Origin: Puniceicoccales bacterium Verruco_02
GTDB lineage: Bacteria > Verrucomicrobiota > Verrucomicrobiia > Opitutales > Oceanipulchritudinaceae
Direction: 5' to 3'
Assembly (NCBI GenBank): GCA_001604585.1
Contig: LVBW01000006.1
Coordinates: 1 to 50,034 of the forward strand
DNA length: 50,034 nucleotides
In this document: positions 1-50,034 of the stretch, one piece after another
Numbering within the stretch: position 1 is the first letter of the stretch
How the letters are laid out: the number at the start of each line of letters is the position of its first letter
The notes under the pieces: model-generated
The model's input: the letters and a program-made list of their open reading frames with translations, nothing else
The model's database searches: none
What the model was told of the DNA's origin: nothing
Program-made: the position numbers and the translations under genes

Positions 1-19
1 TTCTATCTATATTTTTATC

Positions 20-664
20 ATGAACGGTTTTGAACGCATTGCCTTGCAGCCAATCCTACCGGTCATCGTCATCGACGATGCGGACTCCGCACTGCCTCTT
101 GCCGAGGCCCTGCTTGCGGGTGGGCTTTCGTCAATCGAGATTACGTTCCGTACCGCCGCCGCGCCAGAGGCCATACGCCGCATTAGCACGGCCTTGCCGG
201 AAATGCACGTTGGCGCTGGTACCATACTCAGCCTTGACAACGCCAAGGCAGCTCTGGACGCGGGCGCGAAGTTCTGCCTTGCGCCCGGCTTCAGCCCCAA
301 GGTGGTGCAATATTTCGTGGACTCCGCTCAGCCCTTCATTCCCGGAATCATGACCCCGAGCGAAATTGGCGCTGCGGCGGATATGGGCTGCACTCACCTG
401 AAATTCTTCCCCGCCGAGAACGCGGGCGGTGCATCTGCGCTCAAAGGGATGAGCGCCCCGTTCAAGCATCTGAAGCTCAAGTATTGCCCGACCGGCGGCC
501 TTACGCTCGCCAACATGGGGACATATCTCTCCATTCCAGACGTGTTCGCCATTGGCGGCTCTTGGCTTGCAACACGCGATCAGATTGCGGGCGGCAAATG
601 GAGCGATATAAGCCAGCAGGCCAAGGAAGCCCTCCAAGCCGCCGCCAAGTTCAGGGCGCGATAG
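20..664 (+). CDS. eda: 2-keto-3-deoxy-6-phosphogluconate / 4-hydroxy-2-oxoglutarate aldolase
   Basis: This class I aldolase splits 2-keto-3-deoxy-6-phosphogluconate into pyruvate and glyceraldehyde-3-phosphate, the last step of hexuronate and Entner-Doudoroff catabolism, in the cytoplasm. The 214 residues match the family length. Visible motifs are SIEITFRT (Glu40, Arg44), VGAGTIL (about 64-70), the Schiff-base lysine in HLKFFPAE (Lys128) and the phosphate-binding PTGG and AIGGSW segments near the C-terminus. The ATG lies only 19 bases into the window, so an earlier start or an upstream operon partner cannot be excluded. uxaC follows after 55 bases and a hexuronate transporter after that, which supports a role in uronate use. 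Confidence 0.93.
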   Translation: MNGFERIALQPILPVIVIDDADSALPLAEALLAGGLSSIEITFRTAAAPEAIRRISTALPEMHVGAGTILSLDNAKAALDAGAKFCLAPGFSPKVVQYFVDSAQPFIPGIMTPSEIGAAADMGCTHLKFFPAENAGGASALKGMSAPFKHLKLKYCPTGGLTLANMGTYLSIPDVFAIGGSWLATRDQIAGGKWSDISQQAKEALQAAAKFRAR

Positions 665-719
665 GACCGTTTTGCATCAGCTCTGATTGTTCCAGTTCAC
701 TATAACCCCAGCTTGCCCC

Positions 720-2120
720 ATGAAAGCCTATATACACGACGATTTTCTTCTACCAAATTCCGTAGCACGCGAACTGTATCACGGCCATGCAGAGGGCAGG
801 CCCATCATCGACTACCATTGCCACCTCTCGCCCAAGGATCTGGCGGACAACCGCCGCTTTGCGAACCTGACGGAAATCTGGCTCGAGGGGGATCATTACA
901 AGTGGCGTGCCATGCGGGCCAATGGTGAACCAGAAGCCCTGTGCAGCGGCAAGGGTGCGCCATACGAGAAGTTCCTCGCCTTTGCGCGCACCGTCCCGCA
1001 AACCCTGCGCAACCCGCTCCATCACTGGACGCACATCGAGCTGGCCCGCTACTTTGGCATTGCGGGGCTTCTCGACGAGAAGAGTGCCCCTGCCGTATGG
1101 GACAGCGCCAACGCGCAGCTTGCCAGTGAAGGCATGGACAGCTGGGGCATCCTCAAGAAGTTCAATGTCCGCATGATAGGGACAACGGACGACCCGACGG
1201 ACGACCTTGCCCATCACGCCCGCCTCGCCAAGAGTGCCTGCCCGGCGAAGGTAACGCCCAGCTACCGCCCGGACAAGGCATTCGCCCTCGGCGACATCGC
1301 TGCGTGGAACGCATGGACGGACCGCCTCGAAGCCGCAAGCGGCCTTACATGCGGCAGGCTGACTGACTTTCTTGCCGCGCTCGACTCCCGTATAGACCAT
1401 TTTATCGCGCACGGCTGCGTAGTCACCGACCACGGCCTTTTCAACTGTCCCGAACATATCGCAGGAGAGTCCGAGGCCGCCGCCATATTCGCAGCCGCGA
1501 GGGCAGGGCAGGCCATCAATGCGGTGCAATCCGAGGCCTTCGCTGGCCATGTGCTCGCCTTCCTTGGCGAACGCTACGCGGACAAGGGCCTTGTGATGCA
1601 GCTTCACCTTGGGGCGTTCCGTAACGTCAACACAGGCATGATGCAGAGCTACGGCCCAGACGCGGGCTGTGACAGCATTGGCGACTATCACCAGGGTCCC
1701 GGTCTTGTGAAGATACTTGGCGAACTTTCAGCCCGCGGCAAGCTGCCAAAGACCATCCTCTACAACCTTAACCCTGCCGACAATTACCTATTTGCCTGCA
1801 TGTGCGGGAACTTCTTCAAGGAAGGCCAACCCGGCTGGATGCAGTATGGCAGCGGCTGGTGGTTCTTGGACCAGATGGACGGTATGCGTGCGCAAATTGA
1901 CACGCTCTCGAGGCTTGGCTTGCTATCGCGCTTTGTCGGGATGCTGACCGACTCGCGCAGCATGATGAGCTACTGCCGTCACGAGTATTTCCGCCGCATT
2001 CTTTGCAATATGCTCGGCGATGACGTGGAAAAGGGCCTCGTGCCGCCGGACATGACCGCGCTGGGCACGATGGTGGAAAACATCTGTCACCGCAATGCCG
2101 AGGCTTACTTCGGCCTATGA
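720..2120 (+). CDS. uxaC: Glucuronate (uronate) isomerase
   Basis: UxaC interconverts D-glucuronate with D-fructuronate and D-galacturonate with D-tagaturonate, the entry step of bacterial hexuronate catabolism. The protein has 466 residues, close to the usual 470, and is an amidohydrolase-fold enzyme. The N-terminus MKAYIHDDFLL is typical of UxaC, and the metal-binding HxH lies in DYHCHLSP (His33, His35). The frame is open 11 codons upstream, but the conserved N-terminus makes 720 the better start; no clear ribosome site is seen. It lies between eda and an exuT-like transporter on the same strand. The reductase, dehydratase and KDG kinase needed to join the two enzymatic steps are not in the window. 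Confidence 0.95.
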   Translation: MKAYIHDDFLLPNSVARELYHGHAEGRPIIDYHCHLSPKDLADNRRFANLTEIWLEGDHYKWRAMRANGEPEALCSGKGAPYEKFLAFARTVPQTLRNPLHHWTHIELARYFGIAGLLDEKSAPAVWDSANAQLASEGMDSWGILKKFNVRMIGTTDDPTDDLAHHARLAKSACPAKVTPSYRPDKAFALGDIAAWNAWTDRLEAASGLTCGRLTDFLAALDSRIDHFIAHGCVVTDHGLFNCPEHIAGESEAAAIFAAARAGQAINAVQSEAFAGHVLAFLGERYADKGLVMQLHLGAFRNVNTGMMQSYGPDAGCDSIGDYHQGPGLVKILGELSARGKLPKTILYNLNPADNYLFACMCGNFFKEGQPGWMQYGSGWWFLDQMDGMRAQIDTLSRLGLLSRFVGMLTDSRSMMSYCRHEYFRRILCNMLGDDVEKGLVPPDMTALGTMVENICHRNAEAYFGL

Positions 2121-2240
2121 GTCGATTCCGGCCTGTCTGCAATTGTTAGAACACGCCACGGCTTATCATTCCGGCCGCGAGCAAGCACTGTACTTTTACC
2201 CCCGGTATATTTCACAACCCCATAACCCCCGGACAGAACA

Positions 2241-3512
2241 ATGTCTGAATTTGCCAAGCAACAGGCACGCATCGGCAGCTATCGCTGGAGAATTTGCGCG
2301 CTTTTATTCTTCGCCACTACGATCAACTACCTCGACCGCAGCATACTGGGCATTCTTGCGCCCACTTTGCAGCACGAGATCGGCTGGACCGAGGTCGAAT
2401 ATGGCTACATCAACACGGCCTTCACGGCGTTTTACGCCATTGGCCTTGTGTGGTTTGGCTGGTTTGTGGACAGGTTTGGCACGCGCATCGGCTACGCCGT
2501 GTCGATCACCACATGGAGTATTTCTGCCATGGCTCATGCGCTCGTCAGCACCGTCATGGGCTTTGGCGTGGTGCGGGCTATGCTCGGAGTCAGCGAGTCT
2601 GGAAACTTCCCCGCTGCCATCAAGGCCACAGCCGAATGGTTCCCCAAGAAGGAACGCGCCTTGGCGACAGGCTTGTTCAATTCCGGTGCCAATATCGGCG
2701 CCATCGCTGCCCCGGCCGTTGTTCCTTGGCTGACGATAAACTATGGCTGGCCTGCCGCTTTTGTGGTCACTGGTGCCACGGGCTTTGTGTGGCTAGTCGT
2801 ATGGATGATGGTTTACAAGAAGCCCGAAGACGAGAAGAAGCTGTCCAAGGTGGAGCTGAACCATATCATGAGCGACAACGAGCAGGTCGTGACCGAGAAG
2901 GTGCCTTGGATGAAGTTGCTCAAGTATCGCCAGACCTGGGCCTTTGTGCTGGGCAAGTTCCTTACAGACCCCGTTTGGTGGTTCTACGTCACGTGGCTAG
3001 GCATGTATCTTAAGAAGAATTTCGACGTGAACCTCAAGGAGATCGGTCTGCCGCTGGTTCTGATTTTCACGATGGCGAGCGTGGGCAGCATCGGTGGCGG
3101 CTGGCTGTCCGGCTTCCTCATCGACAGGGGTATGTCCGTTAACAAGGCCCGTCGCACGACGATGTTGATTTTCGCCGCCCTCGTGGTGCCAGTGGTTGTC
3201 GCCGCAAACCTTTCCAACATGTGGCTTGCCGTGTTCATCATCGGCATTGCCGCAGCGTCGCATCAGGGCTGGTCGGCCAACATTTTCACCACGGTGTCGG
3301 ACATGTTCCCGAAGAAGGCCGTGGGTTCTGTCGTCGGTCTTGGTGGCCTTGGTGGCTCTGTCGGCGGTATGCTGTTCATGGCGGCATCCGGGCATATCGT
3401 GTCCATCACCGGCAGTTACATGAGTCTGTTCATCATCTGTGGCTGCGCGTATCTGTTGGCCCTTGGCCTTATGACGCTGTTGACATGGAAGGTGAAGCCG
3501 GTGGATCTGTAA
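2241..3512 (+). CDS. exuT: MFS hexuronate transporter (ExuT-like)
   Basis: An inner-membrane major facilitator of the anion:cation symporter family, probably importing galacturonate or glucuronate. Its 423 residues contain about 12 hydrophobic segments. The start has the ExuT-type pattern RWRICALLFFATTINYLDRS, followed by the MFS loop DRFGTRIGYA near residue 80 and a SGNFPAAIKATAEWFPKKER stretch characteristic of hexuronate and glucarate transporters. Context with eda and uxaC supports uronate as substrate; the exact sugar acid cannot be read from sequence. A terminator follows at 3590-3638, so this ends the catabolic unit. Confidence 0.88.
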   Translation: MSEFAKQQARIGSYRWRICALLFFATTINYLDRSILGILAPTLQHEIGWTEVEYGYINTAFTAFYAIGLVWFGWFVDRFGTRIGYAVSITTWSISAMAHALVSTVMGFGVVRAMLGVSESGNFPAAIKATAEWFPKKERALATGLFNSGANIGAIAAPAVVPWLTINYGWPAAFVVTGATGFVWLVVWMMVYKKPEDEKKLSKVELNHIMSDNEQVVTEKVPWMKLLKYRQTWAFVLGKFLTDPVWWFYVTWLGMYLKKNFDVNLKEIGLPLVLIFTMASVGSIGGGWLSGFLIDRGMSVNKARRTTMLIFAALVVPVVVAANLSNMWLAVFIIGIAAASHQGWSANIFTTVSDMFPKKAVGSVVGLGGLGGSVGGMLFMAASGHIVSITGSYMSLFIICGCAYLLALGLMTLLTWKVKPVDL

Positions 3513-3589
3513 CTGCTTCCTGAAGTGCCTCGCTGTTCTGGACCTTGTCTTGTCCAAGTAATAGCCTAGCTATACAGTCTCAACTTATA

Positions 3590-3638
3590 CCTGCTTTTCC
3601 GAGGGGCTTACTCTTGGGGGAGCAGGTGTTTTATTTTT
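3590..3638 (+). terminator. Rho-independent terminator after exuT
   Basis: The arms CCTGCTTTTCC (3590-3600) and GGGGGAGCAGG (3616-3626) form an 11-pair stem with three G-T pairs, followed at once by a T-rich run (TGTTTTATTTTT). It lies 78 bases after exuT and insulates the uronate genes from draT. The rest of the 3513-3884 gap shows no credible gene and no clear promoter; the frames open there lack any recognisable protein pattern. Confidence 0.75.
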
Positions 3639-3884
3639 CACCCTCCGGTCATCTGATGGGAATCGCTCGCGCGTATTGCCTTGAGTATCCGTCGTCATTT
3701 CGCAGCTCTGTAAGTCATCTGTGTTTATTGAACATCGGCCGTTTCCCGCATATCGCCTCTGCCCGATATAGTAGGGATTGCTTGCATCGGTTCTTGACGA
3801 ATCTGCCCATACTTGCGCAATTATCAGCAGTGCAGAGTTCGCGGAATACCCCCCGGTCCGCCCTCCATACCGCTATTGCTGCCC

Positions 3885-4670
3885 ATGCCCCAGCTCATCA
3901 ACCTGTGCAATGTCCCCCCTTGGGTCATTGCATCGAGCACGTTTAACGAAAACCCCGTGCAAATCGAGATTGACGGAGTGCGCGCAACAAATCGTTGCCT
4001 GTTCCGTAAGCTTGACCAAGAAGAAGATCAGCTCCGCAGAGGGGAGATTTTCAACGATTACATGAGTGTGCGCTTCAACCTGCACGAGTGGGAACATTAC
4101 AACAACCTAGCCCGCAGCAGCATTCGCAACAGCTACCTGCGCTTTTTGTCCGCATGGGGGCTGGATTCAAACACCGCCGAAGGAGCCGTGCTAAAGGGAT
4201 GGGTGGAGAGCCGCATCGGCATCCGCCCTACGTTCCACAAGGTGAAGCTGACCGCCGCACACAGCGACGAGGACTTTCTGTACGCTCACGACCGCATGAA
4301 GGGCAGTGCGCGCACAAACGCCATATATTCCCAGTTCGACCTGCTCTACGAGTTCTGCCAGTACGAGCTTTCGCGGCGCGGTCACTGGAAGCAGAGCATC
4401 AGTCTCTACCGTGGCACAAATGATGCCGAGGAGTATCAGGTAAAGGAACGAGGGCCGAAGAAGACCTTCTGTGTGCGCATGAACAACCTCTGCTCCTTCA
4501 CCTGCGATCGTGAAAAGGCCTGGGAGTTCGGCTCCACGGTTTGGAAGACCGAGGTGCCCCTATGCAAGATATTCTTCTTTAGCGGCCTATTGCCCGACAG
4601 CATCCTGCGCGGCGAGAGCGAGTTCATGGTCATTGGCGGCGACTACTGGGTGAAAGAGCTGCTTTACTGA
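3885..4670 (+). CDS. draT: NAD+-dinitrogen-reductase ADP-D-ribosyltransferase (DraT)
   Basis: DraT transfers ADP-ribose from NAD+ to one arginine of the nitrogenase Fe protein and so switches nitrogenase off when ammonium arrives or energy falls. The 261 residues are close to the proteobacterial length (about 275). The family N-terminus (NVPPWVIASSTFNENP, then a DGVRATNRCLF block) is clear. The R-S-E toxin-type transferase triad is visible: Arg176 in SLYRGT, Ser204 in LCSFT, and the ExE pair Glu244/Glu246 in GESEFMVIGG. The ATG at 3885 is preferred because conserved sequence begins there; the frame is open 24 codons further upstream. It directly precedes nifH on the same strand. Its partner draG is far away at 43818, whereas in proteobacteria the two genes are usually adjacent. 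Confidence 0.92.
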   Translation: MPQLINLCNVPPWVIASSTFNENPVQIEIDGVRATNRCLFRKLDQEEDQLRRGEIFNDYMSVRFNLHEWEHYNNLARSSIRNSYLRFLSAWGLDSNTAEGAVLKGWVESRIGIRPTFHKVKLTAAHSDEDFLYAHDRMKGSARTNAIYSQFDLLYEFCQYELSRRGHWKQSISLYRGTNDAEEYQVKERGPKKTFCVRMNNLCSFTCDREKAWEFGSTVWKTEVPLCKIFFFSGLLPDSILRGESEFMVIGGDYWVKELLY

Positions 4671-4695
4671 GCAGAGGCGGCAGCATTTGTTAAAT

Positions 4696-4743
4696 CCTAC
4701 ATATTCGTAGGAAAGCGGCCTACGCGCCTACGCGAACGTAGGC
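4696..4743 (+). repeat. Two inverted repeats of CCTAC/GTAGG between draT and nifH
   Basis: First element: CCTAC (4696-4700) and GTAGG (4707-4711) around a 6-base loop. Second: GCCTACG (4726-4732), loop CGAA, CGTAGGC (4737-4743), a perfect 7-pair stem. A third CCTAC copy lies at 4719-4723. No T-run follows, so a simple terminator is unlikely. The elements may be a processing hairpin after draT or operator sites about 100-170 bases upstream of the nifH start of transcription. Confidence 0.55.
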
Positions 4744-4779
4744 AGAACGAGTGGTCGATGTTGGGGCAATAGTTGGTAA

Positions 4780-5760
<981 letters not shown>

Positions 5761-5784
5761 AGGGATTGCCATCCAACATCTTGT

Positions 5785-5834
5785 CCTTCCCTGAAGAGCG
5801 GCCCCTGCATCAGTCGCAGGGGCCGCTGGGAAGG
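5785..5834 (+). promoter_or_regulatory. Large mRNA hairpin between nifH and nifD
   Basis: AGCGGCCCCTGC (5797-5808) pairs perfectly with GCAGGGGCCGCT (5816-5827) around a 7-base loop, and CCTTCCC (5785-5791) pairs with GGGAAGG (5828-5834) as an outer stem. No T-run follows, so read-through into nifD is expected. Such hairpins at the nifH 3' end commonly stabilise a short nifH transcript or attenuate read-through, raising NifH over NifDK. A small second stem (CCTGC/GCAGG) lies at 5847-5863. Confidence 0.75.
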
Positions 5835-5908
5835 GTGGAGCGTGCCCCTGCAAAAATCGCAGGCGCAAAGCTGCGAACGACTTACAACCTTACATTACCA
5901 TTAGCACC

Positions 5909-7573
5909 ATGTCAGACGAAGCTACAGACAGCCCGCAGGCGCACGAAGGACTCGTCCCAAGCGCCGCTGAGGCCCGCGAGCAGATGCTCGAAATTTATCC
6001 TAAAAAGACGCGTCGCAAGCGCGAAAAGCAGATGCTTGTCAACGATCCCGGCTCTCCTGGCGAGATCGGGGCCAACAGCCGCACAGTCCCAGGCATCATC
6101 ACCCAGCGTGGCTGCTCCTATGCTGGCTGCAAGGGCGTGGTCATAGGCCCCATCTACGACATCCTGCACATCACCCACGGCCCCATAGGCTGCGGCTGGT
6201 ACAGCTGGCTGTCGCGCCGCAACATGACCCGCATCCGCAAGGCTGGCGAGACGAACTTCCTCCAGTACTCCATGAGCACCGACATGCAGGAGGAGCAGAT
6301 CGTGTTTGGCGGCGAGAAGAAGCTGGCCCTTGCCATTCAGGAAGCCTACGACGAGTTCCACCCCAAGGCCATAAGCATCTACGCGACCTGCCCCGTCGGC
6401 CTCATTGGAGACGACATCCACAAGGTCTGCCGCGAGATGAAGCAGAAGCTGGGCATAAACATCTTCGGCTTCTCCTGCGAGGGCTACAAGGGCGTGTCTC
6501 AGTCCGCCGGGCACCACATTGCCAACAACGGCGTGTTCAAGCACATGATAGGCTTGGACGACACTCCGGTGGAGGGTAAATACAAGATCAACATCCTAGG
6601 CGAGTACAACATCGGTGGCGACGCATGGGAAATTGACCGAATCCTGGCCCTTTGCGGGATCAAGATTATCGGTACTCTTTCTGGCGGCGTAAGCTACGAC
6701 GATATCACCAACTGCCACATGGCGGACCTGAACGTTGTCATGTGTCACCGCTCCATCAACTACATGGCCGAGATGATGGAAAAGAAGTTCGGCATACCGT
6801 GGTTCAAGGTGAACTTCATCGGCATCAACGGCACAAAGAAGAGCCTGCGCAAGATCGCCAAGTACTTCGGCGACAAGGAACTCATCGACCGCGTTGAAGA
6901 AGTCATAGCCAAGGAGATGAGCGAGGTGCGCCCGGTTGTCGAGGATGTGAAGACCCGCACAAGCGGCAAGACTGCGGCCCTTTTTGTCGGAGGTTCGCGC
7001 GCCCACCACTATCAGGACCTCTTCGAGGACATGGGAATGAAGGTGATAAGCGCAGGCTACGAGTTCGCCCACCGCGACGACTACGAAGGGCGCGACGTAC
7101 TGCCACACATCAAGATGGATGCCGACACCCGCAACATCGAGGAGCTGGAAGTGGAGCAGGACCCTGCACGCTTCAACCTCCGCGGCACCGCCGACCGTAA
7201 GGCAGCACTCCAGAGCGAAGAGTTCAGCTTCAGCGACTACGAGGGCATGATGCGCCAGATGGGCAAGGACACGCTCGTAATCGACGACATCTCGCACCAC
7301 GAGATGGAAAAGCTCATCGAGATCTACAAGCCCGACGTCATCGGCAGCGGCATCAAGGACAAATACATCATCGAGAAGATGGGCGTGCCCTGCAAACAGC
7401 TCCACAGCTACGACTACGGAGGCCCATACGCTGGCTTCAAGGGTGCGATCAACTTCTACAAAGAGATAGACCGCATGACCTCCACCAAGGTCTGGAAATA
7501 CATTCACGCCCCCTGGCACGACGCTGCCCCGGCCGCCGAGGCCGCAGCAGCGCCAGAACCAGTAAACGCCTAA
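5909..7573 (+). CDS. nifD: Nitrogenase molybdenum-iron protein alpha chain
   Basis: The alpha subunit of dinitrogenase, which holds FeMo-cofactor and half of each P-cluster. P-cluster cysteines are seen at Cys69 (QRGCSYAGC), Cys95 (GPIGCG) and Cys161 (TCPVGLIGDD). FeMo-cofactor ligands are Cys279 (VVMCHRSINY) and His499 (KQLHSYDYGGPY), and the substrate-site motif GHHIAN is at about 201-206. At 554 residues it is longer than the roughly 480-490 of Azotobacter-type NifD; extra sequence between about 395 and 455 matches the insertion known in clostridial or group III NifD. This supports a true Mo-nitrogenase. No clear ribosome site precedes the ATG. nifK follows after 25 bases. Confidence 0.97.
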   Translation: MSDEATDSPQAHEGLVPSAAEAREQMLEIYPKKTRRKREKQMLVNDPGSPGEIGANSRTVPGIITQRGCSYAGCKGVVIGPIYDILHITHGPIGCGWYSWLSRRNMTRIRKAGETNFLQYSMSTDMQEEQIVFGGEKKLALAIQEAYDEFHPKAISIYATCPVGLIGDDIHKVCREMKQKLGINIFGFSCEGYKGVSQSAGHHIANNGVFKHMIGLDDTPVEGKYKINILGEYNIGGDAWEIDRILALCGIKIIGTLSGGVSYDDITNCHMADLNVVMCHRSINYMAEMMEKKFGIPWFKVNFIGINGTKKSLRKIAKYFGDKELIDRVEEVIAKEMSEVRPVVEDVKTRTSGKTAALFVGGSRAHHYQDLFEDMGMKVISAGYEFAHRDDYEGRDVLPHIKMDADTRNIEELEVEQDPARFNLRGTADRKAALQSEEFSFSDYEGMMRQMGKDTLVIDDISHHEMEKLIEIYKPDVIGSGIKDKYIIEKMGVPCKQLHSYDYGGPYAGFKGAINFYKEIDRMTSTKVWKYIHAPWHDAAPAAEAAAAPEPVNA

Positions 7574-7598
7574 CACGCAACGCAGGAGACTACTTACA

Positions 7599-8975
7599 AT
7601 GCTTGATGGAACAACAGCAGAAATCCGCGAGCGTCAGGCTCTGCGGATAAACCCGGCAAAGACCTGCCAGCCCATAGGCGCCATGTATGCCGCCCTTGGC
7701 ATCAATGGTTGCATGCCGCACAGCCACGGCTCACAGGGTTGCTGCGCCTACCACCGCAGCCACCTGACCCGCCACTACAAGGAACCCGTAGCCGCCACCA
7801 CCAGCTCCTTCACTGAAGGCGCGTCCGTGTTCGGCGGCTTGGCCAACCTTCAGCAGGCCCTGGAAAACATCTTCACAATATACAAGCCGAAGATTGTGGC
7901 CGTGCACACGACCTGCCTTTCCGAGGTCATCGGCGACGACATACCGATGATCATCGAAAGGGCGCGCCGCGAGGGCAAGATCAAGCCCGATCAGCTTGTG
8001 ATGCACACCAACACGCCGAGCTTTGTCGGCAGCCACGTAACGGGTTTCTCCAACCAGTGCGCCTCCACGATCAAGTACTTCAGCGAATCCTCGGGCGAGA
8101 CGAAGAACGTCGTCAACCTCTTCCCCGGCTGGGTGGAGCCGGCCGACATGCGCGAAATCAAGCGTATGGCAAAGGAAATGGGCATCGAGTTCATCCTCTT
8201 CCCGGACACAAGCGGGGTGCTGGATACCGGACACACTGGCCACTACGAGATGTATCCCGCAGGCGGCACGACCCTTGAGCAGATCAAGGCAATGGGCGAC
8301 AGCTTCCAGACAATCGCCATGGGGCCTCTGGCCTCCAAGGCTGCTGCCGAGGAGCTTGAAAAGAAGTGCAACGTGCCTTCCAGACTGCTCGAATTGCCCA
8401 TCGGCCTTTCCAACACCGACGCATTCGTTAACGCCATGCGTCTTGCAGGGCAGGTGCCGGTACCGGCCAGCATCGAGGAAGAGCGCTCTCGCCTCATCGA
8501 CATGATGAGCGACATGGCTCAGTACATGCACGACAAGAAAGTGGCCATATTCGGCGACCCAGACCAGGTGACAGCACTCACCCAGTTCCTTGTCGAGATG
8601 GACATGAAGCCCGTCATCGCCGTCACCGGCACGCCCGGCAAGGCTTTCGAGGCAAAGATCAAGGAAATCTGTGCCGAGAAGTGCCCCGAGGTCGAGGCCC
8701 GCGCATACAGCGATGTGCACTTCCTGCACCAGTGGATAAAGAACAACCCTGTGGACCTATTGATAGGCAACGGGTTTGGCAAATTTGTGGCCAAGGCCGA
8801 GGGGAACATTCCCTTCGTGCGCTTCGGCTTCCCGATTATGGATCGCGTGGGCCACCGCGCGTTCTCCACCATCGGCTACACAGGCGCCATGCGCCTCATC
8901 GAGCAGATTACCAACGCCTTCTTCGACTACCGCGACCGCAACGATCCGGACGAGAAGATTGAGCTGGTTCTCTGA
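7599..8975 (+). CDS. nifK: Nitrogenase molybdenum-iron protein beta chain
   Basis: The beta subunit of dinitrogenase, completing the P-cluster. Cysteine ligands are visible at Cys23 (AKTCQPIGA), Cys48 (SQGCCAY) and Cys106 (TTCLSEVIGDD), and the VGSHVTGFSN segment carries the serine near the P-cluster. At 458 residues it lacks the roughly 50-residue N-terminal extension of Azotobacter NifK, as in clostridial and other group III proteins. An AGGAGA ribosome site precedes the ATG. It is transcribed with nifD, and a long hairpin-rich gap separates it from nifE. Confidence 0.97.
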   Translation: MLDGTTAEIRERQALRINPAKTCQPIGAMYAALGINGCMPHSHGSQGCCAYHRSHLTRHYKEPVAATTSSFTEGASVFGGLANLQQALENIFTIYKPKIVAVHTTCLSEVIGDDIPMIIERARREGKIKPDQLVMHTNTPSFVGSHVTGFSNQCASTIKYFSESSGETKNVVNLFPGWVEPADMREIKRMAKEMGIEFILFPDTSGVLDTGHTGHYEMYPAGGTTLEQIKAMGDSFQTIAMGPLASKAAAEELEKKCNVPSRLLELPIGLSNTDAFVNAMRLAGQVPVPASIEEERSRLIDMMSDMAQYMHDKKVAIFGDPDQVTALTQFLVEMDMKPVIAVTGTPGKAFEAKIKEICAEKCPEVEARAYSDVHFLHQWIKNNPVDLLIGNGFGKFVAKAEGNIPFVRFGFPIMDRVGHRAFSTIGYTGAMRLIEQITNAFFDYRDRNDPDEKIELVL

Positions 8976-9013
8976 GCGGTTTTGGCAAAACACGTTTCTC
9001 ATCACAATACTGT

Positions 9014-9066
9014 CCTCCGGGGCAGGGGCCGGTCCAAATCGGGGGGCCGGCCCGTTGCCCCGGAGG
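9014..9066 (+). promoter_or_regulatory. Long GC-rich hairpin between nifK and nifE
   Basis: CCTCCGGGGCA (9014-9024) pairs perfectly with TGCCCCGGAGG (9056-9066); inside, GGGCCGG (9026-9032) can pair with CCGGCCC (9047-9053). A second stem, GTGCCGG (9077-9083) with CCGGCAC (9101-9107), follows. Neither has a T-run. The pair probably tunes mRNA stability or partial read-through between structural and cofactor-assembly genes, as does the nifH-nifD hairpin. Confidence 0.7.
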
Positions 9067-9133
9067 GTTGGTATGGGTGCCGGAGGGTAGGGGTACTTTC
9101 CCGGCACTGCAACAAGGGCAGGAGTGCAAGGCG

Positions 9134-10510
9134 ATGAGCGAGGAAACCAAGAACATAAGCATACTTGAGGGGCGCAAGGGCCAGGTATGGCGCAAGGGCG
9201 AGGGCGGGGCATTTGTCTGCGATCGTCAGAGCCTTGCCGGTTCTGTGACACAGAGGGCCTGCGCCTTCTGTGGTTCGCGAGTGGTCCTGTATCCGATTGC
9301 AGACGCCCTGCACATAGTGCACGGCCCCATCGGTTGCGCGGCATACAACTGGGACATACGCGGTGCTCTTTCCAGCGGTCCGCAGATGCACCGCAACAGC
9401 TTTTCCACCGACGTATCGGAAAAGGAGATAATTTTCGGCGGAGAAAAGAAGCTCCGCGCAGCGCTCGACGAGCTGATTCCCGAGCTTAAGCCCAAGGCGG
9501 CCTTCGTGTATTCCACCTGCATCGTAGGCCTCATAGGCGACGATGTGGACGCCATTTGCAGGCAGACGAGCGCGAAGTACGGCATCCCGGTAATCCCGGT
9601 GGATAGTCCCGGCTTCAAGGGAACAAAGCGCCTCGGCTACCAGGCCGCATGCGACTCCATTTCAAAGCTCATAGGCACGGGCGACACCTCAAAGGTCGGC
9701 CCGCTCTCCATCAACCTGCTTGGCGAGTTCAACATCGCTGGCGAGGCATGGATGATCCGCGAGTATTTCGAGAAAATCGGCATCGAGGTGGTCGCCACCA
9801 TGACCGGCGACGGGCGCGTGGATGACATCCGCAGGGCACATGGGGCGAAGCTGAACCTAGTGCAGTGCTCCGGTTCGATGACCGCGCTTGCAAAGCTGAT
9901 GCAGGAAACGCACGGCATCCCCTTCAAGCGGGTGAGCTTTTTCGGCATGGAGGACACGGCCAAGGCGATTTACGAGGCCGCGGGCTTTTTCTGCGACGAG
10001 GTCGTGATGGAGCGCGCAAAGAACCTTGTGCGTGCGGAAATCGGCGAGGTTTTGCCGCAGCTGAAGGCTTACCGCCGGAAGCTGGCCGGAAAGAAGGCCG
10101 CCCTGTACGTGGGTGGTGCCTTCAAGGCCCTGAGCCTTGTCACGGCCCTGCGCGCCCTGGGGATGCGCACGGTGCTGGCCGGAACTCAGACGGGCAATGC
10201 GGACGACTACGCAGCCCTGCGCGACATATGCGACCCGGGCACGATCATCGTCGATGATTCCAACCCGCTGGAGCTGGCCAAGTTCGTAATGGAAAAGGAT
10301 GTTGACCTCTTTATCGGCGGGGTCAAGGAGCGCCCCATTGCCTTCAAGTTGGGCGTTGCCTTCTGCGATCACAACCACGAGCGCAAGATACCTCTGGCGG
10401 GCTTTGCCGGAATGCTCAACTTTGCCGAAGAGGTGGCCAGTTCGGTGCTCTCACCTGTCTGGAAATACGTCCCGCGCCGCTCGGGCTTGGGAATGGAGGG
10501 CGTGCGATGA
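9134..10510 (+). CDS. nifE: Nitrogenase FeMo-cofactor scaffold protein NifE
   Basis: NifE with NifN forms the scaffold on which the NifB-derived cluster is matured to FeMo-cofactor. It is homologous to NifD: conserved cysteines occur in RACAFCGSRVVLYP, HGPIGCAAYNWD and STCIVGLIGDDVD. The protein has 458 residues. The start at 9134 is chosen because AGGAG lies 9 bases upstream at 9120-9124; the frame is open for 22 further codons through the hairpin region. The stop overlaps the nifN start (ATGA), indicating translational coupling. Confidence 0.95.
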   Translation: MSEETKNISILEGRKGQVWRKGEGGAFVCDRQSLAGSVTQRACAFCGSRVVLYPIADALHIVHGPIGCAAYNWDIRGALSSGPQMHRNSFSTDVSEKEIIFGGEKKLRAALDELIPELKPKAAFVYSTCIVGLIGDDVDAICRQTSAKYGIPVIPVDSPGFKGTKRLGYQAACDSISKLIGTGDTSKVGPLSINLLGEFNIAGEAWMIREYFEKIGIEVVATMTGDGRVDDIRRAHGAKLNLVQCSGSMTALAKLMQETHGIPFKRVSFFGMEDTAKAIYEAAGFFCDEVVMERAKNLVRAEIGEVLPQLKAYRRKLAGKKAALYVGGAFKALSLVTALRALGMRTVLAGTQTGNADDYAALRDICDPGTIIVDDSNPLELAKFVMEKDVDLFIGGVKERPIAFKLGVAFCDHNHERKIPLAGFAGMLNFAEEVASSVLSPVWKYVPRRSGLGMEGVR

Positions 10511-11883
10511 GTGAGGATACTTCGATGCTCAACGAACCCCTGCACGCCACGCGCAATGCCTGCAAGGTCTGCGCCCCGCTTGGAGCCGCAATGGTGTTCA
10601 AGGGCGTCAGCGGCTGCCTTCCCTTCTTGCACGGCTCGCAGGGCTGCGCGACGTATATACGCCGGTACATGATCAGCCACTTTCGTGAGCCTGTGGACAT
10701 CGCCTCGTCAAGCTTCAGCGAAGAGGATGCCATATTCGGCGGCTCGCGCAACTTCAAGGCCGGTGTTGGCAACGCTATCCTTCAGTACGAGCCGGAACTT
10801 ATAGGCGTAGCTACGACATGTCTATCCGAGACCATCGGCGAGAACATGATCGCCATGATCCGCGACAGCCAGAAGGACGTGGAGATAACGAGCCGCACGC
10901 CACTTGTCCACGTATCAACACCGGCCTACAACGGCAGCCACAGCGAGGGCTTTCATGCCGCCGTGAAGGCAATGGTGACACACTTTGCGCATATAGACGC
11001 ACCCGCCCATGCTTCGCCAACGCTGAACATCATGCCCGGAATGGTGTCATGCGCAGACTTAAGGCATTTGCGCGAACTGGCGGGCCTTTTTGGAATGAAC
11101 GCGGTCCTCTTGCCCGACTATTCGGATACGCTCGAAGGGGCTAGCTGGGATGCATATCACCGCCTTTCGCCGGGCGGAACAAAGGTGGCTGAGATTCGTT
11201 CGATGGGGCGCTCCCTTGGCAGTGTGGAGCTTGGCCATACCCTGACAACGGGCGAGAGCGCGGGTGCATGGCTTGAGAAGAGCTTTGACGTGCCGAACTT
11301 CCCGCTGGGCCTGCCCATGGGGCTTCGCTTCTGCGACCGGCTGATGGGTGCTCTGGCCGCGATTTCCGGCAGGGCTACGCCGCAGAGTCTCTTGGCTGAG
11401 AGGGGCCGCCTGCTCGATTCCTACGTCGATGCGCACAAATACCTTTCCGGCGTAAAGGCCGCTGTCACCGGCGAGCCGGACCTTGTCATCGCAATGGCGG
11501 GCTTTCTCTCCGAGATTGGCATTCGGCCCGTCATCTGCGCAACAGGCACCAAGCCTAGGCACTTCAAAGAGCTGCTGGCTGGCGAGATGGAGGGCGGCAT
11601 AGAGGATGTCAGCATCATTCCCGGCAGCGATCACCACAGGCTGGAGGCCGCCGTGCGCGAGGCAAAGCCAGACCTGATTATTGGCACGAGCAAGGCCATG
11701 CCTCTTGCACGCGCCCTCGGGATACCCCTTCTTCGCAGTGGTTTCCCGATTCACGACCGCTTTGGCGCGCAGAGGGAGCTAACTCTCGGCTACCGGGGTA
11801 CACAGGCCCTGTTCGACCGCATCGTCAACGCCTTGCTGGAGCACCGGCAGGAGTCCAACCCAATTGGTTATTCATACCTTTAA
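10507..11883 (+). CDS. nifN: Nitrogenase FeMo-cofactor scaffold protein NifN
   Basis: The NifK-like half of the NifEN scaffold. NifK-like motifs include NACKVCAPLGA, the HGSQGCATYIRRY segment and TTCLSETIGEN, with the family end block LLRSGFPIHDRFG before the C-terminus. The length is 458 residues. The start overlaps the nifE stop by four bases and nifB begins 7 bases after its stop, so nifENB form a tightly coupled unit. Confidence 0.94.
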   Translation: MSEDTSMLNEPLHATRNACKVCAPLGAAMVFKGVSGCLPFLHGSQGCATYIRRYMISHFREPVDIASSSFSEEDAIFGGSRNFKAGVGNAILQYEPELIGVATTCLSETIGENMIAMIRDSQKDVEITSRTPLVHVSTPAYNGSHSEGFHAAVKAMVTHFAHIDAPAHASPTLNIMPGMVSCADLRHLRELAGLFGMNAVLLPDYSDTLEGASWDAYHRLSPGGTKVAEIRSMGRSLGSVELGHTLTTGESAGAWLEKSFDVPNFPLGLPMGLRFCDRLMGALAAISGRATPQSLLAERGRLLDSYVDAHKYLSGVKAAVTGEPDLVIAMAGFLSEIGIRPVICATGTKPRHFKELLAGEMEGGIEDVSIIPGSDHHRLEAAVREAKPDLIIGTSKAMPLARALGIPLLRSGFPIHDRFGAQRELTLGYRGTQALFDRIVNALLEHRQESNPIGYSYL

Positions 11884-11890
11884 TAACACC

Positions 11891-13207
11891 ATGGAAAGCA
11901 CCGCAACAGACAAGCCGCGTCCGGGTAACATCAATCTGGACAACCATCCCTGCTTTAACCGCGATGTCTGCCACAAGGTGGGCCGCGTGCACCTTCCCGT
12001 AGCCCCTCAGTGCAACATTCAGTGCAACTACTGCAACCGCAAATATGACTGCGTGAACGAGAGCCGCCCCGGCGTTACATCCAACATACTTTCGCCCGGT
12101 CAGGCACTGGCCTATCTCGAAAGCATCTTCGATACGCGCAACGACATAACAGTGGTGGGCATAGCAGGCCCCGGAGACCCGATGGCGAACGCCGAGGCCA
12201 CGATGGAGACCTTGCGCCTTGTCCGCGAAAAGTACCCGGAAATCATCCTCTGCCTTTCCACGAACGGCCTTGGCCTTAGCGAGGAGATTATTGCGGAGCT
12301 GGCCCGGCTTCAGGTAAGCCATGTGACAATCACAATCAACGCCGTTGACCCGGCAATTGCCGCCAAGGTGTATGCTTGGGCGCGCCACGACAAGCGCATA
12401 CACAGGGGCATCGAGGCGGGCAAACTGATGGTGGAAAAGCAGCTCTGGGCGCTCAAGACCATCAAGAGATATGGCATGATCGCCAAGGTGAACTCCATCA
12501 TCCTGCCTGGCATAAACGACAAGCACCTGCCCGTGCTGGCAAAGGCCGTCGCAGAACTGGGCGCGGACCTTATGAACTGCATACCGCTGTTGCCGGTAGC
12601 GGACACCGCTTTCGAGAACCTTGTCGAGCCCGACCACAAGATGCGCTTCCGCGTCCGTCTGGAATGTGGCGAGCACGTCAACCAGATGACGCACTGTGCA
12701 CGCTGTCGCGCCGACGCGATTGGCAAGCTGAGCGAGCCCATGGGCGAGGAGGCCCACGAACTGCTGCGCCGCTGCGCTTCCCTGCCGCTCAATCCGCAGC
12801 AGGAGCGTCCATATGTGGCCGTGGCAACGCGCGAGGGCCTACTTGTCAACCTGCACCTTGGCGAGGCCAAAGAGTTCATGATCTTCGGCCCCGACGCGGA
12901 AGACCCCGGCAGCTATGTCGAGATTGGCACCCGCAAGGCGCCTCTGCCCGGCGGCCGCGACAACCGTTGGGAGGAGCTGGCAGATGTGCTCCACGACTGC
13001 CGCAGCATTCTGGTCAACGTGGCCGGACCCTCGCCCCGCGAGGTGCTTGCGCGCAAGGGTATCTCGGTAGTCGAGATGGAGGGCATGATAGAGGTCGGTC
13101 TTGAGCACGTTTATCGCAACGAGGCCCTGCCACCGACTATCAGCACCGCTGGACGTGGCTGTGGCAAGGGCGTCAGCTGTGGCGGCGACGGCACTGGCTG
13201 CGGCTAG
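11891..13207 (+). CDS. nifB: FeMo-cofactor biosynthesis radical SAM protein NifB
   Basis: NifB uses S-adenosylmethionine chemistry to fuse two [4Fe-4S] clusters and insert carbide, giving NifB-co. The radical SAM motif is CNIQCNYC (Cys41, Cys45, Cys48), followed by GIAGPGDP; an HxxxC-type N-terminal segment (NHPCFNRDVCHKVGRVHLPV) is typical. The C-terminal portion (about 305-425) resembles the NifX/NafY-like domain found fused to many NifBs. The last residues form a Gly/Cys-rich tail (RGCGKGVSCGGDGTGCG). The length is 438 residues; the frame is open 9 codons earlier inside nifN, but ATG at 11891 fits the conserved start better. Confidence 0.96.
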   Translation: MESTATDKPRPGNINLDNHPCFNRDVCHKVGRVHLPVAPQCNIQCNYCNRKYDCVNESRPGVTSNILSPGQALAYLESIFDTRNDITVVGIAGPGDPMANAEATMETLRLVREKYPEIILCLSTNGLGLSEEIIAELARLQVSHVTITINAVDPAIAAKVYAWARHDKRIHRGIEAGKLMVEKQLWALKTIKRYGMIAKVNSIILPGINDKHLPVLAKAVAELGADLMNCIPLLPVADTAFENLVEPDHKMRFRVRLECGEHVNQMTHCARCRADAIGKLSEPMGEEAHELLRRCASLPLNPQQERPYVAVATREGLLVNLHLGEAKEFMIFGPDAEDPGSYVEIGTRKAPLPGGRDNRWEELADVLHDCRSILVNVAGPSPREVLARKGISVVEMEGMIEVGLEHVYRNEALPPTISTAGRGCGKGVSCGGDGTGCG

Positions 13208-13253
13208 AAACCATTCACAGGCAAACAATTACAACACTCCTAACAAGATATAC

Positions 13254-13559
13254 ATGAAGGCACCAACTCATCATCTCTTCCTTTGCGGAAGCATCCGCGC
13301 CAATGGCGAACCCAACGGCGTGTGCAAGAACAAGGACTCTCTGGCCCTGCTCTCCTACCTCCAGAGCGAGGTCAAAGACCGTATGTTGGACGGGGTGGAG
13401 GTGGCCATGACGGGCTGCATGAACATGTGCGCCCACGGCCCCATCCTCATCGACTACCCGGCAGGGCATTTCTTCGGCAAGATTACCGAGAGCAAGATCG
13501 ACGACATTCTCGACGCCATCGAAGAGGGCGAAGTGGCAAGCCAGCATTTGATATCCTGA
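13254..13559 (+). CDS. Thioredoxin-like [2Fe-2S] ferredoxin
   Basis: A 101-residue cytoplasmic protein with the Cys pattern of thioredoxin-fold (Shethna-type) [2Fe-2S] ferredoxins: LFLCGSIRANGEPNGVCKN near residues 8-26 and a second pair in TGCMNMCAHGP near residues 54-64, then a basic-acidic helix. It lies 46 bases after nifB and 72 before mop in the same direction. Similar ferredoxins near nif genes are proposed to protect nitrogenase or feed electrons to cofactor assembly; its role here is inferred from position only. The frame is open far upstream inside nifB, but the ferredoxin pattern begins at 13254. Confidence 0.85.
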   Translation: MKAPTHHLFLCGSIRANGEPNGVCKNKDSLALLSYLQSEVKDRMLDGVEVAMTGCMNMCAHGPILIDYPAGHFFGKITESKIDDILDAIEEGEVASQHLIS

Positions 13560-13581
13560 GCGACTCATGCTTTCCCGCATA

Positions 13582-13618
13582 GCCCGGTCTTCTACCGGCA
13601 ATGAGCGGGTGCAACCCG
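13582..13618 (+). promoter_or_regulatory. Paired hairpins in the mop leader
   Basis: CCGGT (13584-13588)/ACCGG (13594-13598) and CGGGT (13606-13610)/ACCCG (13614-13618) form two compact stems just upstream of the mop ribosome region. They may control translation of mop or be an mRNA processing point. They do not match a molybdenum-cofactor riboswitch consensus that I can recognise. Confidence 0.4.
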
Positions 13619-13631
13619 ATGAAGGCTGACA

Positions 13632-13841
13632 ATGAAAATAAGTGCCAGAAACGTCCTTGGCGGGACGATCAAGGAAATACGGACCGGAATGATCAACACG
13701 GAGATCGTTCTCGTTCTTGAAAGTGGAGGCGAACTGGTCTCCATCATCACAAAAGATTCGGCAGATGCGCTTAACCTAGTGGTCGGAGGTAAGGCGTATG
13801 CCGTGATCAAGGCGAGCAACGTAATGATCGCCGTGGACTAG
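13632..13841 (+). CDS. mop: Molbindin (Mop/TOBE-domain molybdate-binding protein)
   Basis: A 69-residue single-domain protein matching the Mop (TOBE) fold: it begins [18 protein letters not shown], has the repeated strand [19 protein letters not shown] and ends [18 protein letters not shown]. Molbindins assemble into hexamers that store molybdate in the cytoplasm. In clostridia, mop genes sit among nif genes in the same way. It lies 11 bases before nifV. Together with modABC it suggests dedicated molybdenum supply for FeMo-cofactor. Confidence 0.93.
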
Positions 13842-13852
13842 AAGGCACCGAC

Positions 13853-14992
13853 ATGGGAAAAGGGATGGCCAACCTCATCGACACCACGCTTCGCGATGGC
13901 GAACAGGCGGCAGGAGTCAGTTTTTCGCGCGGCGAGAAGCTGGCCATAGCACGTCTGTTGGCCGCTTTGGGCATGGAGGAGATAGAGGTTGGCATCCCAG
14001 TCATGGGAGAGGAGGAGCTGGAAGATATCCGCGCAGTGGTTGAGGCAGCTGGCGGGATGAAGGTGCTCACTTGGGGCAGGGCGCTGGAGGGCGACGTGGT
14101 GCAGGCAGCGCGCAGCGGCGCGGCTGGCTTTCACTTCTCGATACCTGCCAGCGATATACACCTTGCCGCGTGGCGGCGTTCCCGGACCTGGGCCTTTGAG
14201 CAGATGCAGAGAGTGGCGGATGCGGCCAGAGCCTCGTTCAGCTATTTCAGCATAGGCTTTCAGGACGCCTCGCGGGCGGAGACTGGTTTTTTGCGGGATC
14301 TGGCTCGCTCGGCGCTGGAGTGCGGGGCGGCGCGCATACGCATAGCCGACACCGTTGGTTGCCTCAACCCCCTGCGCACTGCGGAACTTGTGCGCCGCGT
14401 GCAGAGCGCGGCTCCGGTTCTGCCTCTGGAATTTCACGGGCACAACGACCTTGGCATGGCTACGGCCAACAGTGTTGCGGCGATAATGGCGGGGGCGGAC
14501 AGCGCGAGCGTTACCGTCAACGGTCTTGGCGAAAGGGCGGGCAATGCCGCGCTCGAAGAGGTGCTGATGGCGCTCAAGGTGTCCTGCAACATGGAGTTGC
14601 CATACAAGACGGCTCTGTTGCCAGAGCTTTGCGAACTGGTGGCACGCACTTCGGGCCGCTCGCTGCGCGAGGATAAGCCCGTCGTCGGCCTTTCCGCACA
14701 CAGGCACGAATCGGGCATACATTGCCGGGGCCTTGGCGCAGACAGTCGCACTTACGAGGCCTACGACCCGGCAGAGACGGGCCGTAGCCGCGAGGCGGAC
14801 ATCATCGGCATTCACTGCGGAAGGGACAGCCTCGCGCGGGCGATGGCGGGTTATGGGCTGGACTGTGATGCGAAGCTGCTTGGCGAAATGCTGCCAAAGG
14901 TTCGCGTCATGGCCCGCAGGCTTAAAAGGCCGCTCGGCAGGGACGAGCTTTCTGAAATCCGGGACGCCTGTTCAGGAGACTGTAAATCATAA
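13853..14992 (+). CDS. nifV: Homocitrate synthase NifV
   Basis: NifV condenses acetyl-CoA and 2-oxoglutarate to R-homocitrate, the organic part of FeMo-cofactor. It is a 379-residue TIM-barrel enzyme of the LeuA/HMGL family: [17 protein letters not shown] at the start carries the catalytic Arg and metal Asp, the metal-binding [12 protein letters not shown] motif lies near residue 195, and [16 protein letters not shown] near residue 222 is characteristic. A second ATG lies four codons inside (13865). It fits between mop and an unrecognised gene 12 bases downstream. Confidence 0.93.
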
Positions 14993-15004
14993 GCGAGTAA
15001 CACA

Positions 15005-15505
15005 ATGGGCTTCATTCTATACAAGGTTGAACAGACTGGCGAAGGCACGCGCTACACAATGCAGAACCGCATATCCGCGGCAGGGCAGGGGGGCGTGATG
15101 GCCCGCTACCTCAAGAGCTGCGCAGGCGGCCAGTACTGCCCGTTAAAGTGGCAGCTTTCCGGCAAGTCCCTCGTCGCTGCCTTTGCGCCGGATGTTGACG
15201 CCGAAGCCCATGCCGTGGTCATGGACATGATGCCGGAGCGCCTCGCCGGGGCCTCGCTTTGCCTTGTCCGCTCGCTGGCCGGGTATTCCGACGTGGACGA
15301 GAGCGACCTTGTGATAGTGATGCGGGAGTTGTTCATGACATCCAGCCCGGTTAAGGGCGTGGACCCGCGTCAGAGCTTCATTGCCGGGGACGATTCCCGC
15401 ACGCCCGACCTTGTCGAATCCATTGGCATAAGCGGCGGCCTCGAAAGGGGCACTTATCGCTGGTGCGCACCCAAGATGAACATCGGCGCAGCCATCTGTC
15501 GCTGA
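15005..15505 (+). CDS. Unrecognised protein between nifV and the flavodoxin
   Basis: A 166-residue protein I do not recognise. It is predicted soluble, with no signal peptide or membrane segment, and contains five cysteines (39, 45, 86, 154, 165), with a Cys-x5-Cys near the middle (LKSCAGGQYCPLKW). The centre alternates strands and helices and is followed by DLVIVMRELFM, while the C-terminus is RWCAPKMNIGAAICR. It begins 12 bases after nifV and shares strand and codon use with the nif genes, so it is very likely cotranscribed. A role in cofactor assembly or nitrogenase protection is possible but not shown. It does not match NifX, NifW, NifZ, NifQ or NifT as I know them. Confidence 0.8.
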   Translation: MGFILYKVEQTGEGTRYTMQNRISAAGQGGVMARYLKSCAGGQYCPLKWQLSGKSLVAAFAPDVDAEAHAVVMDMMPERLAGASLCLVRSLAGYSDVDESDLVIVMRELFMTSSPVKGVDPRQSFIAGDDSRTPDLVESIGISGGLERGTYRWCAPKMNIGAAICR

Positions 15506-15548
15506 GCCATACACCCCTTTTTCACACTACAAGATACGTATTTTGCGA

Positions 15549-15569
15549 GTCCGCCCCCCATATGCGGAC
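15549..15569 (+). promoter_or_regulatory. Small hairpin before the flavodoxin gene
   Basis: GTCCGC (15549-15554) and GCGGAC (15564-15569) form a 6-pair stem with a 9-base loop, 40 bases before the flavodoxin ATG. No T-run follows. No sigma-54 promoter is seen in this 103-base gap, so it probably marks an mRNA processing or stability point inside the nif operon. Confidence 0.4.
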
Positions 15570-15608
15570 CCGTGTAAGAGATAACCACACACACGGAGTC
15601 ACAACATC

Positions 15609-16073
15609 ATGAGCGACAAAGTTCTTACCATTATCTACGGAACCGAGACCGGAAACGCCAAGACCCTTGCCGGGCAGGTGGCAAAGCGCGCCGAGAAGAA
15701 CGGCGTTGCCGCGACAAGCTGCAACATGGCCGAATGCGATGCGGCAGGCCTTGCCGGAATCGCAGGCCCAGTCCTTTTCATCGTATCGACTTGGGATGAC
15801 GGCCTGCCGCCCGCATCGGCAAGGCCATATTTCAAGGCTCTGGCGGGGCTGTCCAGCCTTCCGGGCCTGAGCTACACGGTGCTAGCCCTCGGCGATTCCG
15901 ATTACGAGCAGTTCTGCAAGGCTGGCGCTGACTTGGATGCAATGCTAGCGAAACTGGAGGCCAAGAGCTTCATGCCGCTTTCCAAATTGGGTGCGGATTT
16001 CCAAGTCAGCTACATGGGCTGGGCAAAGAACTTCTGGGGCGCTCTGGCGGGCATCTACGGCATAAGCAAGTAG
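15609..16073 (+). CDS. nifF: Flavodoxin (NifF-like)
   Basis: A 154-residue FMN-binding electron carrier. The N-terminal phosphate loop YGTETGNAKTLA (about residues 10-21), the STWDDGLPP loop near residue 60 and ALGDSDYEQFCKAG near residue 97 are flavodoxin signatures. It is flanked by nif genes and lies 69 bases before nifJ, so it likely carries electrons from pyruvate oxidation to NifH. The sequence alone cannot separate a dedicated NifF from a general flavodoxin; the symbol rests on context. Confidence 0.9.
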   Translation: MSDKVLTIIYGTETGNAKTLAGQVAKRAEKNGVAATSCNMAECDAAGLAGIAGPVLFIVSTWDDGLPPASARPYFKALAGLSSLPGLSYTVLALGDSDYEQFCKAGADLDAMLAKLEAKSFMPLSKLGADFQVSYMGWAKNFWGALAGIYGISK

Positions 16074-16142
16074 GCTTTGCCCCGCTCCCGGCCCGTCGGC
16101 CGGCCGCGTCTTACACACTCAACACGAGGAGACATTTTCACG

Positions 16143-19100
16143 ATGATAGCGAGACTTGAACAGGACTGGAAAACGCTGGACGCCAACGAGGCGGCCGCAT
16201 CTGTGGCTTACCGCATGAGCGAGGTCATAGCCATTTACCCGATAACGCCCTCCACGCCCATGGCCGAGAGCTGCGACGAGTGGTCGTCCAAGCAGATGCC
16301 CAACCTCTGGGGGCAGGTTCCGGAGGTTGTGCAGATGCAGAGCGAGGGCGGTGTGGCGGGTGCCATCCACGGCGTTGCAATGGGGGGCGCGCTAACGACG
16401 ACGTTCACCGCGTCTCAGGGCCTCTTGCTGATGATTCCCAACCTGTACAAGCTCGCTGGCGAACTTACGCCAATTGTCGTGCACGTCACGGCGCGCGCGC
16501 TGGCAACACACGCGCTATCCATATTCGGAGACCATTCGGACGTCATGGCCTGCCGCCAGACGGGGGTGGCCATGTTGGTGTCCAACAATGTGCAGGAGGC
16601 GCACGACATGTCCGCCATTGCTCATGCAGCCACACTGACGAGTCGTCTGCCATTCATGCACTTCTTCGATGGCTTTCGCACTTCGCACGAAATCAACAAG
16701 ATACAGATGATTTCCGATGATGTTCTGAACGAGCTATTGGATCGCGAAGCTCTGGCGGAATTCCACATGAGGGGCCTTAGTCCCGACAAGCCATCGCTGC
16801 GCGGCACGGCCCAGAATCCCGACACCTACTTTCAGGGGCGCGAGGTGGTCAATCCATACTACAAGCGCTGCGTCGGTATCGTGGAGGAGCTGATGGAAAA
16901 GTTCGGCGCTGTCACGGGCCGCAACTACAAGCCTTTTGAATACGAGGGCCACCCAGAGGCCGAGAGGGTGATTGTAATCATGGGCAGCGGAGCTGAGACT
17001 GCCGCTACAACAGCCCTTCACCTTGCCGAAAAAGGCGAGAAGGTGGGAGTTCTCAAGGTACGTCTTTACCGCCCCTTCGCCACCCGCCGCTTCCTCGACG
17101 CTCTGCCCGCCACGGTGAAGAAGATTGCCGTGCTGGACAGGACCAAGGAGCCTGGCTCCATTGGCGAACCCCTGTACCTCGACATCGTTCTTGCCCTTTC
17201 CAAGGCGCGGAGCTGCTCCAAGGCGAGCGGGCCGGCCGATGTGTCGATAGTGGGCGGACGCTACGGCCTCGGCTCCAAGGAGTTCAGCCCCGGCATGGTC
17301 AAGGCGGTGTTCGACATGCTTTGCGAGGAGGAGCCTCAGGACCATTTTGTCGTCGGGATAAGGGACGACGTGATGGGGCGTTCGCTCGAATGGAACGAAT
17401 CCTTCCGCCTGCCGATGCCCGGTGTGCGCGCGGCGCTCTTCTTCGGGCTTGGTGCAGACGGCACCGTTGGTGCCAATAAGAACACGATCAAGATAATCGG
17501 CGAGCAGACCCCGCTCTTTGCTCAGGGTTACTTCGTGTATGACTCGAAGAAGTCTGGTAGCCTCACCGTGTCGCATCTGCGCTTTGGTCCTTCGGAAATC
17601 CGCGCCCCGTATCTGATTGCAAAGGCCAACTTTGTCGGCTGTCACCAGCCAGCCTTCCTCGGGCGTTACCCGGCCATGCTGGACAGCCTCCAGCCCGGGG
17701 GCACCCTGCTTGTGAACTATCCCTGCGAATGTGGCGAACTCTGGGGCAGGCTGCCCGCAAGCGTGCGCAAGGCCATCCGCGAGAAGAACATCAAGCTTTT
17801 CCACATCGACGCTGGCAGCGTGGCAAAGGCGCAGGGCCTTGGCGCACACATCAACGTCATAATGCAGGCCGCGTTCTTTGCCCTGAGCGAGGTTCTGCCT
17901 CGCGAGGAGGCCATCGAGCAGATAATGAAGGCCATCAAGAAGACCTACGGCAAGAAGGGCGAGAGTGTCGTAAAGAAGAATTGCGACGCGATCGACGCTT
18001 CGCTCGCCGCACTTGGAGAGGTGACTATACCTGCAAGCGACGAGGGCCTGACCTTCGCAGCCGAGGTTCTCGCCCGCAGCTTCTGCACGAGCGACAAGTT
18101 CATAAACGAGGTGACACTGCCACTTATTCAGGGCAAGGGCGAGGAGCTGCCTGTGTCCGCCTTCCCGATAGACGGCGTGTGGCCGACAGGCACTGCAAAA
18201 TACGAGAAGCGCGAGATTGCCTCTACTATTCCCATATGGAATCCAGAGGCCTGCACTCAGTGCAACCAGTGCGCCACAGTCTGCCCGCACGCAGTCATTC
18301 GCCCCCTTTTTGTGGCGGAGGACAAGCTCGAAGGCGCGCCCGGGAGCTTCCGCAGCGTGGCCTTCAAGGGGCCGGGCGCGAAGGCGGGAGAAAAATACCT
18401 GCTCCAGGTGTCCCCGGCGGACTGCACTGGCTGCCGCCTGTGCGTTGCCGCCTGTCCGAGTGGAGAGGCCAAGGATGCTTCGGCCCGCGCCCTGACGATG
18501 ACTCCAGTGACAAGCGAGCTTATGGCGGCCGAGTCCGACAACTGGGACTTTTTCAACACCTTGCCGCAGCCCTCGGTAGAGCGCCTTGCGCCCACTCCGC
18601 GCCTGTTGCCCTTCCGCCAGCCGCTCTTCGAGTTCTCGGGAGCCTGCTCGGGCTGTGGACAGACGCCCTACGTGCGCACGCTGACCCAGCTCTTTGGCGA
18701 TCGCCTGCTCATGGCCAACGCCACGGGTTGCTCCTCCATCTACGGAGGCAATCTACCGACAACCCCTTACACTAGCGACCAGAACGGGCGCGGCCCGGCA
18801 TGGGCAAATTCGCTCTTCGAGGACAATGCGGAATTTGGCTTCGGCCTGATGCTGGCCGCAGAGCATCGCCGTAGCACGGCCCTGCACTGCCTGAAGGCGC
18901 TGCGCGATAAGTTGCCCGTGTCCCTTGTGAAAGACATCTCCGAGGCAAGGCAGGATAGCGAAGTGGACTTTGCCGCCCAGCGCGAGAGGGTGGGCGCGCT
19001 CAAGGAGCTTATTGCCAACATGGATGCCCCCGAGGCCGCGCTGCTTCGCCTGCACGCCGATTACCTCGTAAACAAGAGCGTATGGGTGATGGGGGGCGAC

Positions 19101-19751
19101 GGCTGGGCCTACGACATAGGCTTTGGCGGCCTAGACCACGTGCTGGCCAGCGGGCGCAACATCAACATTCTAGTGCTCGACACCGAGGTGTATTCCAACA
19201 CCGGAGGCCAGTCCAGCAAGGCCACGCCCACGGGGGCCGTTGCCAAGTTCGCCGCTGCTGGCAAGGCTCTGGGCAAGAAAGACCTTGCCATGATTGCCAT
19301 GAGCTACGGCCACTGCTACGTGGCGCAGATCGCGATGGGGGCCAATCCGCGTCAGGCAATCGAGGCCCTTCGCGAGGCAGAGAGCTACGAAGGCCCTTCG
19401 CTCGTCATTGGCTACGGCCCATGCATTGCGCATGGCATAGACCTTTCCGACAGCATCAAGCGTCAGAAGCTGGCCCTTGAGACCGGCTACTGGACTTTGT
19501 TCCGCTTTGACCCTCGCCGCGTGGCCAAGGGCGAGCCGGGCATGGTGCTAGACAGCGCAGAGCCGAGCAAGGAGGTGGCGGAGTTCATGGCGGGCGAGAA
19601 CCGCTTTCGCATCCTTCGCGCCAGCAATCCGGAGCGTGCCGATGCCCTGACTGCGATGGCACAGGAAAGGGCTGGCGCCAAGTACCGTAAATACGAGGCC
19701 ATGACCCGGGCCGAAAGCGCCGCTGGCGAAGAGGACGAGGGCTGGGGTTGA
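16143..19751 (+). CDS. nifJ: Pyruvate:ferredoxin (flavodoxin) oxidoreductase
   Basis: A single-chain enzyme of 1202 residues that oxidises pyruvate to acetyl-CoA and CO2 and reduces ferredoxin or flavodoxin, supplying low-potential electrons to nitrogenase. The order is: the N-terminal pyrimidine-binding and transketolase-like domains (IAIYPITPSTPMAE at the start), the CoA-related domain, two ferredoxin clusters (CTQCNQCATVCP near 703-714 and CTGCRLCVAACP near 761-772), the proximal-cluster CSGCGQTPY near 835, and the thiamine-diphosphate GDGWAYDIG motif near 985 with SNTGGQSSKATP. The start at 16143 follows a GAGGAGA ribosome site; the frame is open 22 codons earlier. Confidence 0.96.
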   Translation: MIARLEQDWKTLDANEAAASVAYRMSEVIAIYPITPSTPMAESCDEWSSKQMPNLWGQVPEVVQMQSEGGVAGAIHGVAMGGALTTTFTASQGLLLMIPNLYKLAGELTPIVVHVTARALATHALSIFGDHSDVMACRQTGVAMLVSNNVQEAHDMSAIAHAATLTSRLPFMHFFDGFRTSHEINKIQMISDDVLNELLDREALAEFHMRGLSPDKPSLRGTAQNPDTYFQGREVVNPYYKRCVGIVEELMEKFGAVTGRNYKPFEYEGHPEAERVIVIMGSGAETAATTALHLAEKGEKVGVLKVRLYRPFATRRFLDALPATVKKIAVLDRTKEPGSIGEPLYLDIVLALSKARSCSKASGPADVSIVGGRYGLGSKEFSPGMVKAVFDMLCEEEPQDHFVVGIRDDVMGRSLEWNESFRLPMPGVRAALFFGLGADGTVGANKNTIKIIGEQTPLFAQGYFVYDSKKSGSLTVSHLRFGPSEIRAPYLIAKANFVGCHQPAFLGRYPAMLDSLQPGGTLLVNYPCECGELWGRLPASVRKAIREKNIKLFHIDAGSVAKAQGLGAHINVIMQAAFFALSEVLPREEAIEQIMKAIKKTYGKKGESVVKKNCDAIDASLAALGEVTIPASDEGLTFAAEVLARSFCTSDKFINEVTLPLIQGKGEELPVSAFPIDGVWPTGTAKYEKREIASTIPIWNPEACTQCNQCATVCPHAVIRPLFVAEDKLEGAPGSFRSVAFKGPGAKAGEKYLLQVSPADCTGCRLCVAACPSGEAKDASARALTMTPVTSELMAAESDNWDFFNTLPQPSVERLAPTPRLLPFRQPLFEFSGACSGCGQTPYVRTLTQLFGDRLLMANATGCSSIYGGNLPTTPYTSDQNGRGPAWANSLFEDNAEFGFGLMLAAEHRRSTALHCLKALRDKLPVSLVKDISEARQDSEVDFAAQRERVGALKELIANMDAPEAALLRLHADYLVNKSVWVMGGDGWAYDIGFGGLDHVLASGRNINILVLDTEVYSNTGGQSSKATPTGAVAKFAAAGKALGKKDLAMIAMSYGHCYVAQIAMGANPRQAIEALREAESYEGPSLVIGYGPCIAHGIDLSDSIKRQKLALETGYWTLFRFDPRRVAKGEPGMVLDSAEPSKEVAEFMAGENRFRILRASNPERADALTAMAQERAGAKYRKYEAMTRAESAAGEEDEGWG

Positions 19752-19800
19752 GGGGTTTCCTTGTGGAACTTAGCCTCTTGCATGTTTTCAACTAGTCCCT

Positions 19801-19829
19801 GCCGCAAGGCACAGCAGCCAGCCTGCGGC
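19801..19829 (+). terminator. Probable terminator after nifJ
   Basis: GCCGCA (19801-19806) pairs with TGCGGC (19824-19829), extended by GGC/GCC with one bulged A, and a pyrimidine-rich TTCTCTCC follows. It lies 50 bases after the nifJ stop and probably ends the nif structural and assembly operon. Confidence 0.5.
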
Positions 19830-19855
19830 TTCTCTCCGATACATAAATAGGGATC

Positions 19856-19888
19856 CCCGCACGTCGGTATCAACTACCGGCGTGCGGG
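19856..19888. repeat. 14-pair inverted repeat between nifJ and nifA
   Basis: CCCGCACGTCGGTA (19856-19869) and TACCGGCGTGCGGG (19875-19888) pair along their full length (one G-T) around the loop TCAAC. There is no T-run on the plus side. It lies 130 bases before the nifA start and could be a second terminator, a leader hairpin of nifA or an operator. Confidence 0.6.
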
Positions 19889-20017
19889 AACTGGCTTTGC
19901 ATAGCCTTGGCTGTGATTCGCAGTACGGTCGTCCAGGGAATGCACCGCAATTGTGCATATTTCCATTCAAATGGCCGTACGGTTTGTTTCCTGCTACATG
20001 ACAACACCAGCTACTGA

Positions 20018-21622
20018 ATGAACGACAAAGGCCCATTCTGTTTCTACTCAAGGGAGGGTCCGACGCCCGAACAGCTTGAGGCTCCGCCAGAGACGCTTCG
20101 ATGTCGAAGCGTGCAGGAACTGGCTGTGATTTTCGAGATATGCAGGACCATCGAGAAGTCCTTCGACCTGCACGACATTGCACAGCCCATTCTCAAGAAC
20201 ATGCAGAACCTCATGGGTTTGCAGAGCGGGGCGATTACGCTCGTCAACACCGAGAGTGGAGACATGGCCATTGATGAGGCCATCGGTATGCCAAGGGATG
20301 GTGCGGAGGCATATCTGAAACTCATTCATCAGACTTCGGCCAAGGTTATTAAGAGCGGCTCTTCGCAGGTTGTAAATGTGAGGGCCTTGGCAGAGCAGAG
20401 GGAAGAAGTGTTCAGTGCGTCGGAATCTCCCGGCAAATACACTGTTCTGCTCTGTGTGCCCATACGCAGCGAGAGCGAGATTATCGGCACAATAAGCGTT
20501 GAAAGGGCTGGCACTTCCCGTGTTTCTCAGGAGTCCGACCTGCGCCTTGTATCTATGATTGCCTCACTCATAGGACAGGCGGCTAGGGTTCGCCTTCAGG
20601 CTTGGAGCCAGATTTCGCTGCTCAAGGAGGAGAACAACCGTCTTCAGGAGCAGGTGGCGCGTAGCGGGAGGCTCACCGACATGGTGGGCACTTCCAGTGG
20701 GATACGGAACGTTTACTATCTTGTCGAACAGGTGGCGGACAGCCGCACGACGGTGCTCTTGCGCGGCGAGAGCGGCACTGGCAAGGAGCGCGTGGCAAGG
20801 GCCTTGCATCAGAATAGTTCGCGCAAGGACGGGCCGTTTGTGACGTTCAACTGCGCAGCCTTGCCCGATTCCATCATCGAGAGCGAGCTGTTCGGCCACG
20901 AGAAAGGCGCCTTCACCGGTGCGCACGCCATGCGCAAGGGGCGCTTCGAGGCTGCTGACAAGGGGACGATATTCCTTGACGAGATTGGCGACATTTCCCC
21001 GGCTGTGCAGTCCAAGCTCTTGCGCGTGCTTCAGGAGCGCGAGATAGAGCGCGTGGGCAGCCATACGCCAATTCGCACCGATGTGCGCGTAATTGCCGCG
21101 ACAAGCCGCGACCTTGAGGGCATGATTGCGGAAAACATCTTCCGTGCCGACCTTTACTATCGCCTGAATGTGTTTCCCATCTACCTGCCGCCACTGCGGG
21201 AGCGCAAGTGCGACATATTGCTGCTGGCAGATCACTTTATCGAGAAATATGCCAAGGCCAACGGTAGCAAGGTTCGGCGTATTTCCTCGGCAGCAATAGA
21301 TTTACTGGTGAGCTATCACTGGCCGGGGAATGTGCGCGAGCTGGAGAACTGCATCGAAAGGGGCATCCTGCTGGCCAAGGGCGAGTCGATACAGGCTCAG
21401 CATCTGCCGCCAACGCTTCAGAAAAAGAACGCAAAGGAGCAGGAGGTGAAAGCCACGCTAGAGGATGCCCTTGGCGCTCTGGAGCGAGAGATGATCGTCG
21501 ATGCGTTGAAGGAGTCCGGCAGTAATATGGCCGAGGCTGCACGGCGTCTTGGCATGACAGAGCGAAAGATGGGCCTTCGGATTACCAAGTACGGCATAGA
21601 TGTGAAGCGTTTTCGCAAATAG
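20018..21622 (+). CDS. nifA: Nif-specific sigma-54 activator NifA
   Basis: A 534-residue bacterial enhancer-binding protein. An N-terminal GAF domain (about 30-195) is followed by a coiled linker, a AAA+ domain (about 220-455) with Walker A GESGTGKE and the sigma-54-contacting GAFTGA loop, and a Fis-type helix-turn-helix ending [21 protein letters not shown], close to NifA. The CX4C cysteine motif between AAA+ and DNA-binding domains of oxygen-sensitive rhizobial NifA is absent, and no nifL is adjacent. GAF-mediated control by PII or by a small molecule is therefore a reasonable inference. The gene lies 266 bases after nifJ and just before modABC. Confidence 0.9.
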
Positions 21623-21624
21623 CG

Positions 21625-21640
21625 CGGCACATTTCTAGCT
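21625..21640 (+). promoter_or_regulatory. Candidate sigma-54 promoter of modABC
   Basis: CGGCAC at 21625-21630 and TAGCT at 21636-21640 have the -24/-12 spacing, with GG and GC in the right places and two mismatches to TGGCAC-N5-TTGCT. It begins three bases after the nifA stop and lies 78 bases before the modA ATG. If real, molybdate uptake would be switched on with nitrogenase. Confidence 0.4.
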
Positions 21641-21717
21641 AATCTACGCAGTTTTCCCGCAGAGGCATGTTCGCTGCTTTCTCTTGCTTCGTTCGGTCGT
21701 CAACAAGACCAATACCG

Positions 21718-22527
21718 ATGAACAGTTGTTATTCAGCCCGGATCTTGCTCATGTTCTGCTTTGTGGTGCCTGTGCTTGTTCTTGCCTCATGCAATGGGAG
21801 CGGGGATAGGGACAGGCCCACAGAGTTGAGCGTGTATGCAGCGGCAGGACTTACAGATGCAATCACGGAGGCTGCTGCGGACTTTGGCCGTGAGCGAGGC
21901 GTGCGAGTGCTCTTGAACCTTGCCTCTTCCAACACTCTTGCCCGGCAGATACTTGCATCGCCAAGGGCCGATGTGTTCTTAAGTGCCGGTGAGCGTTGGA
22001 TGGACGCGGTGGAAGAGGCTGGCTTGCTGGTGGGGGGGAGCCGCTCTGCCTTACTTGGCAATAGCTTGGCGCTTGTGGCGCACCCGGACTCGCAGTACGC
22101 TGTATCTGGCCCAGCCGAGCTTCCCCTGCTTGGATTCACTTATCTGGCAGTAGGCGATCCCGATGCCGTGCCCATTGGTTTGTATGCAAGGGAATGGCTT
22201 TCGTCCGTCCCGTATGATGGGGCAAATGTGTGGGACGCGGTCAAGGGGCGGGTGTCGCCAGCTCCGGATGTCCGCGCCGCGCTGGCTCAGGTGGAGGGTA
22301 GGGCGGATGTCGTAGGCGTCGTGTATATGACAGACTACGCTTCGGCAAGGGGCAGGGTGCGCCTTCTATTCGCTCTGCCAGCATTCGAGGGGCCGCGCAT
22401 CGTGTTTTCCTGCGCAAGGTTGAATAGCTCCGAGGTGCCGGGTTTGGCTGCTGAGTTCACCGCGTATTTGAAGGGTCCGACAGGGCGGGAGATATTTCTT
22501 CGACATGGCTTTACTGTGCTGGATTGA
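21718..22527 (+). CDS. modA: Molybdate ABC transporter substrate-binding lipoprotein
   Basis: A 269-residue periplasmic binding protein with a lipoprotein signal: a hydrophobic run then LVLASC, giving a lipid-modified cysteine. The mature part starts ELSVYAAAGLTDAITEAA and continues with VLLNLASSNTLARQI and PRADVFLSAGERWMD, the ModA pattern for binding molybdate or tungstate. The ATG at 21718 is chosen because it gives a compact lipoprotein signal; the frame is open 17 codons upstream. modB follows 18 bases later. Confidence 0.92.
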   Translation: MNSCYSARILLMFCFVVPVLVLASCNGSGDRDRPTELSVYAAAGLTDAITEAAADFGRERGVRVLLNLASSNTLARQILASPRADVFLSAGERWMDAVEEAGLLVGGSRSALLGNSLALVAHPDSQYAVSGPAELPLLGFTYLAVGDPDAVPIGLYAREWLSSVPYDGANVWDAVKGRVSPAPDVRAALAQVEGRADVVGVVYMTDYASARGRVRLLFALPAFEGPRIVFSCARLNSSEVPGLAAEFTAYLKGPTGREIFLRHGFTVLD

Positions 22528-22545
22528 GCAAGGGCAATTATCTAC

Positions 22546-23238
22546 ATGAATGCAAACGAGGCAGAGGCTGCTTTCGAGGCCGTGAGGAACACGCTGGCAT
22601 GGGCAGGATTGTCCATGCTCATCGTGATGATTCCGGGCTGCCTTTTAGCCTACCATCTTGCTAGAAGTGATTTCTTTGGTAAGCGCGTGATTTCGGCCCT
22701 TGTCAGTCTGCCCCTTGTGATGCCTCCTACTGCCGCAGGGTATCTATTATTGCGGTTGTTCGCTGATAATGGCCCGCTTGGAAGGAAGACTCTTGGCGTA
22801 GATCTTGGCATATTACTCGACTGGAAGGGTGTCGTATTGGCCTGCTCGCTTATGTCGATGCCGCTTGTGGTGCGCACGGCAAGGTTGAGCTTCGAGGGCG
22901 TGAATCCGCGCTTCGAAGCAATGTCTCGGACTCTTGGCCGTGGACGTATGCGCACTTTCTGCACTGTTACCCTGCCTCTTGCGGGGCGTGGCCTGTTGGC
23001 GGCCCTGATACTTGGGTTTACGCGGGCGGTTGGGGAGTTTGGTGCCTCGGTGGTGCTGGCTGGTAACATTCCTGGCAGAACGCAGACCCTGGCCAGTGCT
23101 ATTTACAGCGCGCAGCAGGCCGGGCGTCAGTTTCAGGCGGATATTCTTCTATGTGTGGCGCTATTCTTGGGCTTTGTCGCAATCTATGCCTCGGAGCGGC
23201 TTTCGCTGGCGCTTGGGAACGGAGGGCGTCGTGGTTGA
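22546..23238 (+). CDS. modB: Molybdate ABC transporter permease
   Basis: A 230-residue inner-membrane permease with about five or six hydrophobic segments. The ABC-permease EAA-like loop reads [45 protein letters not shown] in its segments, typical of ModB/CysT. The gene follows modA directly, and its 3' end overlaps the GTG start of modC by 8 bases. Confidence 0.93.
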
Positions 23239-24343
23239 ACATGTTAATAGCATGGGGCTGTGTATTGATCTACGCCTGCCTTTGGATCGTTTTTGCATGG
23301 AGCTGAGGCATGAGACGCGAAGGCGCGTGACGGGTATTTTTGGCATTTCCGGCTCTGGGAAGACTACCTTGCTGGAGTTGATTGCCGGGCTTAGGGGGGG
23401 GGCAACAGGGCGGATAGCCTTTGGTGGAGAGTTGTGGATGGACAGCGAGGCTGGCGTGTTTCTTCCGCCTGAGAAGAGGAATATCGGCTACGTTCCGCAG
23501 GAGCATCTGTTGTTTCCACACCTGTCGGTCAAGGGGAACTTGGAGTTTGCCAGAAAGCGGGCACTGGAAAGGGGCTTGGACTTTGCATGGGTGTTTGCAA
23601 ACGTTACCGAAGTATTGGAGCTTGGCCCTTTGCTGGAGCGGCGCGCTGGGGAGTTGTCCGGTGGAGAAAAGCAGCGGGTTGCCCTTGGGCGTGCCCTATG
23701 TTCGGGGCCAAGCTTGCTATTGCTCGACGAGCCGACGGCTTCCCTAGACTCCGCGCTTCGCCTGCGGATATTGCCTTTTCTCTGCAAGGTGAGGGATCGC
23801 TTCGATTTGCCTATGCTTGTCGTGTCTCACAATCCGATGGAGTTGCAGGCTCTATGCGAGGAGGTCGTGGCTATTAACTCAGGTCGAATTGTGGCCAGTG
23901 GCGTCCCGGTGGAAGTGTTCTCACAGGACACCATGTTGAGCGGGATGCAGAGTTATGGCCTTCAGAACATTGTTCCTTGTGTAGTGGAAAGGCATGGAGC
24001 GCATTCCAGCTATCTGCGTGCTGGCAAATCAGGTGATGGTCCATGCTTATGCGCGCCATTTTGCGGGCATCGCGTAGGCGAGTCTGTGTTAATAGCCATA
24101 TCAGCGTCAGAGATACTCGTGTCCTTGTCAGCGCAGCATGGCTTGTCGGCTCGTAATTGCATCCCGGCACGTCTATTGCGTATGCGGAATGTTGGGCATA
24201 TGATGTCGTTGCTGGTAGCTATTCATCACAGCCTTCCGCCACTGGCCGTGGAGCTTAACCCGGATGCCGCCGATGAACTGGCTTTGCGCGAAGGGAGCGA
24301 TATTAATTTGATAGTTAAGAGCAGCTCTTTGCATGTATGCTGA
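23231..24343 (+). CDS. modC: Molybdate ABC transporter ATPase
   Basis: The ATP-binding subunit, 370 residues. Walker A is [10 protein letters not shown], the ABC signature is [15 protein letters not shown], and Walker B is [12 protein letters not shown]. The C-terminal third (about 290-370) is a TOBE domain, as in ModC, giving molybdate feedback. The start is uncertain: GTG at 23231 has GGAGG five bases upstream and overlaps the modB stop, while ATG at 23252 has no ribosome site. The frame stays open into modB but that part is a shadow. Confidence 0.9.
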
Positions 24344-24403
24344 TGGGAGTGGTTTCTACAGTAGGCATGACCATCCAACTATGAATTTTGTCGCGAACGC
24401 CCA

Positions 24404-26392
24404 TTAGAGCTGTGGCTGACGGCGAAGCATGACAGATGCCAGATGGGCCTTGTTGCGGGTCTTGTAAAAGTCACGCAAACGTTCATATTCCTCAGCCTGG
24501 ATTGTAGTATGTTTAACATGCATCTTAACCGTGACGCGAACGATGTCAGCCTCCACACTGCTTCGCAGTTCGATATGACCGAATGACTCATCATGCGTGA
24601 TGTCGTGTGGCATGGATTCTATCGCATAGCCATCAGGTATTCGTATGATTGACTCACACGTATACTCATATTCGTCCAGCACCCTTGGCGTCTCCCTAAC
24701 TCCTTCCTGTGCATTTGGTGGAACGTAGAATGGGAAGTGTTGCATGAAGGCTCTGTATAGAAGCTTGTCCTTGCCTATTCGTTTTGCGTAGTTGTTTGAG
24801 TCGAATTCGACATCAATGCGGAATTCATTCCGGTCGCGATCATCACCAATAGTATAATATACAAGTGAGGTGTCCAGCGACTGCTTGCTAAGCCACTCAC
24901 CGACACATCTCTTGATCGTGTCAGCGGACATTGAGGAGTTGGCCTTTCTGCTAAGGCAAGCTACTTCTCCTGCACTGCGTTCGGAGAAGTGCCCCCGTAG
25001 GCTGCCCGTTGCATCCAGTTCGGCTTTAATTGTAAGAATCGTACTGCTATTTTGCGGAGGCAGTGTGGAGAGGCCTGAGCTTTCCTTGCTGGCGATGAGA
25101 AAGTAGCGCCCTTGCATTCCGCTGTCAAGGTGGCCAACAGGAGCGGTCTTGCTTGTTGGATCAAATATAAGCAGATGCCCGAGCTCTGGCGTAGTTACTA
25201 TGGCAGGCATGTTTATATCTTCGCCTACACGTAATGCAACTATGGCGTGATCGAACTGATTGCGGGTAGGGCGCTCAGGGACGAGCATTCCGTTACGATC
25301 AATTTGGCAGGATACAGCATAGCTATCCACTCCGAGACAGGTCAGCATTGCGCGCAATAGTGCTACCTTGTCCTTGCAGTCTCCGTAATTGCGAGTAAGG
25401 ACCTTTGTGGCGGAATTGGGAACATAGCCGCCTCCTTCATTGAGGTTCTTTCCTATGCTTACGTAATTTACTGCCTGAACATAGCAGCAGACCGCCTGAA
25501 TCTTCTGCCATAGGTTATCGTAGTTTGCTGTTAGTTCCTCTACTTTGGCTGCAATTTTGGGATCAGGTGTGCAGTGAGGGTCGGACTGATTCGCGGAATA
25601 GCATGCTACGTCTTTCCATGTGTCGAATACCAGTATGCCGCTTCTTTGACGGTCTTGTGTCGATGGAATTATGTCGATACCTACAAACGGGATTACTCCG
25701 TCTATTGGACTGCCATCCTCGGATTTTAAAGCTGTTTGATTAACAGATACGCAGGTGTATATTCTGCCGTGGCTAATCTCGACTACATCCGGCTTATTTA
25801 CTTGGGTACCTCGTATGGACCATCCTTCAGGTAAGGTGATCCTAAGTGTAGCATTGAGCACCGGCCTGCTCATTTTAACGATCCAGTCATGGCTGGCGAA
25901 TACAGAACTCGTATTGCGAGTGTAAGAACAGGCTAAAACGCTTCCAGGCCGGACGGCATCTACAGCAGAAAGCTCGTGGATCCACATCTCGGTGAAGAGC
26001 GTGTTGCTGTCAGTAGCTTCGCGGCGAACGAATGAGTTTTTGTCGTATTCGCGAATTTGTCCGTCGGGGAATATTAGCCACGCACGTAAGTCGCGGATTT
26101 TGTCGCCATTGCGCACGAATGGGACCGATAGGGTTGCATCATTCTTGCCGTTGTAATTAAGTATTTTAATGGCAGTCTGAATTTGCATCTCGCATGTCCC
26201 ATTACGCGAGTAAGTGCAGCTCATATAGTTAACTAGCTGAACACTATTGGCCCCCTTTGATAATTCATCCAAGGGTTGCTTCATTGCGTGTTGCAACCAG
26301 TCGGGAGCTTTTGGATTAGCCTTTGCAAGGTAAGGCAATAGTGCGAGCGCAAATAATGCTAACTGACGTATTGAGGGGGCGTGCAGTCTCAT
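24404..26392 (-). CDS. Exported DUF3857/transglutaminase-like protein with intact core
   Basis: A 662-residue protein with an N-terminal signal peptide (RLHAPSIRQLALFALALLP). A DUF3857-type beta domain (about 60-270) is followed by a transglutaminase-like core with the catalytic NYGDCKDKVALLRAMLTCLG motif (about 344-363) and a later FDHAIVALRVG carrying the histidine. The C-terminal part is beta-rich. Substrate is unknown; in related proteins an envelope or protein cross-linking or peptidase role is only proposed. The start at 26392 gives the signal peptide; an in-frame ATG lies 8 codons upstream inside the preceding gene. It forms an operon with the homologue at 26397-28475. Base composition is more AT-rich than in the neighbouring genes. 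Confidence 0.85.
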   Translation of the reverse strand: MRLHAPSIRQLALFALALLPYLAKANPKAPDWLQHAMKQPLDELSKGANSVQLVNYMSCTYSRNGTCEMQIQTAIKILNYNGKNDATLSVPFVRNGDKIRDLRAWLIFPDGQIREYDKNSFVRREATDSNTLFTEMWIHELSAVDAVRPGSVLACSYTRNTSSVFASHDWIVKMSRPVLNATLRITLPEGWSIRGTQVNKPDVVEISHGRIYTCVSVNQTALKSEDGSPIDGVIPFVGIDIIPSTQDRQRSGILVFDTWKDVACYSANQSDPHCTPDPKIAAKVEELTANYDNLWQKIQAVCCYVQAVNYVSIGKNLNEGGGYVPNSATKVLTRNYGDCKDKVALLRAMLTCLGVDSYAVSCQIDRNGMLVPERPTRNQFDHAIVALRVGEDINMPAIVTTPELGHLLIFDPTSKTAPVGHLDSGMQGRYFLIASKESSGLSTLPPQNSSTILTIKAELDATGSLRGHFSERSAGEVACLSRKANSSMSADTIKRCVGEWLSKQSLDTSLVYYTIGDDRDRNEFRIDVEFDSNNYAKRIGKDKLLYRAFMQHFPFYVPPNAQEGVRETPRVLDEYEYTCESIIRIPDGYAIESMPHDITHDESFGHIELRSSVEADIVRVTVKMHVKHTTIQAEEYERLRDFYKTRNKAHLASVMLRRQPQL

Positions 26393-26396
26393 GTCA

Positions 26397-28475
26397 TTAG
26401 TTACCAGAGGTAGCATTTAGCAGAGTCTTGGTTTGTGCCAGATCGCCCTTGCGTCGAAGTGATACGACGTGCTTATCTTCGTTGTGTATGGCATCGAACA
26501 GGATTTTGATCTTGGAATACACAGCGACAGGCAGTGTTCGGACTCCGATCTTCAGTTCCCTAGAGTAATGAAGAGTAGGGCTGCGACGTGACAGGGCTAG
26601 TTGTGCTACGTGTCCCAATTGAGGCGTGTTTACTATGCTTTTGGGCGCGGTGCCGTCTTCAAGCTCGAACTCTTCTGGGAAGCCTATGCTTATCTTGTCG
26701 TTTGTCTCCCACATGTAACCGAAACTAATATCGGTAGTACGTTTATCTTTAATGAACATAGGGCGTGTGTTTTTCTGGAATACTCCTGGCTGAACAATCA
26801 TGCGTTCGCCCGTAACGTCTGCATACGCTGTGCATTCAAGCTCGAAGCGTATAATTAGATTTTCTTCTGGATTACCAAGGTTTTCAAATACGACATTATT
26901 GACCTCGGCGGATGGTATTATCGCAGCGATATCTTTCTTAAAACCGTCAACTCTTGATTCCGGCAACATTTTCGCGTAAAGTATTCGTGTGGTATATGCG
27001 CAGTGTCCACTATACTCAAATGATCCAGAGCCTCTTAGTGTGCCTTCTTCGTCTAGTTCGAAGTTCCCGGTTCTGATAATCTTAGAGAAAGAAGATGGTG
27101 ATTCAGGAGTAACTATTAGCGCGGCCTTGTTTTTGTCTCCCATGACGGCCCCGGTTCCTTCGTTGCCGTAATATATCATACCGAAAGCTAGATTAGGTAT
27201 CCCAGGGTTGTAAAATTCCCACTTATCGCCGTTGCGTACTAGTGCATGCAATACTGGTACCATGTATGAGTTTGCATGCTCTATGTTCCAATCAATGTAT
27301 GTTCGGTCATTGCAGCATGCAAGGTTGACTTCGAAGCCAGCTTCGTGTGCCAGTGCTGCGAAAAGCATGGTTATCTCGTAGGCGAAGCCGCGCTTATTTT
27401 TCAGCACCTTTTCCACTGTTGAATCTTCGTCCATATCCCGTATGTCCGCATCTGTGTATCCAGAACCAGTAGCGTTAAGATTGGACATCTCACTTACGCA
27501 AAAATTATATAGTGACTTCAGTTTCTCTTCCCTATTCTTGACGCCTTGCGTCAACTGGATTGCTTTTCGTCTAACTTCCTTGCCTGCATCGCGGACGCGA
27601 AAACGCAACTTATCCCATATCCATGAACTGTATCTCATCCAGTTGCTCTGCGCATTTAGATTGTCTTTATTTGAGGCGTAGCGCATGAAGATCCAAGACT
27701 TTAGCGTCATCGGAGACGGACTCCAAGGCTCATCTATTTTGCCCGGAATGTTTTCCAATTCCGTCGCGAGGTGTCCTCTGCCGTCATTATTAAGTATAGG
27801 TGCATGGTTGTAGAAATAGCATGATGCCATTCGAGAATCTGGCAATATGTCAATATGTGCCTTATGAATTGGTGCAATGTCTGAGAGTATGAAAAACTTG
27901 TTGTGCGTGTAGCCCAAATAGCTCTCGCGCCACTGTATATCGACAATTGAGCCAGGGACCAAGCCAGAGATTGGCAGCGAGTATCTGCGCTTGCGATCGT
28001 TGTCAACTATGACAATGTCACGCTTTATTAGGTCGCTATTGCCTGATTCTATTTTTGTGCCGTCAGGCTTTATTACACGAGCGGCAAAATCCCTGATCGT
28101 CGTGTCTTCGTCTATGTCTATGTTGTAGCTGCTCAATCGTTCTGCACCGCGATCGTCAAAGATTTTAAACCGTAGGTAGTAATCTATTGAGACTCTGGTG
28201 GAATCGTCTGAATTATTAATATAGGCTTTGCTTATGCCAGCGTTTTTGTCCTTGTTTTCGGAAACTATTTCTTTGAGCAAAATCTCAACTCCTGCGTCAG
28301 GATCCACCTTTGGGGTTGAAATCGAGAGTTCTTCCGGTGTAACTGGCTTCCATTTGGTACCAGTTAACAGGGCGGCTTCGCCGGCGAGGGGAGCAAGGAG
28401 GAGCAGCGCTGAGGTTGTAACGAGCAGGAACCGATATCCAAGGGTTGCAGCTATTGAACGGGAGGCGGTTTGCAT
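26397..28475 (-). CDS. Exported DUF3857/transglutaminase-like protein lacking the core cysteine
   Basis: A 692-residue homologue of the following gene. A signal peptide (YRFLLVTTSALLLLAPLAGEA) precedes a DUF3857-like beta domain (about 70-270) and a transglutaminase-like domain. Where the downstream paralogue has GDCKDK, this protein reads KRGFAYEITMLFAALAHEAGF, so the catalytic cysteine appears to be replaced. The histidine region IEHANSYMVPVLHAL remains. It may be a non-catalytic partner of the downstream enzyme. The stop lies four bases before the next ATG, indicating coupled translation. The gene is AT-rich compared with the nif region. Confidence 0.82.
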   Translation of the reverse strand: MQTASRSIAATLGYRFLLVTTSALLLLAPLAGEAALLTGTKWKPVTPEELSISTPKVDPDAGVEILLKEIVSENKDKNAGISKAYINNSDDSTRVSIDYYLRFKIFDDRGAERLSSYNIDIDEDTTIRDFAARVIKPDGTKIESGNSDLIKRDIVIVDNDRKRRYSLPISGLVPGSIVDIQWRESYLGYTHNKFFILSDIAPIHKAHIDILPDSRMASCYFYNHAPILNNDGRGHLATELENIPGKIDEPWSPSPMTLKSWIFMRYASNKDNLNAQSNWMRYSSWIWDKLRFRVRDAGKEVRRKAIQLTQGVKNREEKLKSLYNFCVSEMSNLNATGSGYTDADIRDMDEDSTVEKVLKNKRGFAYEITMLFAALAHEAGFEVNLACCNDRTYIDWNIEHANSYMVPVLHALVRNGDKWEFYNPGIPNLAFGMIYYGNEGTGAVMGDKNKAALIVTPESPSSFSKIIRTGNFELDEEGTLRGSGSFEYSGHCAYTTRILYAKMLPESRVDGFKKDIAAIIPSAEVNNVVFENLGNPEENLIIRFELECTAYADVTGERMIVQPGVFQKNTRPMFIKDKRTTDISFGYMWETNDKISIGFPEEFELEDGTAPKSIVNTPQLGHVAQLALSRRSPTLHYSRELKIGVRTLPVAVYSKIKILFDAIHNEDKHVVSLRRKGDLAQTKTLLNATSGN

Positions 28476-28720
28476 TCATTGATTATCATGCTGCAATGTT
28501 ATGCTCTTGCAAACACAAACAAATGGTAATCGCTGCCGAGCATGAACGGGTCTGTGGCTCGTAGGAGTGTTTGGTTTTTGTGATCTTCGTGTCGCAATCG
28601 TGACTGGCTTGTCTAAATGCCTGGGATGGGAGGACGAAAGTGCCTCGTTGCTGCGAATTTTGCATGATTCTGTGATTTACCTGCTTGACGTGAACACATG
28701 AATAATATACTGATGGATAC

Positions 28721-29356
28721 ATGGAACCGTTGACTTACAGGCAGCAGGAGGTACTTGGATTTCTTCAGTGCTACATGCGCGAGCAAGGCACTTGGCCAAG
28801 CTTTCGCGAGATCGAGGCCCATTTTGGTTTCAAAAGCACGAATGCCGTCATGGGCCATTTGAAGGCGCTGGAGCGCAAGGGTTACATCAGTCGCGTTCCC
28901 GGTCAGGCGCGCACCTTCCGCATTACACTGGACCTTGGCGAAGATTCGCGCCCGGTGGAGGCTTCTGACGTTGTTGATATCCCCGTGTATGGAGCTATTG
29001 CGGCTGGCTATGCCGAGACAATGGAGGCTGGCAGCGAGGTGGGGCGCATACAGATCGATGCCACCAGCGCGGGCATTCGCAAGGCTAGGCGCAGTTTTGC
29101 CCTGAAGGTTCGCGGCGAGAGCATGGTGGACGCAGGCATTTTCGACGGCGACACGGTGATTGTGGAGCAGAGTCCACCTCGCGATGGAGAGGTTGTGGCT
29201 GCGCTCATCGACGGAGAGACCACCCTCAAGCGTTTCATCAACAAGCCGGGACGTGCCCCATATCTTAAGGCTGAGAACCGTGCATATCCATCTCTACACC
29301 CTGTCAGTGAACTGTTGATACAGGGCGTTGTACGGGCACTTGTGCGCCAGCTATAA
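28721..29356 (+). CDS. lexA: LexA repressor
   Basis: The SOS-response repressor and self-cleaving peptidase, 211 residues. The N-terminal winged helix (LTYRQQEVLGFLQCYMREQG, then PSFREIEAHFGFKSTNAVMGHL) is followed by the S24 domain: cleavage site Ala95-Gly96 in AIAAGYAE, nucleophile Ser134 in GESMVDAGI, and Lys170 in ETTLKRF. All catalytic residues are intact. Upstream is TTGACG (about 28685) with TATACT 15 bases on, a short-spaced promoter candidate. The binding site of this LexA cannot be stated from one gene. Confidence 0.95.
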   Translation: MEPLTYRQQEVLGFLQCYMREQGTWPSFREIEAHFGFKSTNAVMGHLKALERKGYISRVPGQARTFRITLDLGEDSRPVEASDVVDIPVYGAIAAGYAETMEAGSEVGRIQIDATSAGIRKARRSFALKVRGESMVDAGIFDGDTVIVEQSPPRDGEVVAALIDGETTLKRFINKPGRAPYLKAENRAYPSLHPVSELLIQGVVRALVRQL

Positions 29357-29427
29357 GAGGGGAGCAAGCAATTAGGTGAGCCAGATGGCCTCTTCATATT
29401 GATCGGACTGACTCATGGGTAAGGCAT

Positions 29428-29453
29428 CCCCTTCGTTAAATAGACGAAGTGGG
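29428..29453. terminator. Weak hairpin between convergent lexA and glyoxalase genes
   Basis: CTTCGT (29431-29436) and ACGAAG (29444-29449) pair around TAAATAG, with flanking C/G pairs extending the stem. There is no strong T-run on either side. It lies between the lexA stop and the minus-strand stop at 29456 and may serve both genes. Confidence 0.35.
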
Positions 29454-29455
29454 AG

Positions 29456-29842
29456 CTATCTGTCTTTCTCCAGTATTTCCAGTTCGTAGCCGTCCGGATC
29501 TGTAAGAAATGCCATCTTAAGGCCTCCGCTTGTGAAGCTCGTCCTCCAGTTCTCCGGCCAGATGCTCGCCCCTTTGACCTCAAGCTCTGTGCAGTAGGCC
29601 ACAATGTCGTCCACACCTATGCAGGTATGCATCAGGTCTTCAGGCACGGCGACCTTGTAGTTTGGCGAATAGGTCAGCTCCAGCATGTGCGCGTTACCGG
29701 GTAGCTCCAGATGCACGATCTCGTTGCCGGCGGGAGACTTTGCCATGCGCTGGTACACGCGGAAGCCTGCCATGTCGCTGTACCATCGTATGGAACGTTC
29801 TAGGTCGGATACGCGTATTCTTGTATGGTGGAACTTAATCAT
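29456..29842 (-). CDS. Glyoxalase I / VOC-family protein
   Basis: A 128-residue single-domain protein of the vicinal oxygen chelate superfamily, close to lactoylglutathione lyase. It begins IKFHHTRIRVSDLERSIRWYSDMAGFRV, and carries the later metal-ligand positions in HLELPG, LMHTCIGVDD and DPDGYELEILE. It may detoxify methylglyoxal, but the exact substrate is not proven and the second module region is slightly shorter than in E. coli GloA. ATG at 29842 is preferred; the frame is open 12 codons upstream. Confidence 0.8.
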   Translation of the reverse strand: MIKFHHTRIRVSDLERSIRWYSDMAGFRVYQRMAKSPAGNEIVHLELPGNAHMLELTYSPNYKVAVPEDLMHTCIGVDDIVAYCTELEVKGASIWPENWRTSFTSGGLKMAFLTDPDGYELEILEKDR

Positions 29843-29920
29843 GAATTTCAATATGTTCACGGCACAGCAAAGCCGCAAGCGCCTTCGAAGGCCCTTGCGG
29901 CTGTTTGTGCAAACATTGTT

Positions 29921-31792
29921 CTACCAAGTATATGCGACACGGAGGGCCGTCTGCCTGCCGCTCGCGGGCACGCCCGGGAACTCCTGAAAGTCGCAGTCGC
30001 TGATATTGTCCATGATGATGGAAATGGTCATACCTTTGACAAACTCTGGACTCCAGCCAAGTGATGCGCTGAAGAACTCGCCAGTGTCGCCATTCTTGCG
30101 GAGGGCATTGATTTCCTGGCGGCGAATGTCTGCATCTGCGCGGAACTCAAGGCTTTTCACAATCTGCCATACGAGCGAGCCTGTGATGCGGTTTGTCGGG
30201 TAGTTCATGGCGTAGAAGCTGGCATCGACGTTGCCGCTTTCATAGTTGGCGTCCACGTTGAGGTATGTGTAGCCAAGGCTGATACTTAGCTTCTTTTCCA
30301 AGCTCCAGCTTGCGTAACACTCAAAGCCGTTCACTCGCAGATCCATTGGCGATGCCTTGCGGAATATGCGCGGCTGGGTGGAATCGTAGGTCCAGTCTGC
30401 AAGGTCTTTATGTTCGCGGTTGAATACGGCCCCGCCTATTGTGAAGTTGCAGCAGTTCCACTGTATGCCCAATTCGTGGTTGTCGGCCACTTCACGGCCA
30501 AGATCGGCATTGCCCGAGAATGAACCAAGGCCGGGGTTGGAACCAATGGCGGTGTAGCCGTTTAGCTGAGTGGAGCGCGAATACTCTATGTAGCTTGTGA
30601 TATAGCCCCTGCCTGCCTGTATGATGTAGGTGGCGCGTGCCATTGGGCCGGTCCCGCTGCTGTCGCGGTTGCTGTCCTCGTAGCTTATGCCGCCTTGTAA
30701 TAGAAGGTCTCCGGGGCCGATAGACTGTTGTTTGCCCAGCAGGACGGATCCTTTCCAGTAGCTGCGGTTCATGAAACCGGCGTAGGTCAGCTCTGTGGAC
30801 TCGATCTTGTCCGCCGCCGCCTCTGCGCGCCAATCCAGTGTTACGTCGTAGCCAAAGCGGTGCTCGCCCTCGAGTGCCAGCCCGCTTGCCAGTGTCTCGT
30901 GCTCGTAGGGGCGGAAAAATCCGGGCGTTGTGCGCCTTAGTTCGTAGTCGTCGAGCAGCTTGCGGGTGTACGCTCCAAAGCTCCAGTGGCTGCCTTCGCC
31001 ATACTTCTGCGTATGGTTAAGTATCAACATGGCCACTTCGTATTTGTCGGTTTCCGGGTAGGCGGCGCTTGTCGAATACATGCCCGGCCAGCCGTAGAAC
31101 TTCTTCTGGTATCCTGCGTAAAGGTCGGTCTGCCCACCTTGCCCGGCAAGCTGGATGCGCATTCCATAGCGTTGAAACTGGTGATCGCTGTATTCCACAG
31201 TGCCGTCGCCCTCGGAGTAGGCGCTGGATACCTGCACGCCCACGCTGCGGCCAAGAAAGGTATTGGGTCCGCTAAGGTAGCCACTTACAAAGCGGCTGAA
31301 GAAGAGGCTTTCCGTCCCGGTGCCGATTTCAACCGTGCCTGTGTTCGTTATGGGCAGCCATGCGTAGCTTACCGTGCCAACACTGGCGTTGAAGCCGCTG
31401 AAGGCATTGTTCACGCCCGTTGCTATCTTGGGGTTCCCAAGCATGAGCGGGTCGATAGGCAGTTCGGAACCATAGTGGCCGGTCTGTGGGTCCATCAGGT
31501 TGAGCGCACCCACCTTGAACCCAGTGTTTTCAAATATGCCGCCGCGAATGACCACGTCGCTCTGAGTTTCGGCAAAGCCGCGCGACTGCACGTCAACGGA
31601 GTGCATGTAGCGCAGTGCCGTGACGGGCGTGGCGAACCCGGCGCTGGGCATGTCGTTGGCAGCGACGCTGTCCACCACTAGCAGGGTGGGCATTCTTACC
31701 ACGTCTTCTTCAGAGGCGCGGGCCTCTGCGGCTGTATCTGCGTAAGCCGCAGACTGGGAGAGGGCTGCGATCAGCCCCAGATAACGTTTCAT
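29921..31792 (-). CDS. TonB-dependent receptor-like outer-membrane protein
   Basis: A 623-residue exported protein: a signal peptide (KRYLGLIAALSQSAAYA), then a plug-like region (about 40-150) with VDVQSRGFAETQSDVVIRGGIFENTGF, then a long beta-barrel with many alternating aromatic strands and the terminal residue Trp (VAYTW), typical of outer-membrane barrels. The size and plug resemble vitamin or metal-chelate receptors, but the ligand is not readable. No TonB or ABC partner is adjacent. A promoter with an overlapping palindrome lies just upstream (31828-31876). Confidence 0.82.
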   Translation of the reverse strand: MKRYLGLIAALSQSAAYADTAAEARASEEDVVRMPTLLVVDSVAANDMPSAGFATPVTALRYMHSVDVQSRGFAETQSDVVIRGGIFENTGFKVGALNLMDPQTGHYGSELPIDPLMLGNPKIATGVNNAFSGFNASVGTVSYAWLPITNTGTVEIGTGTESLFFSRFVSGYLSGPNTFLGRSVGVQVSSAYSEGDGTVEYSDHQFQRYGMRIQLAGQGGQTDLYAGYQKKFYGWPGMYSTSAAYPETDKYEVAMLILNHTQKYGEGSHWSFGAYTRKLLDDYELRRTTPGFFRPYEHETLASGLALEGEHRFGYDVTLDWRAEAAADKIESTELTYAGFMNRSYWKGSVLLGKQQSIGPGDLLLQGGISYEDSNRDSSGTGPMARATYIIQAGRGYITSYIEYSRSTQLNGYTAIGSNPGLGSFSGNADLGREVADNHELGIQWNCCNFTIGGAVFNREHKDLADWTYDSTQPRIFRKASPMDLRVNGFECYASWSLEKKLSISLGYTYLNVDANYESGNVDASFYAMNYPTNRITGSLVWQIVKSLEFRADADIRRQEINALRKNGDTGEFFSASLGWSPEFVKGMTISIIMDNISDCDFQEFPGVPASGRQTALRVAYTW

Positions 31793-31827
31793 GTAACATT
31801 TCTTATGTACGCTTAAGCACGCATGGC

Positions 31828-31876
31828 AAATGTTAATTTGCTTAACATTTTAGGATAACAAGAAAGTCGGGGTCAA
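31828..31876 (-). promoter_or_regulatory. Receptor promoter with overlapping palindromic operator
   Basis: On the minus strand TTGACC (31871-31876) and TAAAAT (31847-31852) are spaced by 18 bases, a good sigma-70 type match. A perfect palindrome overlaps the -10 box: AAATGTTAA (31828-31836), TTTGC, TTAACATTT (31842-31850). The placement suggests a dimeric repressor blocking the receptor gene, whose ATG lies 35 bases downstream. It is not a Fur-like GATAAT repeat. Confidence 0.65.
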
Positions 31877-31988
31877 AATTGTCACGTGGACTGCTCGCGA
31901 CGGTGCTCGTAGCATCGCGCAAGCATACTGGCGATGAATGCCCGTTTTTCGCTGCAAAAGCATGGCGCAGCGTGTATTGTATGCGGCG

Positions 31989-32774
31989 ATGATTCAGCTA
32001 TACGTGATACTTGGCTGTGCAGGTTCGGGCAGAAGAGAGGTTCTGGCCGATTTGCTAGACAACGGGCTTCAGGGTTGCGTGGTCCTACTCGCAGCTTCGG
32101 AGGCCGAGGCTCCGAGCGACTCCCGCCTTCATGCAAAGGCCAGGGTGCTGCGTTGGGAAATGGATGGTGATTCCATGCGCCTGCCCCAGTTCCCGGAGGG
32201 TGCCGACTGTGCGGCGCTGATATGCGACGGCAGGGCGGACCCAGCCGTGCAAATGGAGCATCTGGCAGCCTGGCTCAAGGGCAACAGCGAGGTGGAGCTT
32301 GCGCGAATCATCACGGTATTGCACAGCCACCTATTGTACGAAAAACCGCACGCGAAGCTCTGGTTCGATGCCTGCATACACTTCTCCGACGTTGTGCTGT
32401 TCCATAAGCGCGAGGAGGTTCCCAACAAGTGGTTCAGCGACTTGCAGCAGCGTTTCACCAAGGCCTGTTACCCTTGCATCTTTGAATTTGTAAAAGGAGG
32501 CAGGGTGAAGAACCCTGCGCAAATTCTCTTTCCGGAGGCCCTGCGCATGTCTCTTGCCTTCGAGATTCAGGAAGATGCCCCCGTATTGGACAGCGCAGAC
32601 CTCTTGGCCGAGGATTTTGATCTTGGCGACGAGGCTGACGAGGATCTGGAAGAGGACGCTGGCGAGGATGAAATCCTTGATAACGAGCCACAGGTGGACC
32701 CGTACTTCGAGCGGGACATGTCCGGAAGGCGCAAGATACATCTGCCAGATATCAGGGACTACCTGAACGGCTGA
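31989..32774 (+). CDS. P-loop-like protein with acidic C-terminus
   Basis: A 261-residue protein that I cannot assign firmly. The start resembles the CobW/HypB-type nucleotide-binding fold: a strand then a degenerate P-loop GCAGSGRREV (residues 9-18, Arg in place of the usual Lys), with later strands ARIITVLHSH and DVVLFHKREEV. The C-terminal 70 residues are rich in Asp and Glu (ADLLAEDFDLGDEADEDLEE) and end with a short basic tail. ATG at 31989 is chosen to start at the strand before the P-loop; two upstream ATGs (31938, 31962) are possible. It diverges from the receptor gene. Loss of the P-loop lysine makes GTPase activity doubtful. Confidence 0.65.
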   Translation: MIQLYVILGCAGSGRREVLADLLDNGLQGCVVLLAASEAEAPSDSRLHAKARVLRWEMDGDSMRLPQFPEGADCAALICDGRADPAVQMEHLAAWLKGNSEVELARIITVLHSHLLYEKPHAKLWFDACIHFSDVVLFHKREEVPNKWFSDLQQRFTKACYPCIFEFVKGGRVKNPAQILFPEALRMSLAFEIQEDAPVLDSADLLAEDFDLGDEADEDLEEDAGEDEILDNEPQVDPYFERDMSGRRKIHLPDIRDYLNG

Positions 32775-32815
32775 GCCTCTTTGCCGCTAAGCGCAAGAGT
32801 ATGGGAATCCCCGCT

Positions 32816-32831
32816 GTGCATTTTCGTGCAC
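32816..32831. promoter_or_regulatory. Inverted repeat upstream of the amtB promoter
   Basis: GTGCA (32816-32820) and TGCAC (32827-32831) flank six bases, about 55 bases before the -24 box. The position and dyad suit an enhancer site for a sigma-54 activator such as NtrC, but the match to known consensus sites is only partial. Confidence 0.35.
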
Positions 32832-32883
32832 GGGCAGGGCTGGGCTAGGGCATTCTTCGCATTGTTGGCTTTCTCTCTGACAT

Positions 32884-32899
32884 TGGCACCGATGCTGCT
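32884..32899 (+). promoter_or_regulatory. Sigma-54 promoter of amtB-glnK
   Basis: TGGCAC (32884-32889), five bases, CTGCT (32895-32899): a near-consensus RpoN promoter with both GG and GC invariant pairs. Transcription would start about 60 bases before the amtB ATG. This is the best sigma-54 match seen in the window and implies nitrogen control of ammonium transport. Confidence 0.85.
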
Positions 32900-32969
32900 C
32901 AAGAGGTGTTGCGACTCCGTATTTCTTACCGCGGAGCCCTCACCCTAATGTCATACAGAGAGAGTTAAA

Positions 32970-34376
32970 ATGAGACCATTGTCACTGCTGAAAAACATTG
33001 GACGATCGCCTCTTGCGCTACTGCTGCCTGTTCTGCTCGCTGCCGGTGCAACCGGAGTATTTGCGCAGGATGCCGTTCCCGCAAGCTACGAGGAAGCCAT
33101 CTCCGGCGCCGAGGGCGCCCGCTTCGTGGTGGATAACCTATGGATACTGATAGCCGCCGCACTGGTGTTTATCATGCATCTGGGCTTCTCCACGGTCGAA
33201 ACCGGCCTCACGCAGAGCAAGAACACCGTGAACATCCTGTTCAAGAACGTGTTCATTGTCTGCATGGGTGCCTTCACATACGCGCTCTGGGGCTTCAACG
33301 CCATGTATCCGGGCGAGTTCAACGGCATCTTTGCCCTAGGAAGCCCGATCCCGGACAGCTTCGCCGAGGCTGACATTGTAGCCAACATGACAAGCCAGTA
33401 TGCGGCCTACACATACTGGGCGGACTTCATTTTCCAGGCCATGTTCGCCGCCACAGCCGCCACTATCGTGTCCGGTGCCGTGGCAGAGCGCGTCAAGCTG
33501 CCCGGCTTCATGGTTTATGCAACACTGCTCGTTATGTTCATCTACCCCATCACCGGTTCCTGGGAATGGGGAGGCGGCTGGCTAAATGGCGGCCTCGACA
33601 GCCTCTTTGGCAACGGCGACGGCAGCGCGGAGTTTATCGACTTTGCCGGTTCCTCGCTCGTTCACGCCTTCGGTGGCTGGGCAGCCCTTGCTGCGGTCAT
33701 CATCCTTGGCCCCCGCACGGGCAAGTATCTTTCCGGCGGCCGCGTCCGCCCCATCCTTGGCCACAGCATGCCGCTGACAACCATCGGCGTCTTCATGCTC
33801 TTCCTTGGCTGGTTCGGGTTTAACGGCGGTTCTGTTCTATCGGCAGACCCGCAGGCCGTGTCGCTCGTGTTTGTCACGACTGCAATGGCAGGCTTCTGCG
33901 GTGGCCTGACCGCTGCCTTCACCTCTTGGGCGGTGCTGAAGAAGCCCGACCTTTCGATGGCCCTCAACGGCATACTCGCTGGTCTTGTCGGCATCACGGC
34001 CGGCGCGGACACAACGGGCGTCTGGGGCTCCTGCGCAGTCGGCGCCATTGCCGGTGCCATCGTGGTGTTCTCTGTCATATTCTTCGACAAGATCAAGATC
34101 GACGACCCGGTCGGCGCCATCTCCGTTCACGGCGTGTGCGGCATCTGGGGCACTGTCGCGGTCGGCATCTTCGGCGGGGGCGTGTTCCTGACCCAGCTTG
34201 TCGGCACACTGGCGGTCTCCGCCTTCGCCTTCACGGCCAGCTTCGCACTGTTCTACCTTGTCAAGGTCACCATGGGTGTCCGCGTGAGCAAGGAAGAGGA
34301 AAGCGGCGGTCTGGACCTTGGTGAACACGGCCAGGAAGCCTATCCGGACTTCCAGACCTCCACCCCCCAGATGTAA
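32970..34376 (+). CDS. amtB: Ammonium transporter
   Basis: A 468-residue AmtB with an N-terminal signal peptide (ALLLPVLLAAGATGVFAQ) and about 11 hydrophobic helices. Family motifs include MHLGFSTVETGL near residue 66, the pore-histidine segments SSLVHAFGGWAAL and ISVHGVCGIWGT, and ALNGILAGLVGITAGAD. The cytoplasmic tail follows LVKVTMGVRVSKEEE. It imports ammonium when scarce and can sequester GlnK, and in DraG-containing bacteria also DraG, at the membrane. It is cotranscribed with glnK behind a sigma-54 promoter. Confidence 0.95.
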   Translation: MRPLSLLKNIGRSPLALLLPVLLAAGATGVFAQDAVPASYEEAISGAEGARFVVDNLWILIAAALVFIMHLGFSTVETGLTQSKNTVNILFKNVFIVCMGAFTYALWGFNAMYPGEFNGIFALGSPIPDSFAEADIVANMTSQYAAYTYWADFIFQAMFAATAATIVSGAVAERVKLPGFMVYATLLVMFIYPITGSWEWGGGWLNGGLDSLFGNGDGSAEFIDFAGSSLVHAFGGWAALAAVIILGPRTGKYLSGGRVRPILGHSMPLTTIGVFMLFLGWFGFNGGSVLSADPQAVSLVFVTTAMAGFCGGLTAAFTSWAVLKKPDLSMALNGILAGLVGITAGADTTGVWGSCAVGAIAGAIVVFSVIFFDKIKIDDPVGAISVHGVCGIWGTVAVGIFGGGVFLTQLVGTLAVSAFAFTASFALFYLVKVTMGVRVSKEEESGGLDLGEHGQEAYPDFQTSTPQM

Positions 34377-34472
34377 TCAAAGGCTGAACAAGGAACCATA
34401 ACAGGAAACCATGCGGTGAAGTTCAACGGACGCTTGTTTTTTCGCAGCGAATACCGTTTTATGGAACCGTAA

Positions 34473-34832
<360 letters not shown>

Positions 34833-34876
34833 TTCGTTCCGCACAATACCGGGGCAACAATTGTCCCGCCAAAATT

Positions 34877-34919
34877 CAAGGCGCCCGGAGGAGGAATCCA
34901 CGGGCGCCTTGTGTTTTTG
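34877..34919. terminator. Strong terminator after glnK
   Basis: CAAGGCGCCCG (34877-34887) and CGGGCGCCTTG (34901-34911) form an 11-pair stem followed by GTTTTTG-type T-run (34914-34918). On the reverse strand the stem is followed by AATTTT, so it may also terminate the minus-strand prepilin operon that ends at 34957. Confidence 0.88.
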
Positions 34920-34956
34920 TGCGTGGTCGATTCCGGCGGAGTGGGAGTGCCTGCGC

Positions 34957-35658
34957 TTACTCCATCGTTACTGGGACGGCGTTTCGCAGTAGTTCCTCGG
35001 CTGCCATGCGAAGCCCCTGATGGCTCTCCTCGGGCGCTGTCATGCTGACGACGAGGAGTAGGCCGGGCTGGTTGAAGAAGTAGTCGCTGCGCACAAGGTG
35101 TCTTTTACTCGCCGCATCGTAGTATTTCCAGCCAAGACCCATCGCGTTCTGCCCCAGTAGCAGGCTGCGTCGTCCGCCCATACGTGCCGGGGCGTCCACA
35201 ATCTCGATACTGCTGCCTGTTCGCTCCGCATCCTTCAGCAGTGCCTTTGCGTAACCCATGAGGGAATCTGTCCCATTGTCGGGCAGAAAGTCCCCCTCTT
35301 TGAACACGGTGATAAACAGGTATGCGCCCGCACTGCGCGAGTCTTCGAGAATAAGCGCGCTGCCCTTCCACAAAGGGCTGGACTCGGCAGACACCGGCCT
35401 GAAGGGCGAGAGCGTGTTCAGGGTGATGCGTATGCCGTTCCCCTCGGCCACGTAGCGGAGCAGGCTCTGCGATTCCTCCCTTTCCCAGCGCCCGGATAGT
35501 TTTAACGCGGGCAGGCTGCTGGCTGGCCATGCGTATTCCGGCCCTGTCCAGTTGCGGTACGGGGCCGAGGCCGCTGCCTGTTGAGCCGCGAGTTGCTGGC
35601 AGAGCGCAACGGCAAGAATGGCGAATGTAAGTAGCGTTTTCAAGCTGCTCATTGACAT
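34957..35658 (-). CDS. Exported protein of the prepilin operon
   Basis: A 233-residue protein with a signal peptide (SSLKTLLTFAILAVALCQQLAAQ), so periplasmic or secreted. The mature part is mixed alpha-beta with DSRSAGAYLFITVFKEGDFLP and FNQPGLLLVVSMTAPEE. I do not recognise a family. ATG codons occur at 35658 and 35652; the frame is open far upstream but that is a shadow of the preceding gene. It is the last gene of the minus-strand operon with three pilus-like proteins. Confidence 0.72.
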   Translation of the reverse strand: MSMSSLKTLLTFAILAVALCQQLAAQQAAASAPYRNWTGPEYAWPASSLPALKLSGRWEREESQSLLRYVAEGNGIRITLNTLSPFRPVSAESSPLWKGSALILEDSRSAGAYLFITVFKEGDFLPDNGTDSLMGYAKALLKDAERTGSSIEIVDAPARMGGRRSLLLGQNAMGLGWKYYDAASKRHLVRSDYFFNQPGLLLVVSMTAPEESHQGLRMAAEELLRNAVPVTME

Positions 35659-35674
35659 ACTGGAGGAAGGGGCG

Positions 35675-37852
35675 CTAGAGGCCCATGCTGCTGCGCAGTC
35701 CGCTAAGGGCAGCGTTCCATTCAGCGGCCGTGAGGTTGCGGAAGTTGACGCGGCGGTATGTGCGTGTGTTGGGGGTGCCGGGGGGGTAGAGGCCGTTGGC
35801 AAAGAGGGTGTGGAAACCCCAGTTGCGCGTTGGAGCGTCGTACACATCGCTCTTGCCCCATGGGTCCAGCGACACCTCGCTCTCGAAGAGCGACACCATT
35901 GATCCTCGGTAGAGCAGGGTGGTATTCCAGCTCTCAAGGAAACGGGGGAAGTTTTCAACCCCGCCGCTGTATGCGTTGTTGTTGCCCTTGTCGGAGGGGA
36001 CAAGGCCCGTGAGTATGGCCGCCGATACTTCTGTCAGGGTGGAGGCCACGCGGTTGGAAAGGCTCTTGGCGCTGTTGGTGTCTTTCCAGTTGTTGCTCAG
36101 TATCACTATGGCATCTGCTGCCAGGGCGGCCGGTGGCTCCGAACTACGGTCCGGGTTGGTGGAACTACCTGTGGAGCTGCTCCCGTCGGCGTTGTAGTTG
36201 CCCTGCACGTAGAGGACGTTGTTTGTCGCTACTGTGGTCCCGCGCGGCGCTGTAAAGGCGGCCACGTTCGGGTTGGCTGGGTCAGGTATGCCGGGTGTTG
36301 TGCCCGATGCCTGTGCGTTCACCAGTTTGACGCCCGCTCCGTCCACGGCGCGACGGATGCTGTCTGCCCCGCCACTGTCGCTACTGTCGTAGGACCACTG
36401 GACGTAGATAATGCCGTTCCACCAATCTTGCGGTGCCGAGCCTCCCCATGTGGCCGCATCGTTGGCGTGTATGGCATCGCGCAGGTTGCCCATGTTGATT
36501 TCGAGTATGTCAACGCCCTCTGCGCGGCGCTTGTCGTAGAGGCCGCCAGTTACCGTGGTAGTGGAGCCGCTTGTGGACGAGGCGTAGTTGCTGATGCGTA
36601 TGATGGTGCTGCTGCCACTGTAACTCAAGGTGTCCATCTGGGGCACCGTTCCGCTGTAGATAATGTCGCCGCTGGCGTTGCGCTTGGGCGTGCTTATCGT
36701 GTAGCCGGTTATCCCTGCCGTGTCCGTACTCACTGTGACATACATCCCTGCCTGATAGGCGTATTTCTGCTTTTCGATGTTGCTGTCCACTGTGCCGTTG
36801 CGGTCGAGCGGCATGATCATGTTGTAGCCGTAGTTGAGGGCGTCATCGAGTGCGGCTGTGGTCGGGTTGTCGCGTACGTAACTTGGCAGCGCCACGGCGT
36901 TGTTTGCCTGTATGCCGTGCGAGGCGTCCTGCACGTTGCCTGCCCAGCGGTTGGAACAGGTGCTGCGCCAGTCGCTCATTGTGCTGTCGTACCAGTTGCT
37001 GCCCCGCTTCATGGTGAGCTGGTTGCCGTTCACGTCGGGAAAGGTGACATCGCCTGTGGCGTTGGCCTTGCCGATTCCGGCGAAGGGGCCGTGGTAGAGA
37101 TTACCAGTGGCAGACACGTTTTTGCGAAAGTGTAGGGAGTTGTTGGACTGCACGTATAGGTCGCCGTTGGCGTGTACGGCGCCAAGTATGGACATGTCTG
37201 GGCCGGGGGCGATTTCCATGTCCATGTTGTAGAAAATCGCGTGGGCGAAGAGGGGCGCGTCCCGCACCTGGAACTCCTCCGAGCAGTAGGCTGTGATGCG
37301 CCGTCCGCGTGCGTCTTGGACGGTGGCCTTGCCATATACGAGCACCTCGCGCACGAGCACCATCTTGTCCTTTAGCGGGTCGAACTCGTTGCCGGGGGTT
37401 TTGCCGCTGATGAACTTCCAGCTCCCGCCGGGCACAGTGCCGCCGATAAGCTCCGTGTCGTAAGTGCCCCAGGTTGCGTAGGCGTTGTACGGATTGGCGG
37501 GCATCACCACTTTGCTGTTCTGGAAAAGCGAGTAGAAGGAGGCTGGAAGTACAAGGGGGTCGTTGCCTGCGCGAGGGGCCAGAATGTCCGAGGGGAAGGC
37601 CATTGTGGAGTCGAAGCGTTTGGAAAGTTCTGCAAAGCCATATTCCACAACGGCTTCGGCGGCGTTGCGGGCCTCGACTAGCAAGGCTGCGTCGCTGTTC
37701 AGGCGGCGCTCGCCAACGGTGATTTTCATCGTGCTGGCGGCCACCATGCCCACGCAAGTGCAGATGATGAACACCGCAGCAAGGGCTGATCCTTTGCGCC
37801 TGCGGCGCGTGGACGGGTCTTGCGTGGCCTTGCTCATTGTATTCTCGTTCAT
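35675..37852 (-). CDS. Large PilX-like pilus-associated membrane protein
   Basis: A 725-residue protein with one hydrophobic N-terminal segment after a basic leader (RRRRKGSALAAVFIICTCVGMVAASTM), followed by a helix GERRLNSDAALLVEARNAAEAVVEYGFAEL, the layout of PilX-type minor-pilin-like proteins. A very long beta-rich exported region with many Asn, Ser and Thr follows and has no recognised domain. The ATG at 37852 has AGAGG before it; TTG at 37858 and ATG at 37837 are alternatives. It starts beside the stop of the prepilin gene upstream, which suggests coupled translation. Confidence 0.75.
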   Translation of the reverse strand: MNENTMSKATQDPSTRRRRKGSALAAVFIICTCVGMVAASTMKITVGERRLNSDAALLVEARNAAEAVVEYGFAELSKRFDSTMAFPSDILAPRAGNDPLVLPASFYSLFQNSKVVMPANPYNAYATWGTYDTELIGGTVPGGSWKFISGKTPGNEFDPLKDKMVLVREVLVYGKATVQDARGRRITAYCSEEFQVRDAPLFAHAIFYNMDMEIAPGPDMSILGAVHANGDLYVQSNNSLHFRKNVSATGNLYHGPFAGIGKANATGDVTFPDVNGNQLTMKRGSNWYDSTMSDWRSTCSNRWAGNVQDASHGIQANNAVALPSYVRDNPTTAALDDALNYGYNMIMPLDRNGTVDSNIEKQKYAYQAGMYVTVSTDTAGITGYTISTPKRNASGDIIYSGTVPQMDTLSYSGSSTIIRISNYASSTSGSTTTVTGGLYDKRRAEGVDILEINMGNLRDAIHANDAATWGGSAPQDWWNGIIYVQWSYDSSDSGGADSIRRAVDGAGVKLVNAQASGTTPGIPDPANPNVAAFTAPRGTTVATNNVLYVQGNYNADGSSSTGSSTNPDRSSEPPAALAADAIVILSNNWKDTNSAKSLSNRVASTLTEVSAAILTGLVPSDKGNNNAYSGGVENFPRFLESWNTTLLYRGSMVSLFESEVSLDPWGKSDVYDAPTRNWGFHTLFANGLYPPGTPNTRTYRRVNFRNLTAAEWNAALSGLRSSMGL

Positions 37853-37854
37853 CG

Positions 37855-38535
37855 TCAACCTCTGGGTGAAACGGTGAAGTTGTAAGTTTCGGAAACGCGG
37901 CGAGCGTCGTTGCCGCGGAAAAGCTCCGCCTTGATCATGATGCTGCGGTCGAAGAAGTTGTAGAACAGCTTGCCGTCAGCCAGTCCTCGTGAAAGCTCCC
38001 ATACCCGTTCGTATGTTCCGTTGTAGTTGAGGTGGGCAATGAGCGCCTCCGGGGTGTTGGTCAGGGTGTTGGGGTAGGCATTGGAGGGGTAGTTGATCTC
38101 GAAGCGGTACACCGGACCGGTGGCGGAGCTGCCCGAACTTTCCGGGCGGCGAAAGTAGCCGACAAGGCGTGTGACGCATTCGGCGTCGTCGGTGTTGGGC
38201 CAAGGTTCCTGATAGATGAGTAGGAGAAAATCTCCCGATTCTCCGTCGCGCTTGCGGTCGTCGGCGCCGTTGCGGTCCTCGCTTTTGAAGCTGCTGTAAA
38301 CGTAGAACTGGTTGGCCGCGCGCGCGTAGTTGGTCATGTGCTGGGTGAACATGCGCACGTCGCGGTTGATGTCGATTTTGGCCGTGCTGTCGAAGAGCAC
38401 CCTTGAGGTGGAAAAGGTGAACTGGAAAAGGCCCATGAACACAAAGCCCGATATGGTCAGCGCAATGAGTAGCTCCGCCAGCGTGAAGGCGCGGCGGGAG
38501 CGGGGCTGCGGGCGTGTTTGCCTTGCTTTGCTCAT
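37855..38535 (-). CDS. Type IV prepilin-like protein (PulJ/PilW type)
   Basis: A 226-residue protein with a basic leader and type III signal: RRAFTLAELLIALTISGFVFMGLFQ, in which prepilin peptidase would cut before Phe and the Glu at mature position 5 is present. A soluble globular part follows. It belongs to a run of three pilin-like genes, consistent with minor pseudopilins of a type IV pilus or type II secretion complex. The start is 38535; the frame extends upstream only as a shadow of the gene before it. The gap to that gene is 8 bases. Confidence 0.85.
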   Translation of the reverse strand: MSKARQTRPQPRSRRAFTLAELLIALTISGFVFMGLFQFTFSTSRVLFDSTAKIDINRDVRMFTQHMTNYARAANQFYVYSSFKSEDRNGADDRKRDGESGDFLLLIYQEPWPNTDDAECVTRLVGYFRRPESSGSSATGPVYRFEINYPSNAYPNTLTNTPEALIAHLNYNGTYERVWELSRGLADGKLFYNFFDRSIMIKAELFRGNDARRVSETYNFTVSPRG

Positions 38536-38543
38536 CGGTTTGA

Positions 38544-39071
38544 CTAGAAGGTGGGCACGTAGGAGCGGGCGCTGCGTATGCTTGCATCGCGCTGCAGGCC
38601 TGTCCCCGGCTCGTACCAGCGGTAGTGTATGGCGATTGTTATCAGGCGGCGGCCGGTGCTGCTGTATGTGTTGGTCATTTCCGGCCTCACAAGCAGGGTC
38701 ATGCTTTGAAGGGTGGCGTTGGCGCTGTCGATGCGAAGAGGAATGGTCTTGGTTGTGTAAACGCCAAGGTACAGAGGGTCTGCCGTTCCCTGATTTATCA
38801 TCGTGGGGATGGGGGCTGTGGGGTCGAGTATGCAGGCTGCCAGTGTCTCGTACTCGATGGTCTTTATCTGCTCGATGTAGCCTGTGGCCACGGTAAGGGC
38901 GGTACTTTCGTACACAGCACTCTCCGCCGTCCTGCGTGCAAAGGCGCTGGACGCCATGAAGGCGCTGGCCATGATGCCGAAAAGAGTCAGCGCGATGAGC
39001 ATCTCGGCGAGCGAGAACCCGGCTTTGCGCGGCATCGGCCCATCGGAGGTATCCACTTGTGCCAGTCCCAT
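38544..39071 (-). CDS. Type IV prepilin-like protein (PulI/PilV type)
   Basis: A 175-residue prepilin. The leader ends PRKAG, cut before FSLAEMLIALTLFGIMASAFM, with the conserved Glu at mature position 5. The soluble part holds two cysteines or fewer and no recognised ligand domain. The first ATG is 39071 (18-residue leader); ATG at 39035 would give a six-residue leader, which is also common. It appears to be the first gene of the minus-strand operon that runs to 34957. Confidence 0.83.
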   Translation of the reverse strand: MGLAQVDTSDGPMPRKAGFSLAEMLIALTLFGIMASAFMASSAFARRTAESAVYESTALTVATGYIEQIKTIEYETLAACILDPTAPIPTMINQGTADPLYLGVYTTKTIPLRIDSANATLQSMTLLVRPEMTNTYSSTGRRLITIAIHYRWYEPGTGLQRDASIRSARSYVPTF

Positions 39072-39222
39072 TTATGTCTGCGCAATCTATCACGCCGGCT
39101 CTATGGGTGCAATAGGTCCCTGTTGCGCATGGGATTATTAGCGCGCATTTTATGAATATCTGGGGTGCTCGGCCCCCGGCCTCTGGGGCCTGAAGCCGGG
39201 ATGGGGTGCTGGGGATACGCTA

Positions 39223-39253
39223 AAGGCCCCTCCCGTATGGCGGAAGGGGCCTT
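39223..39253. terminator. Terminator hairpin downstream of the SGNH esterase
   Basis: AAGGCCCCT (39223-39231) pairs with AGGGGCCTT (39245-39253) around a 13-base loop. It lies 23 bases past the stop of the minus-strand esterase at 39277. On that strand a short T-run (CCTTTAG) follows. It separates the esterase from the prepilin operon. Confidence 0.65.
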
Positions 39254-39276
39254 AGTGGGCGTAGATGCTGTTTGGA

Positions 39277-40437
39277 TTACTCGCAGCAGGCGGCCTTCCA
39301 GCCGGTCAACTTTGCGACGATGGGTTTTAGCTCGTCGGCCATAGCGCGTTGCTGGGGGGCAATGGGGTGGGCGTCGAGGCTTGTCCCGTCGTTCTTTGCC
39401 ATGAAGAATGGCGTTACGAAGGTTTCGCCCCGGCGCAGGAAGTGTTGCTGTACAAGGGACAGAGCGGCCTCGTGCATGGCGTTGCGCGGCTGGGTGCCGT
39501 CCGTTCGGGCGCGTTCGGCCATTGGGCTGGACATTATTACGATGGGTGCCTGCGGGTGCAGAGCGTGTATGCGTTCGATGAACTTCACATACGCCTGCGC
39601 GTAGTCCGAAGCGCCTAGGAAGGCGCTGTTGTAATCGTTCTGCCCTATGCAGATTAGGATGATGTCGGGCTGGTAGCCGGAGTGGTCCCAGCGCGAATCT
39701 GTCACATCGGGCAGTGCGCGTTCAAAAAGGTCCGGTATGGAGACTATCTGGCGGGGGTTACTCAGGGTGCCCTCTGCGGCGGCGTCCACGAGCATCTGCG
39801 TGTACATGCCGCGCCAGTCGCGCATGAGGCCCTTGCCTCCGTACGAGACAAGGTTCACCTGTGCGTCGAAGTCTCGCGCAAGGCACCATGCGTAGGTCAG
39901 TTCGGCGTTGGAGTTCACGTTGCCGGGGCGGGCCGCGTCTGTGTATTCGATGTTGTAGCCGCAGGTAATGGAGTCGCCAATGGCCATGATTTTCCGCTGT
40001 GAAAGCGGGGTGGGGGGCAGGGCCTTTGCGCCCTCTTCCAGCGTGAAAGCGTCCATACGCACCGGGCCTTCCCAGGATTCGCTACGGCGGACAAGGCGCA
40101 GGGTGTGCTCTGCCTTGGCGTCGAGTCCGCTGACGAGTGTGATGTCGAAGTCGCCCTGTGGAATCTCCAGCATTGGCAGGGCAATACCGTCGATATACAC
40201 GTTGAACCAGCCTTGGCCGCTCAGGACGCTGCCCTTCATCCCCACGCTGGAAGAGCCGGAAAAGCGGAGCACTGTCTCCACTCCGGGGAAGGCTATTGTG
40301 ATGCCGCTGTTGTCGGCGGCGCGGCGGCCCATCCAGCGCACGGCGGCGCTGTCGGCAGGGATGGTGTTACTGGCGATTGTGGTCATGTGGATGGATAACA
40401 TTGCAATGGCAGCAAGTGCCTTTGATAGAATGCTCAT
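39277..40437 (-). CDS. SGNH hydrolase, CE2-like carbohydrate esterase
   Basis: A 386-residue exported protein. After a signal-like N-terminus comes a beta-sandwich (about 40-135), then an SGNH esterase domain with GDSITCG (Ser156), GQNDYN and a C-terminal DAHP (Asp/His near 355). The jelly-roll plus SGNH order is that of carbohydrate esterase family 2, which deacetylates plant xylan or related glycans. That would fit the uronate genes at the start of the window, but is not proof of a shared pathway. Its upstream gap diverges from the membrane/sigma pair at 40645. Confidence 0.82.
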   Translation of the reverse strand: MSILSKALAAIAMLSIHMTTIASNTIPADSAAVRWMGRRAADNSGITIAFPGVETVLRFSGSSSVGMKGSVLSGQGWFNVYIDGIALPMLEIPQGDFDITLVSGLDAKAEHTLRLVRRSESWEGPVRMDAFTLEEGAKALPPTPLSQRKIMAIGDSITCGYNIEYTDAARPGNVNSNAELTYAWCLARDFDAQVNLVSYGGKGLMRDWRGMYTQMLVDAAAEGTLSNPRQIVSIPDLFERALPDVTDSRWDHSGYQPDIILICIGQNDYNSAFLGASDYAQAYVKFIERIHALHPQAPIVIMSSPMAERARTDGTQPRNAMHEAALSLVQQHFLRRGETFVTPFFMAKNDGTSLDAHPIAPQQRAMADELKPIVAKLTGWKAACCE

Positions 40438-40644
40438 TGAAACGGTGTGTGAGGTTATGGTTGAGGCGAGATGCGTGCTCGTTTCTTATTGTGTGGAGAC
40501 TAGGTTACATTGCAGGCAGTGCCGGGATGCTTCCAGTCCTTTTTTCCCCGCGCGAGGAGTGCGCGCATTTTGCCGATACTTTTTGTGAAGGGCTGGCGTA
40601 TGTTGTGGTGTATGTGTTGCTGAAGGCATATTCTTCGAACTGTC

Positions 40645-41379
40645 ATGAGCTGCGATAAACACAACAAGTCCCTCGACGATTGCCTCAAGGCTTGGGAGGT
40701 AGATGTGCCTGCCGATCCCTTGCTTAAGCAGAGGGTGCTAAGTCGTATCGCCGTGATGGAGGACTCCGACAAGGGCCTGCTCTCTTCGTTTTTCGGCACG
40801 CTTTCGTGGAAGGGTTTTTTGGCCCTTTCGGCGGCTTGTTCGGCGGTTTTCATGCTCAGTGCGGCCATTCTTGTCCACGAGCGCCGCGTGGCCGACGAGC
40901 TGATGCTTGTGCAAAGTCAGCACTATTTTCTGGCGATTAATCCAAGTGCTCACGCCGAAGGGTCCGCCATGGACGACGCGGCCGAGCCTTCGCTTATCGA
41001 CATGCTTGCGTGGATGCGCTCCAGCCTGAACCTCTCAAGAGCGCAGTTTCAGGCCCTTGTGCAATTGCACAGCGATTACGAAGATCGCTTTGTCAGTCTT
41101 TACAAAGACCTTTGCGACATCAAGGCGCAGTATCAGGGCTACGAAAAGAAGCGCCTCAACGACGATGTCATCGACTTTATGCAACTCTACGACCTGCTTC
41201 GCGAGCGCGACGCCTTGCGCGAGTATTCCGAGCAGACCTCGCAGCAGTTCATAGCCCTCGTGCTGGAAGTTCTTACCCCTGAACAGGCACGCGGTTATCT
41301 GGCACTACTCAACCGCAGCAATTATCTGCTGCCAACCTCGGAACTCCCGGCCGGCAATGCAGGACAACGAACAAGTTGA
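40645..41379 (+). CDS. Membrane protein with Spy/CnrR-like periplasmic part, paired with an ECF sigma factor
   Basis: A 244-residue single-pass protein: a 56-residue cytoplasmic N-terminus, one transmembrane helix (GFLALSAACSAVFMLSAAILV, about 57-78) and a helical periplasmic part. The latter has LTxxQ-like elements (LNLSRAQFQALVQLH and VLTPEQARGYLALL), as in Spy/CpxP and CnrR-type sensors. It overlaps the sigma factor gene by 23 bases, so it is probably its anti-sigma or sensor. The order, with the putative sensor first, is the reverse of most ECF pairs. Homology to a known anti-sigma domain is not clear. Confidence 0.72.
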   Translation: MSCDKHNKSLDDCLKAWEVDVPADPLLKQRVLSRIAVMEDSDKGLLSSFFGTLSWKGFLALSAACSAVFMLSAAILVHERRVADELMLVQSQHYFLAINPSAHAEGSAMDDAAEPSLIDMLAWMRSSLNLSRAQFQALVQLHSDYEDRFVSLYKDLCDIKAQYQGYEKKRLNDDVIDFMQLYDLLRERDALREYSEQTSQQFIALVLEVLTPEQARGYLALLNRSNYLLPTSELPAGNAGQRTS

Positions 41380-41992
41380 CGATGCTGTGCTCATGCAAAG
41401 GGTTGCCGCCGGTGATACTGCCGCGTTGTGCGTGATTATCGACCGTTGGCAGGTACCGTTGGGCAACTTCATACGCCGCTACGTGCAGAATCACGAGGCG
41501 GCACAGGAGCTTGTGCAGGAGACCTTTGTGCGTCTTTACGAGGCAAGGGCACGTTACGACAGCAACATGAAGTTTTCCTCATGGCTCTTCAAGATAGCGG
41601 CCAATCTCTGCAAGAACTACTACCGTTGGCGTTCGCGCCACCCGGAGTGTCTTGGCTGGGACGAGAACCTGCAAGGCGGCGAAGAGGCGCAGCATGGCAT
41701 GTACAGCAAGGATCCCACTCCGGTCGAAGAGAGCGAGCGGCGCGAGGACATTGCAAAGCTTGAGCGGGCGATGTGCGGGATGCCGCACCAGCTAAAGACG
41801 ACCCTGCTTCTCTACTACTACGAGAGCATGAGCTACAAGGAGATAGCCCACTCTGTGGGTTGTAGCGCCCGCGGTGTGGAGACACGCCTGTACCGAGCGC
41901 GTGCATGGCTCGCCAAGAAACTCTGCCCCGGAAGGAGCGAGAAGAACGCAGCCGAGACTAAGCTCCTGTTCATGCACGGCATTCAGATGTGA
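41357..41992 (+). CDS. ECF-type RNA polymerase sigma factor
   Basis: A 211-residue group 4 sigma factor. Region 2 is seen in NEQVDDAVLMQRVAAGDTAAL through EAAQELVQETFVRLYEARARY and FSSWLFKIAANLCKNYYRW, and region 4 in TTLLLYYYESMSYKEIAHSVGCSARGVETRLYRARAWL with its helix-turn-helix. A short linker joins them. It overlaps the upstream membrane protein gene by 23 bases. Target promoters and inducing signal are unknown. Confidence 0.9.
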   Translation: MQDNEQVDDAVLMQRVAAGDTAALCVIIDRWQVPLGNFIRRYVQNHEAAQELVQETFVRLYEARARYDSNMKFSSWLFKIAANLCKNYYRWRSRHPECLGWDENLQGGEEAQHGMYSKDPTPVEESERREDIAKLERAMCGMPHQLKTTLLLYYYESMSYKEIAHSVGCSARGVETRLYRARAWLAKKLCPGRSEKNAAETKLLFMHGIQM

Positions 41993-42136
41993 ATCTGCCT
42001 TACGACGTGACGGCTGTGTGAAATCACAGCGACTAGTGGGTTACATGTATCGGGCGATTTCGTTTCGCAGGATGTACGTCTTGCAATGATGTCTCCTGCG
42101 GTGCTTTGCTGACAGCCTATCTATCCTGCCAATACG

Positions 42137-43702
42137 ATGACACTGTTTCGTTCCTCTCGCGTCAGGGCCTGCCTGTCCTTGGTCCTGCTTGTCTCCAGTG
42201 TAGCCTCTGCCCTGCATTCGCAGGTTCTCGATACCGAGGCACGCCGTGCCTCTTACGATGGGCCGAGACCCAAATACATCATGTTCTTCATTGGCGACGG
42301 CTTTGGCATGGCCCAGTCTTTTGCCGCCGAAGCGTATCTGGGTTCCGCTAAGGATGGGGTGCAGACAAGTGCGCTGACCCTCAATAGCCTTCCCGTTTAC
42401 GGTGCCATAAGCACACATGCGCAGAACCGCCTGATTACCGACTCTGCCGCCGCTGGCACCGCTCTTGCCACTGGCTACAAAACCACGGTGAACACCATCT
42501 CGATGGACGGCCCACGAGTGAATGCGCTGCGCACAGTGGCCGAGGCGGCCCGCGACAAGGGCCTGAAAGTGGGCATAGTCACGAGCGTGTCCATTGACCA
42601 CGCTACGCCAGCGGTGTTTTACGCCCATCAGCCGGACCGCAACATGTATTATCACATTGCGCTGGACCTCTCCGCCAGCGGTTTCGATTACTTTGGCGGT
42701 GGTGGCTTCATGGAGCCGGACGGCGAGAGCGATGGAGTGGTGGACAGACTCAAGCAGAACACTGGTCTGGACAACGCAAAGCAGGGCGCTGGCGAAGCCA
42801 ACTGCCTGACAATAGCCAGTTCCAGGGGTTACAGCTATGTTGACGATGAGGTCGCATTCAGGGCGCTGCGCAACGGCGCTGGCAAGGTGATAGCCACTGC
42901 CCCCCGTCTTGTAAGCGGCGAGGCACTGCCCTATGCCATCGACCGGCGCGAGGGCGAACTGTCGCTGGCCGACTTCACCGCCAAGGGCATCGAGCTGCTG
43001 GCCGGGCCTCAGGGCTTTTTCATGATGGTCGAAGGAGGTAAGATTGACTGGAGCTGTCATGCCAATGACGCTGCCACAACCGTGCACGAAGTTATCGACT
43101 TCGACATGGCCGTGAGGGCCGGGCTGGACTTTTACCAAGCCAATCCCGCAGACACCCTCATCATCGTCACTGCCGACCACGAGACGGGCGGAATGGGCGT
43201 GGGCTTTGCCGGAACCAAGTACGATGGCAACATCTCTGTCCTACGCAGGCAGAAGCTCTCCTACGAGGTTGTTTCGCAGAAGGTGGCCGCTTACCGCGAT
43301 GCCAATCCTGCCGGGGGCAGCTTTGACGAGGTCATGGATATGCTGGAGGAGAACTTCGGCCTTGGCGACGCGGCTGCCGGGCTTGGGCTTTCGCCGCTGG
43401 AGCTGAATCAGCTTCGAACGGCCTTCGAGGACAGTATGCGCAATTCCGCGCCCAAGGATCCTGTGTCCAAGGCCCTGTATTACCTCAACTATGGGGATTA
43501 CGAACCCATAGTTGCAGCAGCCTGCCGCATACTTGCGGAGAAAGCCGGAGTGAGCTGGACCTCGTATTCGCATACAGCCGTCCCGGTGCCCGTGCGTGCT
43601 ATCGGCCCGGGTAGCGAGCTTTTCAGCGGGGCTATGGACAATACAGACATGGCGCGCAACATATTCTTCCTGCTTGGAGAGCCTTTGCCCGCCAGTAAGT
43701 AA
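42137..43702 (+). CDS. phoA: Alkaline phosphatase
   Basis: A 521-residue exported metalloenzyme that releases phosphate from monoesters. A signal peptide (ACLSLVLLVSSVASA) leads to the metal site GDGFG (Asp54) and the nucleophile Ser103 in TDSAAAGTALATGYK. The further metal ligands are in GGKIDWSCHANDAA and TADHETGGM. It resembles the Bacillus/Thermotoga-like branch more than E. coli PhoA, and the symbol is by function. No PhoB box was identified. It is followed by a weak hairpin and draG. Confidence 0.9.
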   Translation: MTLFRSSRVRACLSLVLLVSSVASALHSQVLDTEARRASYDGPRPKYIMFFIGDGFGMAQSFAAEAYLGSAKDGVQTSALTLNSLPVYGAISTHAQNRLITDSAAAGTALATGYKTTVNTISMDGPRVNALRTVAEAARDKGLKVGIVTSVSIDHATPAVFYAHQPDRNMYYHIALDLSASGFDYFGGGGFMEPDGESDGVVDRLKQNTGLDNAKQGAGEANCLTIASSRGYSYVDDEVAFRALRNGAGKVIATAPRLVSGEALPYAIDRREGELSLADFTAKGIELLAGPQGFFMMVEGGKIDWSCHANDAATTVHEVIDFDMAVRAGLDFYQANPADTLIIVTADHETGGMGVGFAGTKYDGNISVLRRQKLSYEVVSQKVAAYRDANPAGGSFDEVMDMLEENFGLGDAAAGLGLSPLELNQLRTAFEDSMRNSAPKDPVSKALYYLNYGDYEPIVAAACRILAEKAGVSWTSYSHTAVPVPVRAIGPGSELFSGAMDNTDMARNIFFLLGEPLPASK

Positions 43703-43770
43703 GGGTAAGGTTTTTTCGCTCTATTGCAGCTTTGATGTATGTTCGGGAATGCAAGGTGCTGAAAGCGCGT

Positions 43771-43791
43771 AAGGAGGCCTATTGTCTCCTT
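43771..43791 (+). terminator. Weak terminator between phoA and draG
   Basis: AAGGAG (43771-43776) and CTCCTT (43786-43791) form a 6-pair stem followed by a short T-rich run (TTATCTT). It lies 68 bases past phoA and 27 before draG, so some read-through into draG is plausible. No clear promoter for draG, and no sigma-54 site, was seen in this gap. Confidence 0.45.
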
Positions 43792-43817
43792 TATCTTGCA
43801 TTACACCCGGCACTTAA

Positions 43818-44750
43818 ATGATTCCCAACCGTAAAGAACGACTCGAAGGGGGCCTGCTCGGCCTGCTAGTGGGTGATGCTCTGGGCGTCCCCTACGAGTT
43901 CAAGCAGCCCTCGGAGCTTCCCAGTTGGGAAAATATCGAGATGGCTGCGCCGAAGGGTTTTTTCTGCGCACATGCCAATGTGCCGCCCGGAACATGGTCC
44001 GACGATGGCTCGCAGGCTTTGTGCCTGTTTGCCTCGCTGCGGGAATGCGGTGGCGTGGATTTGGACGACCTTGGCCAGCGTCTCGTTGCGTGGATGCACG
44101 GGGGATACATGGCGGTGGATTCGCGCCCCTTCGACGTTGGCTTGCAGACCTGTCAGGCCTTGACCAATTACAAGGCAGGCGTTCCGCCAGAGGAGAGCGG
44201 TATGCGTATGGAGCGCAGTAACGGCAATGGATCTCTTATGCGCGTACTGCCCCTTGTGTTGCTATGGGACGGGGACGACAGGGGTCTTGTCGCAGCTGCG
44301 CACAAGCAGTCGCTAATTACACACGCGCACCCGCGTTCGCAGATTTGCTGTGCCCTGTACTGCCTCTGGGCAAAGCGGGAGCTGGAAGGGCGCGATGGCG
44401 CTTGGGACGACGCCGTGGCCTCCTTGAGAGACATTTACGGACCGGACAGCAATTTTCGCCGCGAGCTGGAGCAGCACGTGTGTCCAGAAAAGTGCCCTGT
44501 GGACTATGGGCAGGGCTATGTGGTGTCCTGTCTTCACACGGCCCGCATGGCCTGCTTGGAAAGGGATTACGAATCCATAGTGCGCCGCGCCATCATGTAT
44601 GGCAACGATACCGACACTTCAGCCTGTGTGGCCGGAGGCATAGCGGGGATACGCCACGGGGTGCAGGGCATACCCGAACGCTGGTGGAAGGCTCTGCGGG
44701 GCAAGGAAATTATCGTCCCGGTTCTTCAGCGTTGGCTCGGTGTAAGGTAG
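43818..44750 (+). CDS. draG: ADP-ribosyl-dinitrogenase reductase hydrolase (DraG)
   Basis: DraG removes ADP-ribose from the NifH arginine and reactivates nitrogenase. The 310-residue protein is an ADP-ribosylglycohydrolase: it starts RLEGGLLGLLVGDALGVPYEF, carries the dimetal motif TWSDDGSQ (Asp62, Asp63), and has SNGNGSLMRVLPL and the C-terminal YGNDTDTSACVAGGIAGI, all family signatures. The length matches DraG (about 294). The ADP-ribosylglycohydrolase family is broad, so the DraG call relies on the presence of draT and nifH in the same window. It lies 39 kb from draT and its stop is two bases from the convergent gene. Confidence 0.82.
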   Translation: MIPNRKERLEGGLLGLLVGDALGVPYEFKQPSELPSWENIEMAAPKGFFCAHANVPPGTWSDDGSQALCLFASLRECGGVDLDDLGQRLVAWMHGGYMAVDSRPFDVGLQTCQALTNYKAGVPPEESGMRMERSNGNGSLMRVLPLVLLWDGDDRGLVAAAHKQSLITHAHPRSQICCALYCLWAKRELEGRDGAWDDAVASLRDIYGPDSNFRRELEQHVCPEKCPVDYGQGYVVSCLHTARMACLERDYESIVRRAIMYGNDTDTSACVAGGIAGIRHGVQGIPERWWKALRGKEIIVPVLQRWLGVR

Positions 44751-44752
44751 CC

Positions 44753-45988
44753 TCAGCCTATGCGTGCTCGGGCGGCGTCCGCCACGGCGTTACCTGCCAT
44801 CCAGCCCGTGGCCCATGCGCAGTGCAGGTTCCAGCCCCCGGGCAGGGCGTCAATGTCCAGCATCTCGCCCGCCATGTACAGGCCCCGTTGACGCAGGCTT
44901 TGCAGGCTGTCTTGGGCCAGTTCTTCAAGCGGAACCCCGCCGCTTGCCACCCACTCGGCCTTGTTCATTGCCCGGCCATCTGTCTTGATGCGGGTGGATA
45001 CTATCTGTCCGGCAAGCGCCTGTAACTTAGCCGGAGAAAGGGCGCTCCAGCGGCTGTCCGGGGGCAGTTTCATGTCCGCGAGCAGCCTTTCCCAGAGCTT
45101 TACCGGAAGGTCCATGACGGGGTCTTCCACGACGGTCTTTCTTGCGTGGGACTGCTGAATCTCGCGCAGGATGCGTGTCGGCTGCCCCTGTGTGAGGTGT
45201 GCTGCCCAGTTTATCTCCAGCATGGTCGTGTGGCCAAGCTCTGCTAGTGCGGCGCTGTGTCTTGCTGTCAGCTCCAGCACGGCCCTGCCGCCTATGCCAT
45301 TCGGGTGCAATGTCACTCCGCCACCGGCCTCTGCGTCCAGCTCGGGCAGCCAAGCTCTTGCCCCCGGCACTTCGAGCGGCGCGCTGACTTTGGCCCTGTG
45401 GTCATTTGTGCATAGCAGGACGGGGCTGGGAACCCATTTGCGCGGCATGTGGCCGAACTGTGTGGCCAAGGCCCAGCCGAGTTGCCCGGAGCGTCCGCCC
45501 GTGGCAAGAAGCACATAGTCGGCATCCAGCGAGGGGCCGTTCTTTGTCCAGAGGCGGAAACCCTCGGTGGAGGCACTCATTTCGACTAGGGCATTGCCTG
45601 TAACAATTCGAACTCCGGCCATTTTGGCGGCTTCAAGAAGACAAATGGAGAGCCTTTGCGCGGCCAGACCAGGCAGGGGGCGTAGGGAGGCGTCGGGCAT
45701 TGTCTGGCATCGTATCCCAGCCTCTCGCAACCAGAGCGCCATTTGCGAAGGTGGAAAGGCCATGCAGGCCCCTCGCATGAATTCTCCGCCATTGGGGCAG
45801 GCTGCTGCAAAGGCGTCCGCATCGTCGTCGGCGCGAGTAAGGGCGGGAGGGTTGCGCGGGTCGTTCATCCAGCGAAGAGGCTCGGCCTCGCGCTCAAGCA
45901 CCAGTACGTCCAGCCCCGGACAGCCCTGTGCAGCGGAAATTGCCGCTATAAGGCCCGCCGGACCACATCCTGCCACTGTCAGGTTCAT
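44753..45988 (-). CDS. HI0933/BaiN-type FAD-dependent flavoprotein
   Basis: A 411-residue flavoprotein. An N-terminal FAD-binding Rossmann motif (TVAGCGPAGLIAAISAA) is followed by a GGRSGQLGW block near residue 170 and a C-terminal AGEMLDIDALPGGWNLHCAWATGWMAG segment typical of the HI0933 family (NAD(P)/FAD-dependent oxidoreductases). The substrate is unknown. It is convergent with draG with essentially no gap, so the two transcripts probably overlap at their 3' ends. Confidence 0.85.
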   Translation of the reverse strand: MNLTVAGCGPAGLIAAISAAQGCPGLDVLVLEREAEPLRWMNDPRNPPALTRADDDADAFAAACPNGGEFMRGACMAFPPSQMALWLREAGIRCQTMPDASLRPLPGLAAQRLSICLLEAAKMAGVRIVTGNALVEMSASTEGFRLWTKNGPSLDADYVLLATGGRSGQLGWALATQFGHMPRKWVPSPVLLCTNDHRAKVSAPLEVPGARAWLPELDAEAGGGVTLHPNGIGGRAVLELTARHSAALAELGHTTMLEINWAAHLTQGQPTRILREIQQSHARKTVVEDPVMDLPVKLWERLLADMKLPPDSRWSALSPAKLQALAGQIVSTRIKTDGRAMNKAEWVASGGVPLEELAQDSLQSLRQRGLYMAGEMLDIDALPGGWNLHCAWATGWMAGNAVADAARARIG

Positions 45989-46130
45989 TGTCGGGATTCC
46001 ACTGCGCAGGGTGCCTAGAGGGCAAGTTTTTCTTCAGTCATATCAATGACTTGCCGATTGATGTTTTCTGTGTTCCTGTCAATTAAGGCAGGCGATACAT
46101 TCCCTCTCGCGACAAGCCGTACCCCCTCTG

Positions 46131-47912
46131 ATGGCACATCTGCTGATAGTCGAAGACGATCCGGTTTCCTCACGGATACTTGTCAACCTGCTGCACAAGC
46201 GGGGACACGAGCCGCACACCGCATCCAGTGTGGCGGAGGCTATCAGCGTTCTTGAGCGCAACACGCTCATAGATCTGGCCATTCTGGACAATCAGCTTCA
46301 GGGCGAATACGGATGGCAGTTTCTGGAGCACATTCGCAAGGACTTCATATTTCGCAATCTGCCGGTCCTTATCTACACCGGTAGCAGCGACCGAAACTCG
46401 GTGTTGAAGTATCTGCAACTGGGCGTGCAGAAGATACTGGTCAAGCCCTACAACGCCAGCCAGATAGAGGAGGAGCTGACCCGTGCCGTGCAGCAGGACT
46501 GGCGCGGCATGGTATTTGAATCCCCGGACCGCGTTTGTCAGCGTCTGAATATCAGCGAGGACGATTACTACAAGTCCCTCATACGCGGGGCAGTGGATGT
46601 GAAGGAACATGTTCCGCACATGAACAAACTGGTCGGTGCGCGTGACTTGCGCGTGTTCGACGAGCATCTGTCCGCCCTTCAGAGCCTTGCGCTGAATCTT
46701 GGCGTGTCCTTGCTGGAAAACGCCGTGGAGAGCATTCAGGAGTCCCTGCGGGATGGGAAACTGGACCAGAGCATTTACCTTATCAACCGACTCGTCCCAA
46801 CGGCTCGCCTGATGCATCACCGTGCCCTGTCGCACTTCGGGCTGACAGGTAGCGAGGAGTTTCCGCAGGATCTGTTCGGCGATCAGCGCGAGGAGGTTGC
46901 CCGCAAGAGCAGGGAGGCACAGAAGGTCGTGGTCGCCCCTGCACCTATTGCCAAGACAGACCCTCTGGATGTGATTATCCAGAGTCCGCTCAGTGCCTTT
47001 GCCGAGGATTTTCGCACCCTGCTGGACCGCAGGATATTTGCCGATGGCGAGGTGGAGGGGACAATATCGGGCAGGGATGCCGCCGTTGGCATAGAGGAGA
47101 TTCTGGAGAGTCTGCGCCTATTGGCCAGGCTTGGTAGCGCAACGCCGGAGGAAATTGCGCGCTTTGCCCACGATTTGCCCGGTGTGGACTCCCGCCTTGT
47201 GAGCATTGCCAATTTGCTCTCCAGCAAGGGAGAGCGCATTCTCCTGCCGGAGCATGCGGTGACAGTTCTTGGCGGCACGATGTGCGGCTGCATACTTATC
47301 CCTATGGCGTGGCTCAGGGCCTCGCGCAGGGGGCGCAATCCTCTGCGCCTTGAGTCAATGGCAAGGCATGGGATGGCCGTTGCCCTCCTTGTGCGCGAGC
47401 TTGCCATCAAGTTCAGCGGCACGCAGGAGTTCGCATCCGCCGCACTCGCCTACGGCCTTGGCAAGTGGCTTTTGGCCATACAGTACCCGGCGTTTTTCGG
47501 CATGAGCATGGTCCTTGGGCGCGAGGAGCATGGCAAGGTCTTGGACAAGGAGCGTCGCCTCTTTGGTATAGACAGTCGCACTCTGGGGGCGAAGTTTGCA
47601 AAGAGGGCGGGCCTTAGCGATGCGGTGGTGGCCGCGACGATATTCTTGGACAGCCCAAGTCGTGCCCCGGAGGGCGAGCCGCGCATTATTACCTCGATGG
47701 TGAATCTGGCCGATCTATTGGCCCGCATCAAGGGCATCGGTTACAGTGGGGTGGAGCGCATTGTTGACAGTGAGGACTTTATCCACTCTCCCGCATGGGA
47801 GGCCTTGAAGGAGTCTCAGGTCAAGCTTCCTTTAGACCCGCCAGAGTATCTCTCCGCCTTGGACAGCGTCGTAGAGCGTGTTCGCAACATTGTCGAGACA
47901 GCCTTCGAGTAG
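46131..47912 (+). CDS. Response regulator with HDOD domain
   Basis: A 593-residue cytoplasmic signalling protein. The receiver domain (1-120) has Asp9/Asp10, phosphoacceptor Asp53 (AILDNQL), Thr83 and Lys105. A second part (about 270-560) resembles the HDOD domain, a relative of HD phosphohydrolases, with RHGMAVALLVREL and YGLGKWLLAIQYP in the expected order. HDOD proteins in other bacteria take part in c-di-GMP or type IV pilus-linked signalling; the output here is not readable. No sensor kinase is adjacent. Confidence 0.82.
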   Translation: MAHLLIVEDDPVSSRILVNLLHKRGHEPHTASSVAEAISVLERNTLIDLAILDNQLQGEYGWQFLEHIRKDFIFRNLPVLIYTGSSDRNSVLKYLQLGVQKILVKPYNASQIEEELTRAVQQDWRGMVFESPDRVCQRLNISEDDYYKSLIRGAVDVKEHVPHMNKLVGARDLRVFDEHLSALQSLALNLGVSLLENAVESIQESLRDGKLDQSIYLINRLVPTARLMHHRALSHFGLTGSEEFPQDLFGDQREEVARKSREAQKVVVAPAPIAKTDPLDVIIQSPLSAFAEDFRTLLDRRIFADGEVEGTISGRDAAVGIEEILESLRLLARLGSATPEEIARFAHDLPGVDSRLVSIANLLSSKGERILLPEHAVTVLGGTMCGCILIPMAWLRASRRGRNPLRLESMARHGMAVALLVRELAIKFSGTQEFASAALAYGLGKWLLAIQYPAFFGMSMVLGREEHGKVLDKERRLFGIDSRTLGAKFAKRAGLSDAVVAATIFLDSPSRAPEGEPRIITSMVNLADLLARIKGIGYSGVERIVDSEDFIHSPAWEALKESQVKLPLDPPEYLSALDSVVERVRNIVETAFE

Positions 47913-47956
47913 GCTTGGAAAGGCAAGTTCGGGGTTTGGAGAGGATGGGTTAACCT

Positions 47957-47985
47957 TTGAATTTGTAATTGGATTGTTTTATATA
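47957..47985 (+). promoter_or_regulatory. Sigma-70 type promoter of the alpha/beta hydrolase gene
   Basis: TTGAAT (47957-47962), a 17-base spacer and TATATA (47980-47985) match the -35/-10 consensus well. Transcription would start near 47992, almost on the ATG at 47994, so the mRNA may be leaderless or translation may begin at the in-frame ATG 48018. Confidence 0.6.
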
Positions 47986-47993
47986 GTTTTCCC

Positions 47994-48752
47994 ATGCTCA
48001 TTCCCCGACGCAAACACATGTTCCTTTCCTTATCGGTCACTGTCGCGACATGTTACCTAGTGGTCCTATTGCTCTTGAGCGCCTGCCAGAGCAGCTTTTT
48101 GTATCACCCCACCCACAGGGCCGATGGCGAGCTGCGCGAGTGGCTGATTGCGGGGCGACACAGCGGCTTTGTCATGCGCGATGGAGAGGCCGGGCGTCCG
48201 GTTTGGCTGATACTGCACGGTAACGCCGGGCAGGCGTCCATTCGTGGCTACATAGCCGATATTCTGCCCGATAAGGATGCCGTTTATGTACTTGAATACC
48301 CAGGCTTCGGGCGCAGGCCGGGTAGTCCCTCGATGGAGAGCATAAACGCTGCCGCGCTCGAAGCTCTTCGCGATCTTCAGGCGAGGCATCCCGGGCAGGC
48401 TGTCTGCGCCATTGGCGAATCGATGGGCAGCGGCCCGGCTTCTTGGCTAGGCTCTCAGGAAGCGGCTCCTTCCCGCATCGTGCTTGTGGTGCCCTATAAT
48501 CGTCTTGTGGACGTGGCTCAGGAGTCCACGCCATTTCTCCCGGTTTCGCTCCTGCTTCGCGACCGCTGGGACAACGCTGCGGCCCTCAAGAACTACAAGG
48601 GCAGGCTGGATATATACGTAGCCTCAGAGGACAGGGTGATACCCGTGAAGCATGGCCGCGCGCTTCGCGATGCCCTTCCTCAGGCCAATTACCACGAGCT
48701 TCCCGGAGGTCACAACGACTGGTCCATGCATATTGGCAAGCTGCCTGAATAG
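47994..48752 (+). CDS. Alpha/beta hydrolase lipoprotein
   Basis: A 252-residue exported hydrolase with a lipoprotein signal (YLVVLLLLSAC) placing it on an envelope membrane. The alpha/beta fold is clear: oxyanion loop HGNAGQ, nucleophile elbow GESMGSG, acid in ASEDRVIP and His in GGHNDW, in the right order. It belongs to the BEM46/YfhR-like group; the substrate is unknown. In-frame ATG codons occur at 47994 and 48018; both give a usable signal. Confidence 0.86.
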   Translation: MLIPRRKHMFLSLSVTVATCYLVVLLLLSACQSSFLYHPTHRADGELREWLIAGRHSGFVMRDGEAGRPVWLILHGNAGQASIRGYIADILPDKDAVYVLEYPGFGRRPGSPSMESINAAALEALRDLQARHPGQAVCAIGESMGSGPASWLGSQEAAPSRIVLVVPYNRLVDVAQESTPFLPVSLLLRDRWDNAAALKNYKGRLDIYVASEDRVIPVKHGRALRDALPQANYHELPGGHNDWSMHIGKLPE

Positions 48753-48832
48753 GCCTCGCTTGTAGCCCATTCGGACGGATGCTGCATGTTCAATAGTTTG
48801 TCCATGTTTTCGATTGAGCGAATTGTCGTCCG

Positions 48833-49459
48833 ATGTCATTATCACTAGGCATGGAAGGTAGGCAACTGAAGGCATTCCCGGCTCCTTTTGCGTGGAAGAA
48901 CATCCCTGTGCAGTCCAGCATTGTGTCCGAGGACTCGCTTGCAATTCGTTCTGCCGGATGCACCGACTGGTTCGTTGACCCAGTGGAAAAGCTCTGGAAC
49001 AAGGATGATGCTCCTTGTGCCCTGTTTACTCCGCCGGACTCGGAGTTTGTCTTCGGGGCAAAGGTGAAAGTGGACTTCGCATCAACGTTCGACGCCGGAG
49101 TTATTCAGGTTCGCGTCAAGGACGACCTTTGGGGGAAGCTCTGCTTCGAATATTCGCCTCAGAACAAGCCTATGATTGTGTCGGTTGTAACGCGAGGCAT
49201 GTCGGACGACTGCAATTCGACCATTATCGATGGCGACGTGGTGTATCTTCGAGTAGCCGTAAGGCCGCAGGCCATAGCCTTTCACTACTCTATCGATGGA
49301 GCTTTCTGGCACATGGTTCGCTACTTTACGCTTGGATGCAGCGACAATATCCGCGTCGGCCTTTCGGCACAGTCTCCATTCGGCGAAGGTTGCAGCGTCA
49401 CTTTTTCCGAGATTCGCTATCGGGCGGGGACTATCAAGGATCACCGCAGCGGCGAGTGA
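48833..49459 (+). CDS. DUF1349-like jelly-roll protein
   Basis: A 208-residue cytoplasmic protein without a signal peptide. The pattern (WFVDPVEKLWNKDDAP, then FVFGAKVKVDFASTFDAGVIQVRVKDDLWGKLCFEYSP, and FHYSIDGAFWHMVRYF) matches the DUF1349 concanavalin-like fold, which may bind or act on sugars. The function is not established. It stands alone with non-coding DNA after it. Confidence 0.8.
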   Translation: MSLSLGMEGRQLKAFPAPFAWKNIPVQSSIVSEDSLAIRSAGCTDWFVDPVEKLWNKDDAPCALFTPPDSEFVFGAKVKVDFASTFDAGVIQVRVKDDLWGKLCFEYSPQNKPMIVSVVTRGMSDDCNSTIIDGDVVYLRVAVRPQAIAFHYSIDGAFWHMVRYFTLGCSDNIRVGLSAQSPFGEGCSVTFSEIRYRAGTIKDHRSGE

Positions 49460-49650
49460 TATCCTGCCATATACGAACGATCCGAGCTGTTTCCAAGACT
49501 TGCACTCGCATGGGCGCGAGGCATCTCGCCCTTTGCGGAATACTGTGGCTTGACAAATCATCTCAAGTGGCAAGAGATATTGGCCGATATTGACCCTAGA
49601 GATGCAGTTCCGGGCACACAACGCGATGGCGCTACTGGCGCAGCGACTTC

Positions 49651-49673
49651 TTCTCCTCCCCGAGGGGGGAGAA
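49651..49673. terminator. Hairpin in the leader region before leuA
   Basis: TTCTCCTCCCC (49651-49661) and GGGGGGAGAA (49664-49673) pair around GA with no strong T-run. It may end the DUF1349 transcript, or be part of the leuA leader. Between 49460 and 49932 I see no gene; small stems (CGACC/GGTCG at 49809-49825) suggest RNA structure, but no riboswitch class is recognised. Confidence 0.4.
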
Positions 49674-49932
49674 TAATTGACCATGCCCGCGCGGGCCGCG
49701 CATCAAATCGACTTGCCCGCATTCACTGCAAGGATTGCCGCGCTGGCATCCTTTCCGCCAAAGGGAGAGAGTATCCCGGCAAGCCCACTAAGCTATAGGG
49801 GGTAACAGCGACCAGATATGGGTCGGAACCCTGAAGGGGAACCATCCGCAGCTTATCTTCCTCGCAAAGAGGGCTGGAATCATCACCGCGTTTATTTTAC
49901 TGAATAACTTTTTATTTAGAGGACATTTTATA

Positions 49933-50034
49933 ATGCAAAAGGCACCCATCACCAAGTACCGCCCGTTTAACCAGATACCCATCGTGAACCGTCAGTGGCC
50001 CAGCCGTGTCATCGACCGCGCCCCGGAATGGTGC
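49933..50034 (+). CDS. leuA: 2-isopropylmalate synthase, N-terminal fragment
   Basis: The first 34 codons of an open frame that runs off the window. They read QKAPITKYRPF, then NQIPIVNRQWPSRVIDRAPEWC, the typical start of the longer (LeuA type 2) isopropylmalate synthases, in which the catalytic DLRDGNQ block would follow. An AGAGGA ribosome site precedes the ATG. The enzyme makes the first committed step of leucine synthesis. Confidence 0.85.
   Translation, partial: MQKAPITKYRPFNQIPIVNRQWPSRVIDRAPEWC

What the first reader, a model, noticed from the sequence alone, without database searches (positions are those of the whole stretch)
15005..15505. Unrecognised five-cysteine protein inside the nif operon
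A 166-residue soluble protein lies between nifV and the flavodoxin with 12 bases to nifV. It matches no Nif accessory family known to me. Such a position suggests a part in cofactor assembly, electron transfer or protection.
Basis: partly seen in the sequence, partly recalled or inferred. Interest (0 to 1): 0.6.

Follow-up and report, generated by a model that had tools for sequence, protein, structure and literature searches.

The report
Orphan nif-cluster protein beside nifV
A small protein of unknown type sits directly after the homocitrate synthase gene in the nitrogen-fixation cluster of one order of bacteria (Opitutales); it is a real, selected gene found only in nitrogen-fixing members, and most likely helps assemble nitrogenase, although its job has not been shown.

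Summary
The gene is real: 166 codons at 15005-15505 (+), 12 bases after nifV, 103 bases before a flavodoxin gene, inside draT-nifHDKENB-Fd-mop-nifV-ORFX-fld-nifJ-nifA-mod. It matches nothing in Pfam, NCBIfam or PDB, by sequence or by predicted fold. I found 20 homologues, all in Opitutales (Verrucomicrobiota) genomes that carry nif genes: 21 of 26 nif+ genomes including this one, none detected in nif- genomes or in 24 nif+ genomes elsewhere in the phylum sample. In 20 of 21 it lies immediately downstream of nifV, often with a 4-base overlap; fld and nifJ are variable neighbours. Purifying selection is clear (dN/dS 0.07-0.24). The 'five-cysteine' clue is wrong: no cysteine is conserved across the family, so Fe-S or thiol ligation is not its shared function. 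Best reading: a lineage-specific, non-enzymatic nitrogenase maturation factor working around NifV/FeMo-cofactor assembly, in a cluster without detected NifZ or separate NifX/NafY (NifW undetected but uncontrolled). The function is inference; the nif-specific orphan family is shown. Five nif+ genomes lack it, so it is helpful rather than universally essential.

The parts
15005..15505 (+). ORFX: 166-aa orphan protein (the finding)
13853..14992 (+). nifV, homocitrate synthase; constant upstream neighbour of ORFX (20 of 21 members)
13632..13841 (+). mop/molbindin-like TOBE protein (Mo-pterin binding domain), optional neighbour
13251..13559 (+). thioredoxin-like [2Fe-2S] ferredoxin (NF041612, below its cut-off)
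11864..13207 (+). nifB (radical SAM + C-terminal NifX-like domain, the only PF02579 domain found in this genome)
15609..16073 (+). flavodoxin; downstream neighbour in the closer clade only
16077..19751 (+). nifJ, pyruvate:flavodoxin oxidoreductase; downstream in most of the closer clade only
4783..11883 (+). nifH, nifD, nifK, nifE, nifN (nifH start probably about 4906)
3813..4670 (+). draT (dinitrogenase reductase ADP-ribosyltransferase)
20018..21622 (+). nifA-like sigma-54 activator (GAF-AAA-HTH)

Best explanation
ORFX is a nif gene of the Opitutales: a soluble, mostly beta, single-domain protein, encoded directly after NifV and often with overlapping reading frames. It most likely acts as a non-catalytic nitrogenase maturation factor: it binds an immature partner (NifDK, NifEN, or NifV itself with its homocitrate) and stabilises it while P-cluster or FeMo-cofactor is completed. 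It would thus do by analogy what NifW/NifZ or NifX/NafY do elsewhere. Shown: gene, family, selection, restriction to nif genomes, adjacency to nifV, no known fold found, no conserved Cys. Inferred: co-transcription, the binding role and the partner.
For: Only nif+ genomes carry it: 21 of 26 nif+ against none detected in 346 nif- Opitutales (naive hypergeometric P 6e-30, genomes not independent). 20 of 21 directly follow nifV on the same strand, 7 of the 17 measured with a 4-base overlap. fld/nifJ are missing from the divergent clusters, so nifV is the constant partner. Purifying selection. Divergence tracks NifB, NifE, NifK, NifV (Spearman 0.75-0.86; NifD 0.43), which fits co-inheritance. No NifZ over cut-off in this genome (genome G166 rang as a control), no NifX/NafY apart from the NifB domain. 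In proteobacterial clusters the slot right after nifV holds nifW, an assembly factor (role from PMC6016461). Invariant residues are G, W, E and hydrophobics without a conserved Cys, which suits a binding protein.
Against: No interaction, expression or mutant data. Five nif+ genomes lack it, three of them close relatives with otherwise similar clusters (L076, L077, L078). It evolves much faster than the Nif proteins (mean distance 0.63-0.68 against 0.48 for NifV and 0.23-0.35 for others). hhalign shows no kinship with NifW/Z/X/Y/Q/T/M. Absence of NifW was not controlled. In G631 it lies away from nifV.
Confidence: 0.42

Rival explanations
1. A dedicated partner of NifV: it stabilises or regulates homocitrate synthase, or hands homocitrate to NifEN.
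For: nifV is the only constant neighbour; 4-base overlaps suggest translational coupling. In the divergent clade it appears to be the last nif gene, after nifV.
Against: nifV occurs without it in 5 nif+ Opitutales and outside the order. One member is unlinked to nifV.
Confidence: 0.22
2. A small regulator or inhibitor of nitrogenase activity or nif expression, e.g. a nitrogen or energy status sensor that works beside DraT/NifA.
For: draT lies in or near most of these clusters; fast evolution and patchy loss suit a modulator.
Against: No DNA-binding, PII-like or nucleotide-binding signature found; its place follows nifV, not nifA or draT.
Confidence: 0.12
3. Electron transfer or oxygen protection: a redox partner for the neighbouring flavodoxin/NifJ or the 2Fe-2S ferredoxin, or a protective protein.
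For: Lies next to fld and nifJ in the closer clade; five Cys in this sequence.
Against: No conserved Cys; fld and nifJ are absent beside it in the divergent clade.
Confidence: 0.1
4. A hitchhiker: a selected protein with a role outside N2 fixation that only happens to be kept in the nif cluster.
For: No function known; absent from 5 nif+ genomes.
Against: Never detected in nif- genomes, 20 of 21 at the same slot, also in clusters whose other flanks differ.
Confidence: 0.06

Closest known systems
NifW (nitrogenase-stabilizing/protective protein, PF03206)
   Same: Occupies the slot directly downstream of nifV in many proteobacterial clusters; small soluble accessory protein.
   Different: No sequence or profile similarity; the NifW proteins compared are 85-126 aa, ORFX members are 148-192 aa and predicted mostly beta.
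NifZ (PF04319)
   Same: Small accessory factor of MoFe maturation (PMC6484116, PMC6016461); proposed functional analogue only.
   Different: No Pfam match or hhalign similarity.
NifX/NafY/NifY (PF02579, FeMo-co carriers and apo-MoFe binders)
   Same: Proposed functional analogue; similar size to NifX.
   Different: No PF02579 match, no hhalign similarity.
Cystatin-like fold
   Same: Best weak structural overlap of the window model (3l0r_A, Z 4.8, rmsd 3.9, 100 residues).
   Different: Below a meaningful level, and not on top for the second, more confident model (best Z 4.1, unrelated chains); no sequence link.

Membership tests
NifW (PF03206) | Match to the Pfam model / profile similarity | tested here: not met
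   No hit for 21 members at E<=1; hhalign probability 0.1% while the positive control between ORFX subclades gives 99.6% (NifW profile of five sequences)
NifW (PF03206) | Gene directly after nifV | tested here: met
   20 of 21
NifW (PF03206) | Binds immature MoFe protein | not testable with these tools
   needs co-purification
NifZ (PF04319) | Match to the Pfam model / profile similarity | tested here: not met
NifX/NafY (PF02579) | Match to the Pfam model / profile similarity | tested here: not met
Cys-ligated Fe-S or thiol redox protein | Conserved cysteines | tested here: not met
   No Cys column conserved across 21 members
Cystatin-like fold | Convincing structural match | tested here: inconclusive
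   Z at most 4.8; Foldseek E at best 0.26 for any chain
nif-associated gene (broad sense) | Occurs only in nif+ genomes and in nif clusters | tested here: met
   one member (G631) lies outside a nif cluster
nif-associated gene (broad sense) | Needed for N2 fixation | not testable with these tools
   needs a deletion mutant

The most novel reading that the evidence does not exclude
ORFX is a new nitrogenase assembly factor with a fold not seen before, which evolved in Opitutales and replaces the NifW/NifZ/NafY-type helpers, or is a dedicated homocitrate-handling partner of NifV, a kind of protein not known so far.
Probability: 0.3. Interest if true: 0.75.

Novelty: new variant of a known kind. 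Interest (0 to 1): 0.5.

Why it matters
Which accessory proteins a working nitrogenase needs is an open question and limits its transfer to other hosts. A lineage whose cluster shows no detected NifZ or separate NifX/NafY, yet keeps its own orphan protein beside nifV, offers a compact alternative set to test. The family is defined here well enough (21 members, profile, fairly confident model) to test directly by deletion or pull-down in cultured hosts such as Coraliomargarita or Cerasicoccus.

Tried and rejected
Five-cysteine metal site: no conserved Cys. Known Nif accessory families: Pfam and NCBIfam on all members, hhalign against NifW/Z/X-Y/Q/T/M, nothing. The 156-159-aa hypothetical that follows a [2Fe-2S] ferredoxin in Paraburkholderia and Methylococcus nif plasmids (L095, L096) looked like a possible counterpart by position but looks helical, TPR-like, and has no similarity. 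PDB by sequence: only a chance hit at E 0.47. Fold search with two models (pLDDT 81.6 and 86.2): no Foldseek match under E 0.26, no Z of 5 or more; this does not prove a new fold. Viral contigs and plasmids: no homologue. Sigma-54 sites: not above chance in the window. No + strand promoter-like or terminator-like site by simple scan between nifV and fld, which fits one transcript but proves nothing. Literature: no paper found on this protein; PMC5673642 compares verrucomicrobial nif operons but, in the passages read, names only the usual genes.

Full report
Observation. The ORF is there as described: 15005-15505 on the + strand, 166 aa, ATG, five Cys, 12 bases after nifV (ends 14992) and 103 bases before the flavodoxin gene. 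The surrounding cluster is draT, nifH, nifD, nifK, nifE, nifN, nifB, a [2Fe-2S] ferredoxin, mop, nifV, ORFX, fld, nifJ, a nifA-like activator, and modA/B/C-like genes, all on one strand.

No known family. Neither the window protein nor any of its relatives matches Pfam or NCBIfam; the only listed hits are chance-level, E 0.12-0.15 in single members. The family profile finds nothing in the PDB sequences (one chance hit at E 0.47).

Relatives. BLAST of the single protein finds it in 14 of 372 genomes of the order, this one included; record titles name the relatives as Verrucomicrobiota, e.g. Coraliomargarita, Cerasicoccus, Puniceicoccaceae, Opitutales, so the window comes from an Opitutales verrucomicrobium. 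A profile of 13 rows finds 7 more among nif+ genomes that BLAST had missed, so 21 members in all, down to 17-24% identity to the window. hhalign of the two subclades against each other gives 99.6% probability, so the divergent members are homologues.

Link to nitrogen fixation. 26 of the 372 genomes have nifD/nifE matches; 21 of these have ORFX; no nif- genome had a BLAST hit. The nif- genomes of the order were searched with the single protein, but with the profile only where they fall in the phylum sample. In that sample of 387 genomes the 21-row profile hits 6 genomes, all nif+ Opitutales, while 24 nif+ genomes of other orders and classes have no hit; ten of those clusters were read and show no such gene after nifV where nifV was found. 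Plasmids and viral contigs have none. One pattern scan of about 85,000 species genomes returned only Verrucomicrobiota, but it used one motif and would miss divergent forms.

Position. In 20 of 21 members ORFX is the next gene after nifV on the same strand; measured gaps are mostly -4 to +18 bases, with seven 4-base overlaps, and 75 in two sister genomes. In the closer clade the order nifB-Fd-(mop)-nifV-ORFX-fld-(nifJ)-draT is nearly fixed. In the divergent clade fld and nifJ are gone from the neighbourhood and ORFX appears to be the last nif gene. So nifV, not an electron-transfer gene, is the constant context. In G631 ORFX lies near rpoB on a contig without nifV; that genome is a fragmented assembly. 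Five nif+ genomes lack it: G445 and G619 have nifV followed by fld with no room for it, G441 has nifV followed by draT, and G157 and G185 (divergent clade) show no hit.

Selection and conservation. Close pairs give dN/dS 0.07, 0.12, 0.19, 0.19 and 0.24. Invariant in all 21: M1, G30, W49, G93, E138, G161; nearly invariant F3, Y6, G27, A33, L109, G144, G145; in the closer clade also W153 and the motif P-K-M-[DN]-I-G. No Cys column is conserved: C39 and C86 are shared only with L025, C45 with none, C154 with four others, C165 with nine. So Cys ligation cannot be the shared function of the family; a private role in this species is not excluded.

Structure. AlphaFold2 with nine rows gives mean pLDDT 81.6, pTM 0.79 for the window protein and 86.2, 0.81 for L028, with nearly the same order of elements: a beta hairpin, a helix, strand-helix-strand, then a long beta hairpin and further strands. 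Foldseek against the PDB finds nothing better than E 0.26; VIA-align gives at most Z 4.8 (cystatin) for one model and 4.1 for the other. A weak match does not show that the fold is new.

What it may do. This genome has no NifZ over the cut-off, in a search that found NifZ in genome G166, and its only NifX-like domain is the tail of NifB. NifW gave no hit, but nothing rang in the controls, so that absence is unproven. In Rahnella, Pantoea, Paraburkholderia, Methylococcus and Mesorhizobium the gene right after nifV is nifW. NifW and NifZ are assembly factors that bind immature MoFe protein (PMC6016461), and their loss abolishes diazotrophic growth in a cyanobacterium (PMC6428710). ORFX is not homologous to them at any sensitivity tried. 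I therefore favour an analogous maturation factor (0.42), next a NifV partner (0.22). The lack of conserved cysteines and the binding-protein-like conservation are compatible with both; neither has been tested.

Limits. Co-occurrence counts are not independent across related genomes, and the hypergeometric P (6e-30) ignores that. Several genomes are incomplete MAGs. The ORFX tree is poorly resolved, so congruence with nif genes rests on distance correlation only, which any co-inherited gene would show.

Noticed in passing
L102:10012-10404 (-) and L104:18285-18677 (+): In two nif+ verrucomicrobial genomes outside Opitutales nifV is followed by a short NifU-like domain protein and then a similar 130-aa unmatched protein (FTNEIRYN.AGMA.EKLVMG), another possible nif-linked orphan.
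   Followed up: no
L095:20464-20943, L096:17017-17487: A TPR-like hypothetical protein follows a thioredoxin-like [2Fe-2S] ferredoxin in Paraburkholderia and Methylococcus nif plasmids; not related to ORFX.
   Followed up: partly
window 3813-24343; genomes G013, G014: Two other genomes of the same genus have no nifD match, so the nif cluster is patchy within the genus.
   Followed up: partly
L083:7992-8567 (-): In G631 ORFX lies near rpoB, away from nifV (nifV is on another contig), yet is kept; true relocation or misassembly.
   Followed up: partly
window 13632-13841 and 21667-24343: A mop (molbindin-like) gene between ferredoxin and nifV, and modABC-like genes downstream: molybdenum handling is built into the cluster; mop is present in some relatives and absent in others.
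   Followed up: partly
L076, L077, L078: Three close nif clusters lack ORFX although the rest is similar; a natural comparison set for its function.
   Followed up: partly
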